This document shows positions 1 to 64,000 of a stretch of DNA of 64,000 nt, piece after piece. The stretch is from Corallococcus macrosporus. GTDB taxonomy: Bacteria; Myxococcota; Myxococcia; Myxococcales; Myxococcaceae. The stretch covers positions 62,001 through 126,000 of the forward strand of contig NZ_JAFIMU010000009.1 of assembly GCF_017302985.1 (NCBI RefSeq), given 5' to 3'. The notes beneath the pieces are model-generated. The model was not told the DNA's origin. It made no database searches and saw only the letters and a list, made by a program, of their open reading frames with translations. The first letter of the stretch is position 1. Each line of letters starts with the position of its first letter. Made by a program: the position numbers and the translations under genes.

Positions 1-654
1 CACCGGCAGCGTGGGCAGCGTCACCGGGGTGTAGCCCACCGGCTCGCCGTCCACGTAGACGCGGGCACCCGCGGGACGGGACTTGAAGGTGGCGCTGCCG
101 CGCAGCTGCGAGGTGCGGCTTGTCGCCACCTGCACGCGCAGGCTCATGAAGTCCCGGCTGAAGCGCTTGGGGTTCAGCTCGAAGGTGGGGTTGAGCGCCA
201 TCAGGTCGATGAGCAGCAGCTTCGCCTCCTCCACGTCCCCGCGCAGTTGGAGGATGGCGCCGTGCAGCGCCAGCGCGTCGCACAGCGGGAAGCAGGAGGT
301 CATCGCCGCGACGGAGCCCTCCACTTCCTTGAGGGTGGCGCGCACCTTGCGCTCCGCGTCCTCGTAGTCGCGCGCTTCGAAGGCCTTGAGGCTCTCCTCG
401 TAGCCCTTCTTCGCGCGCTGGAAGGACGCCTGCGCGGCGGGGTCGTCCGGCAGGCCGAACAGGTCGCGCGGCTTTCGCACCGAGTAGCTGGCGAAGTTGC
501 CGAGCGCGTCGTTCATGTAGCTCTCCATCTGCACCCCGGAGGACTCGGACGACGGGTCCATGGGGATGAGCAGCGCGGAGATGCGGCCCGGTGAAGGGGA
601 GGCTGACAGCGCCAGGGCGGGCAGCAGCACGAGCGCGAGCGGAAGGGCTTTCAT
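1..654 (-). CDS. Secreted PEGA-domain protein, C-terminus cut by window edge
   Basis: Reads leftward from the ATG at 654 and stays open to base 1, so 218 codons are visible and the C-terminus is missing. The N-terminus (MKALPLALVLLPALALSASP) is a clear signal peptide. The middle is helical and TPR-like. The last visible residues, around VYVDGEPVGYTPV, are the start of a PEGA domain, a small extracytoplasmic beta domain common in myxobacterial envelope proteins. It begins 28 bases after the stop of another secreted PEGA protein on the same strand, so the two probably form an operon. Exact function unknown. Confidence 0.75.
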   Translation of the reverse strand, partial: MKALPLALVLLPALALSASPSPGRISALLIPMDPSSESSGVQMESYMNDALGNFASYSVRKPRDLFGLPDDPAAQASFQRAKKGYEESLKAFEARDYEDAERKVRATLKEVEGSVAAMTSCFPLCDALALHGAILQLRGDVEEAKLLLIDLMALNPTFELNPKRFSRDFMSLRVQVATSRTSQLRGSATFKSRPAGARVYVDGEPVGYTPVTLPTLPV

Positions 655-682
655 GAGGAGTCCTGTGCGCTTGACGCCCGGC

Positions 683-2149
683 CTAGAAGGAAATTCCACC
701 GGGGAAGCCATTGACCGGGTTGTAGCCGCCGCCGCGGTCCGTCGTGGCCACGTACACCACGCCCGCCGTCACTGCCGCCACTCCCGCCGCCGCCGCCCAG
801 AACCAGGGCTTGCGCAGCACGGAGTCGCTGGAGGACACGGAGTCCTTCTGCTCCTTGCGGTTCTGGGGCAGGGCGGCGCCCGCGAGGAAGGTGTGCAGCT
901 GGTCCGCGGCCGCGTCCGCGCTGCCCTTGCCGTCGCGCTTGCCGAAGTCCACCTCCACGCCGCGCAGGCGGTTCTTCGTGCGCAGGTCCCACGCCTGCAC
1001 CTCACCGTGCAGCCGGCCCTTCTTGTCCTGGAAGGACGCCGCCAGCACCACGTAGCGGGCGTTGAGCCGCTCGCCGATGGCGCCCACTTCCGGGGGCACG
1101 CCGTCCGCGTCGAACGCGGCTTCCGTGCCGGCCTTCGCCGCCGCGTCACGCAGCGCGGACAGGCCCGGCGCGGAGGCCAGCTTCGTCTTCAGCTCCGTGG
1201 GGGCGGAGGGCTTCACCTCCGTGTACGCCGCGAACGGGGCGTAGCCCGGCAGCACCACCTGCACGGGGTAGTGGCCCGGGGCCAGCTTCGCGCCGGCCAG
1301 CGGCGTCACGCCCACCTCGCGGCCGCGCACCAGCACGCGCGCGCCCTGGGGCTGGGAGTTCACCACCAGCGTGCCCTGCGGCTGCGCGTTCAGCTCCGTC
1401 TGCGCCTCCGCGAACACCCGCTGCACGTCCTGGCCGAACAGGCCCGCGTCCGGGCGCAGCGACGGCTCCGCCAGCAGCGCGTTCGTGAAGGCCGCCTTCG
1501 CGCCGGCCACGTCGCCGTTGAGCAACTGCGACGCGCCCTGGAAGAGGTACGTCTCACCCAGCTTCTCCGGGCGCAGGTCGCCGGGGCGCTGCACGTAGGC
1601 GTCCGCGGCCGCCTTGAACTTCACCGCCGCGGTGTCCGGGTCCAGGTTGTCGTACGCCGCGCGGCCCTCGTCGAAGAGGGCGTCCCCCTTGGGGTTGCCC
1701 TGCGGCTCCGGCGGCGGGAAGGCGGTGGCCAGGTCCACGAACTGGATGTCGCCCGCGGTGCCCAGCTTCCGGGTGAGCGTGTCCTCCAGCTTCGCCGCGG
1801 AGTCCGTCGCGGCCGGCTGGCGGGCCACGCCGAAGATGGCGACGGCGTTGGAGGGCGCCGCGCGCACCACCGCGGCCGGCACGTCCGCCATCTTCGGGAG
1901 GTTGGGCTTGGCCGGAGCGGCCGGGGCCGGGGCCGGGGCGGCCGCCTTGGGCGCCACGGGCGCGTCCGACACGGGAGCCACTTCATCCGGTGGGGTGAAG
2001 GTCTCCTCGGGGACGGGCGCGGGCACCTTCTTGGTGGCGGCGGGGCGCTTCTTCTTCGCGGCGGACTTGCGCTTGGTGGCGGCGTCGGCGGCGGGAGCGC
2101 TCAGCACACAGGCGAGCGCGACAGTCAGGGCAAGACGGGCAGTGTTCAC
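683..2149 (-). CDS. Secreted PEGA/TPR protein with C-terminal membrane segment
   Basis: 488 residues. The frame is open further upstream, but only the GTG at 2149 puts a signal peptide (VNTARLALTVALACVLSAPA) at the N-terminus, so I chose it. After the signal come a Lys/Ala-rich and Pro/Ala-rich low-complexity stretch (about 25-130), a TPR-like helical region (about 190-270), a PEGA domain (about 280-350, around VVNSQPQGARVLVRGREVG) and one hydrophobic helix near the C-terminus (WFWAAAAGVAAVTAGVVYVA). No Shine-Dalgarno is visible. A TAGCAT -10-like hexamer at 2160-2165 ends 10 bases before the GTG, so a leaderless mRNA is possible. Function unknown; probably an envelope scaffold. Confidence 0.7.
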   Translation of the reverse strand: MNTARLALTVALACVLSAPAADAATKRKSAAKKKRPAATKKVPAPVPEETFTPPDEVAPVSDAPVAPKAAAPAPAPAAPAKPNLPKMADVPAAVVRAAPSNAVAIFGVARQPAATDSAAKLEDTLTRKLGTAGDIQFVDLATAFPPPEPQGNPKGDALFDEGRAAYDNLDPDTAAVKFKAAADAYVQRPGDLRPEKLGETYLFQGASQLLNGDVAGAKAAFTNALLAEPSLRPDAGLFGQDVQRVFAEAQTELNAQPQGTLVVNSQPQGARVLVRGREVGVTPLAGAKLAPGHYPVQVVLPGYAPFAAYTEVKPSAPTELKTKLASAPGLSALRDAAAKAGTEAAFDADGVPPEVGAIGERLNARYVVLAASFQDKKGRLHGEVQAWDLRTKNRLRGVEVDFGKRDGKGSADAAADQLHTFLAGAALPQNRKEQKDSVSSSDSVLRKPWFWAAAAGVAAVTAGVVYVATTDRGGGYNPVNGFPGGISF

Positions 2150-2246
2150 GATGCGGCGGATGCTAGCCGACCGGCGGGGCGGAAGACCAATGCTGCACCC
2201 GGGACGGAATCGCGCCCGTCCCGGGTGTGCGGGGACTCCCGCTTTC

Positions 2247-4178
<1,932 letters not shown>

Positions 4179-4188
4179 GGCCTTCCCG

Positions 4189-6573
<2,385 letters not shown>

Positions 6574-6620
6574 GGAATCCAGATGGGTGTTTCACACGGG
6601 CCGCCCCACCGTGCGTGACG

Positions 6621-6649
6621 CAGCGCGCGGGCCACGCCTTTGCGCGCTG
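6621..6649 (-). other. Inverted repeat in the parC leader (CAGCGCGC arms)
   Basis: CAGCGCGC at 6621-6628 is matched by GCGCGCTG at 6642-6649 with a 13-base loop. It sits 48 bases upstream of the parC ATG and could fold in the leader mRNA. Function not known; GC-rich DNA makes short repeats like this fairly common. Confidence 0.35.
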
Positions 6650-6673
6650 CGACTACCAGTCGGGTCGGACACC

Positions 6674-6718
6674 CTCAACGTCAGATGGCCGGGACTACCA
6701 TGGGCCTCTGACATTGAG
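6674..6718 (-). promoter_or_regulatory. Long imperfect inverted repeat upstream of parC
   Basis: The arms 6674-6690 (CTCAACGTCAGATGGCC) and 6703-6718 (GGCCTCTGACATTGAG) pair over 16 positions with one bulged base and a 12-base loop. The only non-Watson-Crick position is a C/A mismatch on the + strand but a G-U pair in leftward (parC-sense) RNA, so the hairpin is intact in the parC leader. No T-run follows, so an intrinsic terminator is unlikely. It may be a leader hairpin or a protein-binding dyad. Confidence 0.5.
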
Positions 6719-6758
6719 AACGAATTCGGGAGGTTGCGTCGGCTCCAGCGCGACACTT

Positions 6759-6774
6759 CTGCACGTCCGTGCAG
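6759..6774. promoter_or_regulatory. Perfect palindrome CTGCACGTCCGTGCAG, candidate operator
   Basis: Seven-base arms with a two-base spacer, 185 bases before the parC ATG and 85 bases after the stop of the upstream gene. It resembles the published Myxococcus xanthus LexA-binding consensus as I remember it (CTRHAMRYBYGTTCAGS), differing at position 13 and at the last base. This is a tentative operator call. Confidence 0.4.
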
Positions 6775-6858
6775 TCCTGTGCCTGCCTAGAACCCACCGC
6801 CAACCCCCCGGAATTCCGAGGGGAGCGCGCTCATCGCCTGACTGCCGGCCTGCTTGGA

Positions 6859-7575
6859 CTAGCCGTTGTCGCCGGGGGTGTTGGCGCGGGGCTTCTTGCC
6901 CTCGGCGTCGGGGGCTCGGCCCCAGTTCCCGCTGCCGCGCTTGAAGATCTGCACGCCCTTGCCGGAGCTTCCGCTGGCCATCCCGTTGATGCTGGCGGTG
7001 AGGGCCTTGCCACCTGGCGGGTGGTAGATGACGCGCACCTTGCGGGCGGAGGGCAGGAGCGCGCTGGTGGCGTCCACCAGGAGGTACACGGTGGTGCCGT
7101 CCGTCTGGATGCGCTCCGGATCCTGCTTGTTGTTGAGGTCCGCGAGCAGCTCGCCCGCGTCCGCGCTGGTCGCGTCCGAGCCCAGCTGGCGGACCTTCAC
7201 GCGCAGGGCCATCTCCGGGGGCGCGTCCTGGCGCTTGTACTCCCGCACGCCCTGGATGACGACCGCCAGGTCGGCGCCGTTCTCCGGGGCCTTGTTGGCG
7301 GCCAGGCGCAGGCCGGACTGGGTGCTGGAGTCGGTGTCCAGGAAGAGGGTGATGTTGGCGCAGCGCTGCTTGCACTCCTCGCCGAAGGGGTCCTTGTTGA
7401 ACTTCAGGCGCATGGCGAAGTCGCTGCCCTGGGGCCCGATGGTCGCGTCCACGATGACGGGCCGCTCGTCGTCCGGCGACGGCTTGTAGCGGAAGGTGGA
7501 GGCCGTCCGGCCGGCGGCGGAGGCGGTCGCGCCAGCCAGGAGCGAGCAGGCGAGCAGGGTGGGCAGGCGCTTCAC
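6859..7575 (-). CDS. Secreted protein of unknown function
   Basis: 238 residues. The GTG start at 7575 is preceded by AGGAGG at nine-base spacing and opens a signal peptide (VKRLPTLLACSLLAGATASA). The mature part looks beta-rich. A central stretch (ITLFLDTDSSTQSG, then ENGADLAVVIQG) recalls DOMON/CBM9-like beta-sandwich domains with a DTD turn, but I cannot assign a family. Two Cys (ECKQRC) may form a disulfide. The C-terminus is low-complexity. It is transcribed divergently from the MBL-fold gene at 7682. Role unknown. Confidence 0.75.
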   Translation of the reverse strand: MKRLPTLLACSLLAGATASAAGRTASTFRYKPSPDDERPVIVDATIGPQGSDFAMRLKFNKDPFGEECKQRCANITLFLDTDSSTQSGLRLAANKAPENGADLAVVIQGVREYKRQDAPPEMALRVKVRQLGSDATSADAGELLADLNNKQDPERIQTDGTTVYLLVDATSALLPSARKVRVIYHPPGGKALTASINGMASGSSGKGVQIFKRGSGNWGRAPDAEGKKPRANTPGDNG

Positions 7576-7681
7576 GGAAGAGGACCTCCTGACGGCATGG
7601 GACAACGCAGGCTGGCATTCAACGGGAACAGGCCCCGGGGCGGCAAGCCTGGGACGTAGAGTGTCCGCCTGGAGGACAACC

Positions 7682-8341
7682 ATGCCCACGCCGTACGTAC
7701 GCCAGCTCAAGCTCGGACCGATGGACAACTTCGTCTACCTCGTGGGGCCCCAGGACGGCCCGGAGGTGCTGGTGGTGGATCCGGCGTGGGACGTGCCGGC
7801 CATCGAGGCGGCGGTGGCGAAGGACGGCAAGCGCCTGGTGGGCGCGTTCGTGTCGCACTGCCACGGCGACCACATCAACGGCCTGGAGGAGCTGCTGTCG
7901 CGCCACGACGTGCCGGTATACGCGCAGGCGGAGGAGGTCGCCTTCTCCAGCCAGCTGCGCGGCCTGGGCGGTGACGCGCTGCGGCCCCTGAAGGCCGGGG
8001 ACCCCGTGCCGGTGGGCGCGCGCACGTTCCAGGCCCTGCACACGCCCGGGCACACGCCGGGGTCGCACTGCCTGCTGGCGGAGGACGCGCTCGTGTCCGG
8101 GGACACGGTCTTCATCAACGGGTGCGGCCGGTGCGACTTCCCGGGCGGCAACCCGGAGGACATGTACCGCTCGCTGTCGCAGGTGCTGGCGAAGGTGCCG
8201 GACTCCGCGCGGCTGTTCCCCGGCCACGACTACGCGGACGTGCCGGTGGCGCAGATGGAGGCCATCCGGCAGAAGAACCCGTACTTCGGCTTCCCGGACA
8301 TGGCGTCCTTCGTGGCCTTCCGGATGCGGCCGCGCAAGTAG
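7682..8341 (+). CDS. MBL-fold metallo-hydrolase (GloB-like)
   Basis: 219 residues, a compact metallo-beta-lactamase fold hydrolase like glyoxalase II and related thioester hydrolases. The metal-binding signature H59-C-H-G-D-H64 is followed by HTPGHTPGS, SGDTVF and FPGHDY, which supply the further metal ligands. The start at 7682 is chosen because GGAGG lies six bases upstream and the protein begins with the typical first beta strand. No signal peptide, so cytoplasmic. Substrate unknown: possibly hydroxyacylglutathione, a persulfide or another thioester. Confidence 0.85.
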   Translation: MPTPYVRQLKLGPMDNFVYLVGPQDGPEVLVVDPAWDVPAIEAAVAKDGKRLVGAFVSHCHGDHINGLEELLSRHDVPVYAQAEEVAFSSQLRGLGGDALRPLKAGDPVPVGARTFQALHTPGHTPGSHCLLAEDALVSGDTVFINGCGRCDFPGGNPEDMYRSLSQVLAKVPDSARLFPGHDYADVPVAQMEAIRQKNPYFGFPDMASFVAFRMRPRK

Positions 8342-8358
8342 GGCGCGGCCTTGATGGC

Positions 8359-9096
8359 TCACACCCGCCGCGCGCGGGCCATGGGCGGCATCTTCACGCC
8401 ACCCGCCGGCTTCGCGTGCAGGGCCCAGTAGGCGGACACGCCCAGCAGGGCCAGCGACAGCAGCGTCCACAGGGCCGCCCAGACGATGGACGGCACCCAC
8501 GTCTCGCTGGCGAGGATGGCCGCGTCGCTCTGCGCGCGCACGGCGCTGTTCCACAGGTCGTCCCGCAGGTCGAAGATGACGTAGAGCGCCGTGAAGGCCG
8601 CGAGGAACAGGTTGAGCGCGTCCACCAGCCCCGTGGGCAGGAAGCGCGCCCCCAGCCCCATGGCCAGCGCCATGCCCAGGCAGAAGGCCAGGGTGAAGAG
8701 GTCCCCCGCGTAGAAGAAGCCCATCACCGCCAGCCACACGGACGCCGCGCCCATCACCGCGCGGCCCAGCCGGAAGCGGAACGTGGCCAGCATCAGCCCC
8801 GCGCCCGCCACCGCGCTGCCCAGGTAGCCCGCGGACGACACGAGGATGCGGTTGAAGACGCCGGGCGGCAGGCGGGAGAAGCAACTGCCCCCTTCGTTCA
8901 CCTGGAGGTGGACCCGGTCCACGGAGCCCCCCACGAGCAGCGTGGCGAGCGCATGCCCCGTCTCATGCATCATCACCACCAACACCTTCACCGGCCACAG
9001 CACCGGCGAGTACCAGAAGTACCAGGACGCCCCCATCAGGACGAGGAGCAGCGCCAGCCTTCCGAAATCCAGTGTCGCCCCGCTCGCGGTCCGCAT
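8359..9096 (-). CDS. M50B-like membrane metalloprotease
   Basis: 245 residues, mostly hydrophobic with several membrane helices. HETGH at residues 44-48 sits at the edge of a helix (VVMMHETGHAL), as in the peptidase M50B-like family of intramembrane zinc proteases. The second half is more membrane helices and ends in a basic tail. The ATG at 9096 has GGAGG upstream; a longer frame to 9144 adds a non-hydrophobic N-terminus with no ribosome site. It converges on the MBL-fold gene and diverges from the S46 peptidase gene. Substrate unknown. Confidence 0.75.
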   Translation of the reverse strand: MRTASGATLDFGRLALLLVLMGASWYFWYSPVLWPVKVLVVMMHETGHALATLLVGGSVDRVHLQVNEGGSCFSRLPPGVFNRILVSSAGYLGSAVAGAGLMLATFRFRLGRAVMGAASVWLAVMGFFYAGDLFTLAFCLGMALAMGLGARFLPTGLVDALNLFLAAFTALYVIFDLRDDLWNSAVRAQSDAAILASETWVPSIVWAALWTLLSLALLGVSAYWALHAKPAGGVKMPPMARARRV

Positions 9097-9116
9097 CGCT
9101 GGTCCCCTCCTGCCTG

Positions 9117-9178
9117 GACACCGGAACATCCAAGCGCGTTCCATCTTCCGCGAAAACGCCCGCTCCCGACACCGGAAC
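9117..9178. repeat. 11-bp direct repeat GACACCGGAAC in a divergent promoter region
   Basis: Identical copies at 9117-9127 and 9168-9178, 51 bases apart, lie between the divergent M50-like and S46 peptidase genes. The spacing of about five helical turns would suit a regulator bound on one DNA face. Confidence 0.4.
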
Positions 9179-9219
9179 GGTCGCGCCCGGGCGGCGGACG
9201 GAGTAGGGATGGGGGCACC

Positions 9220-11397
9220 ATGAAGAAGACGCTCCTTCTCCTCTCGCTCGTGGCTGCCCCGGCCTTCGCCGGGGAAGGGAAGTGGACCCCGCAGCAGGTG
9301 CTGGAATTAAGCCCCGCCTGGCTCAAGGCCCAGGGGCTCCAGCTGCCGCCCAACAAGCTGTGGGACCCCAAGCGCGGCACGGGCCTGCTGGCGGGCACGG
9401 TGAACACCGGCGGCTGCTCCGGGTCGTTCATCTCCGCCTCCGGCCTCATCATCACCAACCACCACTGCGCCTTCTCCATCATCCAGGAGCACAGCTCCCC
9501 GCAGAAGGACCTCATCACCGACGGCTTCCTCGCGAAGAGCCAGTCGGAGGAACTCCCGGGCAAGGGCTCGCGCGTGCAGGTGCCGCGCGGCTTCAAGGAC
9601 GTGACGGCGGAGGTGAACGCCGCCGTGCCGCAGGGCGCGGACGACCTCGCGCGCTACAAGGCCATCGACCGCAAGCAGAAGGAGCTGGTGGCCGAGTGTG
9701 AGAAGCGCCCCGCGACCCGCTGCCAGGTCGCGACGTTCGACGGCGGCGTGAACTACACGCTGGTGGACGCGGTGGAGCTGCAGGACGTGCGCCTGGTCTA
9801 CGCGCCGCCGCGCGCCGTGGGCGAGTACGGCGGGGAAGAGGACAACTGGATGTGGCCCCGCCACACCGGCGACTTCGCCATCATCCGCGCGTACACCGCG
9901 CCGGACGGCGCCTCCGCCGCGTACAGCGACAAGAACGTGCCCTACAAGGCGGAGTTCTTCTTCCCGCTGTCCACCGAGGGCGTGAAGCCCGGCGACTTCG
10001 TGATGGTGCTGGGCTACCCGGGCACGACGTTCCGCACGCTGCTGGCGGACGAGATGGCGGAGCGCCAGGCGCGCTACTACCCGCGCATCCGCGACGTGCT
10101 GGGCGAGGCCATCCGCATCCTGGAGGCGGAAGGGGAGAAGGACCCGGCCGGGAAGATCGCCGTGGCCTCGCAGCTCAAGGGCCTGCACAACGTCTACAAG
10201 AACGCGGGCGGGCAGCTGGCGGGCCTCAAGCGCGGCCACATCGTGGAGAAGCAGCGCGACGCGGAAGCCGGCACCGTCGCGTGGGCGCAGAAGGACAGCG
10301 CGAAGTGGGGCGACGCCCTCAAGGCCCGCGAGGCGCTGCTCGCGGAGCAGAAGGAGGCCTCCAAGACTTTCGACCGCGAGTTCCTCCTGGCCATGGCCGG
10401 CCGCCTGGCGCGTGGGCCCGCCCTGGCCGCGACGGTGTCCCGGCTGGCCACGGAGCGCGCGAAGCCGGACCTGGAGCGCCGCCCGGAGTACATGGACCGC
10501 GAGGTGCCGCGCATCAAGGACCGCCTGGAGCGCGAGCAGAAGAACCTCTTCCTCGCCGCGGACAAGGCGCTCTTGCACGCGTTCGTGAAGCGCGCGCAGG
10601 CGCTCCCGCAGGACGCGCGCATCACCTCCGTGGACGCCGTCTTCGGCAAGACGTACTCGGAGAAGGACGTCACCGCGAAGATCGACTCGCTCTACGCGGG
10701 CACCAAGGTGCTGAACCAGGCCGAGCGCCTTAAGATGGCGGACGAGTCCGTGGGACAGCTCGTCGCGCGCCGCGACCCGCTGCTCGCGTTCGGCATGGAG
10801 CTGGCGAAGGAGCAGGCCGCGCTGGACGACACGCGCGACCGGCGCCAGGGCGCGTCCTCGCGGCTGCGGCCGGCGTGGCGCAAGGCGGTGATGGCGCAGG
10901 CGGGCAAGCCCATTGCCCCGGACGCCAACAGCACGCTGCGCGTGTCGTTCGCCAAGGTGCAGGGCTACACGCCGCGCGACGGCGCGCTGTACCTGCCGCA
11001 GACGACGCTGACGGGCATGCTCCAGAAGCACACGGGTGAGGAGCCCTTCAACGCGCCCCAGAAGGTGCGCGCCGCCGCGGAGGCGAAGAAGTTCGGGCCG
11101 TGGGTGGACCCGCGGCTGAAGGACGTGCCGGTGGACTTCCTGGCGGACGCGGACACCACGGGCGGCAACTCCGGCAGCCCCACGGTGAACGGCAAGGGGC
11201 AGCTCGTCGGCGTGAACTTCGACCGCGTGTGGGAGAACGTCGCGAACGACTTCGGCTACAATCCGGACGTGGCCCGGAACGTCAACGTGGACGTGCGCTA
11301 CCTCCTCTGGAACCTGGATCAGGTCGAGGACGCGGACGCGCTCCTGCGCGAGCTCAACATCCGCAAGGGCAAGCCGGTGGCCAAGGAGGCGCGCTGA
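9220..11397 (+). CDS. S46 family dipeptidyl-peptidase, DPP11-like
   Basis: 725 residues with a signal peptide (MKKTLLLLSLVAAPAFA), so exported to the periplasm. S46 peptidases release dipeptides from peptide N-termini with a chymotrypsin-like catalytic triad. The catalytic His lies in IITNHHCAF (81/82) and the Ser is Ser651 in GGNSGSP. Eighteen residues later comes NFDR (Arg669). From family knowledge, Arg at this position marks DPP11 (Asp/Glu preference) while Gly marks DPP7. The length matches the family. The next gene starts one base after the stop, so they are probably co-transcribed. Confidence 0.9.
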   Translation: MKKTLLLLSLVAAPAFAGEGKWTPQQVLELSPAWLKAQGLQLPPNKLWDPKRGTGLLAGTVNTGGCSGSFISASGLIITNHHCAFSIIQEHSSPQKDLITDGFLAKSQSEELPGKGSRVQVPRGFKDVTAEVNAAVPQGADDLARYKAIDRKQKELVAECEKRPATRCQVATFDGGVNYTLVDAVELQDVRLVYAPPRAVGEYGGEEDNWMWPRHTGDFAIIRAYTAPDGASAAYSDKNVPYKAEFFFPLSTEGVKPGDFVMVLGYPGTTFRTLLADEMAERQARYYPRIRDVLGEAIRILEAEGEKDPAGKIAVASQLKGLHNVYKNAGGQLAGLKRGHIVEKQRDAEAGTVAWAQKDSAKWGDALKAREALLAEQKEASKTFDREFLLAMAGRLARGPALAATVSRLATERAKPDLERRPEYMDREVPRIKDRLEREQKNLFLAADKALLHAFVKRAQALPQDARITSVDAVFGKTYSEKDVTAKIDSLYAGTKVLNQAERLKMADESVGQLVARRDPLLAFGMELAKEQAALDDTRDRRQGASSRLRPAWRKAVMAQAGKPIAPDANSTLRVSFAKVQGYTPRDGALYLPQTTLTGMLQKHTGEEPFNAPQKVRAAAEAKKFGPWVDPRLKDVPVDFLADADTTGGNSGSPTVNGKGQLVGVNFDRVWENVANDFGYNPDVARNVNVDVRYLLWNLDQVEDADALLRELNIRKGKPVAKEAR

Positions 11398-11398
11398 C

Positions 11399-12052
11399 AT
11401 GTCGGACGCGGGAGCGAGACCCCGGCCTCTTCCCACCTTCCGCCCCGATGAGCGGGTGTGCGGCAACTGCAAGCTCTGGAGTCCGCACTCCGAGGATCAC
11501 CGTGGATGGGTGGGGCCGTGCCGCGTGTACACCTCGCGCGGCCTGTTCCCGCCCTCCGCGCCCATCTGTGACAAGTACGCGCCCCGGGGCTCGGCGGCCC
11601 CGGCGCCCGTCGTTTCGAGCACGCGAACCCGCACCGCGCGGAGCGTGGCGCCCGTGGTGGTGCGCCACCGCGCGGATCCGCAGCAAGTGGTGGACCTGGA
11701 AGGGCTGAACATGACGCGCGAAGAGCTGATGGACATCTTCCGGGAGGCGGCGGGCCTCAGTGAGCCGCCGCTCGCGGGCAAGTGGGAGGGCGGCACGGTG
11801 CGGCTGGTGCCGGGCAACCCGGAGCTCCAGGCGAAGGACCTGCCCATCGACAACCTGTTCCACAAGGTCACGATGGTGCGCGACCGCATCCGCGTGCTGG
11901 AGCAGAAGCTCAACGCCCACCCCAAGCTGACGGAGGCGGAGAAGGCGGAGATGCAGGGCTACATCACCCGCGTCTACGGCTCGCTCACCAGCTTCAACCT
12001 CCTCTTCAAGGAGAAGGGCGACCAGTTCGTCGGCAGCAAGGGCGACGAGTAG
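11399..12052 (+). CDS. Conserved-looking protein with N-terminal Cys cluster
   Basis: 217 residues, no signal peptide. The N-terminus carries CGNCKLW, then a single Cys (GPCRVY) and CDKY within about 40 residues, a possible zinc or iron-sulfur site. A low-complexity linker follows (about 60-90), then a helical domain with a likely coiled coil (MVRDRIRVLEQKLNAH). It starts one base after the S46 peptidase stop. I do not recognise a family. Confidence 0.7.
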   Translation: MSDAGARPRPLPTFRPDERVCGNCKLWSPHSEDHRGWVGPCRVYTSRGLFPPSAPICDKYAPRGSAAPAPVVSSTRTRTARSVAPVVVRHRADPQQVVDLEGLNMTREELMDIFREAAGLSEPPLAGKWEGGTVRLVPGNPELQAKDLPIDNLFHKVTMVRDRIRVLEQKLNAHPKLTEAEKAEMQGYITRVYGSLTSFNLLFKEKGDQFVGSKGDE

Positions 12053-12064
12053 AAGTCCCGTGCC

Positions 12065-12580
12065 TCACGGCCGCTGGCCGCGCTCCTCCATCACGGTGAG
12101 GGCGCGCTGGCGGCCGCGGTGCAGGGCGCTCTTCACGGTGCCCTCGGGGATGCGCAGGAGCCGGGCGATTTCCGCGGAGCCCAGGCCGCGCACCTCGCGC
12201 AGGTAGAGCACCTGCCGCTGCTGGGGGTTCACCTCCTCCAGCGCTTCGTGGAAGTGGCGCTGCATCTGCGCGCCCATGGCGTGGGCCTCCGGCGACACGG
12301 TCTCCTGGGGCGCGTGCGTCAGCCGCTCCCGGCGGCGGCGTGCGCGCAGCCAGTTGATGCTGCTGTTGACCATCACCCGGTGCAGCCAGGTGGTCCACGT
12401 CGCCCGCCCGTCCATGCCCGGGGGCTGTCGCGACAGGCGCAGGAAGACGTCCTGCACCACGTCCTCCGCGTCGTCGGTGTCCCCCACGATGCGCCGGGCA
12501 ATGGCCAGCGCTCGGGGACGGTGCTGGGCGTACAAGTCATCCAGGGTGGGAAAGGCGAGGACGGCGGCGTGCGGGCCCAT
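12065..12580 (-). CDS. ECF-type RNA polymerase sigma factor
   Basis: 171 residues, the size of an ECF sigma factor. Region 2 is visible as DDLYAQHRPRALAIARRIVGD then DAEDVVQDVFLRL (about 13-50), with WTTWLHRVMVNSSINWLRARRRR following. Region 4 is visible as QRQVLYLREVRGLGSAEIA-RLLRIPEGTVKSALHRGR (about 118-160). AGGAGA lies nine bases before the ATG at 12580. No anti-sigma gene is adjacent. A TAGACC...CGTTCG element lies 31 bases upstream and recurs before two other genes in the window, suggesting autoregulation. Confidence 0.9.
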   Translation of the reverse strand: MGPHAAVLAFPTLDDLYAQHRPRALAIARRIVGDTDDAEDVVQDVFLRLSRQPPGMDGRATWTTWLHRVMVNSSINWLRARRRRERLTHAPQETVSPEAHAMGAQMQRHFHEALEEVNPQQRQVLYLREVRGLGSAEIARLLRIPEGTVKSALHRGRQRALTVMEERGQRP

Positions 12581-12611
12581 GGCGGACGGTCTCCTGTGTC
12601 TTCCCCTGGAA

Positions 12612-12636
12612 CGAACGGGCGCGGGAAAGGGTCTAT
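12612..12636 (-). promoter_or_regulatory. Candidate ECF-type promoter before the sigma factor gene (copy a)
   Basis: On the leftward strand TAGACC (12635-12630) is followed by CTTTCCCGCGCC and CGTTCG (12617-12612), then 31 bases to the ATG. The same elements occur at 51368-51397 and 55153-55178. Confidence 0.5.
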
Positions 12637-12718
12637 GGCCCTGGAGGGCATGCGACCGCGGGGCCGTGTTTCCGCGTGGACAGCCGGTGCGCACCTTCCG
12701 GGCCAGGGGGACGGCGCG

Positions 12719-14704
12719 ATGGCCCAACTGGCCGACTACGGACGCAGGAGGCCGTTCATGCCCCGGCGCCGGGCGGGCAACGGCGTCGTGGACCTGCTCC
12801 TGGGACGTCCGCTCACCAACGCCCAGGCGATGCAGGAGAAGACGGGCGTCCTCACCGGCGTGGCGCTGCTGGGGCTGGACGCGCTGTCCTCCGCCGCGTA
12901 CGGCCCGGAGGCCGCGCTCACCGTGCTGCGCCCGCTGGGGGCGGCCGGGCTGTGGCTGCTCTTCCCCATCACGGTCGCCATCGTGGGGCTCTTGATGATC
13001 GTCGCGGGCTCGTACGCGCAGACCATCGCCGCGTACCCCAGCGGTGGCGGCGCGTACACGGTGGCGAAGCAGAACCTGGGGCGCGGCGCGGGGCTGCTCG
13101 CGGCGACGGCGCTGATGCTGGACTACCTGCTCAACGTGGCCGTGGGCATCTCCGCCGGCACCGGCGCGCTGGTGTCCGCCATTCCCGCGCTGCGGCCCCA
13201 CACGCTGCCCATCACCCTGGGCCTGCTGGCGCTGCTCACCCTGGTGAACCTGCGCGGCATCAGCGAGGCGGGCGCCGTGTTCGTCGTGCCCACCTGGTTC
13301 TTCATCACGTCGCTGGGCGTGGTCCTGGGTGTGGGCCTCTTCAAGCTGGCCACCGGGGACGCGACGCCCGTGCAGGCGCCGCCGCCCATGGCGGTCCCCA
13401 CCGCGTCCCTGGGCGCGTGGTTGATCATCCGCGCCTTCGCCAGCGGGTGCACGGCGATGACGGGCGTGGAGGCCATCAGCAACGCCGTGCCCATCTTCCG
13501 CGACCCCACCATCCGCCGCGCGCGAGCCACGCTGGGCATCATCGTCGGCATCCTGGTGACGATGCTGCTGGGCATCGCGCTCCTGTGCCGGGCGTACGGC
13601 GTGGGCGCGACGGACCCCGACGGCGCGAACTACCAGACGGTGCTGTCGCAGCTCATCGCGGCGGTGATGGGGCGCGGCGCCTTCTACTACGTGGCCATGG
13701 CCGCCATCCTCTGCGTGCTCGCGCTGTCCGCGAACACCAGCTACGCGGGCTTCCCCCTGGTGTGCCAGGTGCTCGCACGTGAGCGCTACCTGCCCCCGGG
13801 CTTCGCCCACCGGGGCCGCCGCCTGGCCCTGTCGCGCGGCATCCTCACGCTGTCCGCGCTGGCGGCCGTGCTGCTCATCGTGTGCAAGGGCATCACCGAC
13901 CGGCTGATTCCCCTGTTCGCCATTGGCGCGCTGATGGCCTTCACGCTGTCGCAGGCGGGCATGGTGGTGCACTGGAACCGGCACCGGGGGGAGGAGGGCT
14001 GGCGGTGGCGCCGCGTCCTCAACGGCGCGGGCGCGGTGATGACGGCGCTCACGCTGTGCATCGTGGGCGTGTCCAAGTTCATGCACGGCGGCTGGGCCGC
14101 GTTCGTCATCGTGCCCGTGGGCCTGCTGCTGCTGTCGCGCGTCCACGCCGCGTACACGCGCACGCGGCAGGCGACGGAGCTGAAGCGGCCGGTGCGCGTC
14201 ACACCTGGAGCGCCGCTCGTCTCCGTGGTGCCGGTGGACCGCTGGTCCCACGCGTCGGAGACGGCGCTGCGCTTCGCGCTGGAGTTGAGCGACGACGTGC
14301 GCGCGGTGCACATCTGCAGCGGCGACGACGACGAGGCGGCGCTGGACGCGCAGTGGCAGCACTTCGTCCAGGGCCCGCTCCTGGAAGCCGGACGCAGGCC
14401 GCCGCCGCTCGTGCACGTGGGCTCGCCGTACCGCGCGCTGGTGTGGCCACTCCTGGACTACCTGGACGCGCTGCTCGCGGAGGTGCCGGGCCGCACCGTG
14501 GCCATCGTGATGCCGGAGCTGCTGGAGAAGCGCTGGTACCGGGCCATGCTCTACGGCCGCCGCTCGGAGCTGCTGCGCAGCGCGCTGCTCCTGTCGGGCG
14601 AGCGGCGCCTGGTGGTGGTCAGCGTGCCCTGGTACCTGCGCACGGACGCGCACCCGTTGCCGCACTCGGCCTGGGGCGACCCCGCCCACCCGGGGAACGG
14701 GTAG
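12719..14704 (+). CDS. KimA-like APC-superfamily potassium transporter
   Basis: 661 residues. The first two thirds are an APC-superfamily transporter with about 12 membrane helices; the last ~200 residues are a soluble USP-like domain. GLDALSSAAYGPEAAL and YPSGGGAYTVAKQNLG match the first-helix and pore motifs of KimA/YdaO, a proton-coupled K+ importer, better than those of amino-acid permeases. The ATG at 12719 is preceded by AGGGGG. The frame is open far upstream but that part is antisense to the sigma factor gene. Transcribed divergently from that gene. The general amino-acid permease annotation is the main alternative. Confidence 0.8.
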   Translation: MAQLADYGRRRPFMPRRRAGNGVVDLLLGRPLTNAQAMQEKTGVLTGVALLGLDALSSAAYGPEAALTVLRPLGAAGLWLLFPITVAIVGLLMIVAGSYAQTIAAYPSGGGAYTVAKQNLGRGAGLLAATALMLDYLLNVAVGISAGTGALVSAIPALRPHTLPITLGLLALLTLVNLRGISEAGAVFVVPTWFFITSLGVVLGVGLFKLATGDATPVQAPPPMAVPTASLGAWLIIRAFASGCTAMTGVEAISNAVPIFRDPTIRRARATLGIIVGILVTMLLGIALLCRAYGVGATDPDGANYQTVLSQLIAAVMGRGAFYYVAMAAILCVLALSANTSYAGFPLVCQVLARERYLPPGFAHRGRRLALSRGILTLSALAAVLLIVCKGITDRLIPLFAIGALMAFTLSQAGMVVHWNRHRGEEGWRWRRVLNGAGAVMTALTLCIVGVSKFMHGGWAAFVIVPVGLLLLSRVHAAYTRTRQATELKRPVRVTPGAPLVSVVPVDRWSHASETALRFALELSDDVRAVHICSGDDDEAALDAQWQHFVQGPLLEAGRRPPPLVHVGSPYRALVWPLLDYLDALLAEVPGRTVAIVMPELLEKRWYRAMLYGRRSELLRSALLLSGERRLVVVSVPWYLRTDAHPLPHSAWGDPAHPGNG

Positions 14705-14722
14705 GGCGGGGCGGCGCGGGAG

Positions 14723-16354
14723 CTACTCCTGCTCGTCCTGCTTCGTCAGGCCCCAGTCCTTCAGGCGCTTGAAGAGGGTGGAGCGCGCGAGCCCCAGCTC
14801 GCGGGCCACGCGCTCGCGGTTGTTGTTGAAGCGGCGCAGTGCGGTCTCGATGATCTGCCGCTCCAGCTTCTCCAGCATCTGCTCCAGCGTCATGCCCGGC
14901 GGAAGCTCCGGCACGGTGATGCCCGTCTCGCGGTTGACCTCCTGGTCGAAGGACAGGTCGCTGCCGTCGATGGACGGGCCCTTGCGCAGGAGCAGCGCGC
15001 GGTGCACCACGTTGCGCAGCTCGCGGATGTTGCCCGGCCAGGCGTGCTGCTGGAGCCGCTCCAGCGCGGCCGGGGTGAAGCGCACCGTCTGCCCGCGCGG
15101 GGCGAACGCGCGCACGAAGTGCTCCGCCAGCGCCACCACGTCCCCGCGGCGGTTGCGCAGGGGCGGCAGGTGCAGCGGCACGACGCACAGGCGGTAGTAG
15201 AGGTCCTCGCGGAAGCGGCCCTCGCGCGCCGCCGCCAGCAGGTCGCGGTTGGTGGCGGCCACCACGCGCACGTCCACGTGCAGGGGGCGGCTTGCGCCCA
15301 CGCGCTTGATTTCACCGCTCTCCAGCGCGCGCAGCAGCTTCGCCTGGAGGTCCAGCGGCAGCTCGCCAATCTCGTCCAGGAACAGCGTGCCGCCGTCCGC
15401 CTCCTCGAAGGCGCCCTTGCGCGCGCCCACGGAGCCGGTGAACGCGCCCTTCTCGTGGCCGAACAGCTCGCTTTCAATCAGCTCCTTGGAGATGGCGGCG
15501 CAGTTGACCGGGATGAGCGGCCGGTTCGCGCGCGGCGAGCACGCGTGCAGCGCGTTCGCCACCAGCTCCTTGCCCGTGCCGGACTCGCCCAGGATGGTGA
15601 CGGCCGCCGTGGACGGGGCCACGCGTTGAATCAGGTCCGTCAACTGCCGCACCGACGGGTCGCTGCCGAGGATGCCGTGGAAGGCCTGCGCCTCCTTCTT
15701 CGCGGCGGGCACGGCCTCCAGGATGAGCTCCGCCTCGCCCACGCGCAGCGACGTGGGCAGCGTCACCTCGGCCTCGAAGAGTCGCACCGGGCCCAGCCAC
15801 GTGCCGTTGGTGGAGCGCAGGTCCACGACGTGGAAGACGCCGTCCTTGCGAGTCACCTTGAGGTGCCGCCCGGAGATGAACCGGTCCTGGAGCACCAGGT
15901 CGTTGCCCGCGTCCTTGCCCACCGTGAAGCTGTCGCCGGTGAGCCGGTGCACGGCCTCCGTGCCGCCCTGCTTCACGCGCAGCTGCGCGGGCTGCCAGCG
16001 CTGCGCGTCCCGGCCCTGCACGGAGGTGCTGTTGCCGGCCTCCGTGGCCGCGTCCGCGTCGCCGCTGGCGCCGTGCTGGCGGAACACCGCGCGCCACTGG
16101 CCCAGCTCGATGTCCGCGCCGTCGGGCAGGTCGCCGCGCTCCACCAGGGCGCCCGCGACCTTCGTGCCCTTGCCGGACAGGTCCTCCACCCGGCACTTCT
16201 GGCCGTCCCACAGGAGGGCCACCTGCTGGCGGCTCACCTCCGGATCCGGAATGGCCACGTCGCTGGAGTCGCCCCGGCCGAGCACCACCCGCGCCCGGTC
16301 CACCGCCACCCGCAGCACTTCCTCGCCTCGACGGAAGAACACCAGCTCCGGCAT
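14723..16354 (-). CDS. Sigma-54 activator with two N-terminal FHA domains
   Basis: 543 residues. Two FHA domains (about 25-73 with [20 protein letters not shown], and about 145-198 with SGRHL and STNGT) replace the usual receiver domain. This class, expanded in myxobacteria, responds to phospho-Thr partners of Ser/Thr kinases. The AAA+ domain has GESGTGKE (about 256-263) and [10 protein letters not shown]; a Fis-type helix-turn-helix ends the protein. The sigma-54 contact loop reads GAFTGS rather than GAFTGA. I start at the ATG at 16354, seven bases after GGGAG; two GTG codons precede it in frame. It lies directly downstream of the T2SS operon, on the same strand. Confidence 0.9.
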
Positions 16355-16368
16355 CACCACTCTCCCAA

Positions 16369-16386
16369 GCCCCGGACACCCGGGGC
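16369..16386 (-). other. Hairpin just upstream of the FHA activator ribosome site
   Basis: GCCCCGG and CCGGGGC form a perfect seven-pair stem with a four-base loop. It ends 14 bases before the start codon at 16354, two bases before the GGGAG ribosome site. No T-run follows, so a leader structure is more likely than a terminator. Confidence 0.4.
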
Positions 16387-16464
16387 CGCGCGCAGCGCTT
16401 TACACGGCGCGTGCGCGGGCATCAACCCGAGGGTGGGGGAGGGACGGAACCGACCCCCGGGGTT

Positions 16465-17445
16465 CTACCGCTTGGGACCGAAGCGGGGGCTGCTCACCAT
16501 GCCGCTCAGCCGGCCGCCGCGCCAACCCGGGTTGTCCCGGTCCTGCGGCAGCATGTTCACCGCGAGCGCCAGGGGGCCCAGCCGCTGCTGGAAGGCCTGC
16601 TCGAACTTCAGCCGCACGTCGAGCGCCAGCTCGCTGTACTCCAGCCGCCGGCCCAGCTTCACCGTGCCGGTGCCCGCGCCCTCCAGGTCCTCGCTCTTGA
16701 GGTTCAAATCCCTCACCGTGCCCAGGCCCTTGTCGAACTGGAGGTCGCCCTTCAGCTCGCCCAGCACTACGCGCGGCAGCTCCATGGGCATCGCGGGGCC
16801 GCCGCCCATGGGGATGGCCGCCTTGCCGCCCTTGATGGTGAGCCCCTGGGTGTCCAGCGCCACCGTGCCAGAGGCCTGGGACCAGTCCACCGGCTGGCCG
16901 CGAATCAGGGTCCCCGGGGCCTGGAGGGCCAGCTTCGCGTTGAGGGTGCCCTCCATGTCCACGCCCGTGTACTTGGGCAGGTTGCCGCCGCTGGCCTGCA
17001 CGCCGTCCACGTCCACGTTCAGCGACGTGCCGCTCAGGCCGCCCACGTGCACGTCCACCGTGCCGCCCATGCCCTTGAGCTTCATCACCACGCCGGGCGG
17101 GAAGACGGACGGGCGCATCGCCACGCTGTCGAACACGAGCGCTTCACCCAGCTCGTCCGGGCCCAGGCCGCCGGACTCGCCGCGGGCCAGCGCCGCCACG
17201 GCCTCCGCGCCCAGCGGCGTGGGCGGCTTGCTCACGCGCACGTGGGTGGCGGTGACGCCGGAGAGGCCGGGACGCAGGCCCTCGATGCGGACCGCGAGCC
17301 CGTGGGCCGCGGCCTCCGTGACGAGCCGCGTGCGGACCGCGTCGTAGGGGAACGTGATGAGCAGGCAGAGGACGAACGCCACCACCGCGAAGGCGGTGTA
17401 GCCCAGGACGAGCTTCCAGCGGGCGGTCTTGGTTTCAGTGGCCAT
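16465..17445 (-). CDS. gspN: Type II secretion protein GspN
   Basis: 326 residues. One N-terminal membrane helix (about 12-33) is followed by a periplasmic domain rich in beta strands and Gly, typical of GspN/AsmA-like proteins. It is the last gene of the gsp operon, three bases after gspM. GspN is an accessory component absent from many T2SS. Function is inferred from position and fold type. Confidence 0.82.
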   Translation of the reverse strand: MATETKTARWKLVLGYTAFAVVAFVLCLLITFPYDAVRTRLVTEAAAHGLAVRIEGLRPGLSGVTATHVRVSKPPTPLGAEAVAALARGESGGLGPDELGEALVFDSVAMRPSVFPPGVVMKLKGMGGTVDVHVGGLSGTSLNVDVDGVQASGGNLPKYTGVDMEGTLNAKLALQAPGTLIRGQPVDWSQASGTVALDTQGLTIKGGKAAIPMGGGPAMPMELPRVVLGELKGDLQFDKGLGTVRDLNLKSEDLEGAGTGTVKLGRRLEYSELALDVRLKFEQAFQQRLGPLALAVNMLPQDRDNPGWRGGRLSGMVSSPRFGPKR

Positions 17446-17448
17446 GGG

Positions 17449-18006
17449 CTATTGCTTCATCCGGTAGGTGGCGACGGTCGTCCACGCCGTCAGGGTGTCC
17501 GTGGCGGGCCGGGGCTCCACGCGCAGGTACTTCACCTTCACGATGCCCGGGCCCGTCTCCACCGTGCGCAGGAAGTCCGTCAGCTTGCGCAGGTCCACGT
17601 CCGTGAAGGTCAGCTCCACGGAGCTCTCGATGATCTTCCCGTCCCCCACGCCCACGTCGCCCTTGGGCGTCATGTTGGGGACGGTGAGGCCCGCGGCGGT
17701 GGCCTTGTCTTCAATGTAGGTGATGAGCCGCACGTTGCTCTGCGTGAGCTGCTGCTCCACGTTCTGGCGCTCCGCCTGGGCCTCGCCGTAGCTGGTGGCC
17801 AGGGCCTGCACCTCCTGCAGCTTCGCCAGCTTGTCCTGCGTGCGCCGGCGGTAGCCGTTCGCGCTGTTGGCGAAGCTGAAGAGGGTGACGAAGAGCACGA
17901 ACACCAGCACCGCGGAGCCGGCCAGCGCCACGAGCTTGCGCTCGCGGTCGGAGAGCCGCTCGAACCACGTCTGGAGGGGCGCGAAGAGTTCTTTGAGCTT
18001 TCCCAT
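17449..18006 (-). CDS. gspM: Type II secretion protein GspM
   Basis: 185 residues, an inner-membrane component of the secretion platform that partners GspL. A cytoplasmic N-terminus with ERKLVALAG leads into one membrane helix (about 27-47), then a coiled-coil stretch and a ferredoxin-like periplasmic domain. Only one base separates it from gspL and three from gspN, so translation is probably coupled. Confidence 0.88.
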   Translation of the reverse strand: MGKLKELFAPLQTWFERLSDRERKLVALAGSAVLVFVLFVTLFSFANSANGYRRRTQDKLAKLQEVQALATSYGEAQAERQNVEQQLTQSNVRLITYIEDKATAAGLTVPNMTPKGDVGVGDGKIIESSVELTFTDVDLRKLTDFLRTVETGPGIVKVKYLRVEPRPATDTLTAWTTVATYRMKQ

Positions 18007-18007
18007 G

Positions 18008-19615
18008 TCAGGTCTCTCCCCCCTGCTTCTCGCCGGGGCACTGCACCTGCACGTCCAGGCGGAAGGTCACCTTCTGCCCGTCGCGAGTCTTCTCCACCTT
18101 GCCCTCCTTCACGTCCTTGAAGCAGCGGTGGCCCTTCAAGGCGGCGGAGAGCGTGTCGATCTGCTTGGAGCTGTCCGTCTCCCCCTGGAGCATGATGCGG
18201 TCCAGGTCCACCTGGATGCGGTCGAACTTCACCGGCACCTCCGGCGGGACGCGCTGGGTGACCTCCGCCAGCAGGTTCACGGCGGACATCGCGGGCAGCG
18301 CCGCGGCGGGGCTCTCCACGCCCTTGAGCATGTTGAGGGCGCGGTCGTAGTTCGTCTCGCAGGTGCCCAGGATGCGCTGGGTCGTCTTGCAGAGCACCGC
18401 GTCCACCTCCGCCTCGCGGCGCGACAGCACCGTGTTGCGCACCACCCCGAAGGCGATGAGCAACAGCAGCAGCGTCACCGCGAAGGAGGCCAGGAGGCCG
18501 ATGCGGTCCTTCACGTAGTCGTAGCCGCCCTTGAAGGCGAACTCGCCCCGGCGCAGGTTGAAGCGCGGCGCCTTGGCCCCGGCCGCGTTGCCGCGCATGG
18601 CCAGCGCGTACGCCTGCGCCGCGGACGGCGTCTCCCTGGCGCCAATCATCGCGGCCGCGTCCGCCGGCAGCGCCATCACGCGCACCGGCAGGTTCAGGTC
18701 GCGCGACAGCTGCTCGGCCAGGCCCGGCATGCGCGCGGTGCCGCCGCACAGCACCACCGCGGAGACCTGCCGGCGGGTGCGCGCGGCGAAGGCCTTGAAG
18801 GACGGGCGCAGCTCACGCAGCACCGGCTGCAGGCCGCGCACGAAGGCGTTCGCGGCGCGCTCGGCGTCCGGCCCCTGCGCGGCGCCCGCCATGGCGCCGT
18901 GCGCTTCCTTCCACGCGTGGGCCTCCGGCAGCGTCGTCTGGAACTCCGTGGCCAGCGCGCGCGTCAGGTCGCGCCCGCCGCCCGCGAAGGTGCGCGCGAA
19001 CTCCACGCCCTTGCCCGGCTGGCCAATGGCCACCGACGTGCGCTCGTGGCCGATGTCCACCACCGCCACCGGGCCGCCCTCGGACGCGCCCTCGAAGAGG
19101 CCGGGCATCTGCGTGAAGAGGTTCTGGTACGCGAGCGCCGGGTGGGTGATGACGCGAGGGTCCACCTGGAGGCCGCCCAGGAGCGCGAGCAGCGACTGGA
19201 GCTCCTCCTTCTTCACCACGCCCACCAGCAGGTCCGCGGCCTTCTCCTTGCCGCCGGTGTCCTTCTGGCCGACTACCTGGTAGTCGTAGACGACCTCCGA
19301 GATGTCGAACGGCAACTGGCTGCCCACTTCAAAGGGCAGCGTCGCCTCCACGCGCTTGGGGTCGGAGAAGGGCAGGCTCACCGCGTGCGTGGTGAGGGAC
19401 GGGCCGGGCAGGGCGATGACGACCTGATCCACGTGCCCCTGCGGCATCTTCCCGAGCAGCTCCTCCACCGCGGCGCGCAGCGTCTCCGCGCGCTCGCCTT
19501 CCTGCGCGCGGCGCACTTCCGCGTAGGCCTGCGTGGTGCTGCTTTTCGCTCCGGAGTTGAGCACCACCCCCTTCACGGAGTGGCTGCCCAGGTCCAGGCC
19601 AAGAATGCGGGCCAT
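18008..19615 (-). CDS. gspL: Type II secretion protein GspL (PilM-like)
   Basis: 535 residues. The N-terminal part is an actin-like PilM/GspL ATPase-fold domain beginning LGLDLGSHSVKGVVL and including VVDIGHERTSVAI and VVLCGGTARMPGL. A single membrane helix (about 380-400) and a periplasmic ferredoxin-like domain follow. GspL recruits the GspE ATPase to the inner membrane. Well-preserved actin-fold phosphate loops make it closer to PilM than enterobacterial GspL is. It starts one base after the gspK stop. Confidence 0.9.
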   Translation of the reverse strand: MARILGLDLGSHSVKGVVLNSGAKSSTTQAYAEVRRAQEGERAETLRAAVEELLGKMPQGHVDQVVIALPGPSLTTHAVSLPFSDPKRVEATLPFEVGSQLPFDISEVVYDYQVVGQKDTGGKEKAADLLVGVVKKEELQSLLALLGGLQVDPRVITHPALAYQNLFTQMPGLFEGASEGGPVAVVDIGHERTSVAIGQPGKGVEFARTFAGGGRDLTRALATEFQTTLPEAHAWKEAHGAMAGAAQGPDAERAANAFVRGLQPVLRELRPSFKAFAARTRRQVSAVVLCGGTARMPGLAEQLSRDLNLPVRVMALPADAAAMIGARETPSAAQAYALAMRGNAAGAKAPRFNLRRGEFAFKGGYDYVKDRIGLLASFAVTLLLLLIAFGVVRNTVLSRREAEVDAVLCKTTQRILGTCETNYDRALNMLKGVESPAAALPAMSAVNLLAEVTQRVPPEVPVKFDRIQVDLDRIMLQGETDSSKQIDTLSAALKGHRCFKDVKEGKVEKTRDGQKVTFRLDVQVQCPGEKQGGET

Positions 19616-19616
19616 G

Positions 19617-21053
19617 CTATTCCTCTCTGTAATACACGAGCTTGCCCAGCCCGTCGTCCAGGCGGATGACGGCGGTGAGCGTCTTCTGGACGCTGCCCGC
19701 CTCTCCCACGGACTTGATGGTGAAAGTCTTGCTCTTGTCGCCCAGGTAGCGGTTCTGCTGGACGTTGCCCTTGATGAGCGGGTTGACGGCGATGCCGGCC
19801 TGCTCCACGACGCCCACGAAGTCCGCCACCGACATGCCGAAGAAGTTGAACATGCGCGCGGCGCGGATGCGGCTGATGAGCTCGTTGAGGAACACCGGGT
19901 CCGTCAGGCGCGGATCCGGCCGGTTGGGGTCCGCGGCGGACATGATGGCCAGCCCCAGCATGATGGGGTCGTCGGTGTTGACGTTCGGCTTGGAGTTGAT
20001 GTCCGGGTACACCGTGAGCCGGTCGCGGAAGGCCGCCATGAAGCGGTCGTTGACGCCATGCACGCGGTACAGCTCGTCCAGGCTGTCGAAGCGCGCGTTC
20101 TTGACGTCATAGCGCGGTTCGTAGCGGCTGTACGGGGAACCCTCGTCCGCGAAGCCCGTGACGAAGGGGTTCGTCGGGTCGCGCTCGTTGAGGTTGGACT
20201 GGGTGGCGTCCTCGTCGGACCAGTCCTTCAGCGCGATGATGGTGTCCTTGGGCGTGGAGCGCACCTTGTTGGCGTCGTCCTGCTGCCAGAGGAACTCGAA
20301 GCGCTTGTCCGCGAACATGTCCAGCATGCGCGCGGCGGTGGCCTGCGCCTCCGCGCCGCCGGTGTTCAGGCGCATGACGTTGAGCTTCTCCTCCTCGTCG
20401 CTGATGGTCGCGAGGAAGCAGCCCTCGAAGCCGCCAAAGGACCGCCGCTGCATCTGCGCCGCCATCTGCGTGGCCGCGCCCGCGCCTTCCTCCCCGTCCT
20501 CGCCGTCCATCTGGAACTTGGGGTCCACCTGCACGGGGTCCGTCTCCACGGGGCGGCCGTCTTCACCTTCCGCGCCGTCGCTCTTCACCAGCCCCTTGAG
20601 CATGTGGCAGTCCACGCGGGCCAGCTTCCAGAGCTGGAGGTTGAGCGACTGCGGCTGGAAGGCGTTCGCGCCCCCCGCGCCCGCGCCCGCGCCGCCCAGG
20701 GCCCCGCCCATGAGGCCGCTCAGCAGGCTGGCCGGGTTGGGGATGGGCGTCGCGTCCACCTGCTTCTGGAAGCGCAAGAGCAGCCGCCCCAGCGACAGGC
20801 CGGAGCGGGCCATGTAGTAGGCGCGCACTTCGTCCCGCTGGTTGGCGGCGAGCTGCAGGTCCACGCGGCTGTTGTAGGCGAACTCCGTGGCCACCACCGT
20901 GAGCAGCGTGATGGAGACGAGCGCGATGATGAGCGCCACGCCGCGCGAGCGCTTGTCCTTGCGCGCGGCCTGCGAGGGCGGCGCCGCGGCGGGAACCGGG
21001 CCCCGCGCCTTGCCGCGCCGGCGGAACGCCTGCTGGAAGTAGGGGAGGGCCAT
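19617..21053 (-). CDS. gspK: Type II secretion minor pseudopilin GspK
   Basis: 478 residues, the large tip pseudopilin. A basic leader is followed by RSRGVALIIALVSITLLTVV, the GspK-type prepilin segment that lacks the usual Glu5. The alpha domain and SAM-like repeat region are recognisable from LRYFG-like RMFNFFGMSV and NVNTDDPIMLGLAI. A Gly/Ala-rich insertion lies at about 110-130. The ATG overlaps the gspJ stop by one base (TGATG), so the two genes are translationally coupled. Confidence 0.9.
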   Translation of the reverse strand: MALPYFQQAFRRRGKARGPVPAAAPPSQAARKDKRSRGVALIIALVSITLLTVVATEFAYNSRVDLQLAANQRDEVRAYYMARSGLSLGRLLLRFQKQVDATPIPNPASLLSGLMGGALGGAGAGAGGANAFQPQSLNLQLWKLARVDCHMLKGLVKSDGAEGEDGRPVETDPVQVDPKFQMDGEDGEEGAGAATQMAAQMQRRSFGGFEGCFLATISDEEEKLNVMRLNTGGAEAQATAARMLDMFADKRFEFLWQQDDANKVRSTPKDTIIALKDWSDEDATQSNLNERDPTNPFVTGFADEGSPYSRYEPRYDVKNARFDSLDELYRVHGVNDRFMAAFRDRLTVYPDINSKPNVNTDDPIMLGLAIMSAADPNRPDPRLTDPVFLNELISRIRAARMFNFFGMSVADFVGVVEQAGIAVNPLIKGNVQQNRYLGDKSKTFTIKSVGEAGSVQKTLTAVIRLDDGLGKLVYYREE

Positions 21054-21727
21054 CAGTTGAACCTCGGCAGTTCCGTGTTGAGCACGATGCGCGTCTGCGT
21101 GGTGTAGCGCGCTTCCTTGCCCGCCTCATCCAGGGCGATGACGGTGATGCGCACGCGCGTGGGGAGGATGGACTTCTTCTCCGTGCGCCGCGTGTCCCAC
21201 TCGTCGTCCCACTCCTTCTTCTCCGAATCCCAGTAGGCGAACTCCACGCCCTTGACGCCCTCGAAGAGGACGTCGGTGGTGCCGCCCCGGTCCATGCGGT
21301 CCCCCACGTTGGGGTTCACCCGGCGCTTCAGGTCCTGCCGCTGCCGGGCGCCGCGCTCGCTGGAGTTCTCCACGAAGTACTCCACCACCGCCTGGTCGGA
21401 CTCCTTCACGTCCGTGTACAGGCGCTGGTGCGCGAACGTCGTGAACGTCAGCTTGTCGCGCTCGCCAATGAAGTTGGTGGGCCGGTCGTTCTGGTCGCGG
21501 AAGCGGCGCAGGTCGAAGCGGTCGCTCACGAAGGCGGAGCCAATCTCCCGCGCCATGCGGTTGAGCGACACGCGCACCATGCGGTAGCGCTCCGCCTCGC
21601 CCTCCACGACCTCCTTCGCGTTGATGCCCGTCTGGAAGGCCAGGGCGACGACGGTGCCCATGAGGGCGGTGATGCCCACCGCCACCATGACCTCCATGAG
21701 GGTGAAGCCACGCATGCGCCGCTTCAT
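21053..21727 (-). CDS. gspJ: Type II secretion minor pseudopilin GspJ
   Basis: 224 residues. MKRRMRGFTLMEVMVAVGI is a canonical prepilin leader: cleavage after Gly7, with Phe at +1 and Glu at +5. GspJ forms the pseudopilus tip with GspI and GspK. The ATG at 21727 overlaps the gspI stop by four bases (ATGA), which fixes the start; the frame is open further upstream but inside gspI. Confidence 0.92.
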   Translation of the reverse strand: MKRRMRGFTLMEVMVAVGITALMGTVVALAFQTGINAKEVVEGEAERYRMVRVSLNRMAREIGSAFVSDRFDLRRFRDQNDRPTNFIGERDKLTFTTFAHQRLYTDVKESDQAVVEYFVENSSERGARQRQDLKRRVNPNVGDRMDRGGTTDVLFEGVKGVEFAYWDSEKKEWDDEWDTRRTEKKSILPTRVRITVIALDEAGKEARYTTQTRIVLNTELPRFN

Positions 21728-22656
21728 CGGATGATCCCCCCCTGGCCACGCGGCATGCCCGGCAGGCCGCCGTTGAAGATGCCGCCCGGCAGCCGCGGGT
21801 TGATGCCGGTGTTGCCGTTGCCGCCGCCCTGGCGGCCGTTGGGGTTGTTGAGCTGGTTGAGGACCTGCGCCCGGTTGACCAGCGGCTCCCGCGTGTTCGG
21901 GTCCAGCATCTGCCCGTTTTGGCCGGGGATGGGGTTGTCCACCACCTGGCCCGTGCGCGGGTTCACCCACTGGTTCTCCGCGCCCGCGGTGGTGCCCGCG
22001 TTGGGCGTGAAGCCGCCGTTGCGGTCGCCGCCCGGCCCCAGCGACACGACGTGCGTCACCACGTCCACGCTCTCCACCTGGGTGCCTTCCTTCCAGTACA
22101 CCGTGAGGTGCACCTCGCGGACGGACTTGGTGAGCTGGTCCACCATCTGCGTGAACATGGGCTGCGCCATGCTCATGGCGGACGCGCCCAGGGGGCTGGC
22201 CGTGGTGGTGCCGCCGGGCGGCGTGCTGCCCTTGCCGTCACCGCCGCCGCCGCCGCCGAAGAGGCCGGCCAGGCCGCCCAGCGGGTCGCCGGAGTCGCCG
22301 CCGCCCATGGGCAGGTTGAAGATGGCGCCAATGAGCTGATCCGGCGTCACGCCGTCCGTCTTGGGCGCGATGATGCGGGCGCGCCACTTGAACTGGGGCC
22401 AGCCGTCGTCGGAGAAGTCGCCGGACTGCTCGTCGTCGTCCTGCTCGAAGCCGTCGTCGTAGAGCTTCTGCTCCAGGTCCGTCATCTTCGAGCGGGCCAG
22501 GAGCGACGCCACGGTGAGCCGCTTGGTGTAGACGTGGTTGGCCACCGCGCCGGAGTTGAGGTCGAAGATGGCCATCAGCGCGACGCTGAGGATGGCCATG
22601 GCCACCATCGTCTCCAGCAGGGTGAAGCCCGTGCGCCTGTGCGTCGGGAATCTCAT
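21724..22656 (-). CDS. gspI: Type II secretion minor pseudopilin GspI, unusually long
   Basis: 310 residues against roughly 120-140 for typical GspI. The N-terminus MRFPTHRRTGFTLLETMVAM is a normal prepilin leader with Glu5. A loop rich in Gly, Ser and Thr (about 110-150) interrupts the beta domain, and a tail rich in Asn, Gly and Pro (about 225-310) follows. No frameshift is evident: the stop overlaps the gspJ ATG, and the start overlaps the gspH stop by four bases. The extra segments are an insertion and an extension, not a fusion with a known domain. Confidence 0.88.
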   Translation of the reverse strand: MRFPTHRRTGFTLLETMVAMAILSVALMAIFDLNSGAVANHVYTKRLTVASLLARSKMTDLEQKLYDDGFEQDDDEQSGDFSDDGWPQFKWRARIIAPKTDGVTPDQLIGAIFNLPMGGGDSGDPLGGLAGLFGGGGGGDGKGSTPPGGTTTASPLGASAMSMAQPMFTQMVDQLTKSVREVHLTVYWKEGTQVESVDVVTHVVSLGPGGDRNGGFTPNAGTTAGAENQWVNPRTGQVVDNPIPGQNGQMLDPNTREPLVNRAQVLNQLNNPNGRQGGGNGNTGINPRLPGGIFNGGLPGMPRGQGGIIR

Positions 22657-23378
22657 GAGCGGGGCACCTCCAGGGCCTCGGGTGCGATGAACACCTTGCC
22701 CGTGAGGGGTGACACGTCCAGCGTCCACGCGTTGTCGCCCTGGCGCAGGAACACCATGGCGCGCTCCGTGTAGCCCTGCGGGAAGAAGTAGAGATAGGCC
22801 ACGCCGCTCTCCACCGGCTCGCGCTGCTGCCGCGTCCACACCGACACCGCCACGCCCGCCGGCAGCTGCTTGGGCGAGATCTCCTCCGCGGTGTACGCGG
22901 AGAAGGTGGACTGGGACTCGATGCGGTTCTTCTCCTCTTCCATCAGCTCCTGCGCGGACGGCTGCGAGCCCTCGGAGCGCGTGTAGTTCTTGCGCGCGTC
23001 GCCGCCGTTGTTGCCGTCGCGCGCGGTGCGCTCGCGGTCGCGCGCCTCGTCCCGCAGCGCCGCGTCCCGGTCGCGCGAGGTGGTGACGCCGCCCGCGGCG
23101 CACTCGGCGTGGTACTTCGTGGCTTCCTCACGCTTCGGGTCGGGGATTTCGAACACCAGCCGGCACGTCTTGCCGCTGAGCGCCGCCGAGTCGTAGAGCG
23201 AGCGGATGACGCCCGCCAGCTCCGTGGCGCTGCCCTTCGCCTTCGCGCCGGTGATGGCGCCGATGCCCACGGTCACCGCGGCGAACATCACCGCCGCGAT
23301 GGCCAGCGCGATGGAGATCTCAATCAGCGTCAGGCCGCGCGGAGCGCGACGGCGGCGGGCGGGAGCGGGCAGGGACAT
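22653..23378 (-). CDS. gspH: Type II secretion minor pseudopilin GspH
   Basis: 241 residues. The leader RRRAPRGLTLIEISIALAI gives a prepilin site with Glu5. A highly charged Arg/Asp/Glu region (about 100-155) is inserted in the globular domain, making it longer than the usual ~170. I use the ATG at 23378. A TTG at 23390, whose bases overlap the upstream stop (TTGA), is an equally plausible coupled start and adds four residues. Confidence 0.87.
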   Translation of the reverse strand: MSLPAPARRRRAPRGLTLIEISIALAIAAVMFAAVTVGIGAITGAKAKGSATELAGVIRSLYDSAALSGKTCRLVFEIPDPKREEATKYHAECAAGGVTTSRDRDAALRDEARDRERTARDGNNGGDARKNYTRSEGSQPSAQELMEEEKNRIESQSTFSAYTAEEISPKQLPAGVAVSVWTRQQREPVESGVAYLYFFPQGYTERAMVFLRQGDNAWTLDVSPLTGKVFIAPEALEVPRS

Positions 23379-23386
23379 GGCCGTCT

Positions 23387-23854
23387 TCAAGGCTGCACCT
23401 CCTGTGCCACGATGCCGCCGCTGAAGAGGTCCGCGGCCTCGCCGGTGCCGCCGGGCTTGCCGTCGGAGCCGAGCGACAGCACGGCGCCCGTCTTGCCCTC
23501 CATGCGGTAGAGGTACGGGTGGCCCCACGGGTCGATGGGCGGCGCGTCCAGCACCTTCGACTCGATGAGCGGCGTGAAGCCCTGCGCCTGTGACGGGAAG
23601 AAGCCCATCAGCCGGTGGTGGGCCTTGAAGAGCCCCTCCAGGCGGCGGATCTGCTCGCGCGCCTGGCGCTGCGTGGGCGTGAGGGTGTTGTCCTCGGTGG
23701 CCCACACCAGCGCGAACGCGAGGAGGCTTGCGCCCAGGAAGACGCCCAGGAGCAGGAGGCGGCCCAGGCGCGGCGAGCGGGCGCGGGCCTGCCCTCCAGG
23801 AACGGATCGCGCCTCGCGCGCGGACGTCGGTGAGGAAGTGTGCTCGGGGGTCAT
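23387..23854 (-). CDS. GspG-fold protein lacking the prepilin processing site
   Basis: 155 residues. The C-terminal half matches the neighbouring GspG almost motif for motif: PIDPWGHPYLYR (PLDPWGREYVYM in GspG) and GSDGKPGGTGEAAD (GADGNPGGEGSDAD), including the calcium-site residues. The N-terminus differs: a 30-residue polar leader, then a membrane helix (LGRLLLLGVFLGASLLAFALVW) with no G-x-T-L-x-E motif. It should stay as an uncleaved signal anchor. I chose the ATG at 23854 because AGGA lies nine bases upstream; the ATG at 23863 sits on top of that site. Probably a pseudopilus accessory; role unknown. Confidence 0.8.
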   Translation of the reverse strand: MTPEHTSSPTSAREARSVPGGQARARSPRLGRLLLLGVFLGASLLAFALVWATEDNTLTPTQRQAREQIRRLEGLFKAHHRLMGFFPSQAQGFTPLIESKVLDAPPIDPWGHPYLYRMEGKTGAVLSLGSDGKPGGTGEAADLFSGGIVAQEVQP

Positions 23855-23911
23855 CACGGGCATTCCTACGACAACACGCGGGAGGCGCGGCTTTGCTTCA
23901 GGAAACGCCCG

Positions 23912-24331
23912 TTACTGCCGGGCGTTCTGGTCCTTGGAGGAGATGTCGGCGTCGGAGCCCTCGCCGCCCGGGTTGCCGTCGGCGCCGTAGCTGGTGATGA
24001 CCGGCTTGCCGCCCTCGTTCATGTAGACGTACTCGCGGCCCCAGGGGTCCAGCGGCATGCGCTCCAGGTTCTGGGTGTCCACCAGCGCCTTGAGGCCCGT
24101 GGCGGTGTCCGGGTAGGAGCCCTTCTTCGTGTAGTAGAGCTTCATCGCGCTCTGGATGTTGCGGATGTCCAGCTTCGCGGTGTCCTGCTTGGCCTCTTCC
24201 AGCTTCGGGATGACGGCCACGCCCACCGCCGCCGCGATGAGCCCGAGGATGGTGATGACCACCATGATCTCGATGAGGGTCATGCCGCGGTTCTTGCGGC
24301 GCTGCTGCTTCTTCGCGTTCGTCGTGTGCAT
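23912..24331 (-). CDS. gspG: Type II secretion major pseudopilin GspG
   Basis: 139 residues, the subunit that assembles the pseudopilus. A short basic leader ends at KNRG, followed by MTLIEIMVVITILGL (prepilin peptidase cleavage after Gly, Glu at +5). The C-terminal GADGNPGGEGSDAD loop supplies calcium ligands. The ATG at 24331 is chosen for leader length and an AAGGTGA ribosome site; an in-frame ATG at 24364 would add 11 residues. It lies 72 bases after the small ORF and 57 before the GspG-like gene. Confidence 0.93.
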   Translation of the reverse strand: MHTTNAKKQQRRKNRGMTLIEIMVVITILGLIAAAVGVAVIPKLEEAKQDTAKLDIRNIQSAMKLYYTKKGSYPDTATGLKALVDTQNLERMPLDPWGREYVYMNEGGKPVITSYGADGNPGGEGSDADISSKDQNARQ

Positions 24332-24403
24332 GTCTTCACTCACCTTCGGGTGACTTTCTGGCAAGCCACCGCGCCATGGGTGTGTCGGGATGTCAGAAGC
24401 GCT

Positions 24404-24547
24404 TCAGGGAGGCGTGCCCGGGCTTGAGGCCGCGGGCGGGTCCCGGTGGGCGTAGAGGGTGGCCCCCACCGTCGCCAGCGTGGCGGCCAGGGCCAACAGG
24501 CCCATCAGCGTGGCGCGCTGGATCCACCGGTCGAGCGTGTCGTTCAT
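24404..24547 (-). CDS. 47-residue single-helix membrane protein in the T2SS operon
   Basis: A small ORF filling the gspF-gspG gap. The protein starts MNDTLDRWIQRATL, has one hydrophobic helix (about 12-32) and a short polar tail ending PGTPP. The ATG at 24547 lies 15 bases after the gspF stop, and AGGGG lies six bases before it. Codon third positions are almost all G or C, as in real genes here. I know no T2SS component of this kind at this place. It could stabilise GspF or the platform; this is inference only. Confidence 0.6.
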   Translation of the reverse strand: MNDTLDRWIQRATLMGLLALAATLATVGATLYAHRDPPAASSPGTPP

Positions 24548-24562
24548 CGTGCGCCCCTGCTC

Positions 24563-25819
24563 CTAATGGATGGCCGTGTTCACCTGCAGAATCGGCATCA
24601 GGATGCTGAGCGCGACGAATGCAATCATCACGCCCATCACCACGATGAGCATGGGCTCCAGGAGGGAGGTCAGCGCGCCGATGCGCACGTTCACCTGCGT
24701 CTCGTAGGAGTCCGCCACCGACAGCAGCATGTCCTCCAGCTGCCCTGATTTCTCACCGATGGCGACCATGTGGTACACGAGCGGCGGGAACTGGCCGGAG
24801 CGCTTGAGCGGGTTGGCGATGCTTTCGCCCTCGCGGATGGATTCGCGGGCGTTCTCCACCGCGTCCGCCAGCACCGAGTTCGTCATCACCGCCTTGACGA
24901 TGTCCAGCGCGGCCAGCATGGGCACGCCGCTCTTGAGCAGCGTGGCCAGCGTGCGCGCGAAGCGGGAGATGGCCAGCAGGCGCACGAGGCTGCCGAAGAT
25001 GGGGGCCTTCAGCGTGAAGCGGTCCCACTTGGGCTTGCCCTTGGGGCTCTTGATCCAGCGCAGGAACGCCACCACGCCGGCGATGAAGGCCGGGATGATG
25101 ATGAACCACCACGCCTGCATCAGGTTGGACGCGCCAATGAGGATGCGCGTGTTGAGCGGCAGCGTGGCGCGCATGGTCTCGAAGATCTTCGTCACCTTCG
25201 GGACCACGAAGACCATCAGCAGGACGAGGATGCCGCCGCCCACCGCCAGCATGATGACGGGGTAGATCATCGTGCCGATGATCTTCTGCTGCAGCTTGGC
25301 CTGGTTCTCCGTGAAGTCCGCCAGCCGCAGGAGCACCTGATCCAGCGCGCCGGAGGCCTCACCCGCGCGCACCATGTTGATGTAGATGCTGGGGAAGATC
25401 TTCGGGTGCTGGGAGAAGGCGTCCGCCAGGGAAGAGCCTTCGTTGACGCGCTGCTTGATGTCCGACAGGGCGCGCTTGAGGCGCTCCTTCTCCGCCTGGT
25501 CCACCAGCGCGTTGAGGGAGTCCACGATGGTGACGCCCGCGCCCAGCAGCGTGGCGAGCTGCCGGGTGAGGATGGCGACGTCCTCCGTGGACACGCGGCC
25601 GCGGCCCAGCTTGCGCAGGTCCACGTCGCGCGCCAGCAGGGACGCGTTGGCGCCCTTGGAGACGCCCACGCGGCTGCCCTCCGCCTGGCCCAGCACGTCG
25701 GTGAGGAAGATGCCGTCGGCGCGCAGCTTGGAGCGCAGCGTCTTGGGCGAGTCCGCCTCCAGCAGGCCCTTCTTCTGCCTGCCCTGGGAATCAAGGCCTC
25801 TGTATTCGAAGACGGGCAT
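24563..25819 (-). CDS. gspF: Type II secretion inner-membrane platform protein GspF
   Basis: 418 residues, the polytopic platform protein. Two homologous cytoplasmic helical domains (about 65-185 and 270-385) are each followed by hydrophobic segments, with membrane helices near 170-190, 225-245 and the C-terminus. MPVFEYRGLDSQGRQKKG is a typical GspF start, and AREISEGSSL-like VNEGSSLADAF plus ANPLKRSGQFPPL are family motifs. It starts seven bases after gspE. Confidence 0.94.
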   Translation of the reverse strand: MPVFEYRGLDSQGRQKKGLLEADSPKTLRSKLRADGIFLTDVLGQAEGSRVGVSKGANASLLARDVDLRKLGRGRVSTEDVAILTRQLATLLGAGVTIVDSLNALVDQAEKERLKRALSDIKQRVNEGSSLADAFSQHPKIFPSIYINMVRAGEASGALDQVLLRLADFTENQAKLQQKIIGTMIYPVIMLAVGGGILVLLMVFVVPKVTKIFETMRATLPLNTRILIGASNLMQAWWFIIIPAFIAGVVAFLRWIKSPKGKPKWDRFTLKAPIFGSLVRLLAISRFARTLATLLKSGVPMLAALDIVKAVMTNSVLADAVENARESIREGESIANPLKRSGQFPPLVYHMVAIGEKSGQLEDMLLSVADSYETQVNVRIGALTSLLEPMLIVVMGVMIAFVALSILMPILQVNTAIH

Positions 25820-25826
25820 GGCGGAC

Positions 25827-27653
25827 CTAGATGTCCTCCTGCGTGATGCTCAGCACTTCGGCGATGGTCGTCTCGCCCAGGGCGATCTTCCGCACGCCGT
25901 CGTCCAGCAGCGTCGTCATGCCCTTGGCCAGGGCGGACTTCTTGATGGTGGACGCGTCCACGTTCTTGAGCACCAGCTGGCGCACGTCGTCGTCCACGAA
26001 GAGGAACTCGTAGATGCCGGAGCGCCCGCGGTAGCCGTTGCGGTTGCAGGACGGGCAGCCCACCGCGCGGTAGATGCGGTCCGTGTTGAACTTCGCCTTG
26101 AAGCTGGCGAGCGTGAAGCCCAGCTCCTTCAGCTCCGCGTCCGTGGGCGTGTACTGCTGCCGGCAGTCCGGGCACACCCGGCGCACGAGGCGCTGGGCGA
26201 GGATGCCGGTGAGCGACGACGCCACGAGGAAGGGCTGCACGCCCATGTCCACGAGTCGCGTCACCGCGCCCGCGGCGTCGTTGGTGTGCACCGTGGAGAG
26301 CACCAGGTGGCCCGTGAGGGACGCCTGGATGGCGATCTCCGCCGTCTCCTTGTCGCGGATCTCACCGACCATGATGACGTCGGGGTCCTGGCGGAGGAAG
26401 GAGCGCAGGCCCTGCGCGAACGTCAGGCCAATCTTCGGGGCGATGGCCATCTGGCCAATGCCCTTGAGCTGGTACTCGACCGGGTCCTCGACGGTGAGGA
26501 TGTTGAGGTCCGAGGTGTTGATCTTGGAGAGCGCGCCGTAGAGCGTCGTCGTCTTGCCGGAGCCCGTGGGGCCCGTCACCAGCACGATGCCGTGCGAGCG
26601 CTTGATGACGGACTCCATGTTGGCCAGCACCTGCGGGCTCATGCCGATCTCCGCCAGGTCCAGCAGCGTCGCCGTCTTGTCCAGGAGACGCATGACGATG
26701 CGCTCGCCGAAGGACGTGGGCGTGGTGGACAGACGGATGTCGATGTCGCGGCCCGCGAGCTTGATGCGGATGCGGCCGTCCTGCGGCAGGCGCTTCTCCG
26801 CGATGTTGAGCTGCCCCATCACCTTCACGCGCGCGATGATGGAGTTCTGGTAGCGCTTGGGCGGCTTGATGACCTCCTGGAGCACGCCGTCGATGCGGAA
26901 GCGCACCAGGAGCTCGCGCTCCATGGGCTCGATGTGGATATCGCTCGCGCGCTCCTTGGCGGCGCGGAAGAGCACGGAGTTCACCAGCCGGATGACGGGC
27001 GCTTCGTCGTCCGCGTCCAGCAGGTCCTTGGGCTCCTCCAGCTCATGGGCCAGCGAGTCCAGGTCCTCGGTGGTCTCCATCTCGTCCACGAGCGCTTCGG
27101 CCTCGTTGACGGAGCGGTCGTACACGCTGTTGATGGCGTCCACGATGGTGGAGGCCAGCGCGATGCGCGGCTGGATGGACTGGCCCAGCAGCAGGCGCGC
27201 GTGGTCCAGCGCGGTGGTGTCCAGCGGATCCGCCACCGCGAGCACCACCTCGTCCCCCTCCAGGGAGAGCGGGAGCACCTGCGTCTGGCGGGCGAAGTTG
27301 ATGGGGATGCGCTTGACCAGCTCCGCGTCCACCTCCTCCACGAAGATGCGCTGGAGGTAGGGCAGGTCCAGCTGGTGGCCCAGGGCGCGCGCGACGTCCT
27401 CCTCGCTGATCGCCTTCATGCCCACCAGGATTTCCCCCAGCCGTCCGCCCTTCTCCTGCTGGGCGGCGAGCGCCTCCTGGATCTTCTCCGGGGTGAGGGA
27501 GGGCACGAGCGCGCGGAGGATCTCCCCCAACGGCCGGCCACAGAGGTACGCGAGCCCGTGGCCCACGACCTGGGTGGCGTCGTTGCGGCCGCCAGACACG
27601 GCGGGCGTCGCGGCGGTGTCTTGAGTCGTCGTGGTGTCGGCGGTCAGGTCCAT
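25827..27653 (-). CDS. gspE: Type II secretion ATPase GspE
   Basis: 608 residues, the cytoplasmic hexameric ATPase that powers pseudopilus assembly. An N-terminal MshEN-type domain (about 40-190) precedes the catalytic core: GPTGSGKTTTLYG (Walker A, about 360-372), an Asp box, VGEIRDKETAEIA (Walker B) and STVHTNDAAGA (His box). The tetracysteine zinc motif CPDC...CPSC lies near 505-550. It starts five bases after the gspD stop. Confidence 0.95.
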   Translation of the reverse strand: MDLTADTTTTQDTAATPAVSGGRNDATQVVGHGLAYLCGRPLGEILRALVPSLTPEKIQEALAAQQEKGGRLGEILVGMKAISEEDVARALGHQLDLPYLQRIFVEEVDAELVKRIPINFARQTQVLPLSLEGDEVVLAVADPLDTTALDHARLLLGQSIQPRIALASTIVDAINSVYDRSVNEAEALVDEMETTEDLDSLAHELEEPKDLLDADDEAPVIRLVNSVLFRAAKERASDIHIEPMERELLVRFRIDGVLQEVIKPPKRYQNSIIARVKVMGQLNIAEKRLPQDGRIRIKLAGRDIDIRLSTTPTSFGERIVMRLLDKTATLLDLAEIGMSPQVLANMESVIKRSHGIVLVTGPTGSGKTTTLYGALSKINTSDLNILTVEDPVEYQLKGIGQMAIAPKIGLTFAQGLRSFLRQDPDVIMVGEIRDKETAEIAIQASLTGHLVLSTVHTNDAAGAVTRLVDMGVQPFLVASSLTGILAQRLVRRVCPDCRQQYTPTDAELKELGFTLASFKAKFNTDRIYRAVGCPSCNRNGYRGRSGIYEFLFVDDDVRQLVLKNVDASTIKKSALAKGMTTLLDDGVRKIALGETTIAEVLSITQEDI

Positions 27654-27658
27654 GGTCC

Positions 27659-30262
27659 TTACTCTCCGTCCCCCGGCTGGATGCGCAGCCGCTCGGCGTC
27701 CGCGTCCGGCGTGGGCGCGATCACCTCGGGCTGTGGCGCGGGGGCTGATCTCTCCGAACCCTCCGGAGGCGCCTCGAAATTTCGCGGTGCCTGCTCGCCC
27801 TCGGGGGCGGGCGTGGCACCTTCCGGAGCGGGAGGGGCTCCTCCGCCCGGCCGCGCGGGAGACGGGGAGGCAGGCGCCGCGCCGGCGGGACGGATGACGC
27901 GCTCGTTGGGCGTGCCGCTGCCGCCGTTCTCCACCCGCTGCTCTTCCTTGATGACGGACTGGTTCATGCGCGACAGGGGGCCGGGCTTGCGGCTGAAGTC
28001 CACCGCGACGTCGTAGCCGGGGACCTGGCCGTAGAACTGCTCCACGAACTGCTGCCGCTCCTTCATCTTGCGCTCGAAGATGCGACGGAAGTCCTCCTGG
28101 CCGCGGATGATGTAGGGCGTCAGGAAGAGCAGCAGGTTCGTCTTCGTCTTGCGGCGCGTGGTGTCGCGGAACAGGTGGCCCAGCAGGGGGATGTCACCCA
28201 GCACCGGCACCTTGGAGACGGACTCCAGCGTGCGGTCCTGCATGATGCCGCCAATCACCACCGTCTCCATGTCCTTGGCGATGACCGTCGTCTTGGCGCT
28301 GCGCTTCGACGTGGTGGGGCCCAGGACGGGGTCCGAGGACGCGATCTCCTCCGTCTGCTCCGTGATGACGAGGCGGATGTAGTCGCTCTCGTTGATCTGC
28401 GGCTTGACGGTGAGCTTCAGCTCCACGTTCTGGCGGGTGATGGGCGCGTACAGCGAGCCCAGGCCGCCCAGCGAACCCAGCAGCGAAGGATTGATGCCGC
28501 CGTTGGTGCCCGTGCCGGTGCCGCCCAGCGAGCTGCCCAGCGCGGACGGGGTGAAGCCGGACTGGAAGGGCACGTTCTGGCCCACCGTGATTTCGGCCTC
28601 CTCGTTGTCGCTGGTGAGCAGGTGCGGCGTGGACAGCACGTTCACGTCGGACGACTGCTGCATGGCGTTGAGCACCACGCCGAAGGCCGGGATGTCGATG
28701 CCCAGGTTCTTGAGCTCCGGCAGGACGGGGCCCTGGATGCCGGCGAGGAAGCCGCCCATGCTGGCCAGGTTCGCCAGGGAGAAGGACGGCGGGATGGAGC
28801 CGCCGGAGTAGTTGGTGCCCAGGATGCCGGGGATGGCGCCGTCGTCCGTCTTGAGGCTGAAGCCCTGGTGGAAGTTGATGCCGAACTCGCTGTTGCGGTC
28901 CAGGTTCACTTCCATGATGACCGCCTCCACGAACACCTGGCGGCGCGGCTGATCCAGCTGCTGGATGATCTGGACGATGTTCTTGTAGTCGCCCTGGCTG
29001 GCGACGATGACCAGCGAGTTGGTGCCCTTGTCGGCGGAGATCTTCACCTCGCCGCTGAACAGCTCCGCGGCCTGGGCGGGCGCGCGCGGCAGGCCCTGCG
29101 GCTGCTGCGGGATGGGGCCGCGCTGGGGGCGGTTGGCGGTGCCCTGCGCGAGCGACTGGAGCGTGCTGGCCAGCTCCTCGGAGTTGGCGTTCTCCAGCGG
29201 GTAGACGTTGATCTTGTTGCCGCTGCCGGACGGGATGTCCACCTCGCGCACCAGGTCCTGGATGCGGCCGAAGGCGGCGGGGCTGGCCACGATGATGAGC
29301 TTGTTGGTGCGCTCGTCCGGGATGATCTGCGACAGCGTGACCGCGCCGCCCGAGTCGGTGCCGCCGCCGGACACGCCTTCCGCGCCGGGAGGAGGCTGGC
29401 CGGGGGTGCCCTGCGTGAAGTTGCCGGGGCGCTGGCCCGCGCGGCCGCCCGCGCCGGCCTTGGCTTCAAAGAGCTTCTGGATGGTGTTGGCCACGTCCTG
29501 CGCGGTGGCGTACTGCACCTGGATGATGCGCATCTCGTCGCTGGAGGAGCGGCTGTCCAGCTGGTTGATCAGGCGCTCCAGGCGGTGGATGTTGGAGCCC
29601 ACGTCGTTGACGATGATGGTGTCCGGCGGGTACGGGATGGTGTCGCCGTCCTTGGACACGAGCTGCTGGAGGACGCCGCGCAGCGGCTCCACCTCCACGT
29701 ACTTGATCTTGAACAGCTTGGTGACCATCTGCTCGTTCGTCGTGTACGGGGTGTCCTCGTCCACGATGGTCGGGATGGGGTTCTGCTTCGCCGAGCGCTT
29801 GTCGACGATCTTCAGGAAGCGGCCGTACGGGTAGACGGCCAGGCCGTTCGCGTCGAGCGCGGCGAGGAACGCGGAGTAGAACGAGTCCGCGTCCACCTCC
29901 ACGCGGCCGTTCTCCGGACCGATGATGGAGATCTTCCCGCGCACGTTCTCCGGGAGGATGAACGTGCGGCAGGTGGCGTCCGACACGGTCTGGACGAGCT
30001 TCTCGATGTCCACCTTGTCGAAGTAGATGCCGTAGCGCGCGTTGCGCCGGGCCTGCTCGCACGAGGGCACCTGGCGGGGGCCCTGGTTCTCGGTGGGCGC
30101 GGCACTGCCGTTGCCCTGCGGGGTGATGGTCCGGTCGCGTTCACCCTGGGCCGCCGGAGCGGGGGCAGGGGTACCGGGCTGGGTGGGACGGCGCTGGGCC
30201 CACGCGGAGCCGGAGAGCGCGAGGCACAGACAGAGCAGCCAGGACGGGAGCGTCGTCTTCAT
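27659..30262 (-). CDS. gspD: Type II secretion outer-membrane secretin GspD
   Basis: 867 residues with a signal peptide (WLLCLCLALSGSAWA). N0-N3 ring domains (about 70-480) precede the secretin core, recognised by VFVEAVIMEVNLDRNSEFG, VGQNVPFQSG, then VPVLGDIPLLGHLFR and LLLFLTPYIIR. The last ~150 residues are Pro/Ala-rich. Gly/Pro-rich linkers lie between N1, N2 and N3. It forms the outer-membrane exit channel. A 28-base gap separates it from gspC. Confidence 0.95.
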   Translation of the reverse strand: MKTTLPSWLLCLCLALSGSAWAQRRPTQPGTPAPAPAAQGERDRTITPQGNGSAAPTENQGPRQVPSCEQARRNARYGIYFDKVDIEKLVQTVSDATCRTFILPENVRGKISIIGPENGRVEVDADSFYSAFLAALDANGLAVYPYGRFLKIVDKRSAKQNPIPTIVDEDTPYTTNEQMVTKLFKIKYVEVEPLRGVLQQLVSKDGDTIPYPPDTIIVNDVGSNIHRLERLINQLDSRSSSDEMRIIQVQYATAQDVANTIQKLFEAKAGAGGRAGQRPGNFTQGTPGQPPPGAEGVSGGGTDSGGAVTLSQIIPDERTNKLIIVASPAAFGRIQDLVREVDIPSGSGNKINVYPLENANSEELASTLQSLAQGTANRPQRGPIPQQPQGLPRAPAQAAELFSGEVKISADKGTNSLVIVASQGDYKNIVQIIQQLDQPRRQVFVEAVIMEVNLDRNSEFGINFHQGFSLKTDDGAIPGILGTNYSGGSIPPSFSLANLASMGGFLAGIQGPVLPELKNLGIDIPAFGVVLNAMQQSSDVNVLSTPHLLTSDNEEAEITVGQNVPFQSGFTPSALGSSLGGTGTGTNGGINPSLLGSLGGLGSLYAPITRQNVELKLTVKPQINESDYIRLVITEQTEEIASSDPVLGPTTSKRSAKTTVIAKDMETVVIGGIMQDRTLESVSKVPVLGDIPLLGHLFRDTTRRKTKTNLLLFLTPYIIRGQEDFRRIFERKMKERQQFVEQFYGQVPGYDVAVDFSRKPGPLSRMNQSVIKEEQRVENGGSGTPNERVIRPAGAAPASPSPARPGGGAPPAPEGATPAPEGEQAPRNFEAPPEGSERSAPAPQPEVIAPTPDADAERLRIQPGDGE

Positions 30263-30290
30263 GGAGGAGCGGGCGCTTTGACGGGGGTGT

Positions 30291-31205
30291 TTAACGGACG
30301 TTGTAGGATTTGCGGATCGGCGCGCCGTTGCGCTCGATCTCGATCTCGATGCGGCTGGAGTCCTTCAGCTTCGAGTAGATCTCCAGCGCCTTCTCAGGGC
30401 TGTTCATGTCGAAGCCGTTGATGCGGCGGATGACGTCACCGTTCTGGACGCCGATCTTCGAATAGATGCTGTCCGGGCGGATGGAGAACAGCTTGAAGCC
30501 CACGGCCTGGCCGTCCTTGAAGGCCGGCACGATGCGCGCCTGCATCGCCACGTCGTTGAGGTTGCTCAACGTCTTGTCGATCTCCGCCTTGGGGACTTCG
30601 TACTCGTTCTCACCCGTGGACTTGATGCCGTTGCCCAGGCTGTTGGTCGGGGTGGCGGCGGGCGTGGCCGCGGGGGGAGGGGTGTAGGCGGCGACGGCGC
30701 CGTCACCGGGCTGCCCGTCGATGAACTCGCGGCGGCCGTTGTTGTTGATGATGACGCGCTCGCGCTCGATCTCCATGACGGTGGCGCCCATCAGGTTGTT
30801 GCCGATCATGTACGTCTGCGAGCGCTGCGTGGTCATGTCCTGGATGGACGCGAAGGACCAGTCCGGGTTGGCCGCGACGAGCGTGCCCAAGAGCTTCACG
30901 CGCAGGCCGCTCTTGGCCGGCGGAGCGTTGGCGTCGAACTCCGGCGTCGTGGGCTCCTTCACCGCGACCTCCGGCTCCGGCAGCTTCACGCCGGTGAGGC
31001 GCGACAGGCGCTCCGCGTCGATGGTGGCGAGGCCGCTGTCCGCGGCGTGGGTGCGCTGCGCGACGCGGGCGGGAGCCTCGGACGCGGGCGCGGGGGAGAT
31101 GGAGGATTCGACGAACAGGTTCACCGTGCGCGCCGCCAGGAGGGCGACGAGCAGGATGAACAACAGGTTCACGCTCCAGAAGTACTTGCGAAAGAAGAGT
31201 TCCAT
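30291..31205 (-). CDS. gspC: Type II secretion protein GspC with PDZ-like C-terminus
   Basis: 304 residues. A single N-terminal membrane helix (about 10-30) is followed by the homology-region domain (about 95-165), which contacts the secretin. A C-terminal PDZ-like domain (about 215-300, with YSKIGVQNGDVIRRINGF) ends the protein and may bind substrates. The ATG at 31205 is used; a GTG one codon earlier is in frame. It is the first gene of the gsp operon, 40 bases downstream of a near-consensus sigma-54 promoter. Confidence 0.92.
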   Translation of the reverse strand: MELFFRKYFWSVNLLFILLVALLAARTVNLFVESSISPAPASEAPARVAQRTHAADSGLATIDAERLSRLTGVKLPEPEVAVKEPTTPEFDANAPPAKSGLRVKLLGTLVAANPDWSFASIQDMTTQRSQTYMIGNNLMGATVMEIERERVIINNNGRREFIDGQPGDGAVAAYTPPPAATPAATPTNSLGNGIKSTGENEYEVPKAEIDKTLSNLNDVAMQARIVPAFKDGQAVGFKLFSIRPDSIYSKIGVQNGDVIRRINGFDMNSPEKALEIYSKLKDSSRIEIEIERNGAPIRKSYNVR

Positions 31206-31244
31206 CACGCTTCCGGGAGAAAGCCAGCCCCAGATGGGACCTTG

Positions 31245-31260
31245 AGCAAGGCAGGTGCCA
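31245..31260 (-). promoter_or_regulatory. Sigma-54 (-24/-12) promoter of the T2SS operon
   Basis: On the leftward strand the sequence reads TGGCACCTGCCTTGCT, against TGGCACG-N4-TTGCW. Only the seventh base differs, and the GG-GC spacing is exact. The predicted start site near 31235 leaves a 30-base leader before the gspC ATG. An NtrC-type activator gene lies immediately upstream. Confidence 0.75.
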
Positions 31261-31329
31261 TCGTTGGGCGGGCGTCAAACCCACGACTTACGGCCAAGTC
31301 CTTGAAATTATTTCGGAATAGGACGGAGC

Positions 31330-31351
31330 CCCGGCCAGGTGGGCGGCCGGG
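31330..31351 (-). terminator. Possible GC hairpin after the NtrC-type gene
   Basis: CCCGGCC and GGCCGGG pair around an eight-base loop, about 55 bases after the regulator stop. No T-run follows, so termination strength is doubtful. Confidence 0.25.
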
Positions 31352-31363
31352 ACAGGACGTCGG

Positions 31364-31374
31364 GACAAATTGTC
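31364..31374. promoter_or_regulatory. Palindrome GACAAATTGTC, candidate enhancer site
   Basis: A perfect 11-base palindrome about 120 bases upstream of the -12 element of the gspC promoter, a usual distance for sigma-54 activator sites. GGGACA occurs at 31349-31354 and again at 31362-31367, overlapping it. Confidence 0.4.
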
Positions 31375-31405
31375 AAAAGCAGGCGGGGGCCGGTGTGACG
31401 GCCTG

Positions 31406-32824
<1,419 letters not shown>

Positions 32825-32871
32825 GGGAGTACGGGGCCTCTCTCAACACGGCCCTGCAATCCTCATTCCCT

Positions 32872-33882
32872 TCAGGCCTGCTCTTCGTCCGGTTCCATGG
32901 GGCCGCCGCCCATGCGGCCGATGTCCTCGCGCTTCACCTTGTCCACGTTGAAGCGCCGGGCGCTGGCCAGCATGCGCGTCACGGTGGCGTCGAAGGTGGG
33001 AGGCGGGCCGTCCTTGCGGAAGCGCAGGAAGTTGAGCCGGGCGACGACGAAGTTCTTGAGGTAGGGGCTCTGGAGGCCGCGCTCCTTGAGGGCGTTGACG
33101 ACGGCCACCACCGCGTCGTCCAGCTCCAGCAGGCGCTCCGCCTGGGCGTCGCGCACGGCGATGGCCTCCGGCAAGGGCACGTCCTGGAAGCCGTCCACCA
33201 CCTTGACGAAGGGGTGGTAGGCGCCCGCGGAGAAGCGGGGGCGCTTCTCGTAGGCGGCGCCCATCGTGAGGAAGGAGGGCTCCTCGAAGAGGTGGGCGAA
33301 GGCGGACTCCTTGCCCGGGCGGTTCGCGCCCACGAGGCCGCGCGCCATGCGGATGACCTCCAGGGAGCGCTCCTTCAGGTTGTGGGCCTTCTCCGTGTTG
33401 AGGGCGAGGATTTGATAGGCCACGTCCTCGTCCGGAAGGAGCAGCGCGACGATGGATTTCGCGCCCAGCAGCTTGCTGGCGTTGAGGCGGTGGTTGCCGT
33501 TGGGCGTCCAGTAGCGCCCCTCCACGCGCACGGCGATGACGGGGTCCAGGAAGCGGTCCAGCCGCTCCATCGCGGTGGCCAGCCGCTTGACGTGGGGCTC
33601 GGACAGGTCGCGCTGGTAGGGCGTGGGCTCCACCTTGTCGATGGGGAGCACCGCGAAGACGACGGGGTGTCCGCCCAGCGGGTCTCGGTAGACGGAGAGC
33701 ACCTCGCCGCCGTCCTCGCGCACCGCCTGGAGGAGGGCGTCGGGGAAGGCCACGGCCTCGCTCGCGACCTCGTGCGGACCCAGGCCCCGCGACTTCGGCT
33801 CGGCCTTCTTGCGGCGCGGCTTGCGCGGCGCGGCCGACTTCGACCGGGGAGCGGCGGACTTGCGGGCGGACTTCGCGGCCAT
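32872..33882 (-). CDS. ParB/Srx-fold domain protein, not a partition protein
   Basis: 336 residues. A Lys/Arg/Ala/Ser-rich N-terminus (about 1-32) is followed by a ParB N-terminal-like domain (about 75-180): LPIDKVEPTPYQRDLSEPHV, DPVIAVRVEGRYWTPNGNHRLNASKLLGA. The NGNHR element corresponds to the GxHR box of ParB/sulfiredoxin-fold enzymes. I see no KorB/ParB helix-turn-helix and no parA neighbour. The second half is helical and unassigned. It lies between tldE and the NtrC-type gene, with gaps of 61 and 47 bases. A CTPase, nuclease or DNA-binding role is possible. Confidence 0.75.
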   Translation of the reverse strand: MAAKSARKSAAPRSKSAAPRKPRRKKAEPKSRGLGPHEVASEAVAFPDALLQAVREDGGEVLSVYRDPLGGHPVVFAVLPIDKVEPTPYQRDLSEPHVKRLATAMERLDRFLDPVIAVRVEGRYWTPNGNHRLNASKLLGAKSIVALLLPDEDVAYQILALNTEKAHNLKERSLEVIRMARGLVGANRPGKESAFAHLFEEPSFLTMGAAYEKRPRFSAGAYHPFVKVVDGFQDVPLPEAIAVRDAQAERLLELDDAVVAVVNALKERGLQSPYLKNFVVARLNFLRFRKDGPPPTFDATVTRMLASARRFNVDKVKREDIGRMGGGPMEPDEEQA

Positions 33883-33943
33883 GCGGGCGGACCTCGTGCC
33901 GTGAGGAAGAGGCCCGCCAGCGTAGGCGACCGGGTGCGGCTGG

Positions 33944-35290
33944 CTACGCGCCCGATACGGTGAGCTGTCGGAAGCGGACAGTGGGCGCGCCCACGCTGCC
34001 GCCGCGGAACTGGAGGTCGCTGCCCACCGCGTCCAGGTCCTTGAGCATCTGGAGGAGGTGACCCGCGACCGTCACTTCCTGCACCGGGTGCGTCAGCTCA
34101 CCGTTCTCGATCCACAAGCCGTTGGCCCCGCAGGACATGTCCCCGGACACCGGATCCGCGCCGTGGCCCAGCAGGGCGGTGACGTAGAGGCCCTGGGGCA
34201 CCTCCCGGATGAGCTCCTCCGGCGTCTTCGTGCCCTTCTCCAGGTAGAGGTTCGTGGTGCCGATGCCCGGCAGCGCGCTGTAGCCGCGCGACGCGTTGCC
34301 CGTCGTGCGCGCCTTCGCCTTGCGTGCGGTGAAGGCGTCGTAGAGGAAGCCGGACAGCACGCCCTCATCCAGGATGGGCGTGCGGCGGGTGGGGACACCC
34401 TCTCCGTCGAAGGGCGCGGTGGCCAGGCCCCGGGGAAGCAGGCCATCATCCACCAGCGAGACGTGCTTGCCCGCGAGCCGCTTGCCCACGTGCGGCGCGA
34501 GCACGCTGGACTGCTGGTAGACGGCGTTGCCGTTGGCGGCCTGGGACAGGTTGCCCACGAAGCTCGCGGCGACGAGCGGGTCGAACACCACCGGCACCTG
34601 CTGCGTCTTCACCGGCTTCGCGCCCAGCATGCGCACGGCGCGCTTCGTGGCCTCGCGGCCGATGGACTCCGGGGACTCCAGGTCGTCCAGGAAGCGCTTG
34701 TAGTCCAGCCAGTAGCCCGTCTGGAGCTGCCCGTCCTGCGCGGCCACCGGCACCGCGACCAGGTACACGTACGTGCCGGAGTAGCCGCCGGACGCGCCCT
34801 CGCTGGACGCGAGGTACACCTCCGCCACGAAGTCGCCCGCGGACACGGAGTCGAACGTGGCCACGCGTGAGTCCTGCGCCCGGCCCGCGCGCTCCGCCTC
34901 CAGCGCGGCGTTGATCTTCCAGTCGCCGGGGAGGTTCGCGACCTTCGGGTCGAAGAGGACGCCGGTGTCCCCGCGCTTGCCCAGGTCCTTCGCGCCGGGC
35001 AGGCCGTTGAGCTTGTTGGGCGCGGCGGCCTCCGCCAGTTGCACGGCCAGGTCCACCACGCGCTCCAGGCCGGCGGTGGTGAAGTCGGACGTGTACGCGA
35101 AGCCCAGCCGGTCCTTCACGATGACCCGCACGCCCACGCCCTTGCTGGTGGCCTCCGTGAGGTCCTCAATCTGGCCTTCGCGGACGCGCACGCTGCTCTG
35201 GCGGCCCACCTCCAGGTACGCCTCCGCCTGCTTCGCGCCCTTCTTCACGGCGCGCTGGACGATCTTCTTCGCGAGCTGTTCGTAGTTCAC
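33944..35290 (-). CDS. tldE: TldE/PmbA, non-catalytic subunit of TldD/TldE protease
   Basis: 448 residues. It has the TldD/PmbA fold but no HExxxH, as expected for the TldE (PmbA) partner. Recognisable segments are LTEATSKGVGVRVIV (about 43-57), VVFDPLVAASF and a C-terminal GDMSCGANGLWIENGEL. TldD/TldE trims peptides, for example microcin leaders in E. coli. The start is a GTG with GAGG five bases upstream, seven bases after the tldD stop, so tldD-tldE form an operon. Confidence 0.9.
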   Translation of the reverse strand: MNYEQLAKKIVQRAVKKGAKQAEAYLEVGRQSSVRVREGQIEDLTEATSKGVGVRVIVKDRLGFAYTSDFTTAGLERVVDLAVQLAEAAAPNKLNGLPGAKDLGKRGDTGVLFDPKVANLPGDWKINAALEAERAGRAQDSRVATFDSVSAGDFVAEVYLASSEGASGGYSGTYVYLVAVPVAAQDGQLQTGYWLDYKRFLDDLESPESIGREATKRAVRMLGAKPVKTQQVPVVFDPLVAASFVGNLSQAANGNAVYQQSSVLAPHVGKRLAGKHVSLVDDGLLPRGLATAPFDGEGVPTRRTPILDEGVLSGFLYDAFTARKAKARTTGNASRGYSALPGIGTTNLYLEKGTKTPEELIREVPQGLYVTALLGHGADPVSGDMSCGANGLWIENGELTHPVQEVTVAGHLLQMLKDLDAVGSDLQFRGGSVGAPTVRFRQLTVSGA

Positions 35291-35297
35291 GGTGTCC

Positions 35298-36779
35298 TCA
35301 GCCGACCTTCGTTCCGCCCACGGTGACGTTGTCGATGCGCACGGTGGGCAGGCCCACCCCCACGGGCATCATCTGCCCGTCCTTCACGCAGACGCCCATG
35401 CCGGGGTCCGGCATCGGGTCGCAGCCCACGCGGCTGATGTTCTTCAGCGCCTCCGGCCCCACGCCAATGAGGATGGCGTTCTTCACCGGGCGGCCCAGCC
35501 TGCCGTCCTCAATCTGGTAGGCCTCGCTGACCTCGAAGACGAAGTTGCCGTTGCTGATGTCCACCTGGCCCCCGCCGAAGGTGGCGCAGTACAGCCCGCG
35601 CTTCACCTCCTTGAGGATGTCCTCCGGCGCGTGGTCTCCGGGCGCCAGGAAGGTGTTCGTCATGCGCGGCAGGGGCAGGCTCTTGAACGACTCGCGCCGG
35701 CCCGAGCCCGTGGAGCGCTGGTTCATCAGCTTCGCGTTGAGCTGATCATAGAGGTAGCCCTTGAGGACGCCGTTCTCGATGAGGACCTTGCGCTCGCCGG
35801 GCACGCCCTCGTCGTCGATGTTGATGGAGCCGCGCGCGCTGGACACCGTGCCGTCGTCGATGACCGTCACCAGGTCGGAGGCCACCTTCTCCCCCAGCTT
35901 GCCCGCGAACAGCGACGTGCCCTTGCGGATGAAGTCCGCCTCCAGCCCGTGGCCCACCGCCTCGTGCAGGAGGATGCCGCTCCAGCCCGGCGCCAGCACC
36001 ACCGTCTGCGGCCCCGCCACGCAGTCCACCGCGCCCAGTGTGGCGATGGCCTGGCGCGCGGCCTCTTCCGCCACGGACTCCGGCGTCACGCCGTCCCAGT
36101 AGCTGAAGGACACCCGGCCGCCGCTGCCGTACATGCCGGTGCGGCGCTCGCCGCCCTTGCCCAGCGCCACCACGTGCACGCTCATGCGGGACTGGTCCTG
36201 CGTGTCCTCGCTGAAGCGGCCGGTGGTGTTGGCCACGGCGATGCGCCGGGTCTGATCCACGTAGGACGCGTTCACCTGCTGGATGCGCGAGTCGAAGGCG
36301 CGCGCGGCGGCGTTGGCGCGGGTGAGCAGCGCCGTCTTGCGCGCCACCGCCACGTCCTCCAGCGGCTGGCCCACGCGGTAGTGGCTGGGCACCGGCACGC
36401 GCTTGACGGGGTAGGCGCGCTCGGAGCCGCCGCCCTGGGCAATCATCGCCGCGGTGCGCGCGGCGCGCACGAGCGCGGCCTCATCCCAGTCGTCGGAGTA
36501 GGCGTAGCCCACCTTGGCGCCGGCGATGACCCGCACGCCCACGCCCTGCACCAGCCCCACCTGCGCGCTGCGGATGCGCTCCTCCTCCAGCACCACGGCG
36601 GTGGTGGACGTGCGCTCCACGTACACCTCCGCGAAGTCCGCGCCCCGGCCCATGGCTTCCGCCAGCAGACGTTCCAACAGACCAGGGGGCAGGAGCGGGG
36701 AGGCGGACGCCTGCCGCGCGGCCGGGGGGGCGAGCTGGGCGGGGCGGGCGCGCCGGGAGGACGCGAGGACTCGGGGCAT
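35298..36779 (-). CDS. tldD: TldD metalloprotease subunit
   Basis: 493 residues, the catalytic subunit. The zinc motif HEAVGHGLE (HExxxH, near residue 270) and downstream GRRESFKSLPLPRM and CATFGGGQVDISNGNF, which carries the Cys zinc ligand region, are intact. The N-terminus has a ~30-residue Arg/Ala/Pro-rich extension that is not a good signal peptide, so a cytoplasmic location is likely. Transcribed divergently from the FHA/TPR gene, with a 177-base intergenic region. Confidence 0.93.
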   Translation of the reverse strand: MPRVLASSRRARPAQLAPPAARQASASPLLPPGLLERLLAEAMGRGADFAEVYVERTSTTAVVLEEERIRSAQVGLVQGVGVRVIAGAKVGYAYSDDWDEAALVRAARTAAMIAQGGGSERAYPVKRVPVPSHYRVGQPLEDVAVARKTALLTRANAAARAFDSRIQQVNASYVDQTRRIAVANTTGRFSEDTQDQSRMSVHVVALGKGGERRTGMYGSGGRVSFSYWDGVTPESVAEEAARQAIATLGAVDCVAGPQTVVLAPGWSGILLHEAVGHGLEADFIRKGTSLFAGKLGEKVASDLVTVIDDGTVSSARGSINIDDEGVPGERKVLIENGVLKGYLYDQLNAKLMNQRSTGSGRRESFKSLPLPRMTNTFLAPGDHAPEDILKEVKRGLYCATFGGGQVDISNGNFVFEVSEAYQIEDGRLGRPVKNAILIGVGPEALKNISRVGCDPMPDPGMGVCVKDGQMMPVGVGLPTVRIDNVTVGGTKVG

Positions 36780-36886
36780 GGGAGGGCTCGTGGCGCTGGA
36801 GGAAGCGGGAATGGAGGAAACCTACATCGGAGACGGGGCGGCGTGCGGGCCAACGAACCGGAGCGAGCCCGTCTTCCCTGAAAGGA

Positions 36887-36910
36887 ACGGTGGGAGCGCA
36901 TTCCCACCGT
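36887..36910. promoter_or_regulatory. Palindrome ACGGTGGGA-N6-TCCCACCGT, candidate operator
   Basis: A perfect nine-base inverted repeat in the tldD/FHA divergent region. Its right arm overlaps the -35 hexamer of the predicted promoter at 36901-36929, the usual place for a repressor site. Confidence 0.5.
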
Positions 36911-36929
36911 GCGGTCCGCGCTCTAAGAT
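36901..36929 (+). promoter_or_regulatory. Predicted housekeeping promoter of the FHA/TPR gene
   Basis: TTCCCA (36901-36906), 17-base spacer, TAAGAT (36924-36929). Each hexamer matches the sigma-70 consensus at four of six positions. The start site would be near 36936, 20 bases before the ATG. Confidence 0.45.
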
Positions 36930-36956
36930 GCTGGCCGCTTCAACCTGGACCCATCC

Positions 36957-39011
36957 ATGCCTCCTCGCCGTCCTTCACCGTCATCGCGTTCAGGCACCGG
37001 CCGTTCGGCCGGGGGCGCGACGGCGGACCGCCGACCCAAAGCTCCCGCGGGGGGCGGCTCGCGCCGCGTGACCGCTGTCCCGGACGAGGACTGGTCCGCG
37101 CCCGAGTCGGGCGAGGACAGCCAGGACGGAGGAGACCCGGAGCTGTACGGCGACGCGGAGCCGGTGCGCTCGCGCACGGGCGAGACGCGGGTGGCCTCCA
37201 TCGACAGCGTGCGTCCGGAGGAGGAGGAGCCCGCCGAGGAGGAGGACAACTCCGAGACGACGCGCGCCGGCCCGCCGGTGATGATGCTGGTGCTGGACGG
37301 CGTCGACAAGGGACGCAAGAAGCGCTTCAAGGGCGTGCGCATGGTGGTGGGGCGCAGCAAGGACTGTGACTTCGCCCTGGGCGACCAGACCGTGTCCCGC
37401 CGTCACCTGGAGCTCGTCTACGGCGAGAGCGGCGTGGTGATGCGCGATCTGGGCGGCATCTCCGGCACGCAGGTGAACGACCAGAAGGTCGACGAGTGCA
37501 TCCTCAAGCACGGGGACGAAATCTCCGTGGGCAAGACGCGCCTGCGCTTCGTGGACGAGGGCGAGCTCATCAAGGAGATGCGCGCCAAGGCCGAGTCCGG
37601 CGAGGAGGAGAAGAAGGAAGAAAAGAAGGAGGAGAAGAAGGACCCGCGCCTGGATGAGAAAACCAACGCGAACTACAAGCTCGCGGACCTCATGCGCGAC
37701 GAGAAGGCGCGCAAGACGGGCGTGCCCCGCCCGCGCCCGGTGCGCTCGCCGGCGCGCGAGGGCTTCCGGCCGACCTTCAAGATGAAGGTGGGCGCGGCCG
37801 TGGGCGGCCTGGTGCTGCTGATGCTCATCGCGGGCCTGGCGATGTCCGGCGGGAACAAGCCGCCCCCCAAGCCGCCGGTGGACCCCAGCCTGCAGCGCGC
37901 CCAGGAGCTGATGCAGCGCGCGCGCGACAAGGTGCGCGACGGCGAGTACCCGGACGCGGTGCGCTTCGCCCAGGAGGCGGAGAAGCTGCGCGTGGGCATC
38001 GACGTGGACGGCGTGGCCAAGGCGGCGCAGCAGCTCCAGGACATCATGGACTCGTTCCAGGCGGTCCGGGCGCTGATGGCGGAGAACAAGTACACGGACG
38101 CGCGCGCGAAGCTGACCGCCACCCCGCAGGGCACCGCGCGCACGGACGGCGAGCGCAAGAAGCTGGAAGAGGACCTGGAGGCCGGGGAGCGGGCGTACAC
38201 GCTCAGGCTCGTGGAGGCGGCGCTGGAGGAGCGCCGGCCCGAGGACGCGCGCACCCTCATCACGGAGCTGCCGCCGGCCTCGCGCTCCATCTACGAGGAG
38301 AAGGTCACGGCGCTGGAGGCGCTGCTCGCCAAGGAGGCGGCGCAGGCCGCGCGTCAGGCCGGCATCCGGCAGGCGGTGGCGGCGGAGAACGCCAAGCAGA
38401 AGCGCGCGGAGTACGTGGCGGAGGCCTTCCAGGACGTGGAGCGCCGCTTCAACGGCGGGGACTTCCAGCGCGCGACGCTGGAGGTGGACCGGGTGATGGA
38501 CAAGTTCCGCTCGGAGGCGGACATCCAGGCCCGCGCGCGCAACCTGAAGAAGCTCATCCCCCAGTTCCGCTCCGCCTTCGAGGAGGGCCAGAAGAAGTAC
38601 GAGAACAACTCCCTGGAGGCGTCCGTGAAGCCGCTGCGCCGCGCGGCGGAGGTGTACCGGCAGATCGGCTTCAACGGCTCGCTGGGCGACACGCTGGACA
38701 ACGAGCTGGCGTCCGCGTCGGTGGCGGCGGGGCAGGCGGCCTTCAAGCGCAAGGAGTACCCGGTGGCGGGCCGCAGCTTCCGCGAGGCGCTGCGCCTCAA
38801 CCCGGGTGACTCGCGCGCCCGCGACGGCCTGGACGAGCTCCAGAAGAAGGTGGAAGAGCTGTACCTGTCGGCCTACATCGCGCGCGACCGCGACCCCGCG
38901 ATGGCGAAGGAGCAGTTCAAGATCGTCATCGAGTCGTCCGCGGAGGGCGCGGACGTGAAGCGCAAGGCGGAGATGGCGCTGAGCGACCTGCAGAAGGCCG
39001 ACGGTTCGTAG
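36957..39011 (+). CDS. FHA-domain membrane protein with helical-repeat periplasmic part
   Basis: 684 residues. A disordered acidic N-terminus (about 1-100) leads to an FHA domain (about 105-195) with VVGRSKDCDFALGDQTVSRRHL, which should bind phospho-Thr. A Lys/Glu-rich linker, one membrane helix (about 275-297) and about 380 residues of TPR-like helical repeats and coiled coil follow. The layout suits a scaffold linking cytoplasmic kinase signals to the envelope. ATG at 36957; ribosome site weak. Co-oriented with the next two genes. Confidence 0.8.
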   Translation: MPPRRPSPSSRSGTGRSAGGATADRRPKAPAGGGSRRVTAVPDEDWSAPESGEDSQDGGDPELYGDAEPVRSRTGETRVASIDSVRPEEEEPAEEEDNSETTRAGPPVMMLVLDGVDKGRKKRFKGVRMVVGRSKDCDFALGDQTVSRRHLELVYGESGVVMRDLGGISGTQVNDQKVDECILKHGDEISVGKTRLRFVDEGELIKEMRAKAESGEEEKKEEKKEEKKDPRLDEKTNANYKLADLMRDEKARKTGVPRPRPVRSPAREGFRPTFKMKVGAAVGGLVLLMLIAGLAMSGGNKPPPKPPVDPSLQRAQELMQRARDKVRDGEYPDAVRFAQEAEKLRVGIDVDGVAKAAQQLQDIMDSFQAVRALMAENKYTDARAKLTATPQGTARTDGERKKLEEDLEAGERAYTLRLVEAALEERRPEDARTLITELPPASRSIYEEKVTALEALLAKEAAQAARQAGIRQAVAAENAKQKRAEYVAEAFQDVERRFNGGDFQRATLEVDRVMDKFRSEADIQARARNLKKLIPQFRSAFEEGQKKYENNSLEASVKPLRRAAEVYRQIGFNGSLGDTLDNELASASVAAGQAAFKRKEYPVAGRSFREALRLNPGDSRARDGLDELQKKVEELYLSAYIARDRDPAMAKEQFKIVIESSAEGADVKRKAEMALSDLQKADGS

Positions 39012-39030
39012 CGCGAAGCGTGAAGCCGGG

Positions 39031-39061
39031 GGCCGCCGCTCGTGGAATGGAGCGGGCGGCC
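39031..39061 (+). terminator. Possible hairpin terminator after the FHA/TPR gene
   Basis: GGCCGCCGCTC (39031-39041) pairs with GAGCGGGCGGCC (39050-39061), 11 pairs with one bulge and an eight-base loop. The tail TCCTCATGGGTTCC is only weakly T-rich. Confidence 0.4.
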
Positions 39062-39113
39062 TCCTCATGGGTTCCTGTCACACCTGTCGTCGTGAGCGGT
39101 CTGGAGACACTGG

Positions 39114-40451
39114 ATGAACGAGTCGTCGTTGCGTGAGCTGGGCATGGACCTGTTCGAGGAGCGCCAGTTCGAGCGCGCCCTCGCCGTCTTCGCGGAGGCC
39201 GTTCGCCGCGTGCCCGCCGACCACCGCTCGCGCATGCTGGCGTCCCGGTGTCTGGCGGAGCTGGGCGAGCGCGAGCGCGCCGTCACCGCGTACCACGCGT
39301 GCGCGGAAGGGCTGCTGCGCCGCGACTACCTGCTGTCCGCCATGGCCGCGTGCAAGCTGGCCCTGGAGCTGTCGCCGAACGAGCGGCGCCTGAAGGAGAC
39401 GCTCTTCCGGGTGCACTCGCGCGCCGCGCGCAGCGCCCCGGGCCGCGCCGCCGTGCCGCCGCCCCTGCCGCCGGAGCACCTGTACGACGGCAAGGTGGAC
39501 ACGGACCTGATGGGCCTCGTCGGCGAGGAGCTGTCCAACCGCGCCATCGAGGTGCTGGCCGCGCCGGACACCGGCGGCAACGCCGACCCGGCGAGCCGTC
39601 CGCCCCTGCCGCTGTTCGCGGACCTGGACCGGGACGCGTTCCTGGACCTGGTGGGGCGCATGGTGTGGCGCACCATCAAGCCGGAGGAGGTCATCAGCCG
39701 CGAGGGCGAGCCGGATGACCACCTGCACGTGCTCGTCGCCGGCAAGGCGGAGGTGACGCGCCGGACGGACGGCGAGGACCGCACCCTGGGCTTCCTGGGC
39801 GGCGGCTCCATCTTCGGGGAGCTGGCGCTGCTCACGGGCGCGCCGCCCACCGCGACGGTGACGGCGGTGTCGGACTCGGAGGTCTTCGAGATCCGCCGCG
39901 AGCACCTCAACGCGGTGGCGAAGAGCCACCCGGCGGTGCCGCAGTTGCTGGCGGACTTCGCCCAGCAGCGCATGATGCGCAACCTGATGGCGAACTCGCC
40001 GCTGTTCCAGCAGCTGCCGGAGTCCGAGCGGGGCGCGTTCTTCCAGCGCTTCACCTTCCGCGCGCTCCAGCCGGGGGAGAAGGTCCTGGTGGAGGGCGAG
40101 TACTCCCAGGGCCTCTTCCTGGTGCTGGCCGGCGAGATGACCGTGCAGAAGGAGGACCCGGCGGGCGGCATGGTGACGCTGGGCGTGCTGCGCGAGGGCG
40201 ACGTGGCGGGGGAGATTTCACTCCTCACGGGCCTGAGGGCCACGGCCACGGTGACGGTGCAGCGCAAGACGGCGGCGGGGTGGCTCAAGCGCGAGGCCTT
40301 CCAGGGGCTGGTGAAGACCTTCCCCAACATCCGCACGTACCTGGAGCAGCTGTCCGACCGCCGCCTGAAGCAGATTGGCGAGGCGCTGCGTCCGCTGGAG
40401 ATCATCGACGCGGACGACATGATGCTGGAGCCGGAGACCGGGGCCGCCTGA
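39114..40451 (+). CDS. TPR protein with two cyclic-nucleotide-binding-fold domains
   Basis: 445 residues. An N-terminal TPR-like region (about 1-105) is followed by two cNMP-fold domains (about 160-275 and 290-400). The phosphate-binding cassettes read FGELALLTGAPPTATV and AGEISLLTGLRATATV. The Arg that contacts the cyclic phosphate, expected immediately before TATV, is Pro in the first and Ala in the second (with an Arg one place earlier). Canonical cAMP or cGMP binding is therefore doubtful. No helix-turn-helix, so not a Crp regulator. The next gene starts one base after the stop. Confidence 0.82.
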   Translation: MNESSLRELGMDLFEERQFERALAVFAEAVRRVPADHRSRMLASRCLAELGERERAVTAYHACAEGLLRRDYLLSAMAACKLALELSPNERRLKETLFRVHSRAARSAPGRAAVPPPLPPEHLYDGKVDTDLMGLVGEELSNRAIEVLAAPDTGGNADPASRPPLPLFADLDRDAFLDLVGRMVWRTIKPEEVISREGEPDDHLHVLVAGKAEVTRRTDGEDRTLGFLGGGSIFGELALLTGAPPTATVTAVSDSEVFEIRREHLNAVAKSHPAVPQLLADFAQQRMMRNLMANSPLFQQLPESERGAFFQRFTFRALQPGEKVLVEGEYSQGLFLVLAGEMTVQKEDPAGGMVTLGVLREGDVAGEISLLTGLRATATVTVQRKTAAGWLKREAFQGLVKTFPNIRTYLEQLSDRRLKQIGEALRPLEIIDADDMMLEPETGAA

Positions 40452-40452
40452 G

Positions 40453-40944
40453 ATGGTCCTGACTCGAGCCCGGGTGGTGAGCGGCATGGCGGCGGTGGCC
40501 GCCGCGGCGCTGGTGCTGTACTTCTGGCCGCGTGAGGAGCCGGGGGTGAAGGACGCCGTCACCCAGCGCATCATCGCGATGACGCGCTTCGCGGAGGACA
40601 AGGATGTCGGCGAGGTGATGGAGGGCGTCTCCGAGCGCTTCAAGACGGCGGAGGGCTGGAGCAAGCAGGACGTGCACCGCATCCTGGCCGCGCAGGTGCT
40701 GCGGGGGCAGTGGGTCCGCATCTTCACCACCGACATCGACGTGCACGAGGTGTCGCCCACGCAGGGCGACTTCCAGGCGCGCTTCATCTTCGGCCGCTCG
40801 CAGGCGGAGAAGCTGGAGGACCTGGCCAGGGACAGCGTCCTCAACGCCTACGCCATCGAGGGCACCTTCGAGAAGGAGGCCGATGGCGAGTGGCGCGTGG
40901 TGAAGGCGAAGCAGCGCCGGTTGGACCCCTCGGAGCTGCTCTAG
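40453..40944 (+). CDS. Membrane-anchored NTF2-like protein of unknown function
   Basis: 163 residues. A short N-terminal membrane helix (about 8-26, MAAVAAAALVLYFW) anchors a small alpha+beta domain that resembles NTF2/SnoaL folds: helices, then strands with WVRIFTTDIDVHEVS and GEWRVVKAKQRRL. It starts one base after the cNMP-fold gene, so it is probably co-transcribed with it. No catalytic signature seen. Confidence 0.65.
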   Translation: MVLTRARVVSGMAAVAAAALVLYFWPREEPGVKDAVTQRIIAMTRFAEDKDVGEVMEGVSERFKTAEGWSKQDVHRILAAQVLRGQWVRIFTTDIDVHEVSPTQGDFQARFIFGRSQAEKLEDLARDSVLNAYAIEGTFEKEADGEWRVVKAKQRRLDPSELL

Positions 40945-40962
40945 CCATTCCTCGGGGCCGGG

Positions 40963-42549
40963 CTACTGCTGCTGGAAGAGCGGCCCGGCCTCGGTGAGCC
41001 ACGCCTTGGCCATGGCGGGCTGGCCGCTGGTTTCCAGGCGCTTCTTGATGTCGTTGGCGCGCGTGGCCAGCTGATCCACCGGCGTGCCCTGCGCGCGGGC
41101 CCGCACCAGCGCGAAGTAGTGCTGCTGGCAGCCCGCGGCGAACTCGCCCTGGGCGAAGAGCAGCTCGCCCAGCGCCGCGTACGCCTCCGGCATGCTGCCC
41201 GCGCCGGAGTCCGGGGCCACGGCGGTGAGCAGCGTCCGCGCGCCCTCGAAGTCCTTGCGCGCGAGCAAGAGCGACCCCTTGGCGTACTGCGCCCGGGCCA
41301 GCCCCACGCCGCGCGCCGAGAGCGCCTTGTCGTAGGCCGCGAGCGCGTCATCCTGGCGGCCCGCCGCCTCCATCACGCCACCGCGCGCGAGCCAGTACCG
41401 GTCGTCCCGGTCCAGCGCGGGGACCTCCTTGCCGTCCGCCGTCTTCGCCTTCACGTCATGGAAGGTCTTCTCGTAGGCGTCCAGCATCGCCAGCGCGCCC
41501 TCGCCGTCGCCCTGGGCCTGGAGCATCCGCGCGCCCTCCAGCGTCAGCAGCGGCGCGGTGGGCCGCTTCGCCGCCGCCGCCTCGAAGGCCTGCCGGGCCT
41601 CCGGAGCGCGCTTCGCCGCGAGCGCCCGGCCGCGGGTGAAGAGGGCGTAGTGCTCGTCCGGCCAGGCCTTGAGCGCCGCGTCCACGTGCGTGAGCGCCCC
41701 GTCAGGGTTGCCCTTCGCCAGCGCGGCCTCCGCCCGAGCCACCTCCACGCGGGCCTGGAGCGCGGGCGTCAGGTCCTTCGTGCGGGTGCTCACCTCGTCC
41801 AGCGTGGCCTGCACGCCATCCGGAGCGCGCCCCGCGTACAGCTGCGCCAGCGCGGACGTCACCCGGGCCAGCAGGTGGTCCGGGTTCGCGGTGGTGGCGC
41901 GCGAGAAGGCCTCCACGGCCTGGGGGAACATGCCCTCGTCGAGCAGCGCTTCACCATAGGCCGTGGAGAAGCGCGGGTCCTTCCAGGCGCCTTCCGCCGC
42001 GCGGGCGAAGGCCTGGCGGGCCTCCGAGAGGCGCCCCTGCTTCTGCAGCACCCGCGCCTGCGCCAGCGTCAGCTTGGGGCTGTTGGCGCCCTGGGCCTTC
42101 AGTTCCTCCAGCAGCTTCTGCGCCTCCTCCGTCTGGCCCGCGCCCACCAGCAGCAGGGCCCGGGCGCCGTAGCGCTCACCGGAGCGCGAGCCCAGCGCCT
42201 CCGCGCGCTCCAGTTGCTCGCGCGCCTTCGCGTCCGCGCCGGGCTGGTGGTGGGTGAGCCACAGCTCCGCCTGGAGGTCCGCGGACAGCGCCCGCGCGTC
42301 ACGCGAGTCCGGCGCGAGCGCGAAGAGGGCCTCCAGGTTCTGCTGCGCCATGGCCAGGTCGCTGGGGTTGCCCTTCAGGAACGCGGAGCGCGCCGTGCGC
42401 AGGTGGGCATCCACCTCCTGGCGCACCTGTCCGCGGTGGACGAACCACGCGACGGCCGCCGCCAGCAGCACGGCGACGACGCCCACCTGGGCCAGGGCGC
42501 TGCCCAGCCCCTCGCGACGCTTCCAGTCACCGCGGCCCGACGTTTCCAT
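40963..42549 (-). CDS. TPR-repeat membrane-anchored protein
   Basis: 528 residues. One membrane helix (about 20-42) is followed by a long run of TPR units (about 50-510), typified by SEARQAFARAAEGAWKDP and DDALAAYDKALSARG. Likely a periplasmic or cytoplasmic scaffold for complex assembly. Its start codon is 144 bases from the divergent homoserine kinase gene. Specific partner unknown. Confidence 0.78.
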   Translation of the reverse strand: METSGRGDWKRREGLGSALAQVGVVAVLLAAAVAWFVHRGQVRQEVDAHLRTARSAFLKGNPSDLAMAQQNLEALFALAPDSRDARALSADLQAELWLTHHQPGADAKAREQLERAEALGSRSGERYGARALLLVGAGQTEEAQKLLEELKAQGANSPKLTLAQARVLQKQGRLSEARQAFARAAEGAWKDPRFSTAYGEALLDEGMFPQAVEAFSRATTANPDHLLARVTSALAQLYAGRAPDGVQATLDEVSTRTKDLTPALQARVEVARAEAALAKGNPDGALTHVDAALKAWPDEHYALFTRGRALAAKRAPEARQAFEAAAAKRPTAPLLTLEGARMLQAQGDGEGALAMLDAYEKTFHDVKAKTADGKEVPALDRDDRYWLARGGVMEAAGRQDDALAAYDKALSARGVGLARAQYAKGSLLLARKDFEGARTLLTAVAPDSGAGSMPEAYAALGELLFAQGEFAAGCQQHYFALVRARAQGTPVDQLATRANDIKKRLETSGQPAMAKAWLTEAGPLFQQQ

Positions 42550-42693
42550 GGGGGTGGCCTCACGCGCAAAGATTGAAGACTTTCAGACAGTTATGCGAAG
42601 TAGGACGGGCATGCACAGATAGGTCTGGCCCCCCGGGGTGTCAACGGGTGGGGGCCGCACGCACGCGGGGGCGGCACGCCCCGGAGGCACGCC

Positions 42694-43662
42694 ATGGCCG
42701 TGTACACGACACTTCCCCCCGAGGCCTTCACCCGCGTGGCGGACGTCTACGGCCTGGGGGCGGTGCGCTCCATCACGCCCATCCCGCAGGGCTCCATCAA
42801 CACCAACCACCAGCTGGAGACGGACGCGGGCCGCGTCTTCGTGCGCCACACGACGGTGCGCTCGTCGGACGACCTGCGCTTCGAGGCGGCCCTGCTGGAG
42901 CACCTGGCCCGCGCGCGCTTCCCCGCGCCGGTGCTGCTGGTTCCGCCGGGGCCCGCGCCGTTCCTGGACCTGCACGGCGGACGGATCAGCGTCTTCCGGT
43001 GGCTCGCCGGCGAGGAGCTCACCCGCGACCGCCTCACGCCGGAGGTGCTGGAGCGGCTCGGCGCCGAGCTGGGCAAGCTGCACCAGGTGACACAGTCCTT
43101 CGGAGGCACGCGCGCGAACCCCTACGGCCCGGGCGTGGTGAGGGGCTGGCTCGACCGCCTCTCGCAGCGGCCGGAGCCGGAGCTCGTGTCCGCGGCGGCG
43201 GAGCTGGAGGGCTTCCTCTCCCGCGCGGAGGCCGAGCGCCAGGGGCTGGAGCCCCGGGGCGTCATCCACGCGGACCTCTTCCTGGACAACGTGAAGTGGC
43301 TGGGCGACCGCGTGGGCGCCTTCTTCGACTTCGAGATGGCCTGCGTGGAGGCCTACACGCTGGACGTGGCCATCACCCTCAACGCGTGGTGCTTCGAGGG
43401 GACGTACCAGCCTGAGCTGTGTCAGGCGCTGCTGCGCGGCTACCAGGACGTGCGGCCGCTGGCGGACGTGGAGAAGCGGGCGCTGTACGGCCACGCCCTC
43501 TACGGCGCGGTGCGCTTCACCACCAGCCGCATCCGCGACTACCACCTGTCCCCGCTGGGCGCGGACAAGCTCGCGCCCAAGGACTTCCGCACCTACCTGG
43601 CCCGGGCGCGGGCCCTCGACGACATGGGCCCGCGGGGACTGCGGACGCTCGTGGACCTCTGA
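42694..43662 (+). CDS. thrB: Homoserine kinase (ThrB type II, APH fold)
   Basis: 322 residues, phosphorylating homoserine in threonine synthesis. The protein has the aminoglycoside-phosphotransferase-like fold of proteobacterial ThrB: MAVYT start, GSINTNHQL, then VIHADLFLDNVKW (catalytic loop with Asp and Asn) and FFDFEMAC (metal-binding Asp). No thrC or hom gene is adjacent. An SrkA-like or other APH-family kinase is the alternative. GGAGG lies nine bases before the ATG. Confidence 0.85.
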   Translation: MAVYTTLPPEAFTRVADVYGLGAVRSITPIPQGSINTNHQLETDAGRVFVRHTTVRSSDDLRFEAALLEHLARARFPAPVLLVPPGPAPFLDLHGGRISVFRWLAGEELTRDRLTPEVLERLGAELGKLHQVTQSFGGTRANPYGPGVVRGWLDRLSQRPEPELVSAAAELEGFLSRAEAERQGLEPRGVIHADLFLDNVKWLGDRVGAFFDFEMACVEAYTLDVAITLNAWCFEGTYQPELCQALLRGYQDVRPLADVEKRALYGHALYGAVRFTTSRIRDYHLSPLGADKLAPKDFRTYLARARALDDMGPRGLRTLVDL

Positions 43663-43666
43663 CGGC

Positions 43667-44137
43667 CTAGATGCCGGAGAGGATCTTCCACTCGTCGTCG
43701 ACCTTCTGGAACACCATCTGCTCCAGCTCCGAGTCCTGCTGGGGCCGGGCGTTGAGCCCCGGCATGCGCCAGGACGCGTTCCAGTAGTAGATGGCGAGCG
43801 CGACGTCCTCCTCGCGGAACTCCACGCGGCGGACGTTGAAGTCCACCTTCGGGTTCTGCAGCTTCTGGAAGAGGGCCTGGAGGTGCGGCTGCAGGTTGCC
43901 GGCGGTGAGGTCGTCCGCGGGGTCGTCGGGGGTGCCGGCGTCGTCGCGGAACTTCGGGGACACCAGCGCCTGGATGGCCTTCGCGTCGCGGGCCTCCAGG
44001 GCGGCGCGGTACTTCTCCATCACGGCGAGGATGGCGCGGGTGTCACCGGTGTCTTCCAGCTCCGTGCCGGGGATGCGCTTCGGGGCGCACGCGGCCAGGA
44101 GGAAGACGGCGCAGAGGGCGAGGAAGCGGTTGTGCAT
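43667..44137 (-). CDS. Lipoprotein with NTF2/SnoaL-like domain
   Basis: 156 residues. MHNRFLALCAVFLLAACAPK is a lipoprotein signal with the lipobox LAAC (Cys17). The mature part is an NTF2-like fold with ILAVMEKYRAALEARDAKAIQALVSPKF, a common helical start, and a final strand EWKILSGI. It follows a strong TTGACA promoter whose -10 lies only eight bases before the ATG, suggesting a leaderless mRNA. Function unknown. Confidence 0.78.
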   Translation of the reverse strand: MHNRFLALCAVFLLAACAPKRIPGTELEDTGDTRAILAVMEKYRAALEARDAKAIQALVSPKFRDDAGTPDDPADDLTAGNLQPHLQALFQKLQNPKVDFNVRRVEFREEDVALAIYYWNASWRMPGLNARPQQDSELEQMVFQKVDDEWKILSGI

Positions 44138-44145
44138 GGCGGGGC

Positions 44146-44173
44146 CTTATGGGTTCAACCGCATTTGTGTCAA
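44146..44173 (-). promoter_or_regulatory. Strong predicted sigma-70-type promoter before the lipoprotein gene
   Basis: On the leftward strand: TTGACA (44173-44168, perfect -35), 16-base spacer, CATAAG (44151-44146, four of six). Transcription would begin at about 44139-44138, right at the ATG at 44137. Confidence 0.55.
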
Positions 44174-44210
44174 CCCATTCCCAGGCCCCGCCGCCCCGCG
44201 TGCGCTTTGA

Positions 44211-44738
44211 CTATTTGGCGCGGATGACTTCAGCGATGAAGCGGTTGAGCACGGGCAGCTCGCCGTCGAGGATCTTCAGGCCCTCGGTCTTGATGAGCGG
44301 CTCGGCGATCATCGCCACGGGCTTGAGCAGGAAGGGCACCTTCAGCGCCAGCTCGCCGTCCATCTTGCGCTCCGTCTGGCCATTGCCCAGGTCGCGCAGC
44401 TTCAGCACGCCCGTGTTCACCAGCATCTTGGAGATGGTGTGGGACGTGGGCGTGTTGGTGAACGTGAGCTGCTTGGTGCGCTTGTCGTAGGTGGACGTCT
44501 CGATGAAGGCGAACCACTCCGGCGACACCTTCTTGGGGCCCACGGAGGAGATGACGGGCTTGGGGCGGTAGCGAATCTTGCGGTGCACGCGGTCACCGTC
44601 GTTGCGCACCTCCAGGGGCTGCAGCTCCAGCAGCACGCCGTGGTGCTGGAGGAGGAACGGGAAGTAGCGCTCGTCGAGGAGCGCGCGCTCCACCTCGTCC
44701 ACCGTCCCCTGGATGTACTGCGTCTTCTCGAAGTGCAT
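44211..44738 (-). CDS. SRPBCC / DUF2505-like protein
   Basis: 175 residues, no signal peptide. The pattern of a first strand (MHFEKTQYIQGTVDEVERAL), a central beta sheet and a long C-terminal helix fits the START/SRPBCC ligand-binding fold, closest in my reading to DUF2505. It lies 53 bases downstream of the metalloprotease gene on the same strand. Ligand unknown. Confidence 0.65.
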   Translation of the reverse strand: MHFEKTQYIQGTVDEVERALLDERYFPFLLQHHGVLLELQPLEVRNDGDRVHRKIRYRPKPVISSVGPKKVSPEWFAFIETSTYDKRTKQLTFTNTPTSHTISKMLVNTGVLKLRDLGNGQTERKMDGELALKVPFLLKPVAMIAEPLIKTEGLKILDGELPVLNRFIAEVIRAK

Positions 44739-44791
44739 GCCCCATCCACCCTTTCCGTCAATGCGTGAGTCGTTGCAGCAGGGGCCCGCGT

Positions 44792-47158
44792 CTAGCGGAA
44801 AGCCTGACGCGGCACCAGGGGCCCGCGAAAGGTCGTCTGCTCGAAGTCACATCGCTCCTGCCACTCGGAGGCCGCCGCACGGAAGGCGGCCCCGTAATCC
44901 GACAGGGCCCCCACTTCATGCCGCACGGCGCCGCAGTCGCCCGCCAGGTAGGCGGCTTCAATCCGCAGCCGCGTGGCTTCCCGGCGGATGGCCTCCGGGA
45001 GCGCGGGGTCCGCCGTCAGGGCGCGCTGGAGCTGCTCGCCCGCGAGCGCCGGGGCCCCCACCTGGTGCAGGCGCCGTCCCAGCAGGTAGCGCAGCCACGG
45101 GTCCTGCGGCGAGACGATGAGGGCCCGGTCCAGCAGCAGCAGGCGCAGCTCCTCCTGCGGCGCGCGGAAGTATGCCTCGATGGGCGCGCGGCGCGACGGC
45201 GTCTCCAGCGCGGCCAGCTTCACCTGGGCGGTGCGCGTCACCTCCGGCGCGGCGTCCAGCGCGAGCGCGGCCTGGAGGAAGGCTCTCGCGCCCTCCACGT
45301 CCTCCAGGTGGAGGGCCACGTCGGCGCGGGCCACGGCCACCTCCGCGGCGAGCGTGGGCCGGTCCTTCACCTGCTCCGCGAGCGAGGCCAGCACCTTCGC
45401 CGCGTCCGGCCCGCGCTCCAGGGCGTCCAGGGCCACGGCCTGTCCCAGTTGGAAGGACGGCTCCTCCGGCTGGAGCGAGGCGGCGCGCTGGTAGCGCTCC
45501 AGCGCGTCCTGCGGGTCGCTCGCGAGCGCGTCGCGGGCGGACTCCGACAGGCGGGCCACCTCGCGGGCGCAGGCGCGGGAGAAGAGGCTGCCCGTGCGGA
45601 AGCGGGCGAAGGCGCGCGCGAGCGTGGACGCGTCCAGGGGCAGCGCGTCCAGGGTGCGCTCCCACTCGGTGACGAGCTCGTCCAGGGGCCGGCCGTAGGC
45701 CTCGTTGAAGTCCGCGTGCGCGTAGACGGCGCGCAGCCGGTCCGCGCCATACGTGTCCGCCAGGTAGCGCAGGAACGAGCCCGCCACGGTGTACGCGCGC
45801 GCCGGGGCGGACTGGTAGAAGCCCTTGGGCCCCATGATGGCGCGCATGTCCGGGGCCAGCCCCTGCCGGCGCATGCCCGCGGCCCACTGGTGCAGGGTGA
45901 GCTCGCCCTGCACGGGGTCGTCCGCGGCCACCGCCAGCCCCTCAATCACGCCCATCAGCGGCCACACGCCCAGCCGGGTGGTGACGCGGAAGAAGCCCGC
46001 GCCCGCCGGGGCCGCCATGACGTGCGCCAGCTCGTGGTGCAGCGTGGAGTGGGGGAAGGGCTTGTCCTGGATGTGCAGCTCGGTGCGCCAGGGCTTGGCG
46101 TACTGGGTGCGGCCGGCGCCCACCAGCTTCTGCTTCTCGTCCTCGGAGCGGTAGAGCCACACGCGCACGCGCTCCGTGGGGGCCACGCCCAGGAAGCGCG
46201 ACGTCTGGGCGTAGCGGAACTCCAGGTCGCGGGCCATGCGGTCCACGTCCTCGCGGGCCTTGCCGCGCGGGTAGTGCAGGACGAAGTGCGCCGTCTCCCG
46301 CACGCCGCCCAGCTGCTCCGCGAGGTACGCGTCGCTCATCCGCAGGCCCAATTGGGGCGCGCGGGCCTCCAGGGAGGTGATGCCCAGGGCGCACGGGAGC
46401 ACCAGCCCCAGCAGTCCGCCGACGCGGGCCCCCTTCAGTGCCAGCCGCCCGGTGCGCACGTCCAGGAACGCCAGGGTGAGCCCCGCGAAGACGCCCACCC
46501 ACAGGAGCGTCTCCAGGCGGAACCAGCCGAGCGCGGCCGTCATCTGGAGGGCCTCGTCGTAGAGCGGGCCGGGCAGGTGACCCAGGAAGACGTTGAAGGC
46601 GAACACCTGGGGCCCGAAGACGATGGGCCACACCGTCACCGCCAGTGAGGCCAGCAGCAGCAGGGCGTACAGGCCGGCCGCGCTCCGGGGCCGGGCCGTC
46701 GCGAAGCCCAGGAACACGCCCGCCGCGGACGCCAGCAGGGCGGAGGGCACGGTGAGCAGGGGGTAGAAACCGGCCAGCTCGAAGGGGTCGCACGCGGTGC
46801 GCAGCCGGGCGAAGAGCAGGGCGCACACGAAGGGGGGCACCAGCACCCCCAGGTTCAGCACGACGCTGGCGCCCAGGGCCCGGCCCACGGCGGTTCCGGG
46901 CAGGGCGGACGCTTCCGCCGTGGCGGGCCGGGGGGAGGCGCCGGTGAGGATGCGGCGCTCCTGGGCGGCGGCGGCGATGCCCGTCCCTCCCCCGAGCAGG
47001 CCGACGGCGATGGACAGGGCCAGGCCCAGCTCGAAGCCGGGCACCCCGAAAAGCGGGAGCAGCACGAGGGCCGCCCCCCCACCGCCGAGCAGCAACACGG
47101 TGGCCAGGACGGCCGGACGGCTCAACAGTGCGCGGGCACGGGGGAGGACTTGCCGCAT
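44792..47158 (-). CDS. Membrane HExxH metalloprotease with TPR-like tail
   Basis: 788 residues. Several membrane helices fill the first ~300 residues (three to eight, alternating with loops). An extracytoplasmic gluzincin-like domain follows with H375-E376-L-A-H379 in STLHHELAHVMAA and a downstream helix with GVIEGLAVAADD, whose Glu is the likely third zinc ligand. The last ~230 residues are TPR-like. The ATG at 47158 has GGGGA four bases upstream. An in-frame ATG at 47185 overlaps the divergent PilZ start codon. Substrate unknown. Confidence 0.75.
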   Translation of the reverse strand: MRQVLPRARALLSRPAVLATVLLLGGGGAALVLLPLFGVPGFELGLALSIAVGLLGGGTGIAAAAQERRILTGASPRPATAEASALPGTAVGRALGASVVLNLGVLVPPFVCALLFARLRTACDPFELAGFYPLLTVPSALLASAAGVFLGFATARPRSAAGLYALLLLASLAVTVWPIVFGPQVFAFNVFLGHLPGPLYDEALQMTAALGWFRLETLLWVGVFAGLTLAFLDVRTGRLALKGARVGGLLGLVLPCALGITSLEARAPQLGLRMSDAYLAEQLGGVRETAHFVLHYPRGKAREDVDRMARDLEFRYAQTSRFLGVAPTERVRVWLYRSEDEKQKLVGAGRTQYAKPWRTELHIQDKPFPHSTLHHELAHVMAAPAGAGFFRVTTRLGVWPLMGVIEGLAVAADDPVQGELTLHQWAAGMRRQGLAPDMRAIMGPKGFYQSAPARAYTVAGSFLRYLADTYGADRLRAVYAHADFNEAYGRPLDELVTEWERTLDALPLDASTLARAFARFRTGSLFSRACAREVARLSESARDALASDPQDALERYQRAASLQPEEPSFQLGQAVALDALERGPDAAKVLASLAEQVKDRPTLAAEVAVARADVALHLEDVEGARAFLQAALALDAAPEVTRTAQVKLAALETPSRRAPIEAYFRAPQEELRLLLLDRALIVSPQDPWLRYLLGRRLHQVGAPALAGEQLQRALTADPALPEAIRREATRLRIEAAYLAGDCGAVRHEVGALSDYGAAFRAAASEWQERCDFEQTTFRGPLVPRQAFR

Positions 47159-47165
47159 GGCGTCC

Positions 47166-47173
47166 CCTATACT
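47166..47173. promoter_or_regulatory. Shared divergent -10 element CCTATACT
   Basis: TATACT (47168-47173, + strand, five of six) ends 10 bases before the PilZ ATG, and TATAGG (47171-47166, - strand) ends seven bases before the metalloprotease ATG. The two -10 elements overlap in a 25-base divergent gap. I see no good -35 on either side. Confidence 0.35.
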
Positions 47174-47183
47174 CCCCGGCCGC

Positions 47184-47588
47184 ATGTCCGAACAGAAGAG
47201 CGGATCCGAACTGCGCACCCACGGTCGTGCGCCCATCGAGCTGAAGGTCGACTACAAGAAGCTCAATTCGTTCTTCGCTGACTACACGAAGAACATCAGC
47301 AAGGGCGGCACCTTCATCAAGACGAAGAAGCCGTTGCCCATCGGCACGCGCTTCCTCTTCAAGTTGACGGTGCCGCACCGCGAGGCCCCCTTCGAGCTGT
47401 TGGGCGAGGTCGTCTGGTCCAAGGCCGACGCGGAGGAGCCCGGCATGGGCATCCGCTTCATCTACAGCAGCGAGTCCCAGCGCGTGGACTTCGAGACGCT
47501 GGTGGAGCGGCTCATGTCCGACAGCCTGGGCTCCGAGCTGACCGAGAAGCTGCTCAACAAGCCCCTGCACCCCCAGCACCCGTCATGA
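47184..47588 (+). CDS. PilZ-domain c-di-GMP receptor
   Basis: 134 residues, a single PilZ domain of the TIGR02266 type expanded in Myxococcus. Both c-di-GMP contacts are present: RTHGR (RxxxR) near the N-terminus and NISKGG (the N/D-x-S-x-x-G motif) at about 33-38. The gene overlaps the DUF192 lipoprotein gene by four bases and lies next to a c-di-GMP turnover protein at 48174. Confidence 0.88.
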   Translation: MSEQKSGSELRTHGRAPIELKVDYKKLNSFFADYTKNISKGGTFIKTKKPLPIGTRFLFKLTVPHREAPFELLGEVVWSKADAEEPGMGIRFIYSSESQRVDFETLVERLMSDSLGSELTEKLLNKPLHPQHPS

Positions 47589-48142
47589 AGACGCGGACGC
47601 GCCTCAGCTTCGTCGTGGCGGCGCTGGCCTTCGTGGGCGGCGCATGTCAGGAAGCGCCCGCCGCTCCTCCGAAGCCCGCCGCGCCCGCTCCGGCGCGTCC
47701 GAAGTCGAAGGACGTGGCGGCGGAGGACTACGTGATGCCGACCCTGCCGCGCGCGCACGTGCGGCTGAAGGATGCCTACGGAGGAGTGCACCGCGTGGAG
47801 GTGGAGGTCGCCGCCACGGCGGAGTCGCGCACGCGCGGGCTCATGTGGCGCAAGTCGCTGCCCGCCGGGCAGGGCATGCTCTTCCTCTTCCCGGAGGAGG
47901 AGGTGCGCGGCTTCTGGATGCGCAACACGCTCATCCCCCTGGACATGCTCTTCATCACGTCCGAGGGCCGCGTCGTGGGCATCATCGAGAACGCGGAGCC
48001 GCGCACGTTGACGAACCGCACGGTGGGCATCCCCAGCCAGTACGTGCTGGAGGTGCCGGGCGGCTGGTGCCAGAAGAACGGCATCGTCCGGGGCGGCACG
48101 GCGGAGTTCGAGGGCGTGAGCACCATCCCCATCACGCCGTGA
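47585..48142 (+). CDS. DUF192-family lipoprotein
   Basis: 185 residues. The signal peptide ends in a lipobox (VGGAC, Cys21), then a Pro/Ala linker, then the DUF192 domain (about 60-180): TRGLMWRKSLPAGQGMLFLF, FWMRNTLIPLDMLFI, VLEVPGGWCQKNGI. DUF192 proteins are small extracytoplasmic proteins of unknown function. Its ATG overlaps the PilZ stop (ATGA), so the two are translationally coupled. Confidence 0.88.
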   Translation: MKTRTRLSFVVAALAFVGGACQEAPAAPPKPAAPAPARPKSKDVAAEDYVMPTLPRAHVRLKDAYGGVHRVEVEVAATAESRTRGLMWRKSLPAGQGMLFLFPEEEVRGFWMRNTLIPLDMLFITSEGRVVGIIENAEPRTLTNRTVGIPSQYVLEVPGGWCQKNGIVRGGTAEFEGVSTIPITP

Positions 48143-48144
48143 CT

Positions 48145-48172
48145 CCTGGCGTGGGCGCGGTGCCCCGCCAGG
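48145..48172. terminator. Hairpin between convergent genes, possible bidirectional terminator
   Basis: CCTGGCG-T-GGGC pairs with GCCC-CGCCAGG around a five-base loop, 11 pairs with one bulge. It fills nearly the whole 31-base gap between the DUF192 stop and the EAL gene stop. No T-run. Confidence 0.45.
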
Positions 48173-48173
48173 G

Positions 48174-49952
48174 CTACTTCACCGCTCCGGGCTGGAACAG
48201 GAACGTGCTGCTGTGCGTCTGCGCGGAGACGGCCTTCACCCGCTTGCGCAGGGCCGCGGCGACGGCGGACAGCTCCGCGGGGTGGGGGTGGGCGGACAGC
48301 CCGTGGTGGTCCACCGCCGCGAGGCTCAGCGTCACCGGCACCGTGTTGCCCGCCGCGTCCGTCGCGGTGAAGCCCCCGCGCCGCAGGTCCTCCGGGCCGT
48401 AGAGCGGGACCTTCTCCGCGTCGAAGCGCTGGCAGAGCGTGCGCAACACCTCCGGCGCCACCGCGTCCGGGCACACGAGTACGAAGTCGTCGCCACCCAC
48501 GTGGCCCAGGTTCGAGCCTTCCGGCAGCAGGTGCAGGCACTCCGACAGCACGCTCGCCGTGTAGCGGATCACCCGGTCGCCCTGGAGGAACCCGTAGCGG
48601 TCGTTGTAGGCCTCGAAGTGATCCAGATCCGCGTAGATGATCGTGAACGCACTGCCCTGGAGCGCGGCGCGGATCCACCGCTCGATCATCCGGCTGCCGG
48701 GCAGGTCCGTGAGCGGATGCGCTCCCGTGGCCGCGTGCTGCTCCAGGTCCGAGGCCCGCGCGATGAGCTGCTTCATCGTCACCGTGCCCAGGAAGTGGCC
48801 CTTCTCGTCCGTCACCACCACCGGGTCGTAGACGGACTCGGGCGGACGGCGCATCGCCATGCGCGCCAGCGCCGTGATGGCCGTCGCGTCCTCCACCACC
48901 ATCAGCGCCTCGCGCGGGCCCTCCGGAAGCGCGGACGCGGTGCTGGCCGCGGCCCCTCCGAAGCGCGCGTAGAAGCTCCGCCGCGTCACCACCGCGTGCG
49001 GCTGTTCGCCGTCCAGCAGCACGACGTGGTCCTCGCCCGGCGTGCGGCGGAAGAGGCGGTCCAGCTCCACCGCCTGCGCCGTCACCGGGGCGCACGGCGG
49101 GCGGATGATCATGCTGCCCACCGTCTCGTCGTCCTCGTGCTCGCGGTGGTGCAGGGCGCGGATGGCCTCCCGGCAGCGCTCCGCGAAGTCAGCGCCCGGC
49201 CGCTGCGGAGAGCTCACGGGACGTGCCAGCAGGTAGCCCTGCGCGTGCCGGATGCCCAGGCGCAGCAGGACCGCCAGCTCGTTCCAGGTCTCCACACCCT
49301 CGGCGATGAGCACCGCGTCCACGCGCTGCGCGAAGGCGACCAGCGACTTCACCAGGTGCTGCCGGTACGTGTGCAGGTGGATGTCCCGCACCAGCGCCTG
49401 GTCCAGCTTGATGAAGTCCGGCGCGCTGTGCACCAGCGTCACCAACCCCGAGTGCCCCGCGCCAAAGTCATCCAGCGCGATGCCGAAGCCCTGCTCCGCG
49501 TACCTGCGCGCGAGCATGCGCAGCTGCTCCGTGTCCTCGAAGGTGCTGCGCTCGGTGATCTCCAGCACCAGTTGCTGGGGACTCAGGCCGTGCTGACGCA
49601 GCAGCTCCAGCGTGGACGCGCCGCCAAAGCGCTCGTCGCTCAGCACGTCCGGACTGACGTTGAAGAAGAAGGGCCCGCGCCGCTGTGCCTCCGGCAACGT
49701 GGCGATGCGCCGCACCGCCGCGGTCCAGCACGCGCGCTCCAGCTCGTAGGTGAAGCCCTCCACCCGCGCGCGGTTGAACAGCTCGTTGGGGGACTCCACC
49801 GGGCCCAGGCCTCGCGACAGCACCTCGTGGCCAAGCACCTCGCCGCTGAGCAGATCGACGATGGGCTGGAAGACGGTGGCGACCCTCGGCTCATCTCCGT
49901 TCCACAGCCAGGGGGGTGGCGGCGCAGGCTTGCTGGGGGAGGGCAGGCTCAT
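48174..49952 (-). CDS. EAL-CBS-GGDEF domain protein, probable c-di-GMP phosphodiesterase
   Basis: 592 residues. The EAL domain comes first (about 25-265). Its signature is E43-V-L, with FFNVSP, LEITE, LDDFGAG, IKLDQALV, EGVET and HAQGYLLARP, so all catalytic residues appear present. A CBS-like pair (about 285-405) follows, then a GGDEF domain (about 415-580) whose active site reads GGDDF, with Asp for the usual Glu. It may be a regulatory GTP site or a weak cyclase. No membrane helix. The EAL-first order is less common than GGDEF-EAL. Confidence 0.88.
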   Translation of the reverse strand: MSLPSPSKPAPPPPWLWNGDEPRVATVFQPIVDLLSGEVLGHEVLSRGLGPVESPNELFNRARVEGFTYELERACWTAAVRRIATLPEAQRRGPFFFNVSPDVLSDERFGGASTLELLRQHGLSPQQLVLEITERSTFEDTEQLRMLARRYAEQGFGIALDDFGAGHSGLVTLVHSAPDFIKLDQALVRDIHLHTYRQHLVKSLVAFAQRVDAVLIAEGVETWNELAVLLRLGIRHAQGYLLARPVSSPQRPGADFAERCREAIRALHHREHEDDETVGSMIIRPPCAPVTAQAVELDRLFRRTPGEDHVVLLDGEQPHAVVTRRSFYARFGGAAASTASALPEGPREALMVVEDATAITALARMAMRRPPESVYDPVVVTDEKGHFLGTVTMKQLIARASDLEQHAATGAHPLTDLPGSRMIERWIRAALQGSAFTIIYADLDHFEAYNDRYGFLQGDRVIRYTASVLSECLHLLPEGSNLGHVGGDDFVLVCPDAVAPEVLRTLCQRFDAEKVPLYGPEDLRRGGFTATDAAGNTVPVTLSLAAVDHHGLSAHPHPAELSAVAAALRKRVKAVSAQTHSSTFLFQPGAVK

Positions 49953-50091
49953 GACTCCCGAAATGTACCGCGCTCTGGCGCAAGCTTCAGGCCCCCCCGA
50001 CCACTCGGCAGGCCCGGCATCGAAAACGGACGCTTGCCACGGGGCCTCCCGGGAGCCCGGGGCGGGGAGGCCCTGACAGCCTCCCCAGGTC

Positions 50092-51324
50092 CTATTCCCC
50101 CTGAATCCGCTGGATTTCCGGCACCTTGGCGCCGTCGGACGCGATGGGCGCCGGATCCACGGGCGTCACGGGGACACCCTCCACCGGCGCCACCTGGGTC
50201 AGCGTCACCTGGGCCGCGACCGCGTCCATCGCCTGGCCCTCCTCTCCCTGGGCAGTCGAGAGGGCACGGAACCGGCGGGCCAGCGAGGCCAGCTCCGCCG
50301 CCTTCAGTTGGGCCTGACCGCTGCGCAGCGACAGGAGCGCCACGCGCGCGCGCTCCAGCAGCGCCACCTCCGCGCGAAGCCTCGCGAGGATGCGCTCCCG
50401 CCGCTGACGCATGTCCCCCAGCCGCTCCACCTCTTCCGCCAGCGACGCCGCCGCGGCCTCCAGTTGCCGGCGCGCCACCGCGTCCGTGCTCGCACGCGCG
50501 CTGCGCTCCAGGCTGTCTCGCTCGGCCTGCAGCTCCGCGGCGGCGCGCTCCTCGAGCTGCGCCTCCACGCCGGCCCACTCGGACGCCAGCTCCACCGCGC
50601 CCTTCGTGATGCGCGCCAGCGTGCGGGCCAGCTCCTCGCGCGCGGGCTCGCGGGGCAGCTTCGCCAGCGACTGGCCGCATTGGCGGTAGAGGTTCAGCGC
50701 ACGCTCGGACAACGTGAGGAAGTCACCGGACAGCTGGGGCAGCAGCTCCTCCGCGCGCGCCTCCACCGGGTCGGCCGTGAGGCCCAGGTGCGCCGCGATG
50801 GCGCCCAGCCCCACGAAGAGGCCCACGATGCCGCCCACCACCGACGCCGCCAGCAGCGTGGGCGTGGCCACGGACGCGAGCCGCACCGACAGGATGTTCG
50901 CCACCACGCCGCCCGCCAGCGTGAGCCCCGCGCCCAGCACGGCGCCCAGGCCGTAGTGCACGAGGGTGGGGCGGGCCTCCGCGACCTGACCCTCCTCGCC
51001 CAGGTCGTTGAGGCGGGAGCGCACCAGCAGGGCCCCCGCGGCCGCGCCGCTCGTCGCCACCGTCCACGCGGGCGACAGGCCCAGCCCGTAGGGCAGCCCC
51101 ACCAGCAGCAGGCCCAGGCCACTCAAGAGGCCCCGGTCCCACCTGTCACCGCGCGCGCACGCCAGCACCACCGCGGCGGGGACGAGCCACGTCAACGGCA
51201 CCGGCAGGCCCACGCGCAGGCCCAGCCACTGCACCAGGCCCGCCCCGGCGCCGGCGGCCAGCGCGCGCGTGACGGTGTGCTCGAAGGCTTCGCGGTGGTG
51301 GAATTGCAACACGGCGGCATTCAT
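50092..51324 (-). CDS. Membrane protein with long coiled coil, unknown function
   Basis: 410 residues. An N-terminal block of about five to six hydrophobic segments (about 18-185) is followed by ~200 residues of charged helix rich in Ala, Glu, Arg and Leu, a likely coiled coil, and a short polar tail. No family recognised. It follows ybaK after 69 bases, but a TAGACC...CGTTCG element in that gap suggests its own promoter. Confidence 0.7.
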   Translation of the reverse strand: MNAAVLQFHHREAFEHTVTRALAAGAGAGLVQWLGLRVGLPVPLTWLVPAAVVLACARGDRWDRGLLSGLGLLLVGLPYGLGLSPAWTVATSGAAAGALLVRSRLNDLGEEGQVAEARPTLVHYGLGAVLGAGLTLAGGVVANILSVRLASVATPTLLAASVVGGIVGLFVGLGAIAAHLGLTADPVEARAEELLPQLSGDFLTLSERALNLYRQCGQSLAKLPREPAREELARTLARITKGAVELASEWAGVEAQLEERAAAELQAERDSLERSARASTDAVARRQLEAAAASLAEEVERLGDMRQRRERILARLRAEVALLERARVALLSLRSGQAQLKAAELASLARRFRALSTAQGEEGQAMDAVAAQVTLTQVAPVEGVPVTPVDPAPIASDGAKVPEIQRIQGE

Positions 51325-51367
51325 CGGGACACCCCGGGAACGGCCTCACGGGCCGGGAATGTCCCTT

Positions 51368-51397
51368 CGAACGCGCGACGCGCTGAAAAAGGTCTAC
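51368..51397 (-). promoter_or_regulatory. Candidate ECF-type promoter before the coiled-coil membrane gene (copy b)
   Basis: TAGACC (51396-51391) then TTTTTC and CGTTCG (51373-51368), with 17 bases between the two cores and 43 to the ATG. The TAG is the ybaK stop codon. Spacing differs from the other two copies, so this is the weakest of the three. Confidence 0.38.
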
Positions 51398-51870
51398 GCC
51401 TTCGGACGCGAGATGGGTCCCGGCTTTCCCTTCGTCACGCGAAGGTAGTCCGCCGGGGCGAGGACGATCTGCGTCCCGCGCACCCCGGCCGACACGGCGA
51501 CCTCGTCGAACAGCTCCAGCGTCTCATCCACGAAGACGGGGTAGTCCTTCTTGCCCCCCAGCGCGGTGACGCCGCCCCGGATGTAGCCCGTCAGCGGCTG
51601 GAGTTCCTTGAGGGGGACGGTGTCCACCTTGCGGTCGCCGGACAGCCGCGCCAGCGCCTTCAAATCCAGCTCCGCGTTGCCGGGCACCACCGCCATCAAC
51701 ACGCCGGTGCGGTCCCCCTTGGCCACCAGCGTCTTGAAGACCTGCTCCGCGGGCATGCCCACCTTCGCGGCCACCGTCTCCGCGGACAGGTCGTCCGGAT
51801 CCACGTCGTAGTCGCGCAGGCTGTACGCGATGCCGAGCGAGTCCAGGAGCCGGGCGGCGTTCGTCTTCAT
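51394..51870 (-). CDS. ybaK: YbaK-type Cys-tRNA(Pro)/Cys-tRNA(Cys) deacylase
   Basis: 158 residues, matching the family length. YbaK removes mischarged Cys from tRNA(Pro). The trans-editing fold is seen from GMPAEQVFKTLVAKGD (conserved Lys), VVPGNAELDLKALARL and YIRGGVTALGGKKDYPVFVD. It starts seven bases after the purK stop, so it is probably in the purE-purK operon. Confidence 0.88.
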   Translation of the reverse strand: MKTNAARLLDSLGIAYSLRDYDVDPDDLSAETVAAKVGMPAEQVFKTLVAKGDRTGVLMAVVPGNAELDLKALARLSGDRKVDTVPLKELQPLTGYIRGGVTALGGKKDYPVFVDETLELFDEVAVSAGVRGTQIVLAPADYLRVTKGKPGPISRPKA

Positions 51871-51877
51871 GGGTGCG

Positions 51878-53020
51878 TCACATCCCCAGGGCGGCGGCGG
51901 CGGCCTTCACGCGCTGGAGCGCGTCCTCGGGCGTGCTTCCCACCGCGGACAGGTGGCCCATCTTGCGGCCCTTGCGCGCGTCGCGCTTGCCGTACAGGTG
52001 CAGCCGGACGCCGGGCATCGCCAGCGCCTGCGCGAACCGGGGCCCGCCTTCCTTCAGCCACAGGTCGCCCAGCAGGTTCACGATGGCCGCGGGGCGCACC
52101 ACCTCCACGGAGCCCAGGGGCAGGTTGCACACCGCGCGCACGGCCTGCTCGAACTGGCTGGTGAGGCACGCGACTTCCGTCGAGTGGAAGCTGTTGTGCG
52201 GCCGGGGCGCCACCTCGTTCACCAGCAGCGAGCCGTCACCCAGGAGGAACATCTCCACGACGAGCAGCCCCTCCACCTTCAGCCCGGAGGTGATGTCGCG
52301 CGCCACCTGCGACGCCTGCGTCAGCACGGCCTGGGGCAGCGGGCCCGGCAGCAGCGACCACGCGAGGATGCGCTCCTCGTGGTGGTTGAACGCGGGCGGG
52401 TACACCGCGAGCTGCCCATCCGGGCCGCGCGCCACCAGCACGGACAGCTCCGCCTTCAGGTCCAGCGCGGCCTCCACCACCACGGAGCGCTCGCCCAGCT
52501 CCTTCCACGCGACGGCCGCCTCGGAGGCGGACTTCACCTCGTACTGGCCGCGCCCGTCGTAGCCGCCCTCGCTGGACTTGATGAAGCACCTGCCGCCCAG
52601 CGCGGTGATGGCCGCGGACAGCTCCGCCTCCGAGTTCGCCTCGCGCCACGGGCCCAGCGGGAAGCCGCCCTTCGCGAGCCAGGCCTTCTGCCGGCCGCGG
52701 TGCTGCACCACCTCCAGCACGGAGGCGCCGGGCCGCATGGGCGCGTGCCGGGCCACCGCGTTGAGCGTGCCGAGCGACACCTTTTCAATCTCCAGCGTCA
52801 CCACGTCGCACTGGCGCGCCAGGTCCTCGGCCGCCGCCGTGTCCGTGAAGGACGCGGTGAGGCAGCGGTCCACCACGTTGCGCGACGGGCACGCCGAGTC
52901 CGGATCCAAGGCCTGCACCTGGTAGCCCAGCGTGCGCGCCGCGAGCGCCATCATGCGCCCCAGCTGGCCGCCGCCCAGGATGCCCAGCGTTCCTCCGGGA
53001 AGCACCATGGGGCCGCTCAT
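51878..53020 (-). CDS. purK: N5-carboxyaminoimidazole ribonucleotide synthase PurK
   Basis: 380 residues, ATP-grasp enzyme converting AIR and bicarbonate to N5-CAIR in purine synthesis. Visible are GILGGGQLGRMMALAA (start), CDVVTLEIEKV, KSSEGGYDGRGQ (ATP-grasp loop) and NEVAPRPHNSFHSTEVACLTSQFEQ. Start at 53020 overlaps the purE stop by four bases. Confidence 0.95.
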   Translation of the reverse strand: MSGPMVLPGGTLGILGGGQLGRMMALAARTLGYQVQALDPDSACPSRNVVDRCLTASFTDTAAAEDLARQCDVVTLEIEKVSLGTLNAVARHAPMRPGASVLEVVQHRGRQKAWLAKGGFPLGPWREANSEAELSAAITALGGRCFIKSSEGGYDGRGQYEVKSASEAAVAWKELGERSVVVEAALDLKAELSVLVARGPDGQLAVYPPAFNHHEERILAWSLLPGPLPQAVLTQASQVARDITSGLKVEGLLVVEMFLLGDGSLLVNEVAPRPHNSFHSTEVACLTSQFEQAVRAVCNLPLGSVEVVRPAAIVNLLGDLWLKEGGPRFAQALAMPGVRLHLYGKRDARKGRKMGHLSAVGSTPEDALQRVKAAAAALGM

Positions 53021-53520
53021 CCCGCCACCTCGCGGTGCGCGAGGACTTCATCCGTGCGCGCCTTGCGCCAGGCGGCCAGCCGCTCGCGCAGCTCCGGGTA
53101 CTTCAGCGCCAGGATGGCCGCCGCGTGCAGCGCCGCGTTGGCGGCCCCCGGCTTGCCAATGGCCTGCGTGCCCACCGGGACGCCCTTGGGCATCTGCACG
53201 ATGGAGAGCAGCGCGTCGAAGCCGGAGAGCACCGTGGTGGGCATGGGCACGCCCAGCACCGGCAGCAGCGTCTTGCTGGACACCATGCCGGGCAGGTGCG
53301 CCGCGCCGCCCGCCGCGGCGATGATGACGGACAGGCCGCGCGACTCCGCCGTGGACGCGTACTCCATCATCCAGTCCGGCGTGCGGTGCGCGGACACGAC
53401 GCGCACCTCATGCGGGATGCGCAGCTCGGCGAGGATGTCGATCGCCGGTTGCAGGTGTTCGAGGTCGCTTCTGCCGCCCATGATGACCCCGACCCACGGG
53501 GTGCTCGCGCTCGCCGCCAT
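53017..53520 (-). CDS. purE: N5-carboxyaminoimidazole ribonucleotide mutase PurE
   Basis: 167 residues, class I PurE, which shifts the carboxyl group of N5-CAIR to give CAIR. VGVIMGGRSDLEHL is the conserved start, followed by VVSAHRTPDWM with the catalytic His and AAAGGAAHLPGM. The ATG at 53520 is used because MAASASTPWVGVIMGG is family-like; the frame is open to 53607 but adds an unrelated N-terminus. purK overlaps its stop. Confidence 0.95.
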   Translation of the reverse strand: MAASASTPWVGVIMGGRSDLEHLQPAIDILAELRIPHEVRVVSAHRTPDWMMEYASTAESRGLSVIIAAAGGAAHLPGMVSSKTLLPVLGVPMPTTVLSGFDALLSIVQMPKGVPVGTQAIGKPGAANAALHAAAILALKYPELRERLAAWRKARTDEVLAHREVAG

Positions 53521-53578
53521 GCTTGTCCGCGCCTCCAGTGCGCCCTGCTTCCAGGGGGTGAAGCCTGGAAGAACGCGG

Positions 53579-53607
53579 AGATAGGGCCACGCGATTCCGG
53601 AGGTCAA
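53579..53607 (-). promoter_or_regulatory. Possible housekeeping promoter of purE-purK
   Basis: TTGACC (53607-53602), 17-base spacer, CTATCT (53584-53579) on the leftward strand, about 58 bases before the purE ATG. The -35 is good and the -10 poor. No PurR box or riboswitch-like fold was recognised. Confidence 0.35.
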
Positions 53608-53684
53608 CCGCGAAGATGTGACGTCGCGATGAAGGGCGGGCGGGGGGACGGGCGCCGCCCCCTCGCACGCCCTGGCCCCGACAC

Positions 53685-55109
53685 TCAGTACGTCGAGCCC
53701 ATGCGCCCGAAGCTCTTGAGCGCCTTCACCTTGCTGTTCTTCACGGCGGCCTTCTGGGCTTCTTCCGTCTGGGCGTCGTCGTATTCCTGCATCGCGCGGG
53801 CCTGGTCGGCCTGATCCGCCGCCACCGCCGCCGCGCCCGCCACCGCGCCCGCCTCCATGAAGAGGGCCTGGTTCTGGGACAGGTAGCCCTTCGCCTCGTC
53901 CTTGCGGCCCTGGCTCATCGCCTCCGCGGCCTTCTGGAGGTTCTGCGCGCTGCGGGCCCGGGCCGCGTACACCGTGGCCTCCTTGTCCTGGCGCTGGACG
54001 ACCTCTTCACGCACGTCGGTGGCCACCGCGGCCAGCGTGGACTGGTCCTCCACGTTCTTGTGCACGAGCAGGTCCGTGTACGCGACCTTCAGCCCCGCCA
54101 CCTGCACGGACTGGCCCGCCGCCGTGCCCGTCACGTGGAGGCGCGCCACCACGCGCTCCACCTGGCCCGCGGAGAAGTCCGGCAGCGCCACGCGCACGGT
54201 GTTGCCGGCCTGGTGCGCGCGGTAGCCCAGCACCTCGTCCAGCGTCGTGCCCGGGGGCAGCTCGAAGGACAGCTCCACGTTGCGCGCCACCGCGGTGGTG
54301 GCCTGCTGCAGGTCGCGCTGGAAGAGGGTGGACAGCTTGCTTGCGTCCTCGAGGAAGCCGTACGCGCCGGCGCCGTACTCCGCGAAGGCCTGCATCAGGT
54401 CCTCGTTGAAGTCCGTGCCCACGCCAATGGAGCTCACCGTGATGCCGGAGGCGCGGATCTCCTTCACCACGCTCTTGAGCCCCTCCTCGTCGGACACGCC
54501 CTCGGTGGGCTGGCCGTCGCTCATCAGGATGAGGCGGTTGACGCTGGCCCCGTTGCCCATGGCGGACGCCAGCTGCGTGCGGCCCACCATCAGCCCCGAG
54601 CTGATGTTGGTGCCGCCGTCGTCCCAGATGCCGTCGATGAACTGGAGCATCCGCTCGCGGTTGCCCGCGGTGGCCGGCAGGGACGGCAGGCTCTTCACGT
54701 CACTGCCGTAGTGAACGATGGCCAGCCGGTCCTCGTCGCGCAGCAGCGTCACCAGGTGCCGCGCGGCCTGCTTCGCCTGCTGGAGCTTGTAGCCGCTCAT
54801 GGACCCGGACCGGTCGATGACCACCGCCAGGTTCACCGGGCTGCGCTTCGCCCCGGGGACCTCCGCGCCGGTGAGGTCCACCGTCACGTACGTCTCCGAG
54901 GCGCCCACCGGCACGTAGGGATGCGACAGGCGGCTGGTGACCTGGAGGCTGCCGGAGGACGAGCGCGGCCCCGGGGCCGGCGTGGGCGGGGCGGGCTCCA
55001 CGACGGCGGCCGGCGGGACGGGCAGCAGGCTGCGCTGGGGCAGGCCCAGCACCAGCGCGGTGAGGGCGAGGCCACCAGCCAGGCCGAGGAAGAGGACCGT
55101 ACGATTCAT
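53685..55109 (-). CDS. Membrane-anchored VWA-domain protein
   Basis: 474 residues. An N-terminal signal anchor (VLFLGLAGGLALTALVLGL) and Pro-rich linker lead to a VWA domain (about 90-265). The metal-binding site is D99-R-S-G-S103, completed by GGTNISSG (Thr) and LMSDGQP (Asp). A beta domain and a helical tail rich in Ala and Gln follow. The layout resembles YfbK-like VWA proteins, which often sit near ECF sigma genes. A TAGACC...CGTTCG element lies 43 bases upstream. Confidence 0.85.
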   Translation of the reverse strand: MNRTVLFLGLAGGLALTALVLGLPQRSLLPVPPAAVVEPAPPTPAPGPRSSSGSLQVTSRLSHPYVPVGASETYVTVDLTGAEVPGAKRSPVNLAVVIDRSGSMSGYKLQQAKQAARHLVTLLRDEDRLAIVHYGSDVKSLPSLPATAGNRERMLQFIDGIWDDGGTNISSGLMVGRTQLASAMGNGASVNRLILMSDGQPTEGVSDEEGLKSVVKEIRASGITVSSIGVGTDFNEDLMQAFAEYGAGAYGFLEDASKLSTLFQRDLQQATTAVARNVELSFELPPGTTLDEVLGYRAHQAGNTVRVALPDFSAGQVERVVARLHVTGTAAGQSVQVAGLKVAYTDLLVHKNVEDQSTLAAVATDVREEVVQRQDKEATVYAARARSAQNLQKAAEAMSQGRKDEAKGYLSQNQALFMEAGAVAGAAAVAADQADQARAMQEYDDAQTEEAQKAAVKNSKVKALKSFGRMGSTY

Positions 55110-55152
55110 GGCAGGGCTCCAGAGGCGTTTGGAAACGCGGGCCCTGCCTTTA

Positions 55153-55178
55153 CGAACGGGGCGCGCGAAAAGGTCTAA
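55153..55178 (-). promoter_or_regulatory. Candidate ECF-type promoter before the VWA gene (copy c)
   Basis: TAGACC (55177-55172), TTTTCGCGCGCCC (13 bases), CGTTCG (55158-55153), then 43 bases to the ATG. It is very similar to copy a, which has 12 bases between the cores. Confidence 0.5.
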
Positions 55179-55212
55179 CCCTTTCGCGCGAGGCGACTGT
55201 TCAGTGCGCCGT

Positions 55213-55719
55213 TCAGGTGCCCGACGCGGCCGGCACGGAGCCCGCGCAGAAGTAGGGCGAGTTGTTCTCGCCGAAGGTGCGGCGGTAGAAGCTCTCGTCG
55301 GCGGCGCGGATGGCGTCCAGCGTGTCCTGATCCAGCAGCAGGGGCCGGCACGTCATGCGGTCCTTGAGGCCCACCTCCACGTCGTCCACCGTGCGGGTGA
55401 TTTCGCAGCCGGTGGTGGTGCCCTGCACGCACTCCTTGCTGCAGTAGCCCAGGGCCGGCGCCTCCGGATCCGTGCTGCGGGGGCTCTGGTCGTCACGCAC
55501 GCAGATGAGGTCCTCGCACTCCAGCGAACCGAAGGAGATGAAGTCCTGCTCCGCGGCGATGTCCTTCTCCTTCACCTCCACGACCTCGCGGCCCTGTGCC
55601 TCCTGCTCCTCGGCCGTGGCCTTGCGCACCAGGGTGCAAGGCTTGCCCAGCTCGGTGGTGACGTCGCAGCCTCCCATCAGGAGGACGGCGGACAGGAAGA
55701 GCGCGGATCGCACGAACAT
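55213..55719 (-). CDS. gltK: Outer-membrane lipoprotein of the gliding machinery (GltK/CglC-like)
   Basis: 168 residues. The signal peptide MFVRSALFLSAVLLMGGCD ends in a lipobox (Cys18). The mature part has many Cys (PCTLV, CEDLICV, CSKECVQ, GCEIT, CRPLL, FCAG), which should form disulfides. Position next to the GltB/GltA/GltC genes matches M. xanthus gltK (cglC), whose product is an outer-membrane lipoprotein of the gliding complex. Start supported by GAGG eight bases upstream. The name is inferred from context and type, not alignment. Confidence 0.72.
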   Translation of the reverse strand: MFVRSALFLSAVLLMGGCDVTTELGKPCTLVRKATAEEQEAQGREVVEVKEKDIAAEQDFISFGSLECEDLICVRDDQSPRSTDPEAPALGYCSKECVQGTTTGCEITRTVDDVEVGLKDRMTCRPLLLDQDTLDAIRAADESFYRRTFGENNSPYFCAGSVPAASGT

Positions 55720-55781
55720 CTTTGAGACCTCTAGGAAGGATGGAAACAGGGCGCCTGGGGGGAGGGCGCCGGAACCTCGAA

Positions 55782-55809
55782 ACGGTAGCACACCGCTTCT
55801 TCGCGCCAA
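55782..55809 (-). promoter_or_regulatory. Possible promoter of gltK
   Basis: TTGGCG (55809-55804), 16-base spacer, TACCGT (55787-55782) on the leftward strand, about 60 bases before the gltK ATG. Modest match. Confidence 0.3.
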
Positions 55810-55891
55810 CCACTGACCCGCGGGGAGCGAGCGCAGTGGAATTGTGAAGGGATACGGGAGGAATACAGAGGAGGCAGGCGCATCGTGGCGG

Positions 55892-55920
55892 TTGATGGTT
55901 GGGAATACGACCGATAGGAT
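55892..55920 (+). promoter_or_regulatory. Predicted housekeeping promoter of gltB-gltA-gltC
   Basis: TTGATG (55892-55897), 17-base spacer, TAGGAT (55915-55920), each four of six. A start site near 55927 leaves about 60 bases before the TTG at 55987 but only nine before the ATG at 55936. Confidence 0.5.
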
Positions 55921-55986
55921 GGTCAGGCTGATGTCATGCTGCCTTCCGGTGGCAGTACGTTCCCTCCCCCCACGGAGCGCCCGGAC

Positions 55987-56814
55987 TTGAACCGCCCCAC
56001 GCTGCTGCTTGCGCTGAGCCTGATGTGGCCCGCGCTGGCCCCCGCCCAGAACCAGGAAGGCATGGGCCTCGATCTGACCGAGGATGCCCAGGCCAAGCCT
56101 CCCGAAGAGAACCCCGCGCCGCCGCCGGACGAGGAAGCCCGCCCCGCGTCGCCGCCTGCCGCCACCCCAGCGAAGGAAATCCCGGTCGAAGCGCTGATGC
56201 CGCTCACGGACATCACCCAGGACGACCGGGTGAAGAGCGTTCAGCGCAAGGTCTACCTGAAGAAGAACCGCCTGGAGATCTCACCGTTCGTGAGCCTCTC
56301 CGTGAACGACCCGTTCTATTCGAAGTTCGGCGGTTCGCTCCGGGCGGCCTGGTACCTGTCGGACACGCTGGCCGTCTCCGCGCGCGGCTCGTTGATCCAG
56401 GTGCTCCCGTCGGATGACGTCCGCACGGCGAAGCGCACCTTCAACGCGAAGATCTACAACTCCGTGCCGAACTGGTCCGCCATGGGTGACCTGGAGTGGG
56501 CGCCGCTCTACGGCAAGGTGTCCTTCCTCAACTCCATCCTCCACTTCGACGGCTACCTGCTGGGCGGCATGGGCGTGGTGAGGACGGAGACGTCCGCGCT
56601 GCCGGAGCGCGGGCTCAACCCGGCCTTCGACCTGGGCCTGGGCATGCGCTTCGTCACCAAGGACTACCTGGCCGTCAACGTGGCCCTCATCAACACCTCC
56701 TATGTGGATCAGCCCCTGGGCAGCAGCAAGGGCGCCATCCAGAACGTCATGACCCTCAACGCGGGCATCTCCATCTTCCTGCCCCTCAAGTCGACGGGGA
56801 GGGAGTCCGAATGA
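55987..56814 (+). CDS. gltB: Outer-membrane beta-barrel gliding protein (GltB-like)
   Basis: 275 residues. The signal peptide is NRPTLLLALSLMWPALAPAQ, followed by a Pro/Glu-rich linker (about 35-75) and a beta-barrel domain (about 90-275) with alternating hydrophobic residues. I chose the TTG at 55987: GGAG lies nine bases upstream and the signal peptide starts at once. The ATG at 55936 would add 17 Pro/Ser-rich residues with no ribosome site. It shares motifs with the next protein: FLKKxRxEISP and WAPxYGKxSxL...HFDxY. Position matches M. xanthus gltB. Confidence 0.75.
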   Translation: MNRPTLLLALSLMWPALAPAQNQEGMGLDLTEDAQAKPPEENPAPPPDEEARPASPPAATPAKEIPVEALMPLTDITQDDRVKSVQRKVYLKKNRLEISPFVSLSVNDPFYSKFGGSLRAAWYLSDTLAVSARGSLIQVLPSDDVRTAKRTFNAKIYNSVPNWSAMGDLEWAPLYGKVSFLNSILHFDGYLLGGMGVVRTETSALPERGLNPAFDLGLGMRFVTKDYLAVNVALINTSYVDQPLGSSKGAIQNVMTLNAGISIFLPLKSTGRESE

Positions 56815-57716
56815 AGCCCGCCTTCCGTCTGCTCCTGACCCTGTGCGCGGGCGTGCCCGCGCTCGCCTCCGCCGCCGACCAGGCCCCCGCGCCCGCTCCG
56901 GCCGCCGCCGCTCCGGCGGCTCCGGCTCCGGCGACCCCGCCGCCCGCGGCCGCCGCCCCGGCGCCGAAGACGGCCGCCAACTCGAACCCGCCCAACACCT
57001 CCCAGGAGGAGGAAGCGGGCGACGTGTCCGAGGTGGACAAGGACGCCCTGGGGCCCCTTCGCGAGCGCATCCGGCCGGTGTCCGGCCACATGTTCCTCAA
57101 GAAGGGCCGCTTCGAAATCAGCCCGTCCGCGTCCATCACCATCCGCGACGCGTTCTTCAAGAAGTACCTCTTCGGCGGCACCGTCACGTACTTCCCCATG
57201 GAGACGCTGGGCGTGGGGCTGCGCGGCGGCTACGCGCTGAACTCCGTGGCGGGCTCCGCGCAGATCTGCACCTTCACGCCGGGCGAGGACGGCGACACGC
57301 GCGGCTGCCGCGCGCCCACCAAGGGGGAACTGGACGGGTACGCGCCCGGCCAGATGACGATGATGGGCGGCGTGGACGTCCAGTGGGCGCCCATCTACGG
57401 CAAGCTGTCGCTGCTGGCGGAGAAGTTCGTCCACTTCGACATGTACGGCGTCGTGGGCGCGTCCGTGGTCCAGTACAAGGGCCCGGCCGAGTCGCTGACG
57501 GATGGCTCGCCCGCGGCGGGCAGCAAGTCGTACCTCACGGCGGGCGGCAACGTGGGCGTCGGCCTGCGCTTCTTCTTCAACCGCTGGATGACGCTGCGCA
57601 CGGAGCTGCGGGACGTCATCTACTCGGAGAAGGGCCGGGACCCCACGCCCAACTACCTCCGCAACCAGATCCTGTTCGAGCTGGGCCTGTCCTTCTTCTT
57701 CCCCTCCGGTTCCTAA
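56811..57716 (+). CDS. gltA: Outer-membrane beta-barrel gliding protein (GltA-like)
   Basis: 301 residues. A signal peptide (MKPAFRLLLTLCAGVPALASA) is followed by a long Ala/Pro linker (about 23-65) and a beta-barrel domain ending in a Phe-rich strand (LFELGLSFFFPSGS). HMFLKKGRFEISPSASI and VQWAPIYGKLSLLAEKFVHFD repeat motifs of the preceding gene, so the two are tandem paralogues. Its ATG overlaps the gltB stop by four bases. GltA and GltB form outer-membrane parts of the Agl-Glt gliding complex in M. xanthus. Confidence 0.77.
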   Translation: MKPAFRLLLTLCAGVPALASAADQAPAPAPAAAAPAAPAPATPPPAAAAPAPKTAANSNPPNTSQEEEAGDVSEVDKDALGPLRERIRPVSGHMFLKKGRFEISPSASITIRDAFFKKYLFGGTVTYFPMETLGVGLRGGYALNSVAGSAQICTFTPGEDGDTRGCRAPTKGELDGYAPGQMTMMGGVDVQWAPIYGKLSLLAEKFVHFDMYGVVGASVVQYKGPAESLTDGSPAAGSKSYLTAGGNVGVGLRFFFNRWMTLRTELRDVIYSEKGRDPTPNYLRNQILFELGLSFFFPSGS

Positions 57717-57722
57717 AGACTC

Positions 57723-59786
57723 ATGCGCACCCACCGGTTCCTCCGCCTCGCCGTCCTCGGGCTCACGCTCGCGTACACGGCCCCCACGCTGGCCCAGTCC
57801 TTCGAAGGGCTGGACCTGGCGGGCCAGTCGAAGAAGAAGAAGAAGGGGTCGTCTTCCAAGGCCTCCTCCAAGAAGAAGACCACCGCCAAGCGCGGCAAGG
57901 GCAAGACGGCCGCTCCGGCCGAGGACACCTCAACCGAGGAGTCCTCCACCGCCACCAGCGCGCCCGCGGCCGCCCCCGTGGGCAACCCGGCCACGCCTCC
58001 CGCGGCCATCTCCACGACGCCCGCGCCCACGGCGGCGCCCGCCGCGCCCGCCGCGAAGCCCACGCCGCCCGCGAAGCCGGCGCCCCAGGGCAGCCCCGGC
58101 CTGGGGCTGGACCTCACGGGTGACAACGACAAGCCGCCCGCGCCCACGATGACGTTCGACGCGGTGGACGTGTCCGGCAAGACGGCGGACCGCCAGCGCC
58201 TGGACGCGGCCATCAGCCTGTTCAAGAACGACGAGTACGAGAAGGCCGCGATGGCCTCCCACGAGCTCCTGGGGGACCCCAAGCTCCAGGGCCTGCACGT
58301 CGAGGCGCGCTACGTGCTCGCCAAGTCGCTCTACCGCATGGGGCTGTACCACTCGTCGCTGGGCGAGTTCTCCAAGATCCTCGCGGCGGGCCCGTCCACG
58401 AAGTTCTTCAAGACGAGCCTGGAGTGGCTGTTCTTCATCAGCCGCAAGACCCAGAACGAGACGGTCATCCTGGATGAGATCGCCCGGTACGCGAACTACG
58501 AGTTCCCGGAGAAGTTCCGGAACGAGTTCCGCTACCTGCTGGCGCGCTACCACTTCGTGCGCGGCCGCGCGCTGGATCAGGTGGGCCAGACGGAGAACGC
58601 GGACAAGTCGTTCGAAGAGGTGAAGCGCCTGGCGCTGACGATTCCCCGCACGGATCCGTTCTACCCGCGCGCGAAGTACCTGGAGGGCCTGGCCTTCTTC
58701 CGCAACGGCACGGCCCACAAGGACGCGGCGGCCAAGCGCGGCAACACGGACGTCATGGCGTCCGTGGAGGCGATGAAGGAAGTGGTGCGCCTCACCCGTC
58801 CGCAGGCGGGCCGCACCGGCGAGCAGGCGAAGCTGGACAAGTCGCTGCGCGAGCTGGCCTTCATGCAGCTGGCCCGCACGCACTACGGCATGCAGCAGAA
58901 CCGCTTCTCCATCTTCTATTTGAACAAGGTGGAGCGCGGGAACACGCAGTGGCTGGAGGCCCTCTTCGAGTCCTCCTGGGCCAACTACCGCATCGGCCAG
59001 TACGAGCAGGCGCTGGGCAACCTCATCACCCTGTCGTCGCCCTTCTTCCGCGAGGAGTACTTCCCGGAGGCGCTCATCCTGAAGGCGGTCATCTATTACG
59101 AGAACTGCCGCTACCGGGAGTCCAACCTCATCCTCCAGGACTTCGAGCGCACCTACCTGCCCGTGCACGACGAGCTGGACGCGCTGGTGAAGAAGAACAT
59201 GGAGGCCTCCGAGTACTACACGGTCCTCGCGGACGTGCAGAAGAAGAACAAGGACGGCCTGGAGAAGAACGGCACGGACGTGCTGCTGGAGCGCATCCTG
59301 CGCCTGGCCCTCACGGATCAGGACCTGAAGAAGACCAACGACTCCATCCTGGAGCTCGAGGGTGAGATGGACCTGTTCTCCAACAAGGGCGACACGTTCA
59401 AGTACTCGGAGCTGACCAAGCAGCTGCTGGAGGAGCTCAAGGTCCAGCGCACCAGCCTCATCTCCAAGGCCGGCATCATGGCCAAGGGCAAGCTGGAGTC
59501 GGAGCTGGGCGCGCTCAAGCTGCTCCTGGCCAACGGCCTGCGCATCAAGTTCGAGACGACCACCAAGGAGAAGGAGTTCCTGGAGGAGCAGCTCAAGGCG
59601 GGCGGCCGCACGGCCATCGTCAAGAAGTACAAGTACTCCGTGGCGGTGGCGGACGATCAGCTCTACTGGCCCTACGAGGGCGAGTACTGGCGTGACGAGC
59701 TGGGCACGTACCAGTACACGATGACCAAGGGCTGCATCGAGCGCGACACGGCCAACCGTCAGATCCAGTCCGCCGAGGCGATGTAG
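57723..59786 (+). CDS. gltC: Periplasmic TPR gliding protein (GltC-like)
   Basis: 687 residues. A signal peptide (LAVLGLTLAYTAPTLAQS) is followed by a Lys/Ser-rich stretch (about 35-65) and Ala/Pro low complexity to about 135. Then about 550 residues of TPR-like repeats follow, including YVLAKSLYRMGLYHSSLGEF and RYLLARYHFVRGRALDQVG. GltC in M. xanthus is a periplasmic TPR protein linking the outer-membrane Glt proteins to the rest of the machine. It starts six bases after gltA and is followed by a strong terminator. Confidence 0.8.
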   Translation: MRTHRFLRLAVLGLTLAYTAPTLAQSFEGLDLAGQSKKKKKGSSSKASSKKKTTAKRGKGKTAAPAEDTSTEESSTATSAPAAAPVGNPATPPAAISTTPAPTAAPAAPAAKPTPPAKPAPQGSPGLGLDLTGDNDKPPAPTMTFDAVDVSGKTADRQRLDAAISLFKNDEYEKAAMASHELLGDPKLQGLHVEARYVLAKSLYRMGLYHSSLGEFSKILAAGPSTKFFKTSLEWLFFISRKTQNETVILDEIARYANYEFPEKFRNEFRYLLARYHFVRGRALDQVGQTENADKSFEEVKRLALTIPRTDPFYPRAKYLEGLAFFRNGTAHKDAAAKRGNTDVMASVEAMKEVVRLTRPQAGRTGEQAKLDKSLRELAFMQLARTHYGMQQNRFSIFYLNKVERGNTQWLEALFESSWANYRIGQYEQALGNLITLSSPFFREEYFPEALILKAVIYYENCRYRESNLILQDFERTYLPVHDELDALVKKNMEASEYYTVLADVQKKNKDGLEKNGTDVLLERILRLALTDQDLKKTNDSILELEGEMDLFSNKGDTFKYSELTKQLLEELKVQRTSLISKAGIMAKGKLESELGALKLLLANGLRIKFETTTKEKEFLEEQLKAGGRTAIVKKYKYSVAVADDQLYWPYEGEYWRDELGTYQYTMTKGCIERDTANRQIQSAEAM

Positions 59787-59818
59787 ACGCCCAACGCTGA
59801 GAGTGGGATTCTTCCCGG

Positions 59819-59862
59819 CCGCCGGAGCGCCCCATACGCGCGCTCCGGCGGTCTTGTCTTTT
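59819..59862 (+). terminator. Intrinsic terminator of the gltB-A-C operon
   Basis: CCGCCGGAGCGC (59819-59830) and GCGCTCCGGCGG (59840-59851) form a perfect 12-pair stem with a nine-base loop, followed by TCTTGTCTTTT. It lies 32 bases after the gltC stop. The best terminator in the window. Confidence 0.85.
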
Positions 59863-59897
59863 CCAACGGTCCCAGCAGGGACGACGGGAGTGCGAAG

Positions 59898-61211
59898 TTG
59901 GCTCGGGAGGCGTCGCTGCGGGTGGTGTTCGGCATCGCCGTCCTGGACCTCATCGGGTTCGGCATCCTGATTCCGCAGCTGGGCGTGTACGGCGTGCGCT
60001 TTGGCGCTTCCCCCTTCGCGGTGGGGCTGCTCGTCGCGGTGTACTCGCTGATGCAACTGGTGGCGGCGCCCGTCATGGGGCGGCTGTCGGACCGGTTCGG
60101 CCGGCGGCCGGTGCTGCTCGTGTCCCAGGTGGGCTCGCTCGCGGGCTACGTGCTGTTCGCCTTCGCGCACACGCTGCCCCTCCTGTTCCTGTCGCGCGTC
60201 ATCGACGGCATCTCCGGCGGCAACGTGTCCACGGCGCAGGCGGTGGTGGCGGACATCACCCGGCCGCACGAGCGCGCCCGGGGCATGGGCATCATCGGCG
60301 CGGCGTTCGGCCTGGGCTTCGTGCTGGGGCCCGCGCTGGGCGGCGTGCTGGGGGCGTGGGGCGGCAACCTGGCCATTGGCCTGTTCGCGGCGGGGCTGTC
60401 CGCGCTGAACCTGCTCAACACCTGGTTCTTCCTGCCGGAGACGCGCAAGCCCGGCTCGCCGTCCGCCACGTCGCGCACCCTCAAGGGCGCCCTGTTCGCG
60501 CTGACGCTGCCCGTCGTGGGCCGGTGCGTGGTGCTGGTGCTGCTCTACACGGTGGCCTTCGCGCAGATGGAGGGCACCTTCTCCGTGTACCTGCTGACGC
60601 GCTTCCTCTCCACCGGGCCGGTGCCGCTGGAGGGCGGGTGGCTGGTGCACGCGGTGCATCCGGACGCGGCCATCCTGAAGGAGGCCAGCCTGCGCTCCGG
60701 GGCGCTGTTCGCGGTGGTGGGCGTGCTGTCCGCGCTGGTGCAGGGCGGGCTGGTGCGCCGGCTGGTGGCGCCGGGGCATGGCGCGGCCGGACCTGAGACC
60801 GCCGGTGGCCCGGGGGGCAGGGGAGGGCGCGAGGCCCCGGTGGCCGTGGTGGGCTTCGGGCTGACGGCGGCGGGGCTGGCGCTCCTGCCCGTGGCGCCGT
60901 CGTACGGGTGGCTCTTCCCGGTGATGGGCCTGTTGGCGGTGGGGTCCGCGCTGGTGACGCCGTGCCTGTCCGCGCTGGTGTCGCTGCATGCGCCGTCCGA
61001 GCGGCAGGGGGCGGTGCTGGGGGCCTATCAGGCGTCGGGGTCGCTGGGACGCATCATCGGGCCCGCGCTGGGCGGGCTGCTCTTCACCCGGCTGGGCCCG
61101 ACGGCCCCCTACGGGACGGGCGCGGTGCTGGTGGCGCTGGGTGGACTTTTGGCACTGTCCCTGGTGACACAGGTGCGAATGTCCGGAGCGGGCGCGGAGC
61201 AAAGCTCATAG
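59898..61211 (+). CDS. MFS transporter (TetA/drug-efflux type)
   Basis: 437 residues, about 12 membrane helices in two halves. Signatures are the loop 2-3 motif GRLSDRFGRRPVLLVS and the helix-5 motif GFVLGPALGGVLG of proton-driven drug exporters. A long loop at about 240-260 and a Gly-rich loop near 300-315 are family variants. TTG start at 59898, with GGGAG ten bases upstream. Substrate unknown. It ends ten bases before plsX and is probably co-transcribed. Confidence 0.82.
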   Translation: MAREASLRVVFGIAVLDLIGFGILIPQLGVYGVRFGASPFAVGLLVAVYSLMQLVAAPVMGRLSDRFGRRPVLLVSQVGSLAGYVLFAFAHTLPLLFLSRVIDGISGGNVSTAQAVVADITRPHERARGMGIIGAAFGLGFVLGPALGGVLGAWGGNLAIGLFAAGLSALNLLNTWFFLPETRKPGSPSATSRTLKGALFALTLPVVGRCVVLVLLYTVAFAQMEGTFSVYLLTRFLSTGPVPLEGGWLVHAVHPDAAILKEASLRSGALFAVVGVLSALVQGGLVRRLVAPGHGAAGPETAGGPGGRGGREAPVAVVGFGLTAAGLALLPVAPSYGWLFPVMGLLAVGSALVTPCLSALVSLHAPSERQGAVLGAYQASGSLGRIIGPALGGLLFTRLGPTAPYGTGAVLVALGGLLALSLVTQVRMSGAGAEQSS

Positions 61212-61221
61212 GATGGGGACC

Positions 61222-62256
61222 ATGGTGGGCAAGCCGCAGCACATCACCATCGCGTTCGACGTGATGGGGAGCGATCACGGCCCGGCGGAGGTGGTGCGAG
61301 GCGCCGCCCAGCTCTCGCTGGAGTCTCCGCACATCCACGCGCTGCTCGTGGGGGACCGGCCGGTCATCGACGAGGCCCTCGCGGGCATCAAGCACAACGG
61401 GGAGCGCATCTCCGTGCACCACGCGGGTGACTACGTGGGCATGGACGAGAAGCCCGGCGAGGCGCTGGCGCGCAAACCCGAGTCCTCCGTCGCGGTGGCC
61501 GCCCGGCTGGTGGCGGAGGGCGAAGCGCACGCGCTCGTCTCCGCGGGCAACACGGGCGCGGGCGTGCTCGCGTGCAAGCGCCACTTCCAGCTCATCCCCG
61601 GCGTGCGCCGCGCGGCCCTGGCCACGGTGTACCCGACGCGAGGCGTGCGCGGCGCGAAGCAGGACCCGTTCAGCCTCATCCTCGACGTGGGCGCCACGGT
61701 GGAGGCCACCGCGGAGGACCTGGTGGCGTTCGCCGTCATGGGCAGCGCCTACGCGCGCATCATCTCCCGCAACGAGCGGCCCAAGGTGGCGCTGCTCTCC
61801 AACGGTGTGGAGCCCCAGAAGGGCCCGCCGCGCGTGGTGGAGGCGCACCAGCGGCTGTCGCAGATGGCGGGGCTCAACTTCACGGGGAACGTGGAGGGCA
61901 TCGACATCCCGCGCGGCACCGTGGACGTCATCGTCACGGACGGCTTCGTGGGCAACGTGTGCCTGAAGATGCTGGAGGGCGTGCACGACACGGTGATGGA
62001 GCTGGCCCAGTACGCCTACAAGGAGAGCCTGCGCTGGCGCGCGGGCCTGGCCATGCTGTCCTCCGGCATCGAGCGGCTGAAGGACATCACCGACTGGGAG
62101 CAGTACGGCGGCGCGCCCATCCTCGGGTTCGACCGCATCTTCATCAAGGCGCACGGCCGCTCCAGGGCGCGCGCCATCGCGAACGCGGGCAAGGTGGCGG
62201 CGAAGGCGGTGGCGAACGAGCTGGGCACCGCCATCCAGGAGGGCCTGGCGAAGTGA
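61222..62256 (+). CDS. plsX: Phosphate acyltransferase PlsX
   Basis: 344 residues, converts acyl-ACP to acyl-phosphate for phospholipid synthesis. The start IAFDVMGSDHGP and the motifs SAGNTGAGVLA, YPTRG, LLSNGVEPQKG and VDVIVTDGFVGNVCLKMLEG are typical. I chose the ATG at 61222, eight bases after AGGA; an ATG at 61213 is in frame. It is not next to rpmF or fabH, unlike many bacteria. The next gene overlaps its stop by four bases (GTGA). Confidence 0.93.
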   Translation: MVGKPQHITIAFDVMGSDHGPAEVVRGAAQLSLESPHIHALLVGDRPVIDEALAGIKHNGERISVHHAGDYVGMDEKPGEALARKPESSVAVAARLVAEGEAHALVSAGNTGAGVLACKRHFQLIPGVRRAALATVYPTRGVRGAKQDPFSLILDVGATVEATAEDLVAFAVMGSAYARIISRNERPKVALLSNGVEPQKGPPRVVEAHQRLSQMAGLNFTGNVEGIDIPRGTVDVIVTDGFVGNVCLKMLEGVHDTVMELAQYAYKESLRWRAGLAMLSSGIERLKDITDWEQYGGAPILGFDRIFIKAHGRSRARAIANAGKVAAKAVANELGTAIQEGLAK

Positions 62257-63299
62257 GCCTGCCGGACCGCATCGACCCGCGTCCTCCTCGCCGCATCTAC
62301 CGGTGGGACCTGGACAAGACGTACCTCCAGACGGACTTCGAGTCGTTGCGCGACCTGTTCCGCACCGCCTTCCAGAAGGCCCATGAGAAGGTCGCCGTGC
62401 CGGGCGCGTCCGCCCTCATCCGCGAACTGGCGGAACAGGGGGACTCGCGGCTGTGCATCGTGTCCGGCAGCCCCAAGCAGATGCGCGCGGTGCTGGAGGA
62501 GAAGCTCAAGCTGGACGGCGTCCAGTGGGATGAGTTCGTCCTCAAGGACAACGTGGGCAACCTCTTGCGCGGGCGCTTCCGGGCCCTGCGCGGACAGGTG
62601 GGCTACAAGCTGCCCGCCATCCTGGAGAGCCGCGTCAACGCGCCGGTGGAAGCGGAGGAGGTGCTCTTCGGCGACGACGCGGAGGCGGACGCGTTCATCT
62701 ACTCGCTCTACGCGGACCTCATCGCGGGGCGCGTGGACGAGCGCGTGCTGACCCAGGTGCTGGAGGCGGGCGGGGTGTACCCGGACGACGCCGCCCGGGT
62801 GCACGAGGCGTGGAAGAAGATCCCCATCGCGGATCCGGTGCGGCGCATCTTCATCCACCTGGACCGGCTGACGCCGCCCGCGCACTTCACGCCCTACGGC
62901 CCGCGCGTGGTGCCCATCTTCAACTACTTCCAGGCGGCGCTGGTGCTGCTGGCGGACGGCCACCTCACGGCGCCGCAGGTGCTGAAGATCGCCGTGGAGA
63001 TGGTGCAGACGGCGGGGCACAACATCATCACGCTGTCGAACTCGTTCCAGGACCTGCTGCGGCGAGGACTGCCGCTGCAGCAGGCCGCCATCGCGCTGTC
63101 GCAGGCGATGGAGGGGCCCAACGCGCTGCTCAAGGCGATGCGGCCCGTGCCGGACATCCTGGCCGCGTTCAGCAAGCGCCTGGCCGCGCTGGGCACCCAG
63201 CCGCCTCCGCCGCGCGTGCAGGCGGTGGACTACGTGTCGCTCATCTCCCACGCGCTGCCCCGGACCCACAAGGGGCGCACCCTGAAGCCGCAGACCTGA
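62253..63299 (+). CDS. HAD-like phosphatase coupled to plsX
   Basis: 348 residues. Motif I is WDLDKT (DxDxT), motif II CIVSGSP and motif III a Lys in GYK, followed by LFGDDAEAD with acidic motif IV residues. This is a HAD-superfamily phosphatase fold, with some likeness to the APP1/DUF2183 phosphatidate-phosphatase group. The rest is helical. The GTG start overlaps the plsX TGA (GTGA), so it is translated with PlsX. A lipid-phosphate substrate is a reasonable guess but unproven. Confidence 0.78.
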   Translation: MSLPDRIDPRPPRRIYRWDLDKTYLQTDFESLRDLFRTAFQKAHEKVAVPGASALIRELAEQGDSRLCIVSGSPKQMRAVLEEKLKLDGVQWDEFVLKDNVGNLLRGRFRALRGQVGYKLPAILESRVNAPVEAEEVLFGDDAEADAFIYSLYADLIAGRVDERVLTQVLEAGGVYPDDAARVHEAWKKIPIADPVRRIFIHLDRLTPPAHFTPYGPRVVPIFNYFQAALVLLADGHLTAPQVLKIAVEMVQTAGHNIITLSNSFQDLLRRGLPLQQAAIALSQAMEGPNALLKAMRPVPDILAAFSKRLAALGTQPPPPRVQAVDYVSLISHALPRTHKGRTLKPQT

Positions 63300-63691
63300 G
63301 CCCCGGGCCCTCTTGGTGCCTGGCCGCCTGCCCGGGGGCCGGTCCAGCGGCCCGGGTCCCTGGAACGCCCGGCCCTGACCCCGGATGGGGTGGGGACGGG
63401 TGTTGTCCAGTGGAAGCGCCTTTCCCTGTGGGCAGCAGGCGCACGGAGGGCGGGCGGGGGGCCCCAGGCGAACCCCCGACGTCCCTGAAGAATGTCCTTA
63501 AGCGCGACCCCCATGGGTGGGAGGATGCGTGCTAGACGGCTGCCCTTCCGAGGCGAATGACGCGAGACCCGACCCATTTCCCGCCCCATGGCGGAACGCT
63601 GCCAGCCGCGCCCGGAGACGACGCGCGCGGAGAGGCCTCCTTCGAGGCGGCAGCGGCCGAGGCATCCGGGTCCGCGCACGAGGTTCTTCCC
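63300..63691. other. Intergenic region before the last gene
   Basis: About 390 bases. It holds a GC hairpin (63331-63356) shortly after the phosphatase stop. An in-frame ATG at 63557 could extend the next gene but has only a close GAGG three bases upstream. No convincing promoter, tRNA or other gene is seen. Confidence 0.4.
63331..63356 (+). terminator. Possible GC hairpin terminator after the HAD-like gene
   Basis: CCCGGGGGCCG and CGGCCCGGG pair over nine positions with a two-base bulge and six-base loop, about 31 bases after the stop. No T-run. Confidence 0.35.
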
Positions 63692-64000
63692 ATGTCTTCC
63701 CCCCTGGACCTGACCGGCCCCGAGGAGCGCACCGAGCGCACCGAGGCCCAGGCGCCCGCGGACTCCGCCGAGCGCCCCAGCGAGCACGAAACCCCTTCCC
63801 GGGCCCCCGAGGCCTCTTCCGAACCCTCCTATTCCGCGGACGCGGGCGAGGACGACGGGTTCGATGACGACGACGACTCCGAGGACGCCGGCCCCGAGGT
63901 CAGCGACGAAATCCGGGCCGCCACCGAGGCCCTGAAGGCCGCGGAGGCGGAGGACGCGCAGGCCGCCGCCGAGGCGGGTGACGAGGCCGAGGAGCCCGAG
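63692..64000 (+). CDS. Acidic N-terminal part of a protein, cut by window edge
   Basis: 103 codons to the window end, open frame. The visible part is low-complexity, rich in Glu, Asp, Ala, Ser and Pro, with a run of Asp near residue 60 (GEDDGFDDDDD) and Ala/Glu helices after that. The ATG at 63692 is preceded by GAGG at eight bases; an in-frame ATG at 63557 would add 45 residues. Third codon positions are strongly G/C. No domain is reached before the end, so no function can be given. Confidence 0.6.
   Translation, partial: MSSPLDLTGPEERTERTEAQAPADSAERPSEHETPSRAPEASSEPSYSADAGEDDGFDDDDDSEDAGPEVSDEIRAATEALKAAEAEDAQAAAEAGDEAEEPE

Follow-up and report, generated by a model that had tools for sequence, protein, structure and literature searches.

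Regulators of the NtrC/AtoC/ZraR type carry receiver, AAA+ and Fis-type helix-turn-helix (HTH) domains and act at -24/-12 promoters. The locus reported here has the same combination, together with palindromic tandem sites about three turns apart, lying ~130–170 bp upstream of the predicted start. It differs from these regulators in its operator, GACA-N3-TGTC, in having no adjacent kinase and in its target, which is a type II secretion system (T2SS) operon. In the Nla28 regulon of Myxococcus xanthus, sigma-54 promoters are likewise preceded by upstream repeats that are bound by an NtrC-like activator, but the half-site is CT(C/G)CG(C/G)AG (PMC7910581). No exact copy of this half-site was found in 31208–31406, the nearest one being at 31627, inside the regulator gene, and Nla28 was rejected as the activator. 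Secretion machinery under an enhancer-binding protein has also been described in the sigma-54 control of the T3SS in Desulfovibrio (PMC4641369) and of the T6SS (mentioned, by citation, in PMC3162934). Those cases concern other machines and other operators, whereas here spare subunit copies would fall within the regulon.

It was reported in 2025 that, among genes predicted to depend on sigma-54, T2SS COGs, including COG3031, show enrichment predominantly in Myxococcia (PMC12316311); therefore the promoter is already in print, in general terms, as a prediction. That report differs from the present one in staying at the COG level: the strings "palindrom", "UAS" and "upstream activat" are absent from its main text, and its accessible part names no activator for the T2SS. 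In titles and abstract openings of the open-licence papers listed by the searches, no T2SS-specific activator, operator or orphan-GspC regulon was described.

Because GspD of M. xanthus is MXAN_2514 (PMC3222651), its gspC and activator are probably MXAN_2515 and MXAN_2516, respectively. The accessible literature on MXAN_2513 to MXAN_2518 yielded nothing on regulation; in a developmental transcriptome (PMC6791715), the word "secretion" occurs in the reference list only, and MXAN_25 names are absent from the main text. One laboratory stock of GJV1 is reported to carry a mutation in MXAN_2515, probably the M. xanthus gspC (PMC8963815). MYXO-CTERM proteins such as the surface receptor TraA use the T2SS in myxobacteria (PMC11980579), and digestive enzymes are thought to travel through it (PMC10196010). 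T2SS genes of M. xanthus were reported to be up with prey in RNA-seq (PMC10196010), which fits the first-pass suggestion that starvation or prey may be the signal and does not by itself prove dependence on sigma-54.

Architecture of the region upstream of the T2SS operon

The window, that is, the whole 64-kb stretch of DNA analysed (G000:C9:62001–126000), contains on its minus strand an activator gene (32824–31406), a gap of 197 bp, gspC (31208–30291) and further T2SS genes down to gspN at 16465. The features are as follows.

31406..32824, minus strand: NtrC/AtoC-type enhancer-binding response regulator, 472 aa, with Response_reg, Sigma54_activat and HTH_8 domains
31397..31407, minus strand: predicted distal activator site (UAS1), GACAGGCCGTC; overlaps the activator stop codon, pair spacing conserved
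31364..31374, minus strand: predicted proximal activator site (UAS2), 11-bp palindrome GACAAATTGTC / GACAATTTGTC; GACA-N3-TGTC in 79/90 family loci
31351..31361, minus strand: third GAC-N5-GTC site; in most, not all, loci of the window's genus
31289..31320, minus strand: middle block, conserved, lying between the predicted enhancers and the promoter; contains the palindrome GAAATAATTTC at 31304–31314 and an IHF-like match at 31295–31307
31245..31260, minus strand: sigma-54 -24/-12 element TGGCACCTGCCTTGCT, assigned from sequence; kept in 90/90 family loci at ≤2 mismatches
31234..31235, minus strand: predicted transcription start, 12–13 nt past the -12 GC and placed from the GC position
30291..31208, minus strand: gspC, first gene of the T2SS operon; NF041515 above cut-off
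27659..30262, minus strand: gspD secretin; TIGR02517 above cut-off
25827..27653, minus strand: gspE ATPase; TIGR02533 above cut-off
24563..25819, minus strand: gspF; TIGR02120 above cut-off
23912..24364, minus strand: gspG; TIGR01710 above cut-off
23387..23863, minus strand: second GspG-like pseudopilin beside gspG; PF08334, TIGR01710 below curated cut-off
22653..23705, minus strand: probably gspH, named from position; prepilin N-terminal motif (PF07963), ORF start too far upstream
21724..23103, minus strand: gspI-like pseudopilin; TIGR01707 below cut-off, ORF start too far upstream
21053..21970, minus strand: gspJ-like pseudopilin; PF11612
19617..21053, minus strand: gspK-like; NF037980 below cut-off
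18008..19615, minus strand: gspL/PilM-like; PF11104
17449..18006, minus strand: gspM; PF04612
16465..17445, minus strand: gspN; TIGR04411 above cut-off

The first-pass annotation had proposed a -24/-12 element with an upstream palindrome in front of the whole T2SS operon, and an NtrC-type activator as the next gene upstream. Each part was borne out. The downstream genes keep the order of a type II secretion operon, from gspC, D, E, F and G through gspN, with gspI and gspK assigned from sub-cut-off matches and gspH from position only. By gspC, the nearest named relatives were Corallococcus strains, with identities of 92–98%. The stretch 32872–36779, upstream of the activator on the same strand, holds a PmbA/TldD pair and a 336-aa gene that neither Pfam nor NCBIfam matched.

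The sigma-54 site TGGCACCTGCCTTGCT reads from 31260 to 31245 on the minus strand, with correct GG-N10-GC spacing; it departs from TGGCACGNNNNTTGCW by a single mismatch, at position 7, where C replaces G, and it lies 36 bp ahead of the gspC GTG at 31208. On both strands of the window it is the sole GG-N10-GC site with ≤1 mismatch to TGGCACGNNNNTTGCW; three further sites have 2 mismatches, and among all window sites with ≤2 mismatches only TGGCACCTGCCTTGCT has GAC-N5-GTC within 150 bp upstream (both strands considered). No sigma-70-like promoter was found in 31180–31430. The genome contains rpoN (one match). Genome-wide, the bare pattern TGGCACN5TTGC gave 8 matches versus 13 for the reversed pattern, i.e. 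no enrichment, and a bare consensus match was rejected as evidence. The gspC site is convincing because it is conserved.

The palindrome GACAAATTGTC is the only GACAN3TGTC in the window. Beyond the elements first annotated, GAC-N5-GTC was found at 31351–31361 and 31397–31407, and a conserved block at 31289–31320. The window holds 22 GAC-N5-GTC sites in total, 3 of them inside a single span of 57 bp upstream of gspC. The palindromes at 31364–31374 and 31397–31407 are 33 bp apart, equal to three helical turns; this helically phased pair of dyads ahead of the -24 element has the layout of a predicted tandem enhancer. The IHF-like match at 31295–31307 has one mismatch, and the window holds 4 such matches versus 2.3 expected by chance; its CAA core was not conserved among relatives. 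The block at 31289–31320 may bend DNA or bind another protein, as judged from its sequence.

The activator was matched by PF00072 (receiver), PF00158 (sigma-54 AAA+) and PF02954 (Fis-type HTH), and it carries both Asp54 and GAYTGA. It scored below the curated cut-off of each of the best 25 of 113 matched NCBIfam models; AtoC was the best among those 25 (468 of 714 bits), and NtrC reached 434.9 of 558.6. It was likewise below the cut-offs of the AtoC, ZraR, NtrC and NtrX equivalogs. No histidine kinase was found among the activator neighbours scanned. Taken together, the region is very probably a classical enhancer-dependent sigma-54 promoter of the whole T2SS operon, driven by the adjacent activator; we infer the link between activator and promoter from position and conservation.

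Conservation of the promoter and the adjacent activator gene

It was found that gspC is present in 95 of the 96 genomes of the family (f1, which record titles suggest is Myxococcaceae, in the phylum Myxococcota). The upstream regions of 90 main gspC genes were examined; outside this set are G086, which has no gspC, G082, where the contig is cut, G085, and three genomes for which a complete main gspC was not listed (G008, G019 and G026). At seven loci of group g26 a second gspC lies upstream, and there the start of the main gspC was set by hand. The sigma-54 site was present in all 90 loci, with one mismatch in 83 and two in 7, and its 5' end lay 25–52 bp before gspC. The corresponding fractions for shuffled upstream regions were 0.0002 at 1 mismatch and 0.0049 at 2. 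In G085, read separately, a site with two mismatches stands at -28 and GACAGCTCGTC at -131, and the G082 site was recovered in the palindrome-plus-promoter pattern search.

A phylum-wide search detected gspC in 184 of 195 genomes. Ninety of the gspC-bearing genomes lie outside f1, and 34 of these were examined, mostly the best-scoring among those listed. Within 90 bp of gspC, a 1-mismatch site was observed in 28 of the 34 loci and a site with ≤2 mismatches in 29. By family, the 1-mismatch site was seen in f2 (9/9), f3 (6/6), f5 (1/1), f6 (3/3), f7 (1/1), f9 (1/2), f10 (2/2) and f11 (5/5), and in f8 in 0/5, so that 8 of the 9 other families sampled have it. Among the sequences collected, L125 (BNCN01000003.1), titled Comamonas sp. 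KCTC 72670, contains a full-length myxobacterial gspC with 75% identity, and is probably mislabelled. Loss of the GG/GC doublets in related species had been named at the outset as an observation that would speak against the promoter; at ≤2 mismatches the doublets were kept in 90/90 family loci and 29/34 loci of other families.

The activator lies directly before gspC in 65 of the 90 family loci. The promoter is nevertheless kept in the other 25. Of these, 23 gave no match for the activator, the contig stopping within 700 bp in 5 cases; a further locus gave a match 1.1 kb off, and the last a 52% match in the opposite direction. Many of the distant loci, among them those of g4, g26, f10 and f11, showed no activator in the 1.5 kb examined, and the promoter was mostly kept. 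An alignment of 92 activator rows from family and other-family loci was made; it contains two duplicates (L151 = L083, L157 = L098), one 52% match, and rows from L077, L218 and L219 that lie ~1 kb from gspC. The loop GA(F/Y)TGA was found in all 88 rows covering it (65 GAFTGA, 23 GAYTGA), and the phospho-acceptor Asp was kept in 85/85 rows covering that position. In the recognition helix, RTIYRK was present in 91/91 covering rows, 66 of which were identical to AARLLGIAARTIYRKL.

The loci with a promoter and no neighbour in the stretch examined raise the question of whether the promoter depends on sigma-54 but is activated by another enhancer-binding protein, the neighbour being adjacent by history only. 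Candidates would be plentiful, as 53 such activator genes were reported in M. xanthus (PMC7910581), and family f3 has the neighbour without the palindrome. However, adjacency, promoter and palindrome co-occur in most family loci and also in f2 and f6 loci, recognition helix and palindrome alike hardly vary, and no exact copy of the half-site published for Nla28 lies upstream of gspC. Activation by a protein other than the neighbour is hence regarded as improbable, and the adjacent response regulator is preferred.

Conservation of the palindromes and their recurrence at gspC paralogues

The palindrome is conserved as well: GACAN3TGTC was present within 280 bp of gspC in 79 of the 90 family loci. 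The distance to a GAC-N5-GTC partner was 31 bp in 15 loci, 32 bp in 5 and 33 bp in 52 (72/90). In 66 of the 79 loci the proximal palindrome ends 103–105 bp before the TGG of the promoter, and in the other 13 at 43 to 114 bp. The middle block consists of GRAATRATTYC and close variants, followed by CTTG, and was observed in 66 of the 90 loci, 43–45 bp before TGG; a longer pattern of it, with 2 mismatches allowed, had one match in the window's own genome. When 22 chosen loci were aligned, each of the two palindromes, the middle block and also the promoter stood out as intergenic peaks of conservation, which was low elsewhere. Outside the family, GACAN3TGTC within 280 bp was present in 21 of the 34 loci, with none in f3 (0/6), f5 (0/1) and f9 (0/2). 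In f8, 3/5 loci had the palindrome and 0/5 a good sigma-54 site within 90 bp; two distant gspC loci, L161 (titled Deltaproteobacteria) and L162 (titled Bdellovibrio sp.), also showed GACAN3TGTC without a sigma-54 site.

A search of the 9.8-Mb genome with GACAN3TGTC-N85..115-TGGCNCN5TTGC, referred to here as the module, returned two matches, one at the T2SS operon and the other at C3:83820–83935. Spacers of 60–90 and 90–120 gave no additional match, a looser palindrome with a spacer of 62–92 gave the same two promoters, and the reversed-pattern controls gave 0. The second module precedes an orphan gspC (L101:2930–3784, minus strand; C3:82935–83750) located beside an Exo_endo_phos gene. The orphan gspC comes with a sigma-54 site of its own and with three GAC-N5-GTC sites, and no gspD was found near it in the 7 kb read. 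A GAF-containing NtrB-like histidine kinase gene (L101:5519–6976; G000:C3:85521–86975) lies within ~5.5 kb of the second gspC in ~15 genomes. It has one match in each of 91 of the 96 genomes, mostly away from the second gspC. As a partner of the activator this kinase (C3:85521–86975) was set aside and is kept as a weak lead only, the link being inconsistent and the kinase being present in G086, which has no gspC.

Across the 96 family genomes, the spacer patterns gave 105 unique module sites (from 18 and 95 rows, with the reversed control at 0 in each). Placement before gspC genes is near-exclusive: 99 of the 105 sites precede gspC genes when PDZ-only short forms are included. By coordinates, 68 lie before the main gspC, plus one before a main gspC cut by the contig end, and 30 lie before second or shortened gspC genes, most of these assignments being read directly, others made by coordinates, and one, G014, taken from the analogous site in its sister G015. 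Five of the remaining sites (L203–L207, in five large family genomes) stand before a 37-aa ORF, conserved and containing a hydrophobic stretch, 134–163 bp ahead of a gene for an M35 metalloprotease (Pfam was run for one locus). The last stands before a protein of 240 aa that starts like a signal peptide and gave no Pfam match. A possible further target in the window's own genome is a 226-aa ORF in L004 whose start is signal-like; it is preceded by TGGCACATCGATTGCG, and 56 bp upstream of that element GACACGTTGTC begins.

In 16 of 22 chosen second-gspC loci, the module was found ahead of the second gspC itself or of a truncated gspC preceding it, and in six (L174, L175, L178, L180, L181 and L182) it was not found. 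Elsewhere in the same 22 loci there were only two matches, one each in L172 and L177, both on the opposite strand. The divergent sigma-54-like site at L172:3272–3287, and the matching place in L177, lies ~270–290 bp upstream of the second gspC and precedes a Uma2-family gene (PF05685), the palindrome GACACTTTGTC being common to it and the second gspC. Six mini-GspCs of 158–214 aa encoded behind the module were scanned (L194:1645–2217, L210:2887–3396, L195:817–1461, L198:924–1457, L208:2705–3325 and L209:2839–3315). All six end in a PDZ_6-like stretch (above the Pfam cut-off in one), and none had a T2SSC match at E 0.01. Their N-terminal hydrophobic stretch looks like a membrane helix. The module at gspC paralogues may have spread by gene duplication, and its retention there suggests selection.

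The presence of the palindrome without a sigma-54 site in L161 and L162, and the second palindromic block GRAATRATTYC between palindromes and promoter, would agree with the palindromes belonging to a different DNA-binding protein, a repressor or a second activator, while the sigma-54 activator acts elsewhere or from solution. But the 31–33 bp spacing and the distance of 103–105 bp from TGG (66/79) fit tandem enhancer sites, and palindrome and sigma-54 site recur jointly before gspC paralogues. A separate owner of the palindromes thus appears slightly less probable still than a different activator. Chance similarity or carried-over neutral sequence, which would suit the lack of genome-wide enrichment of consensus-like sites, is very improbable given that the conservation peaks are sharp with unconserved sequence between them, that the site shifts in position (5' end 25–52 bp ahead of the gene) while its letters stay, and that reversed-pattern controls gave 0 in 96 genomes.

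Proposed control of type II secretion and its significance

In the proposed mechanism, the response regulator encoded at 31406–32824 would be phosphorylated at Asp54 and would bind as dimers to 31364–31374 and 31397–31407. The DNA between enhancers and promoter would then bend, possibly at the conserved block 31289–31320, so that the AAA+ ring of the activator with its GAYTGA loop could open the closed sigma-54 complex, and transcription would start near 31234. The orphan second gspC, and PDZ-only GspCs in some relatives, would be driven by the same module. Since the module is common to the T2SS operon and the GspC paralogues, one activator would make both together. The best reading of these sequences is a dedicated sigma-54 regulon that turns on type II secretion plus extra GspC proteins; the module before scattered gspC copies suggests that machine and spare parts are made together on demand.

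As a sigma-54/NtrC-type regulon it is of a familiar sort, and its target set is unusual in the near-exclusive attachment to gspC genes. The candidate regulator, operator and promoter make control of the T2SS testable in M. xanthus. Loss of rpoN is stated to be lethal in this organism (PMC12316311), and the module provides a concrete candidate explanation for that effect.

That 99 of the 105 module sites lie before gspC genes, truncated ones included, raises a new question on the role of GspC. With rather less than even confidence, the GspC repertoire of the Myxococcota could be inducible: one sigma-54 activator would raise the T2SS, orphan full-length GspCs and PDZ-only mini-GspCs, and the latter two, by joining the machine or competing in it, would retune the choice of exported proteins. 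One step beyond this tentative reading, the T2SS itself is essential in M. xanthus, and dependence of its operon on sigma-54 may explain why rpoN is undeletable there.
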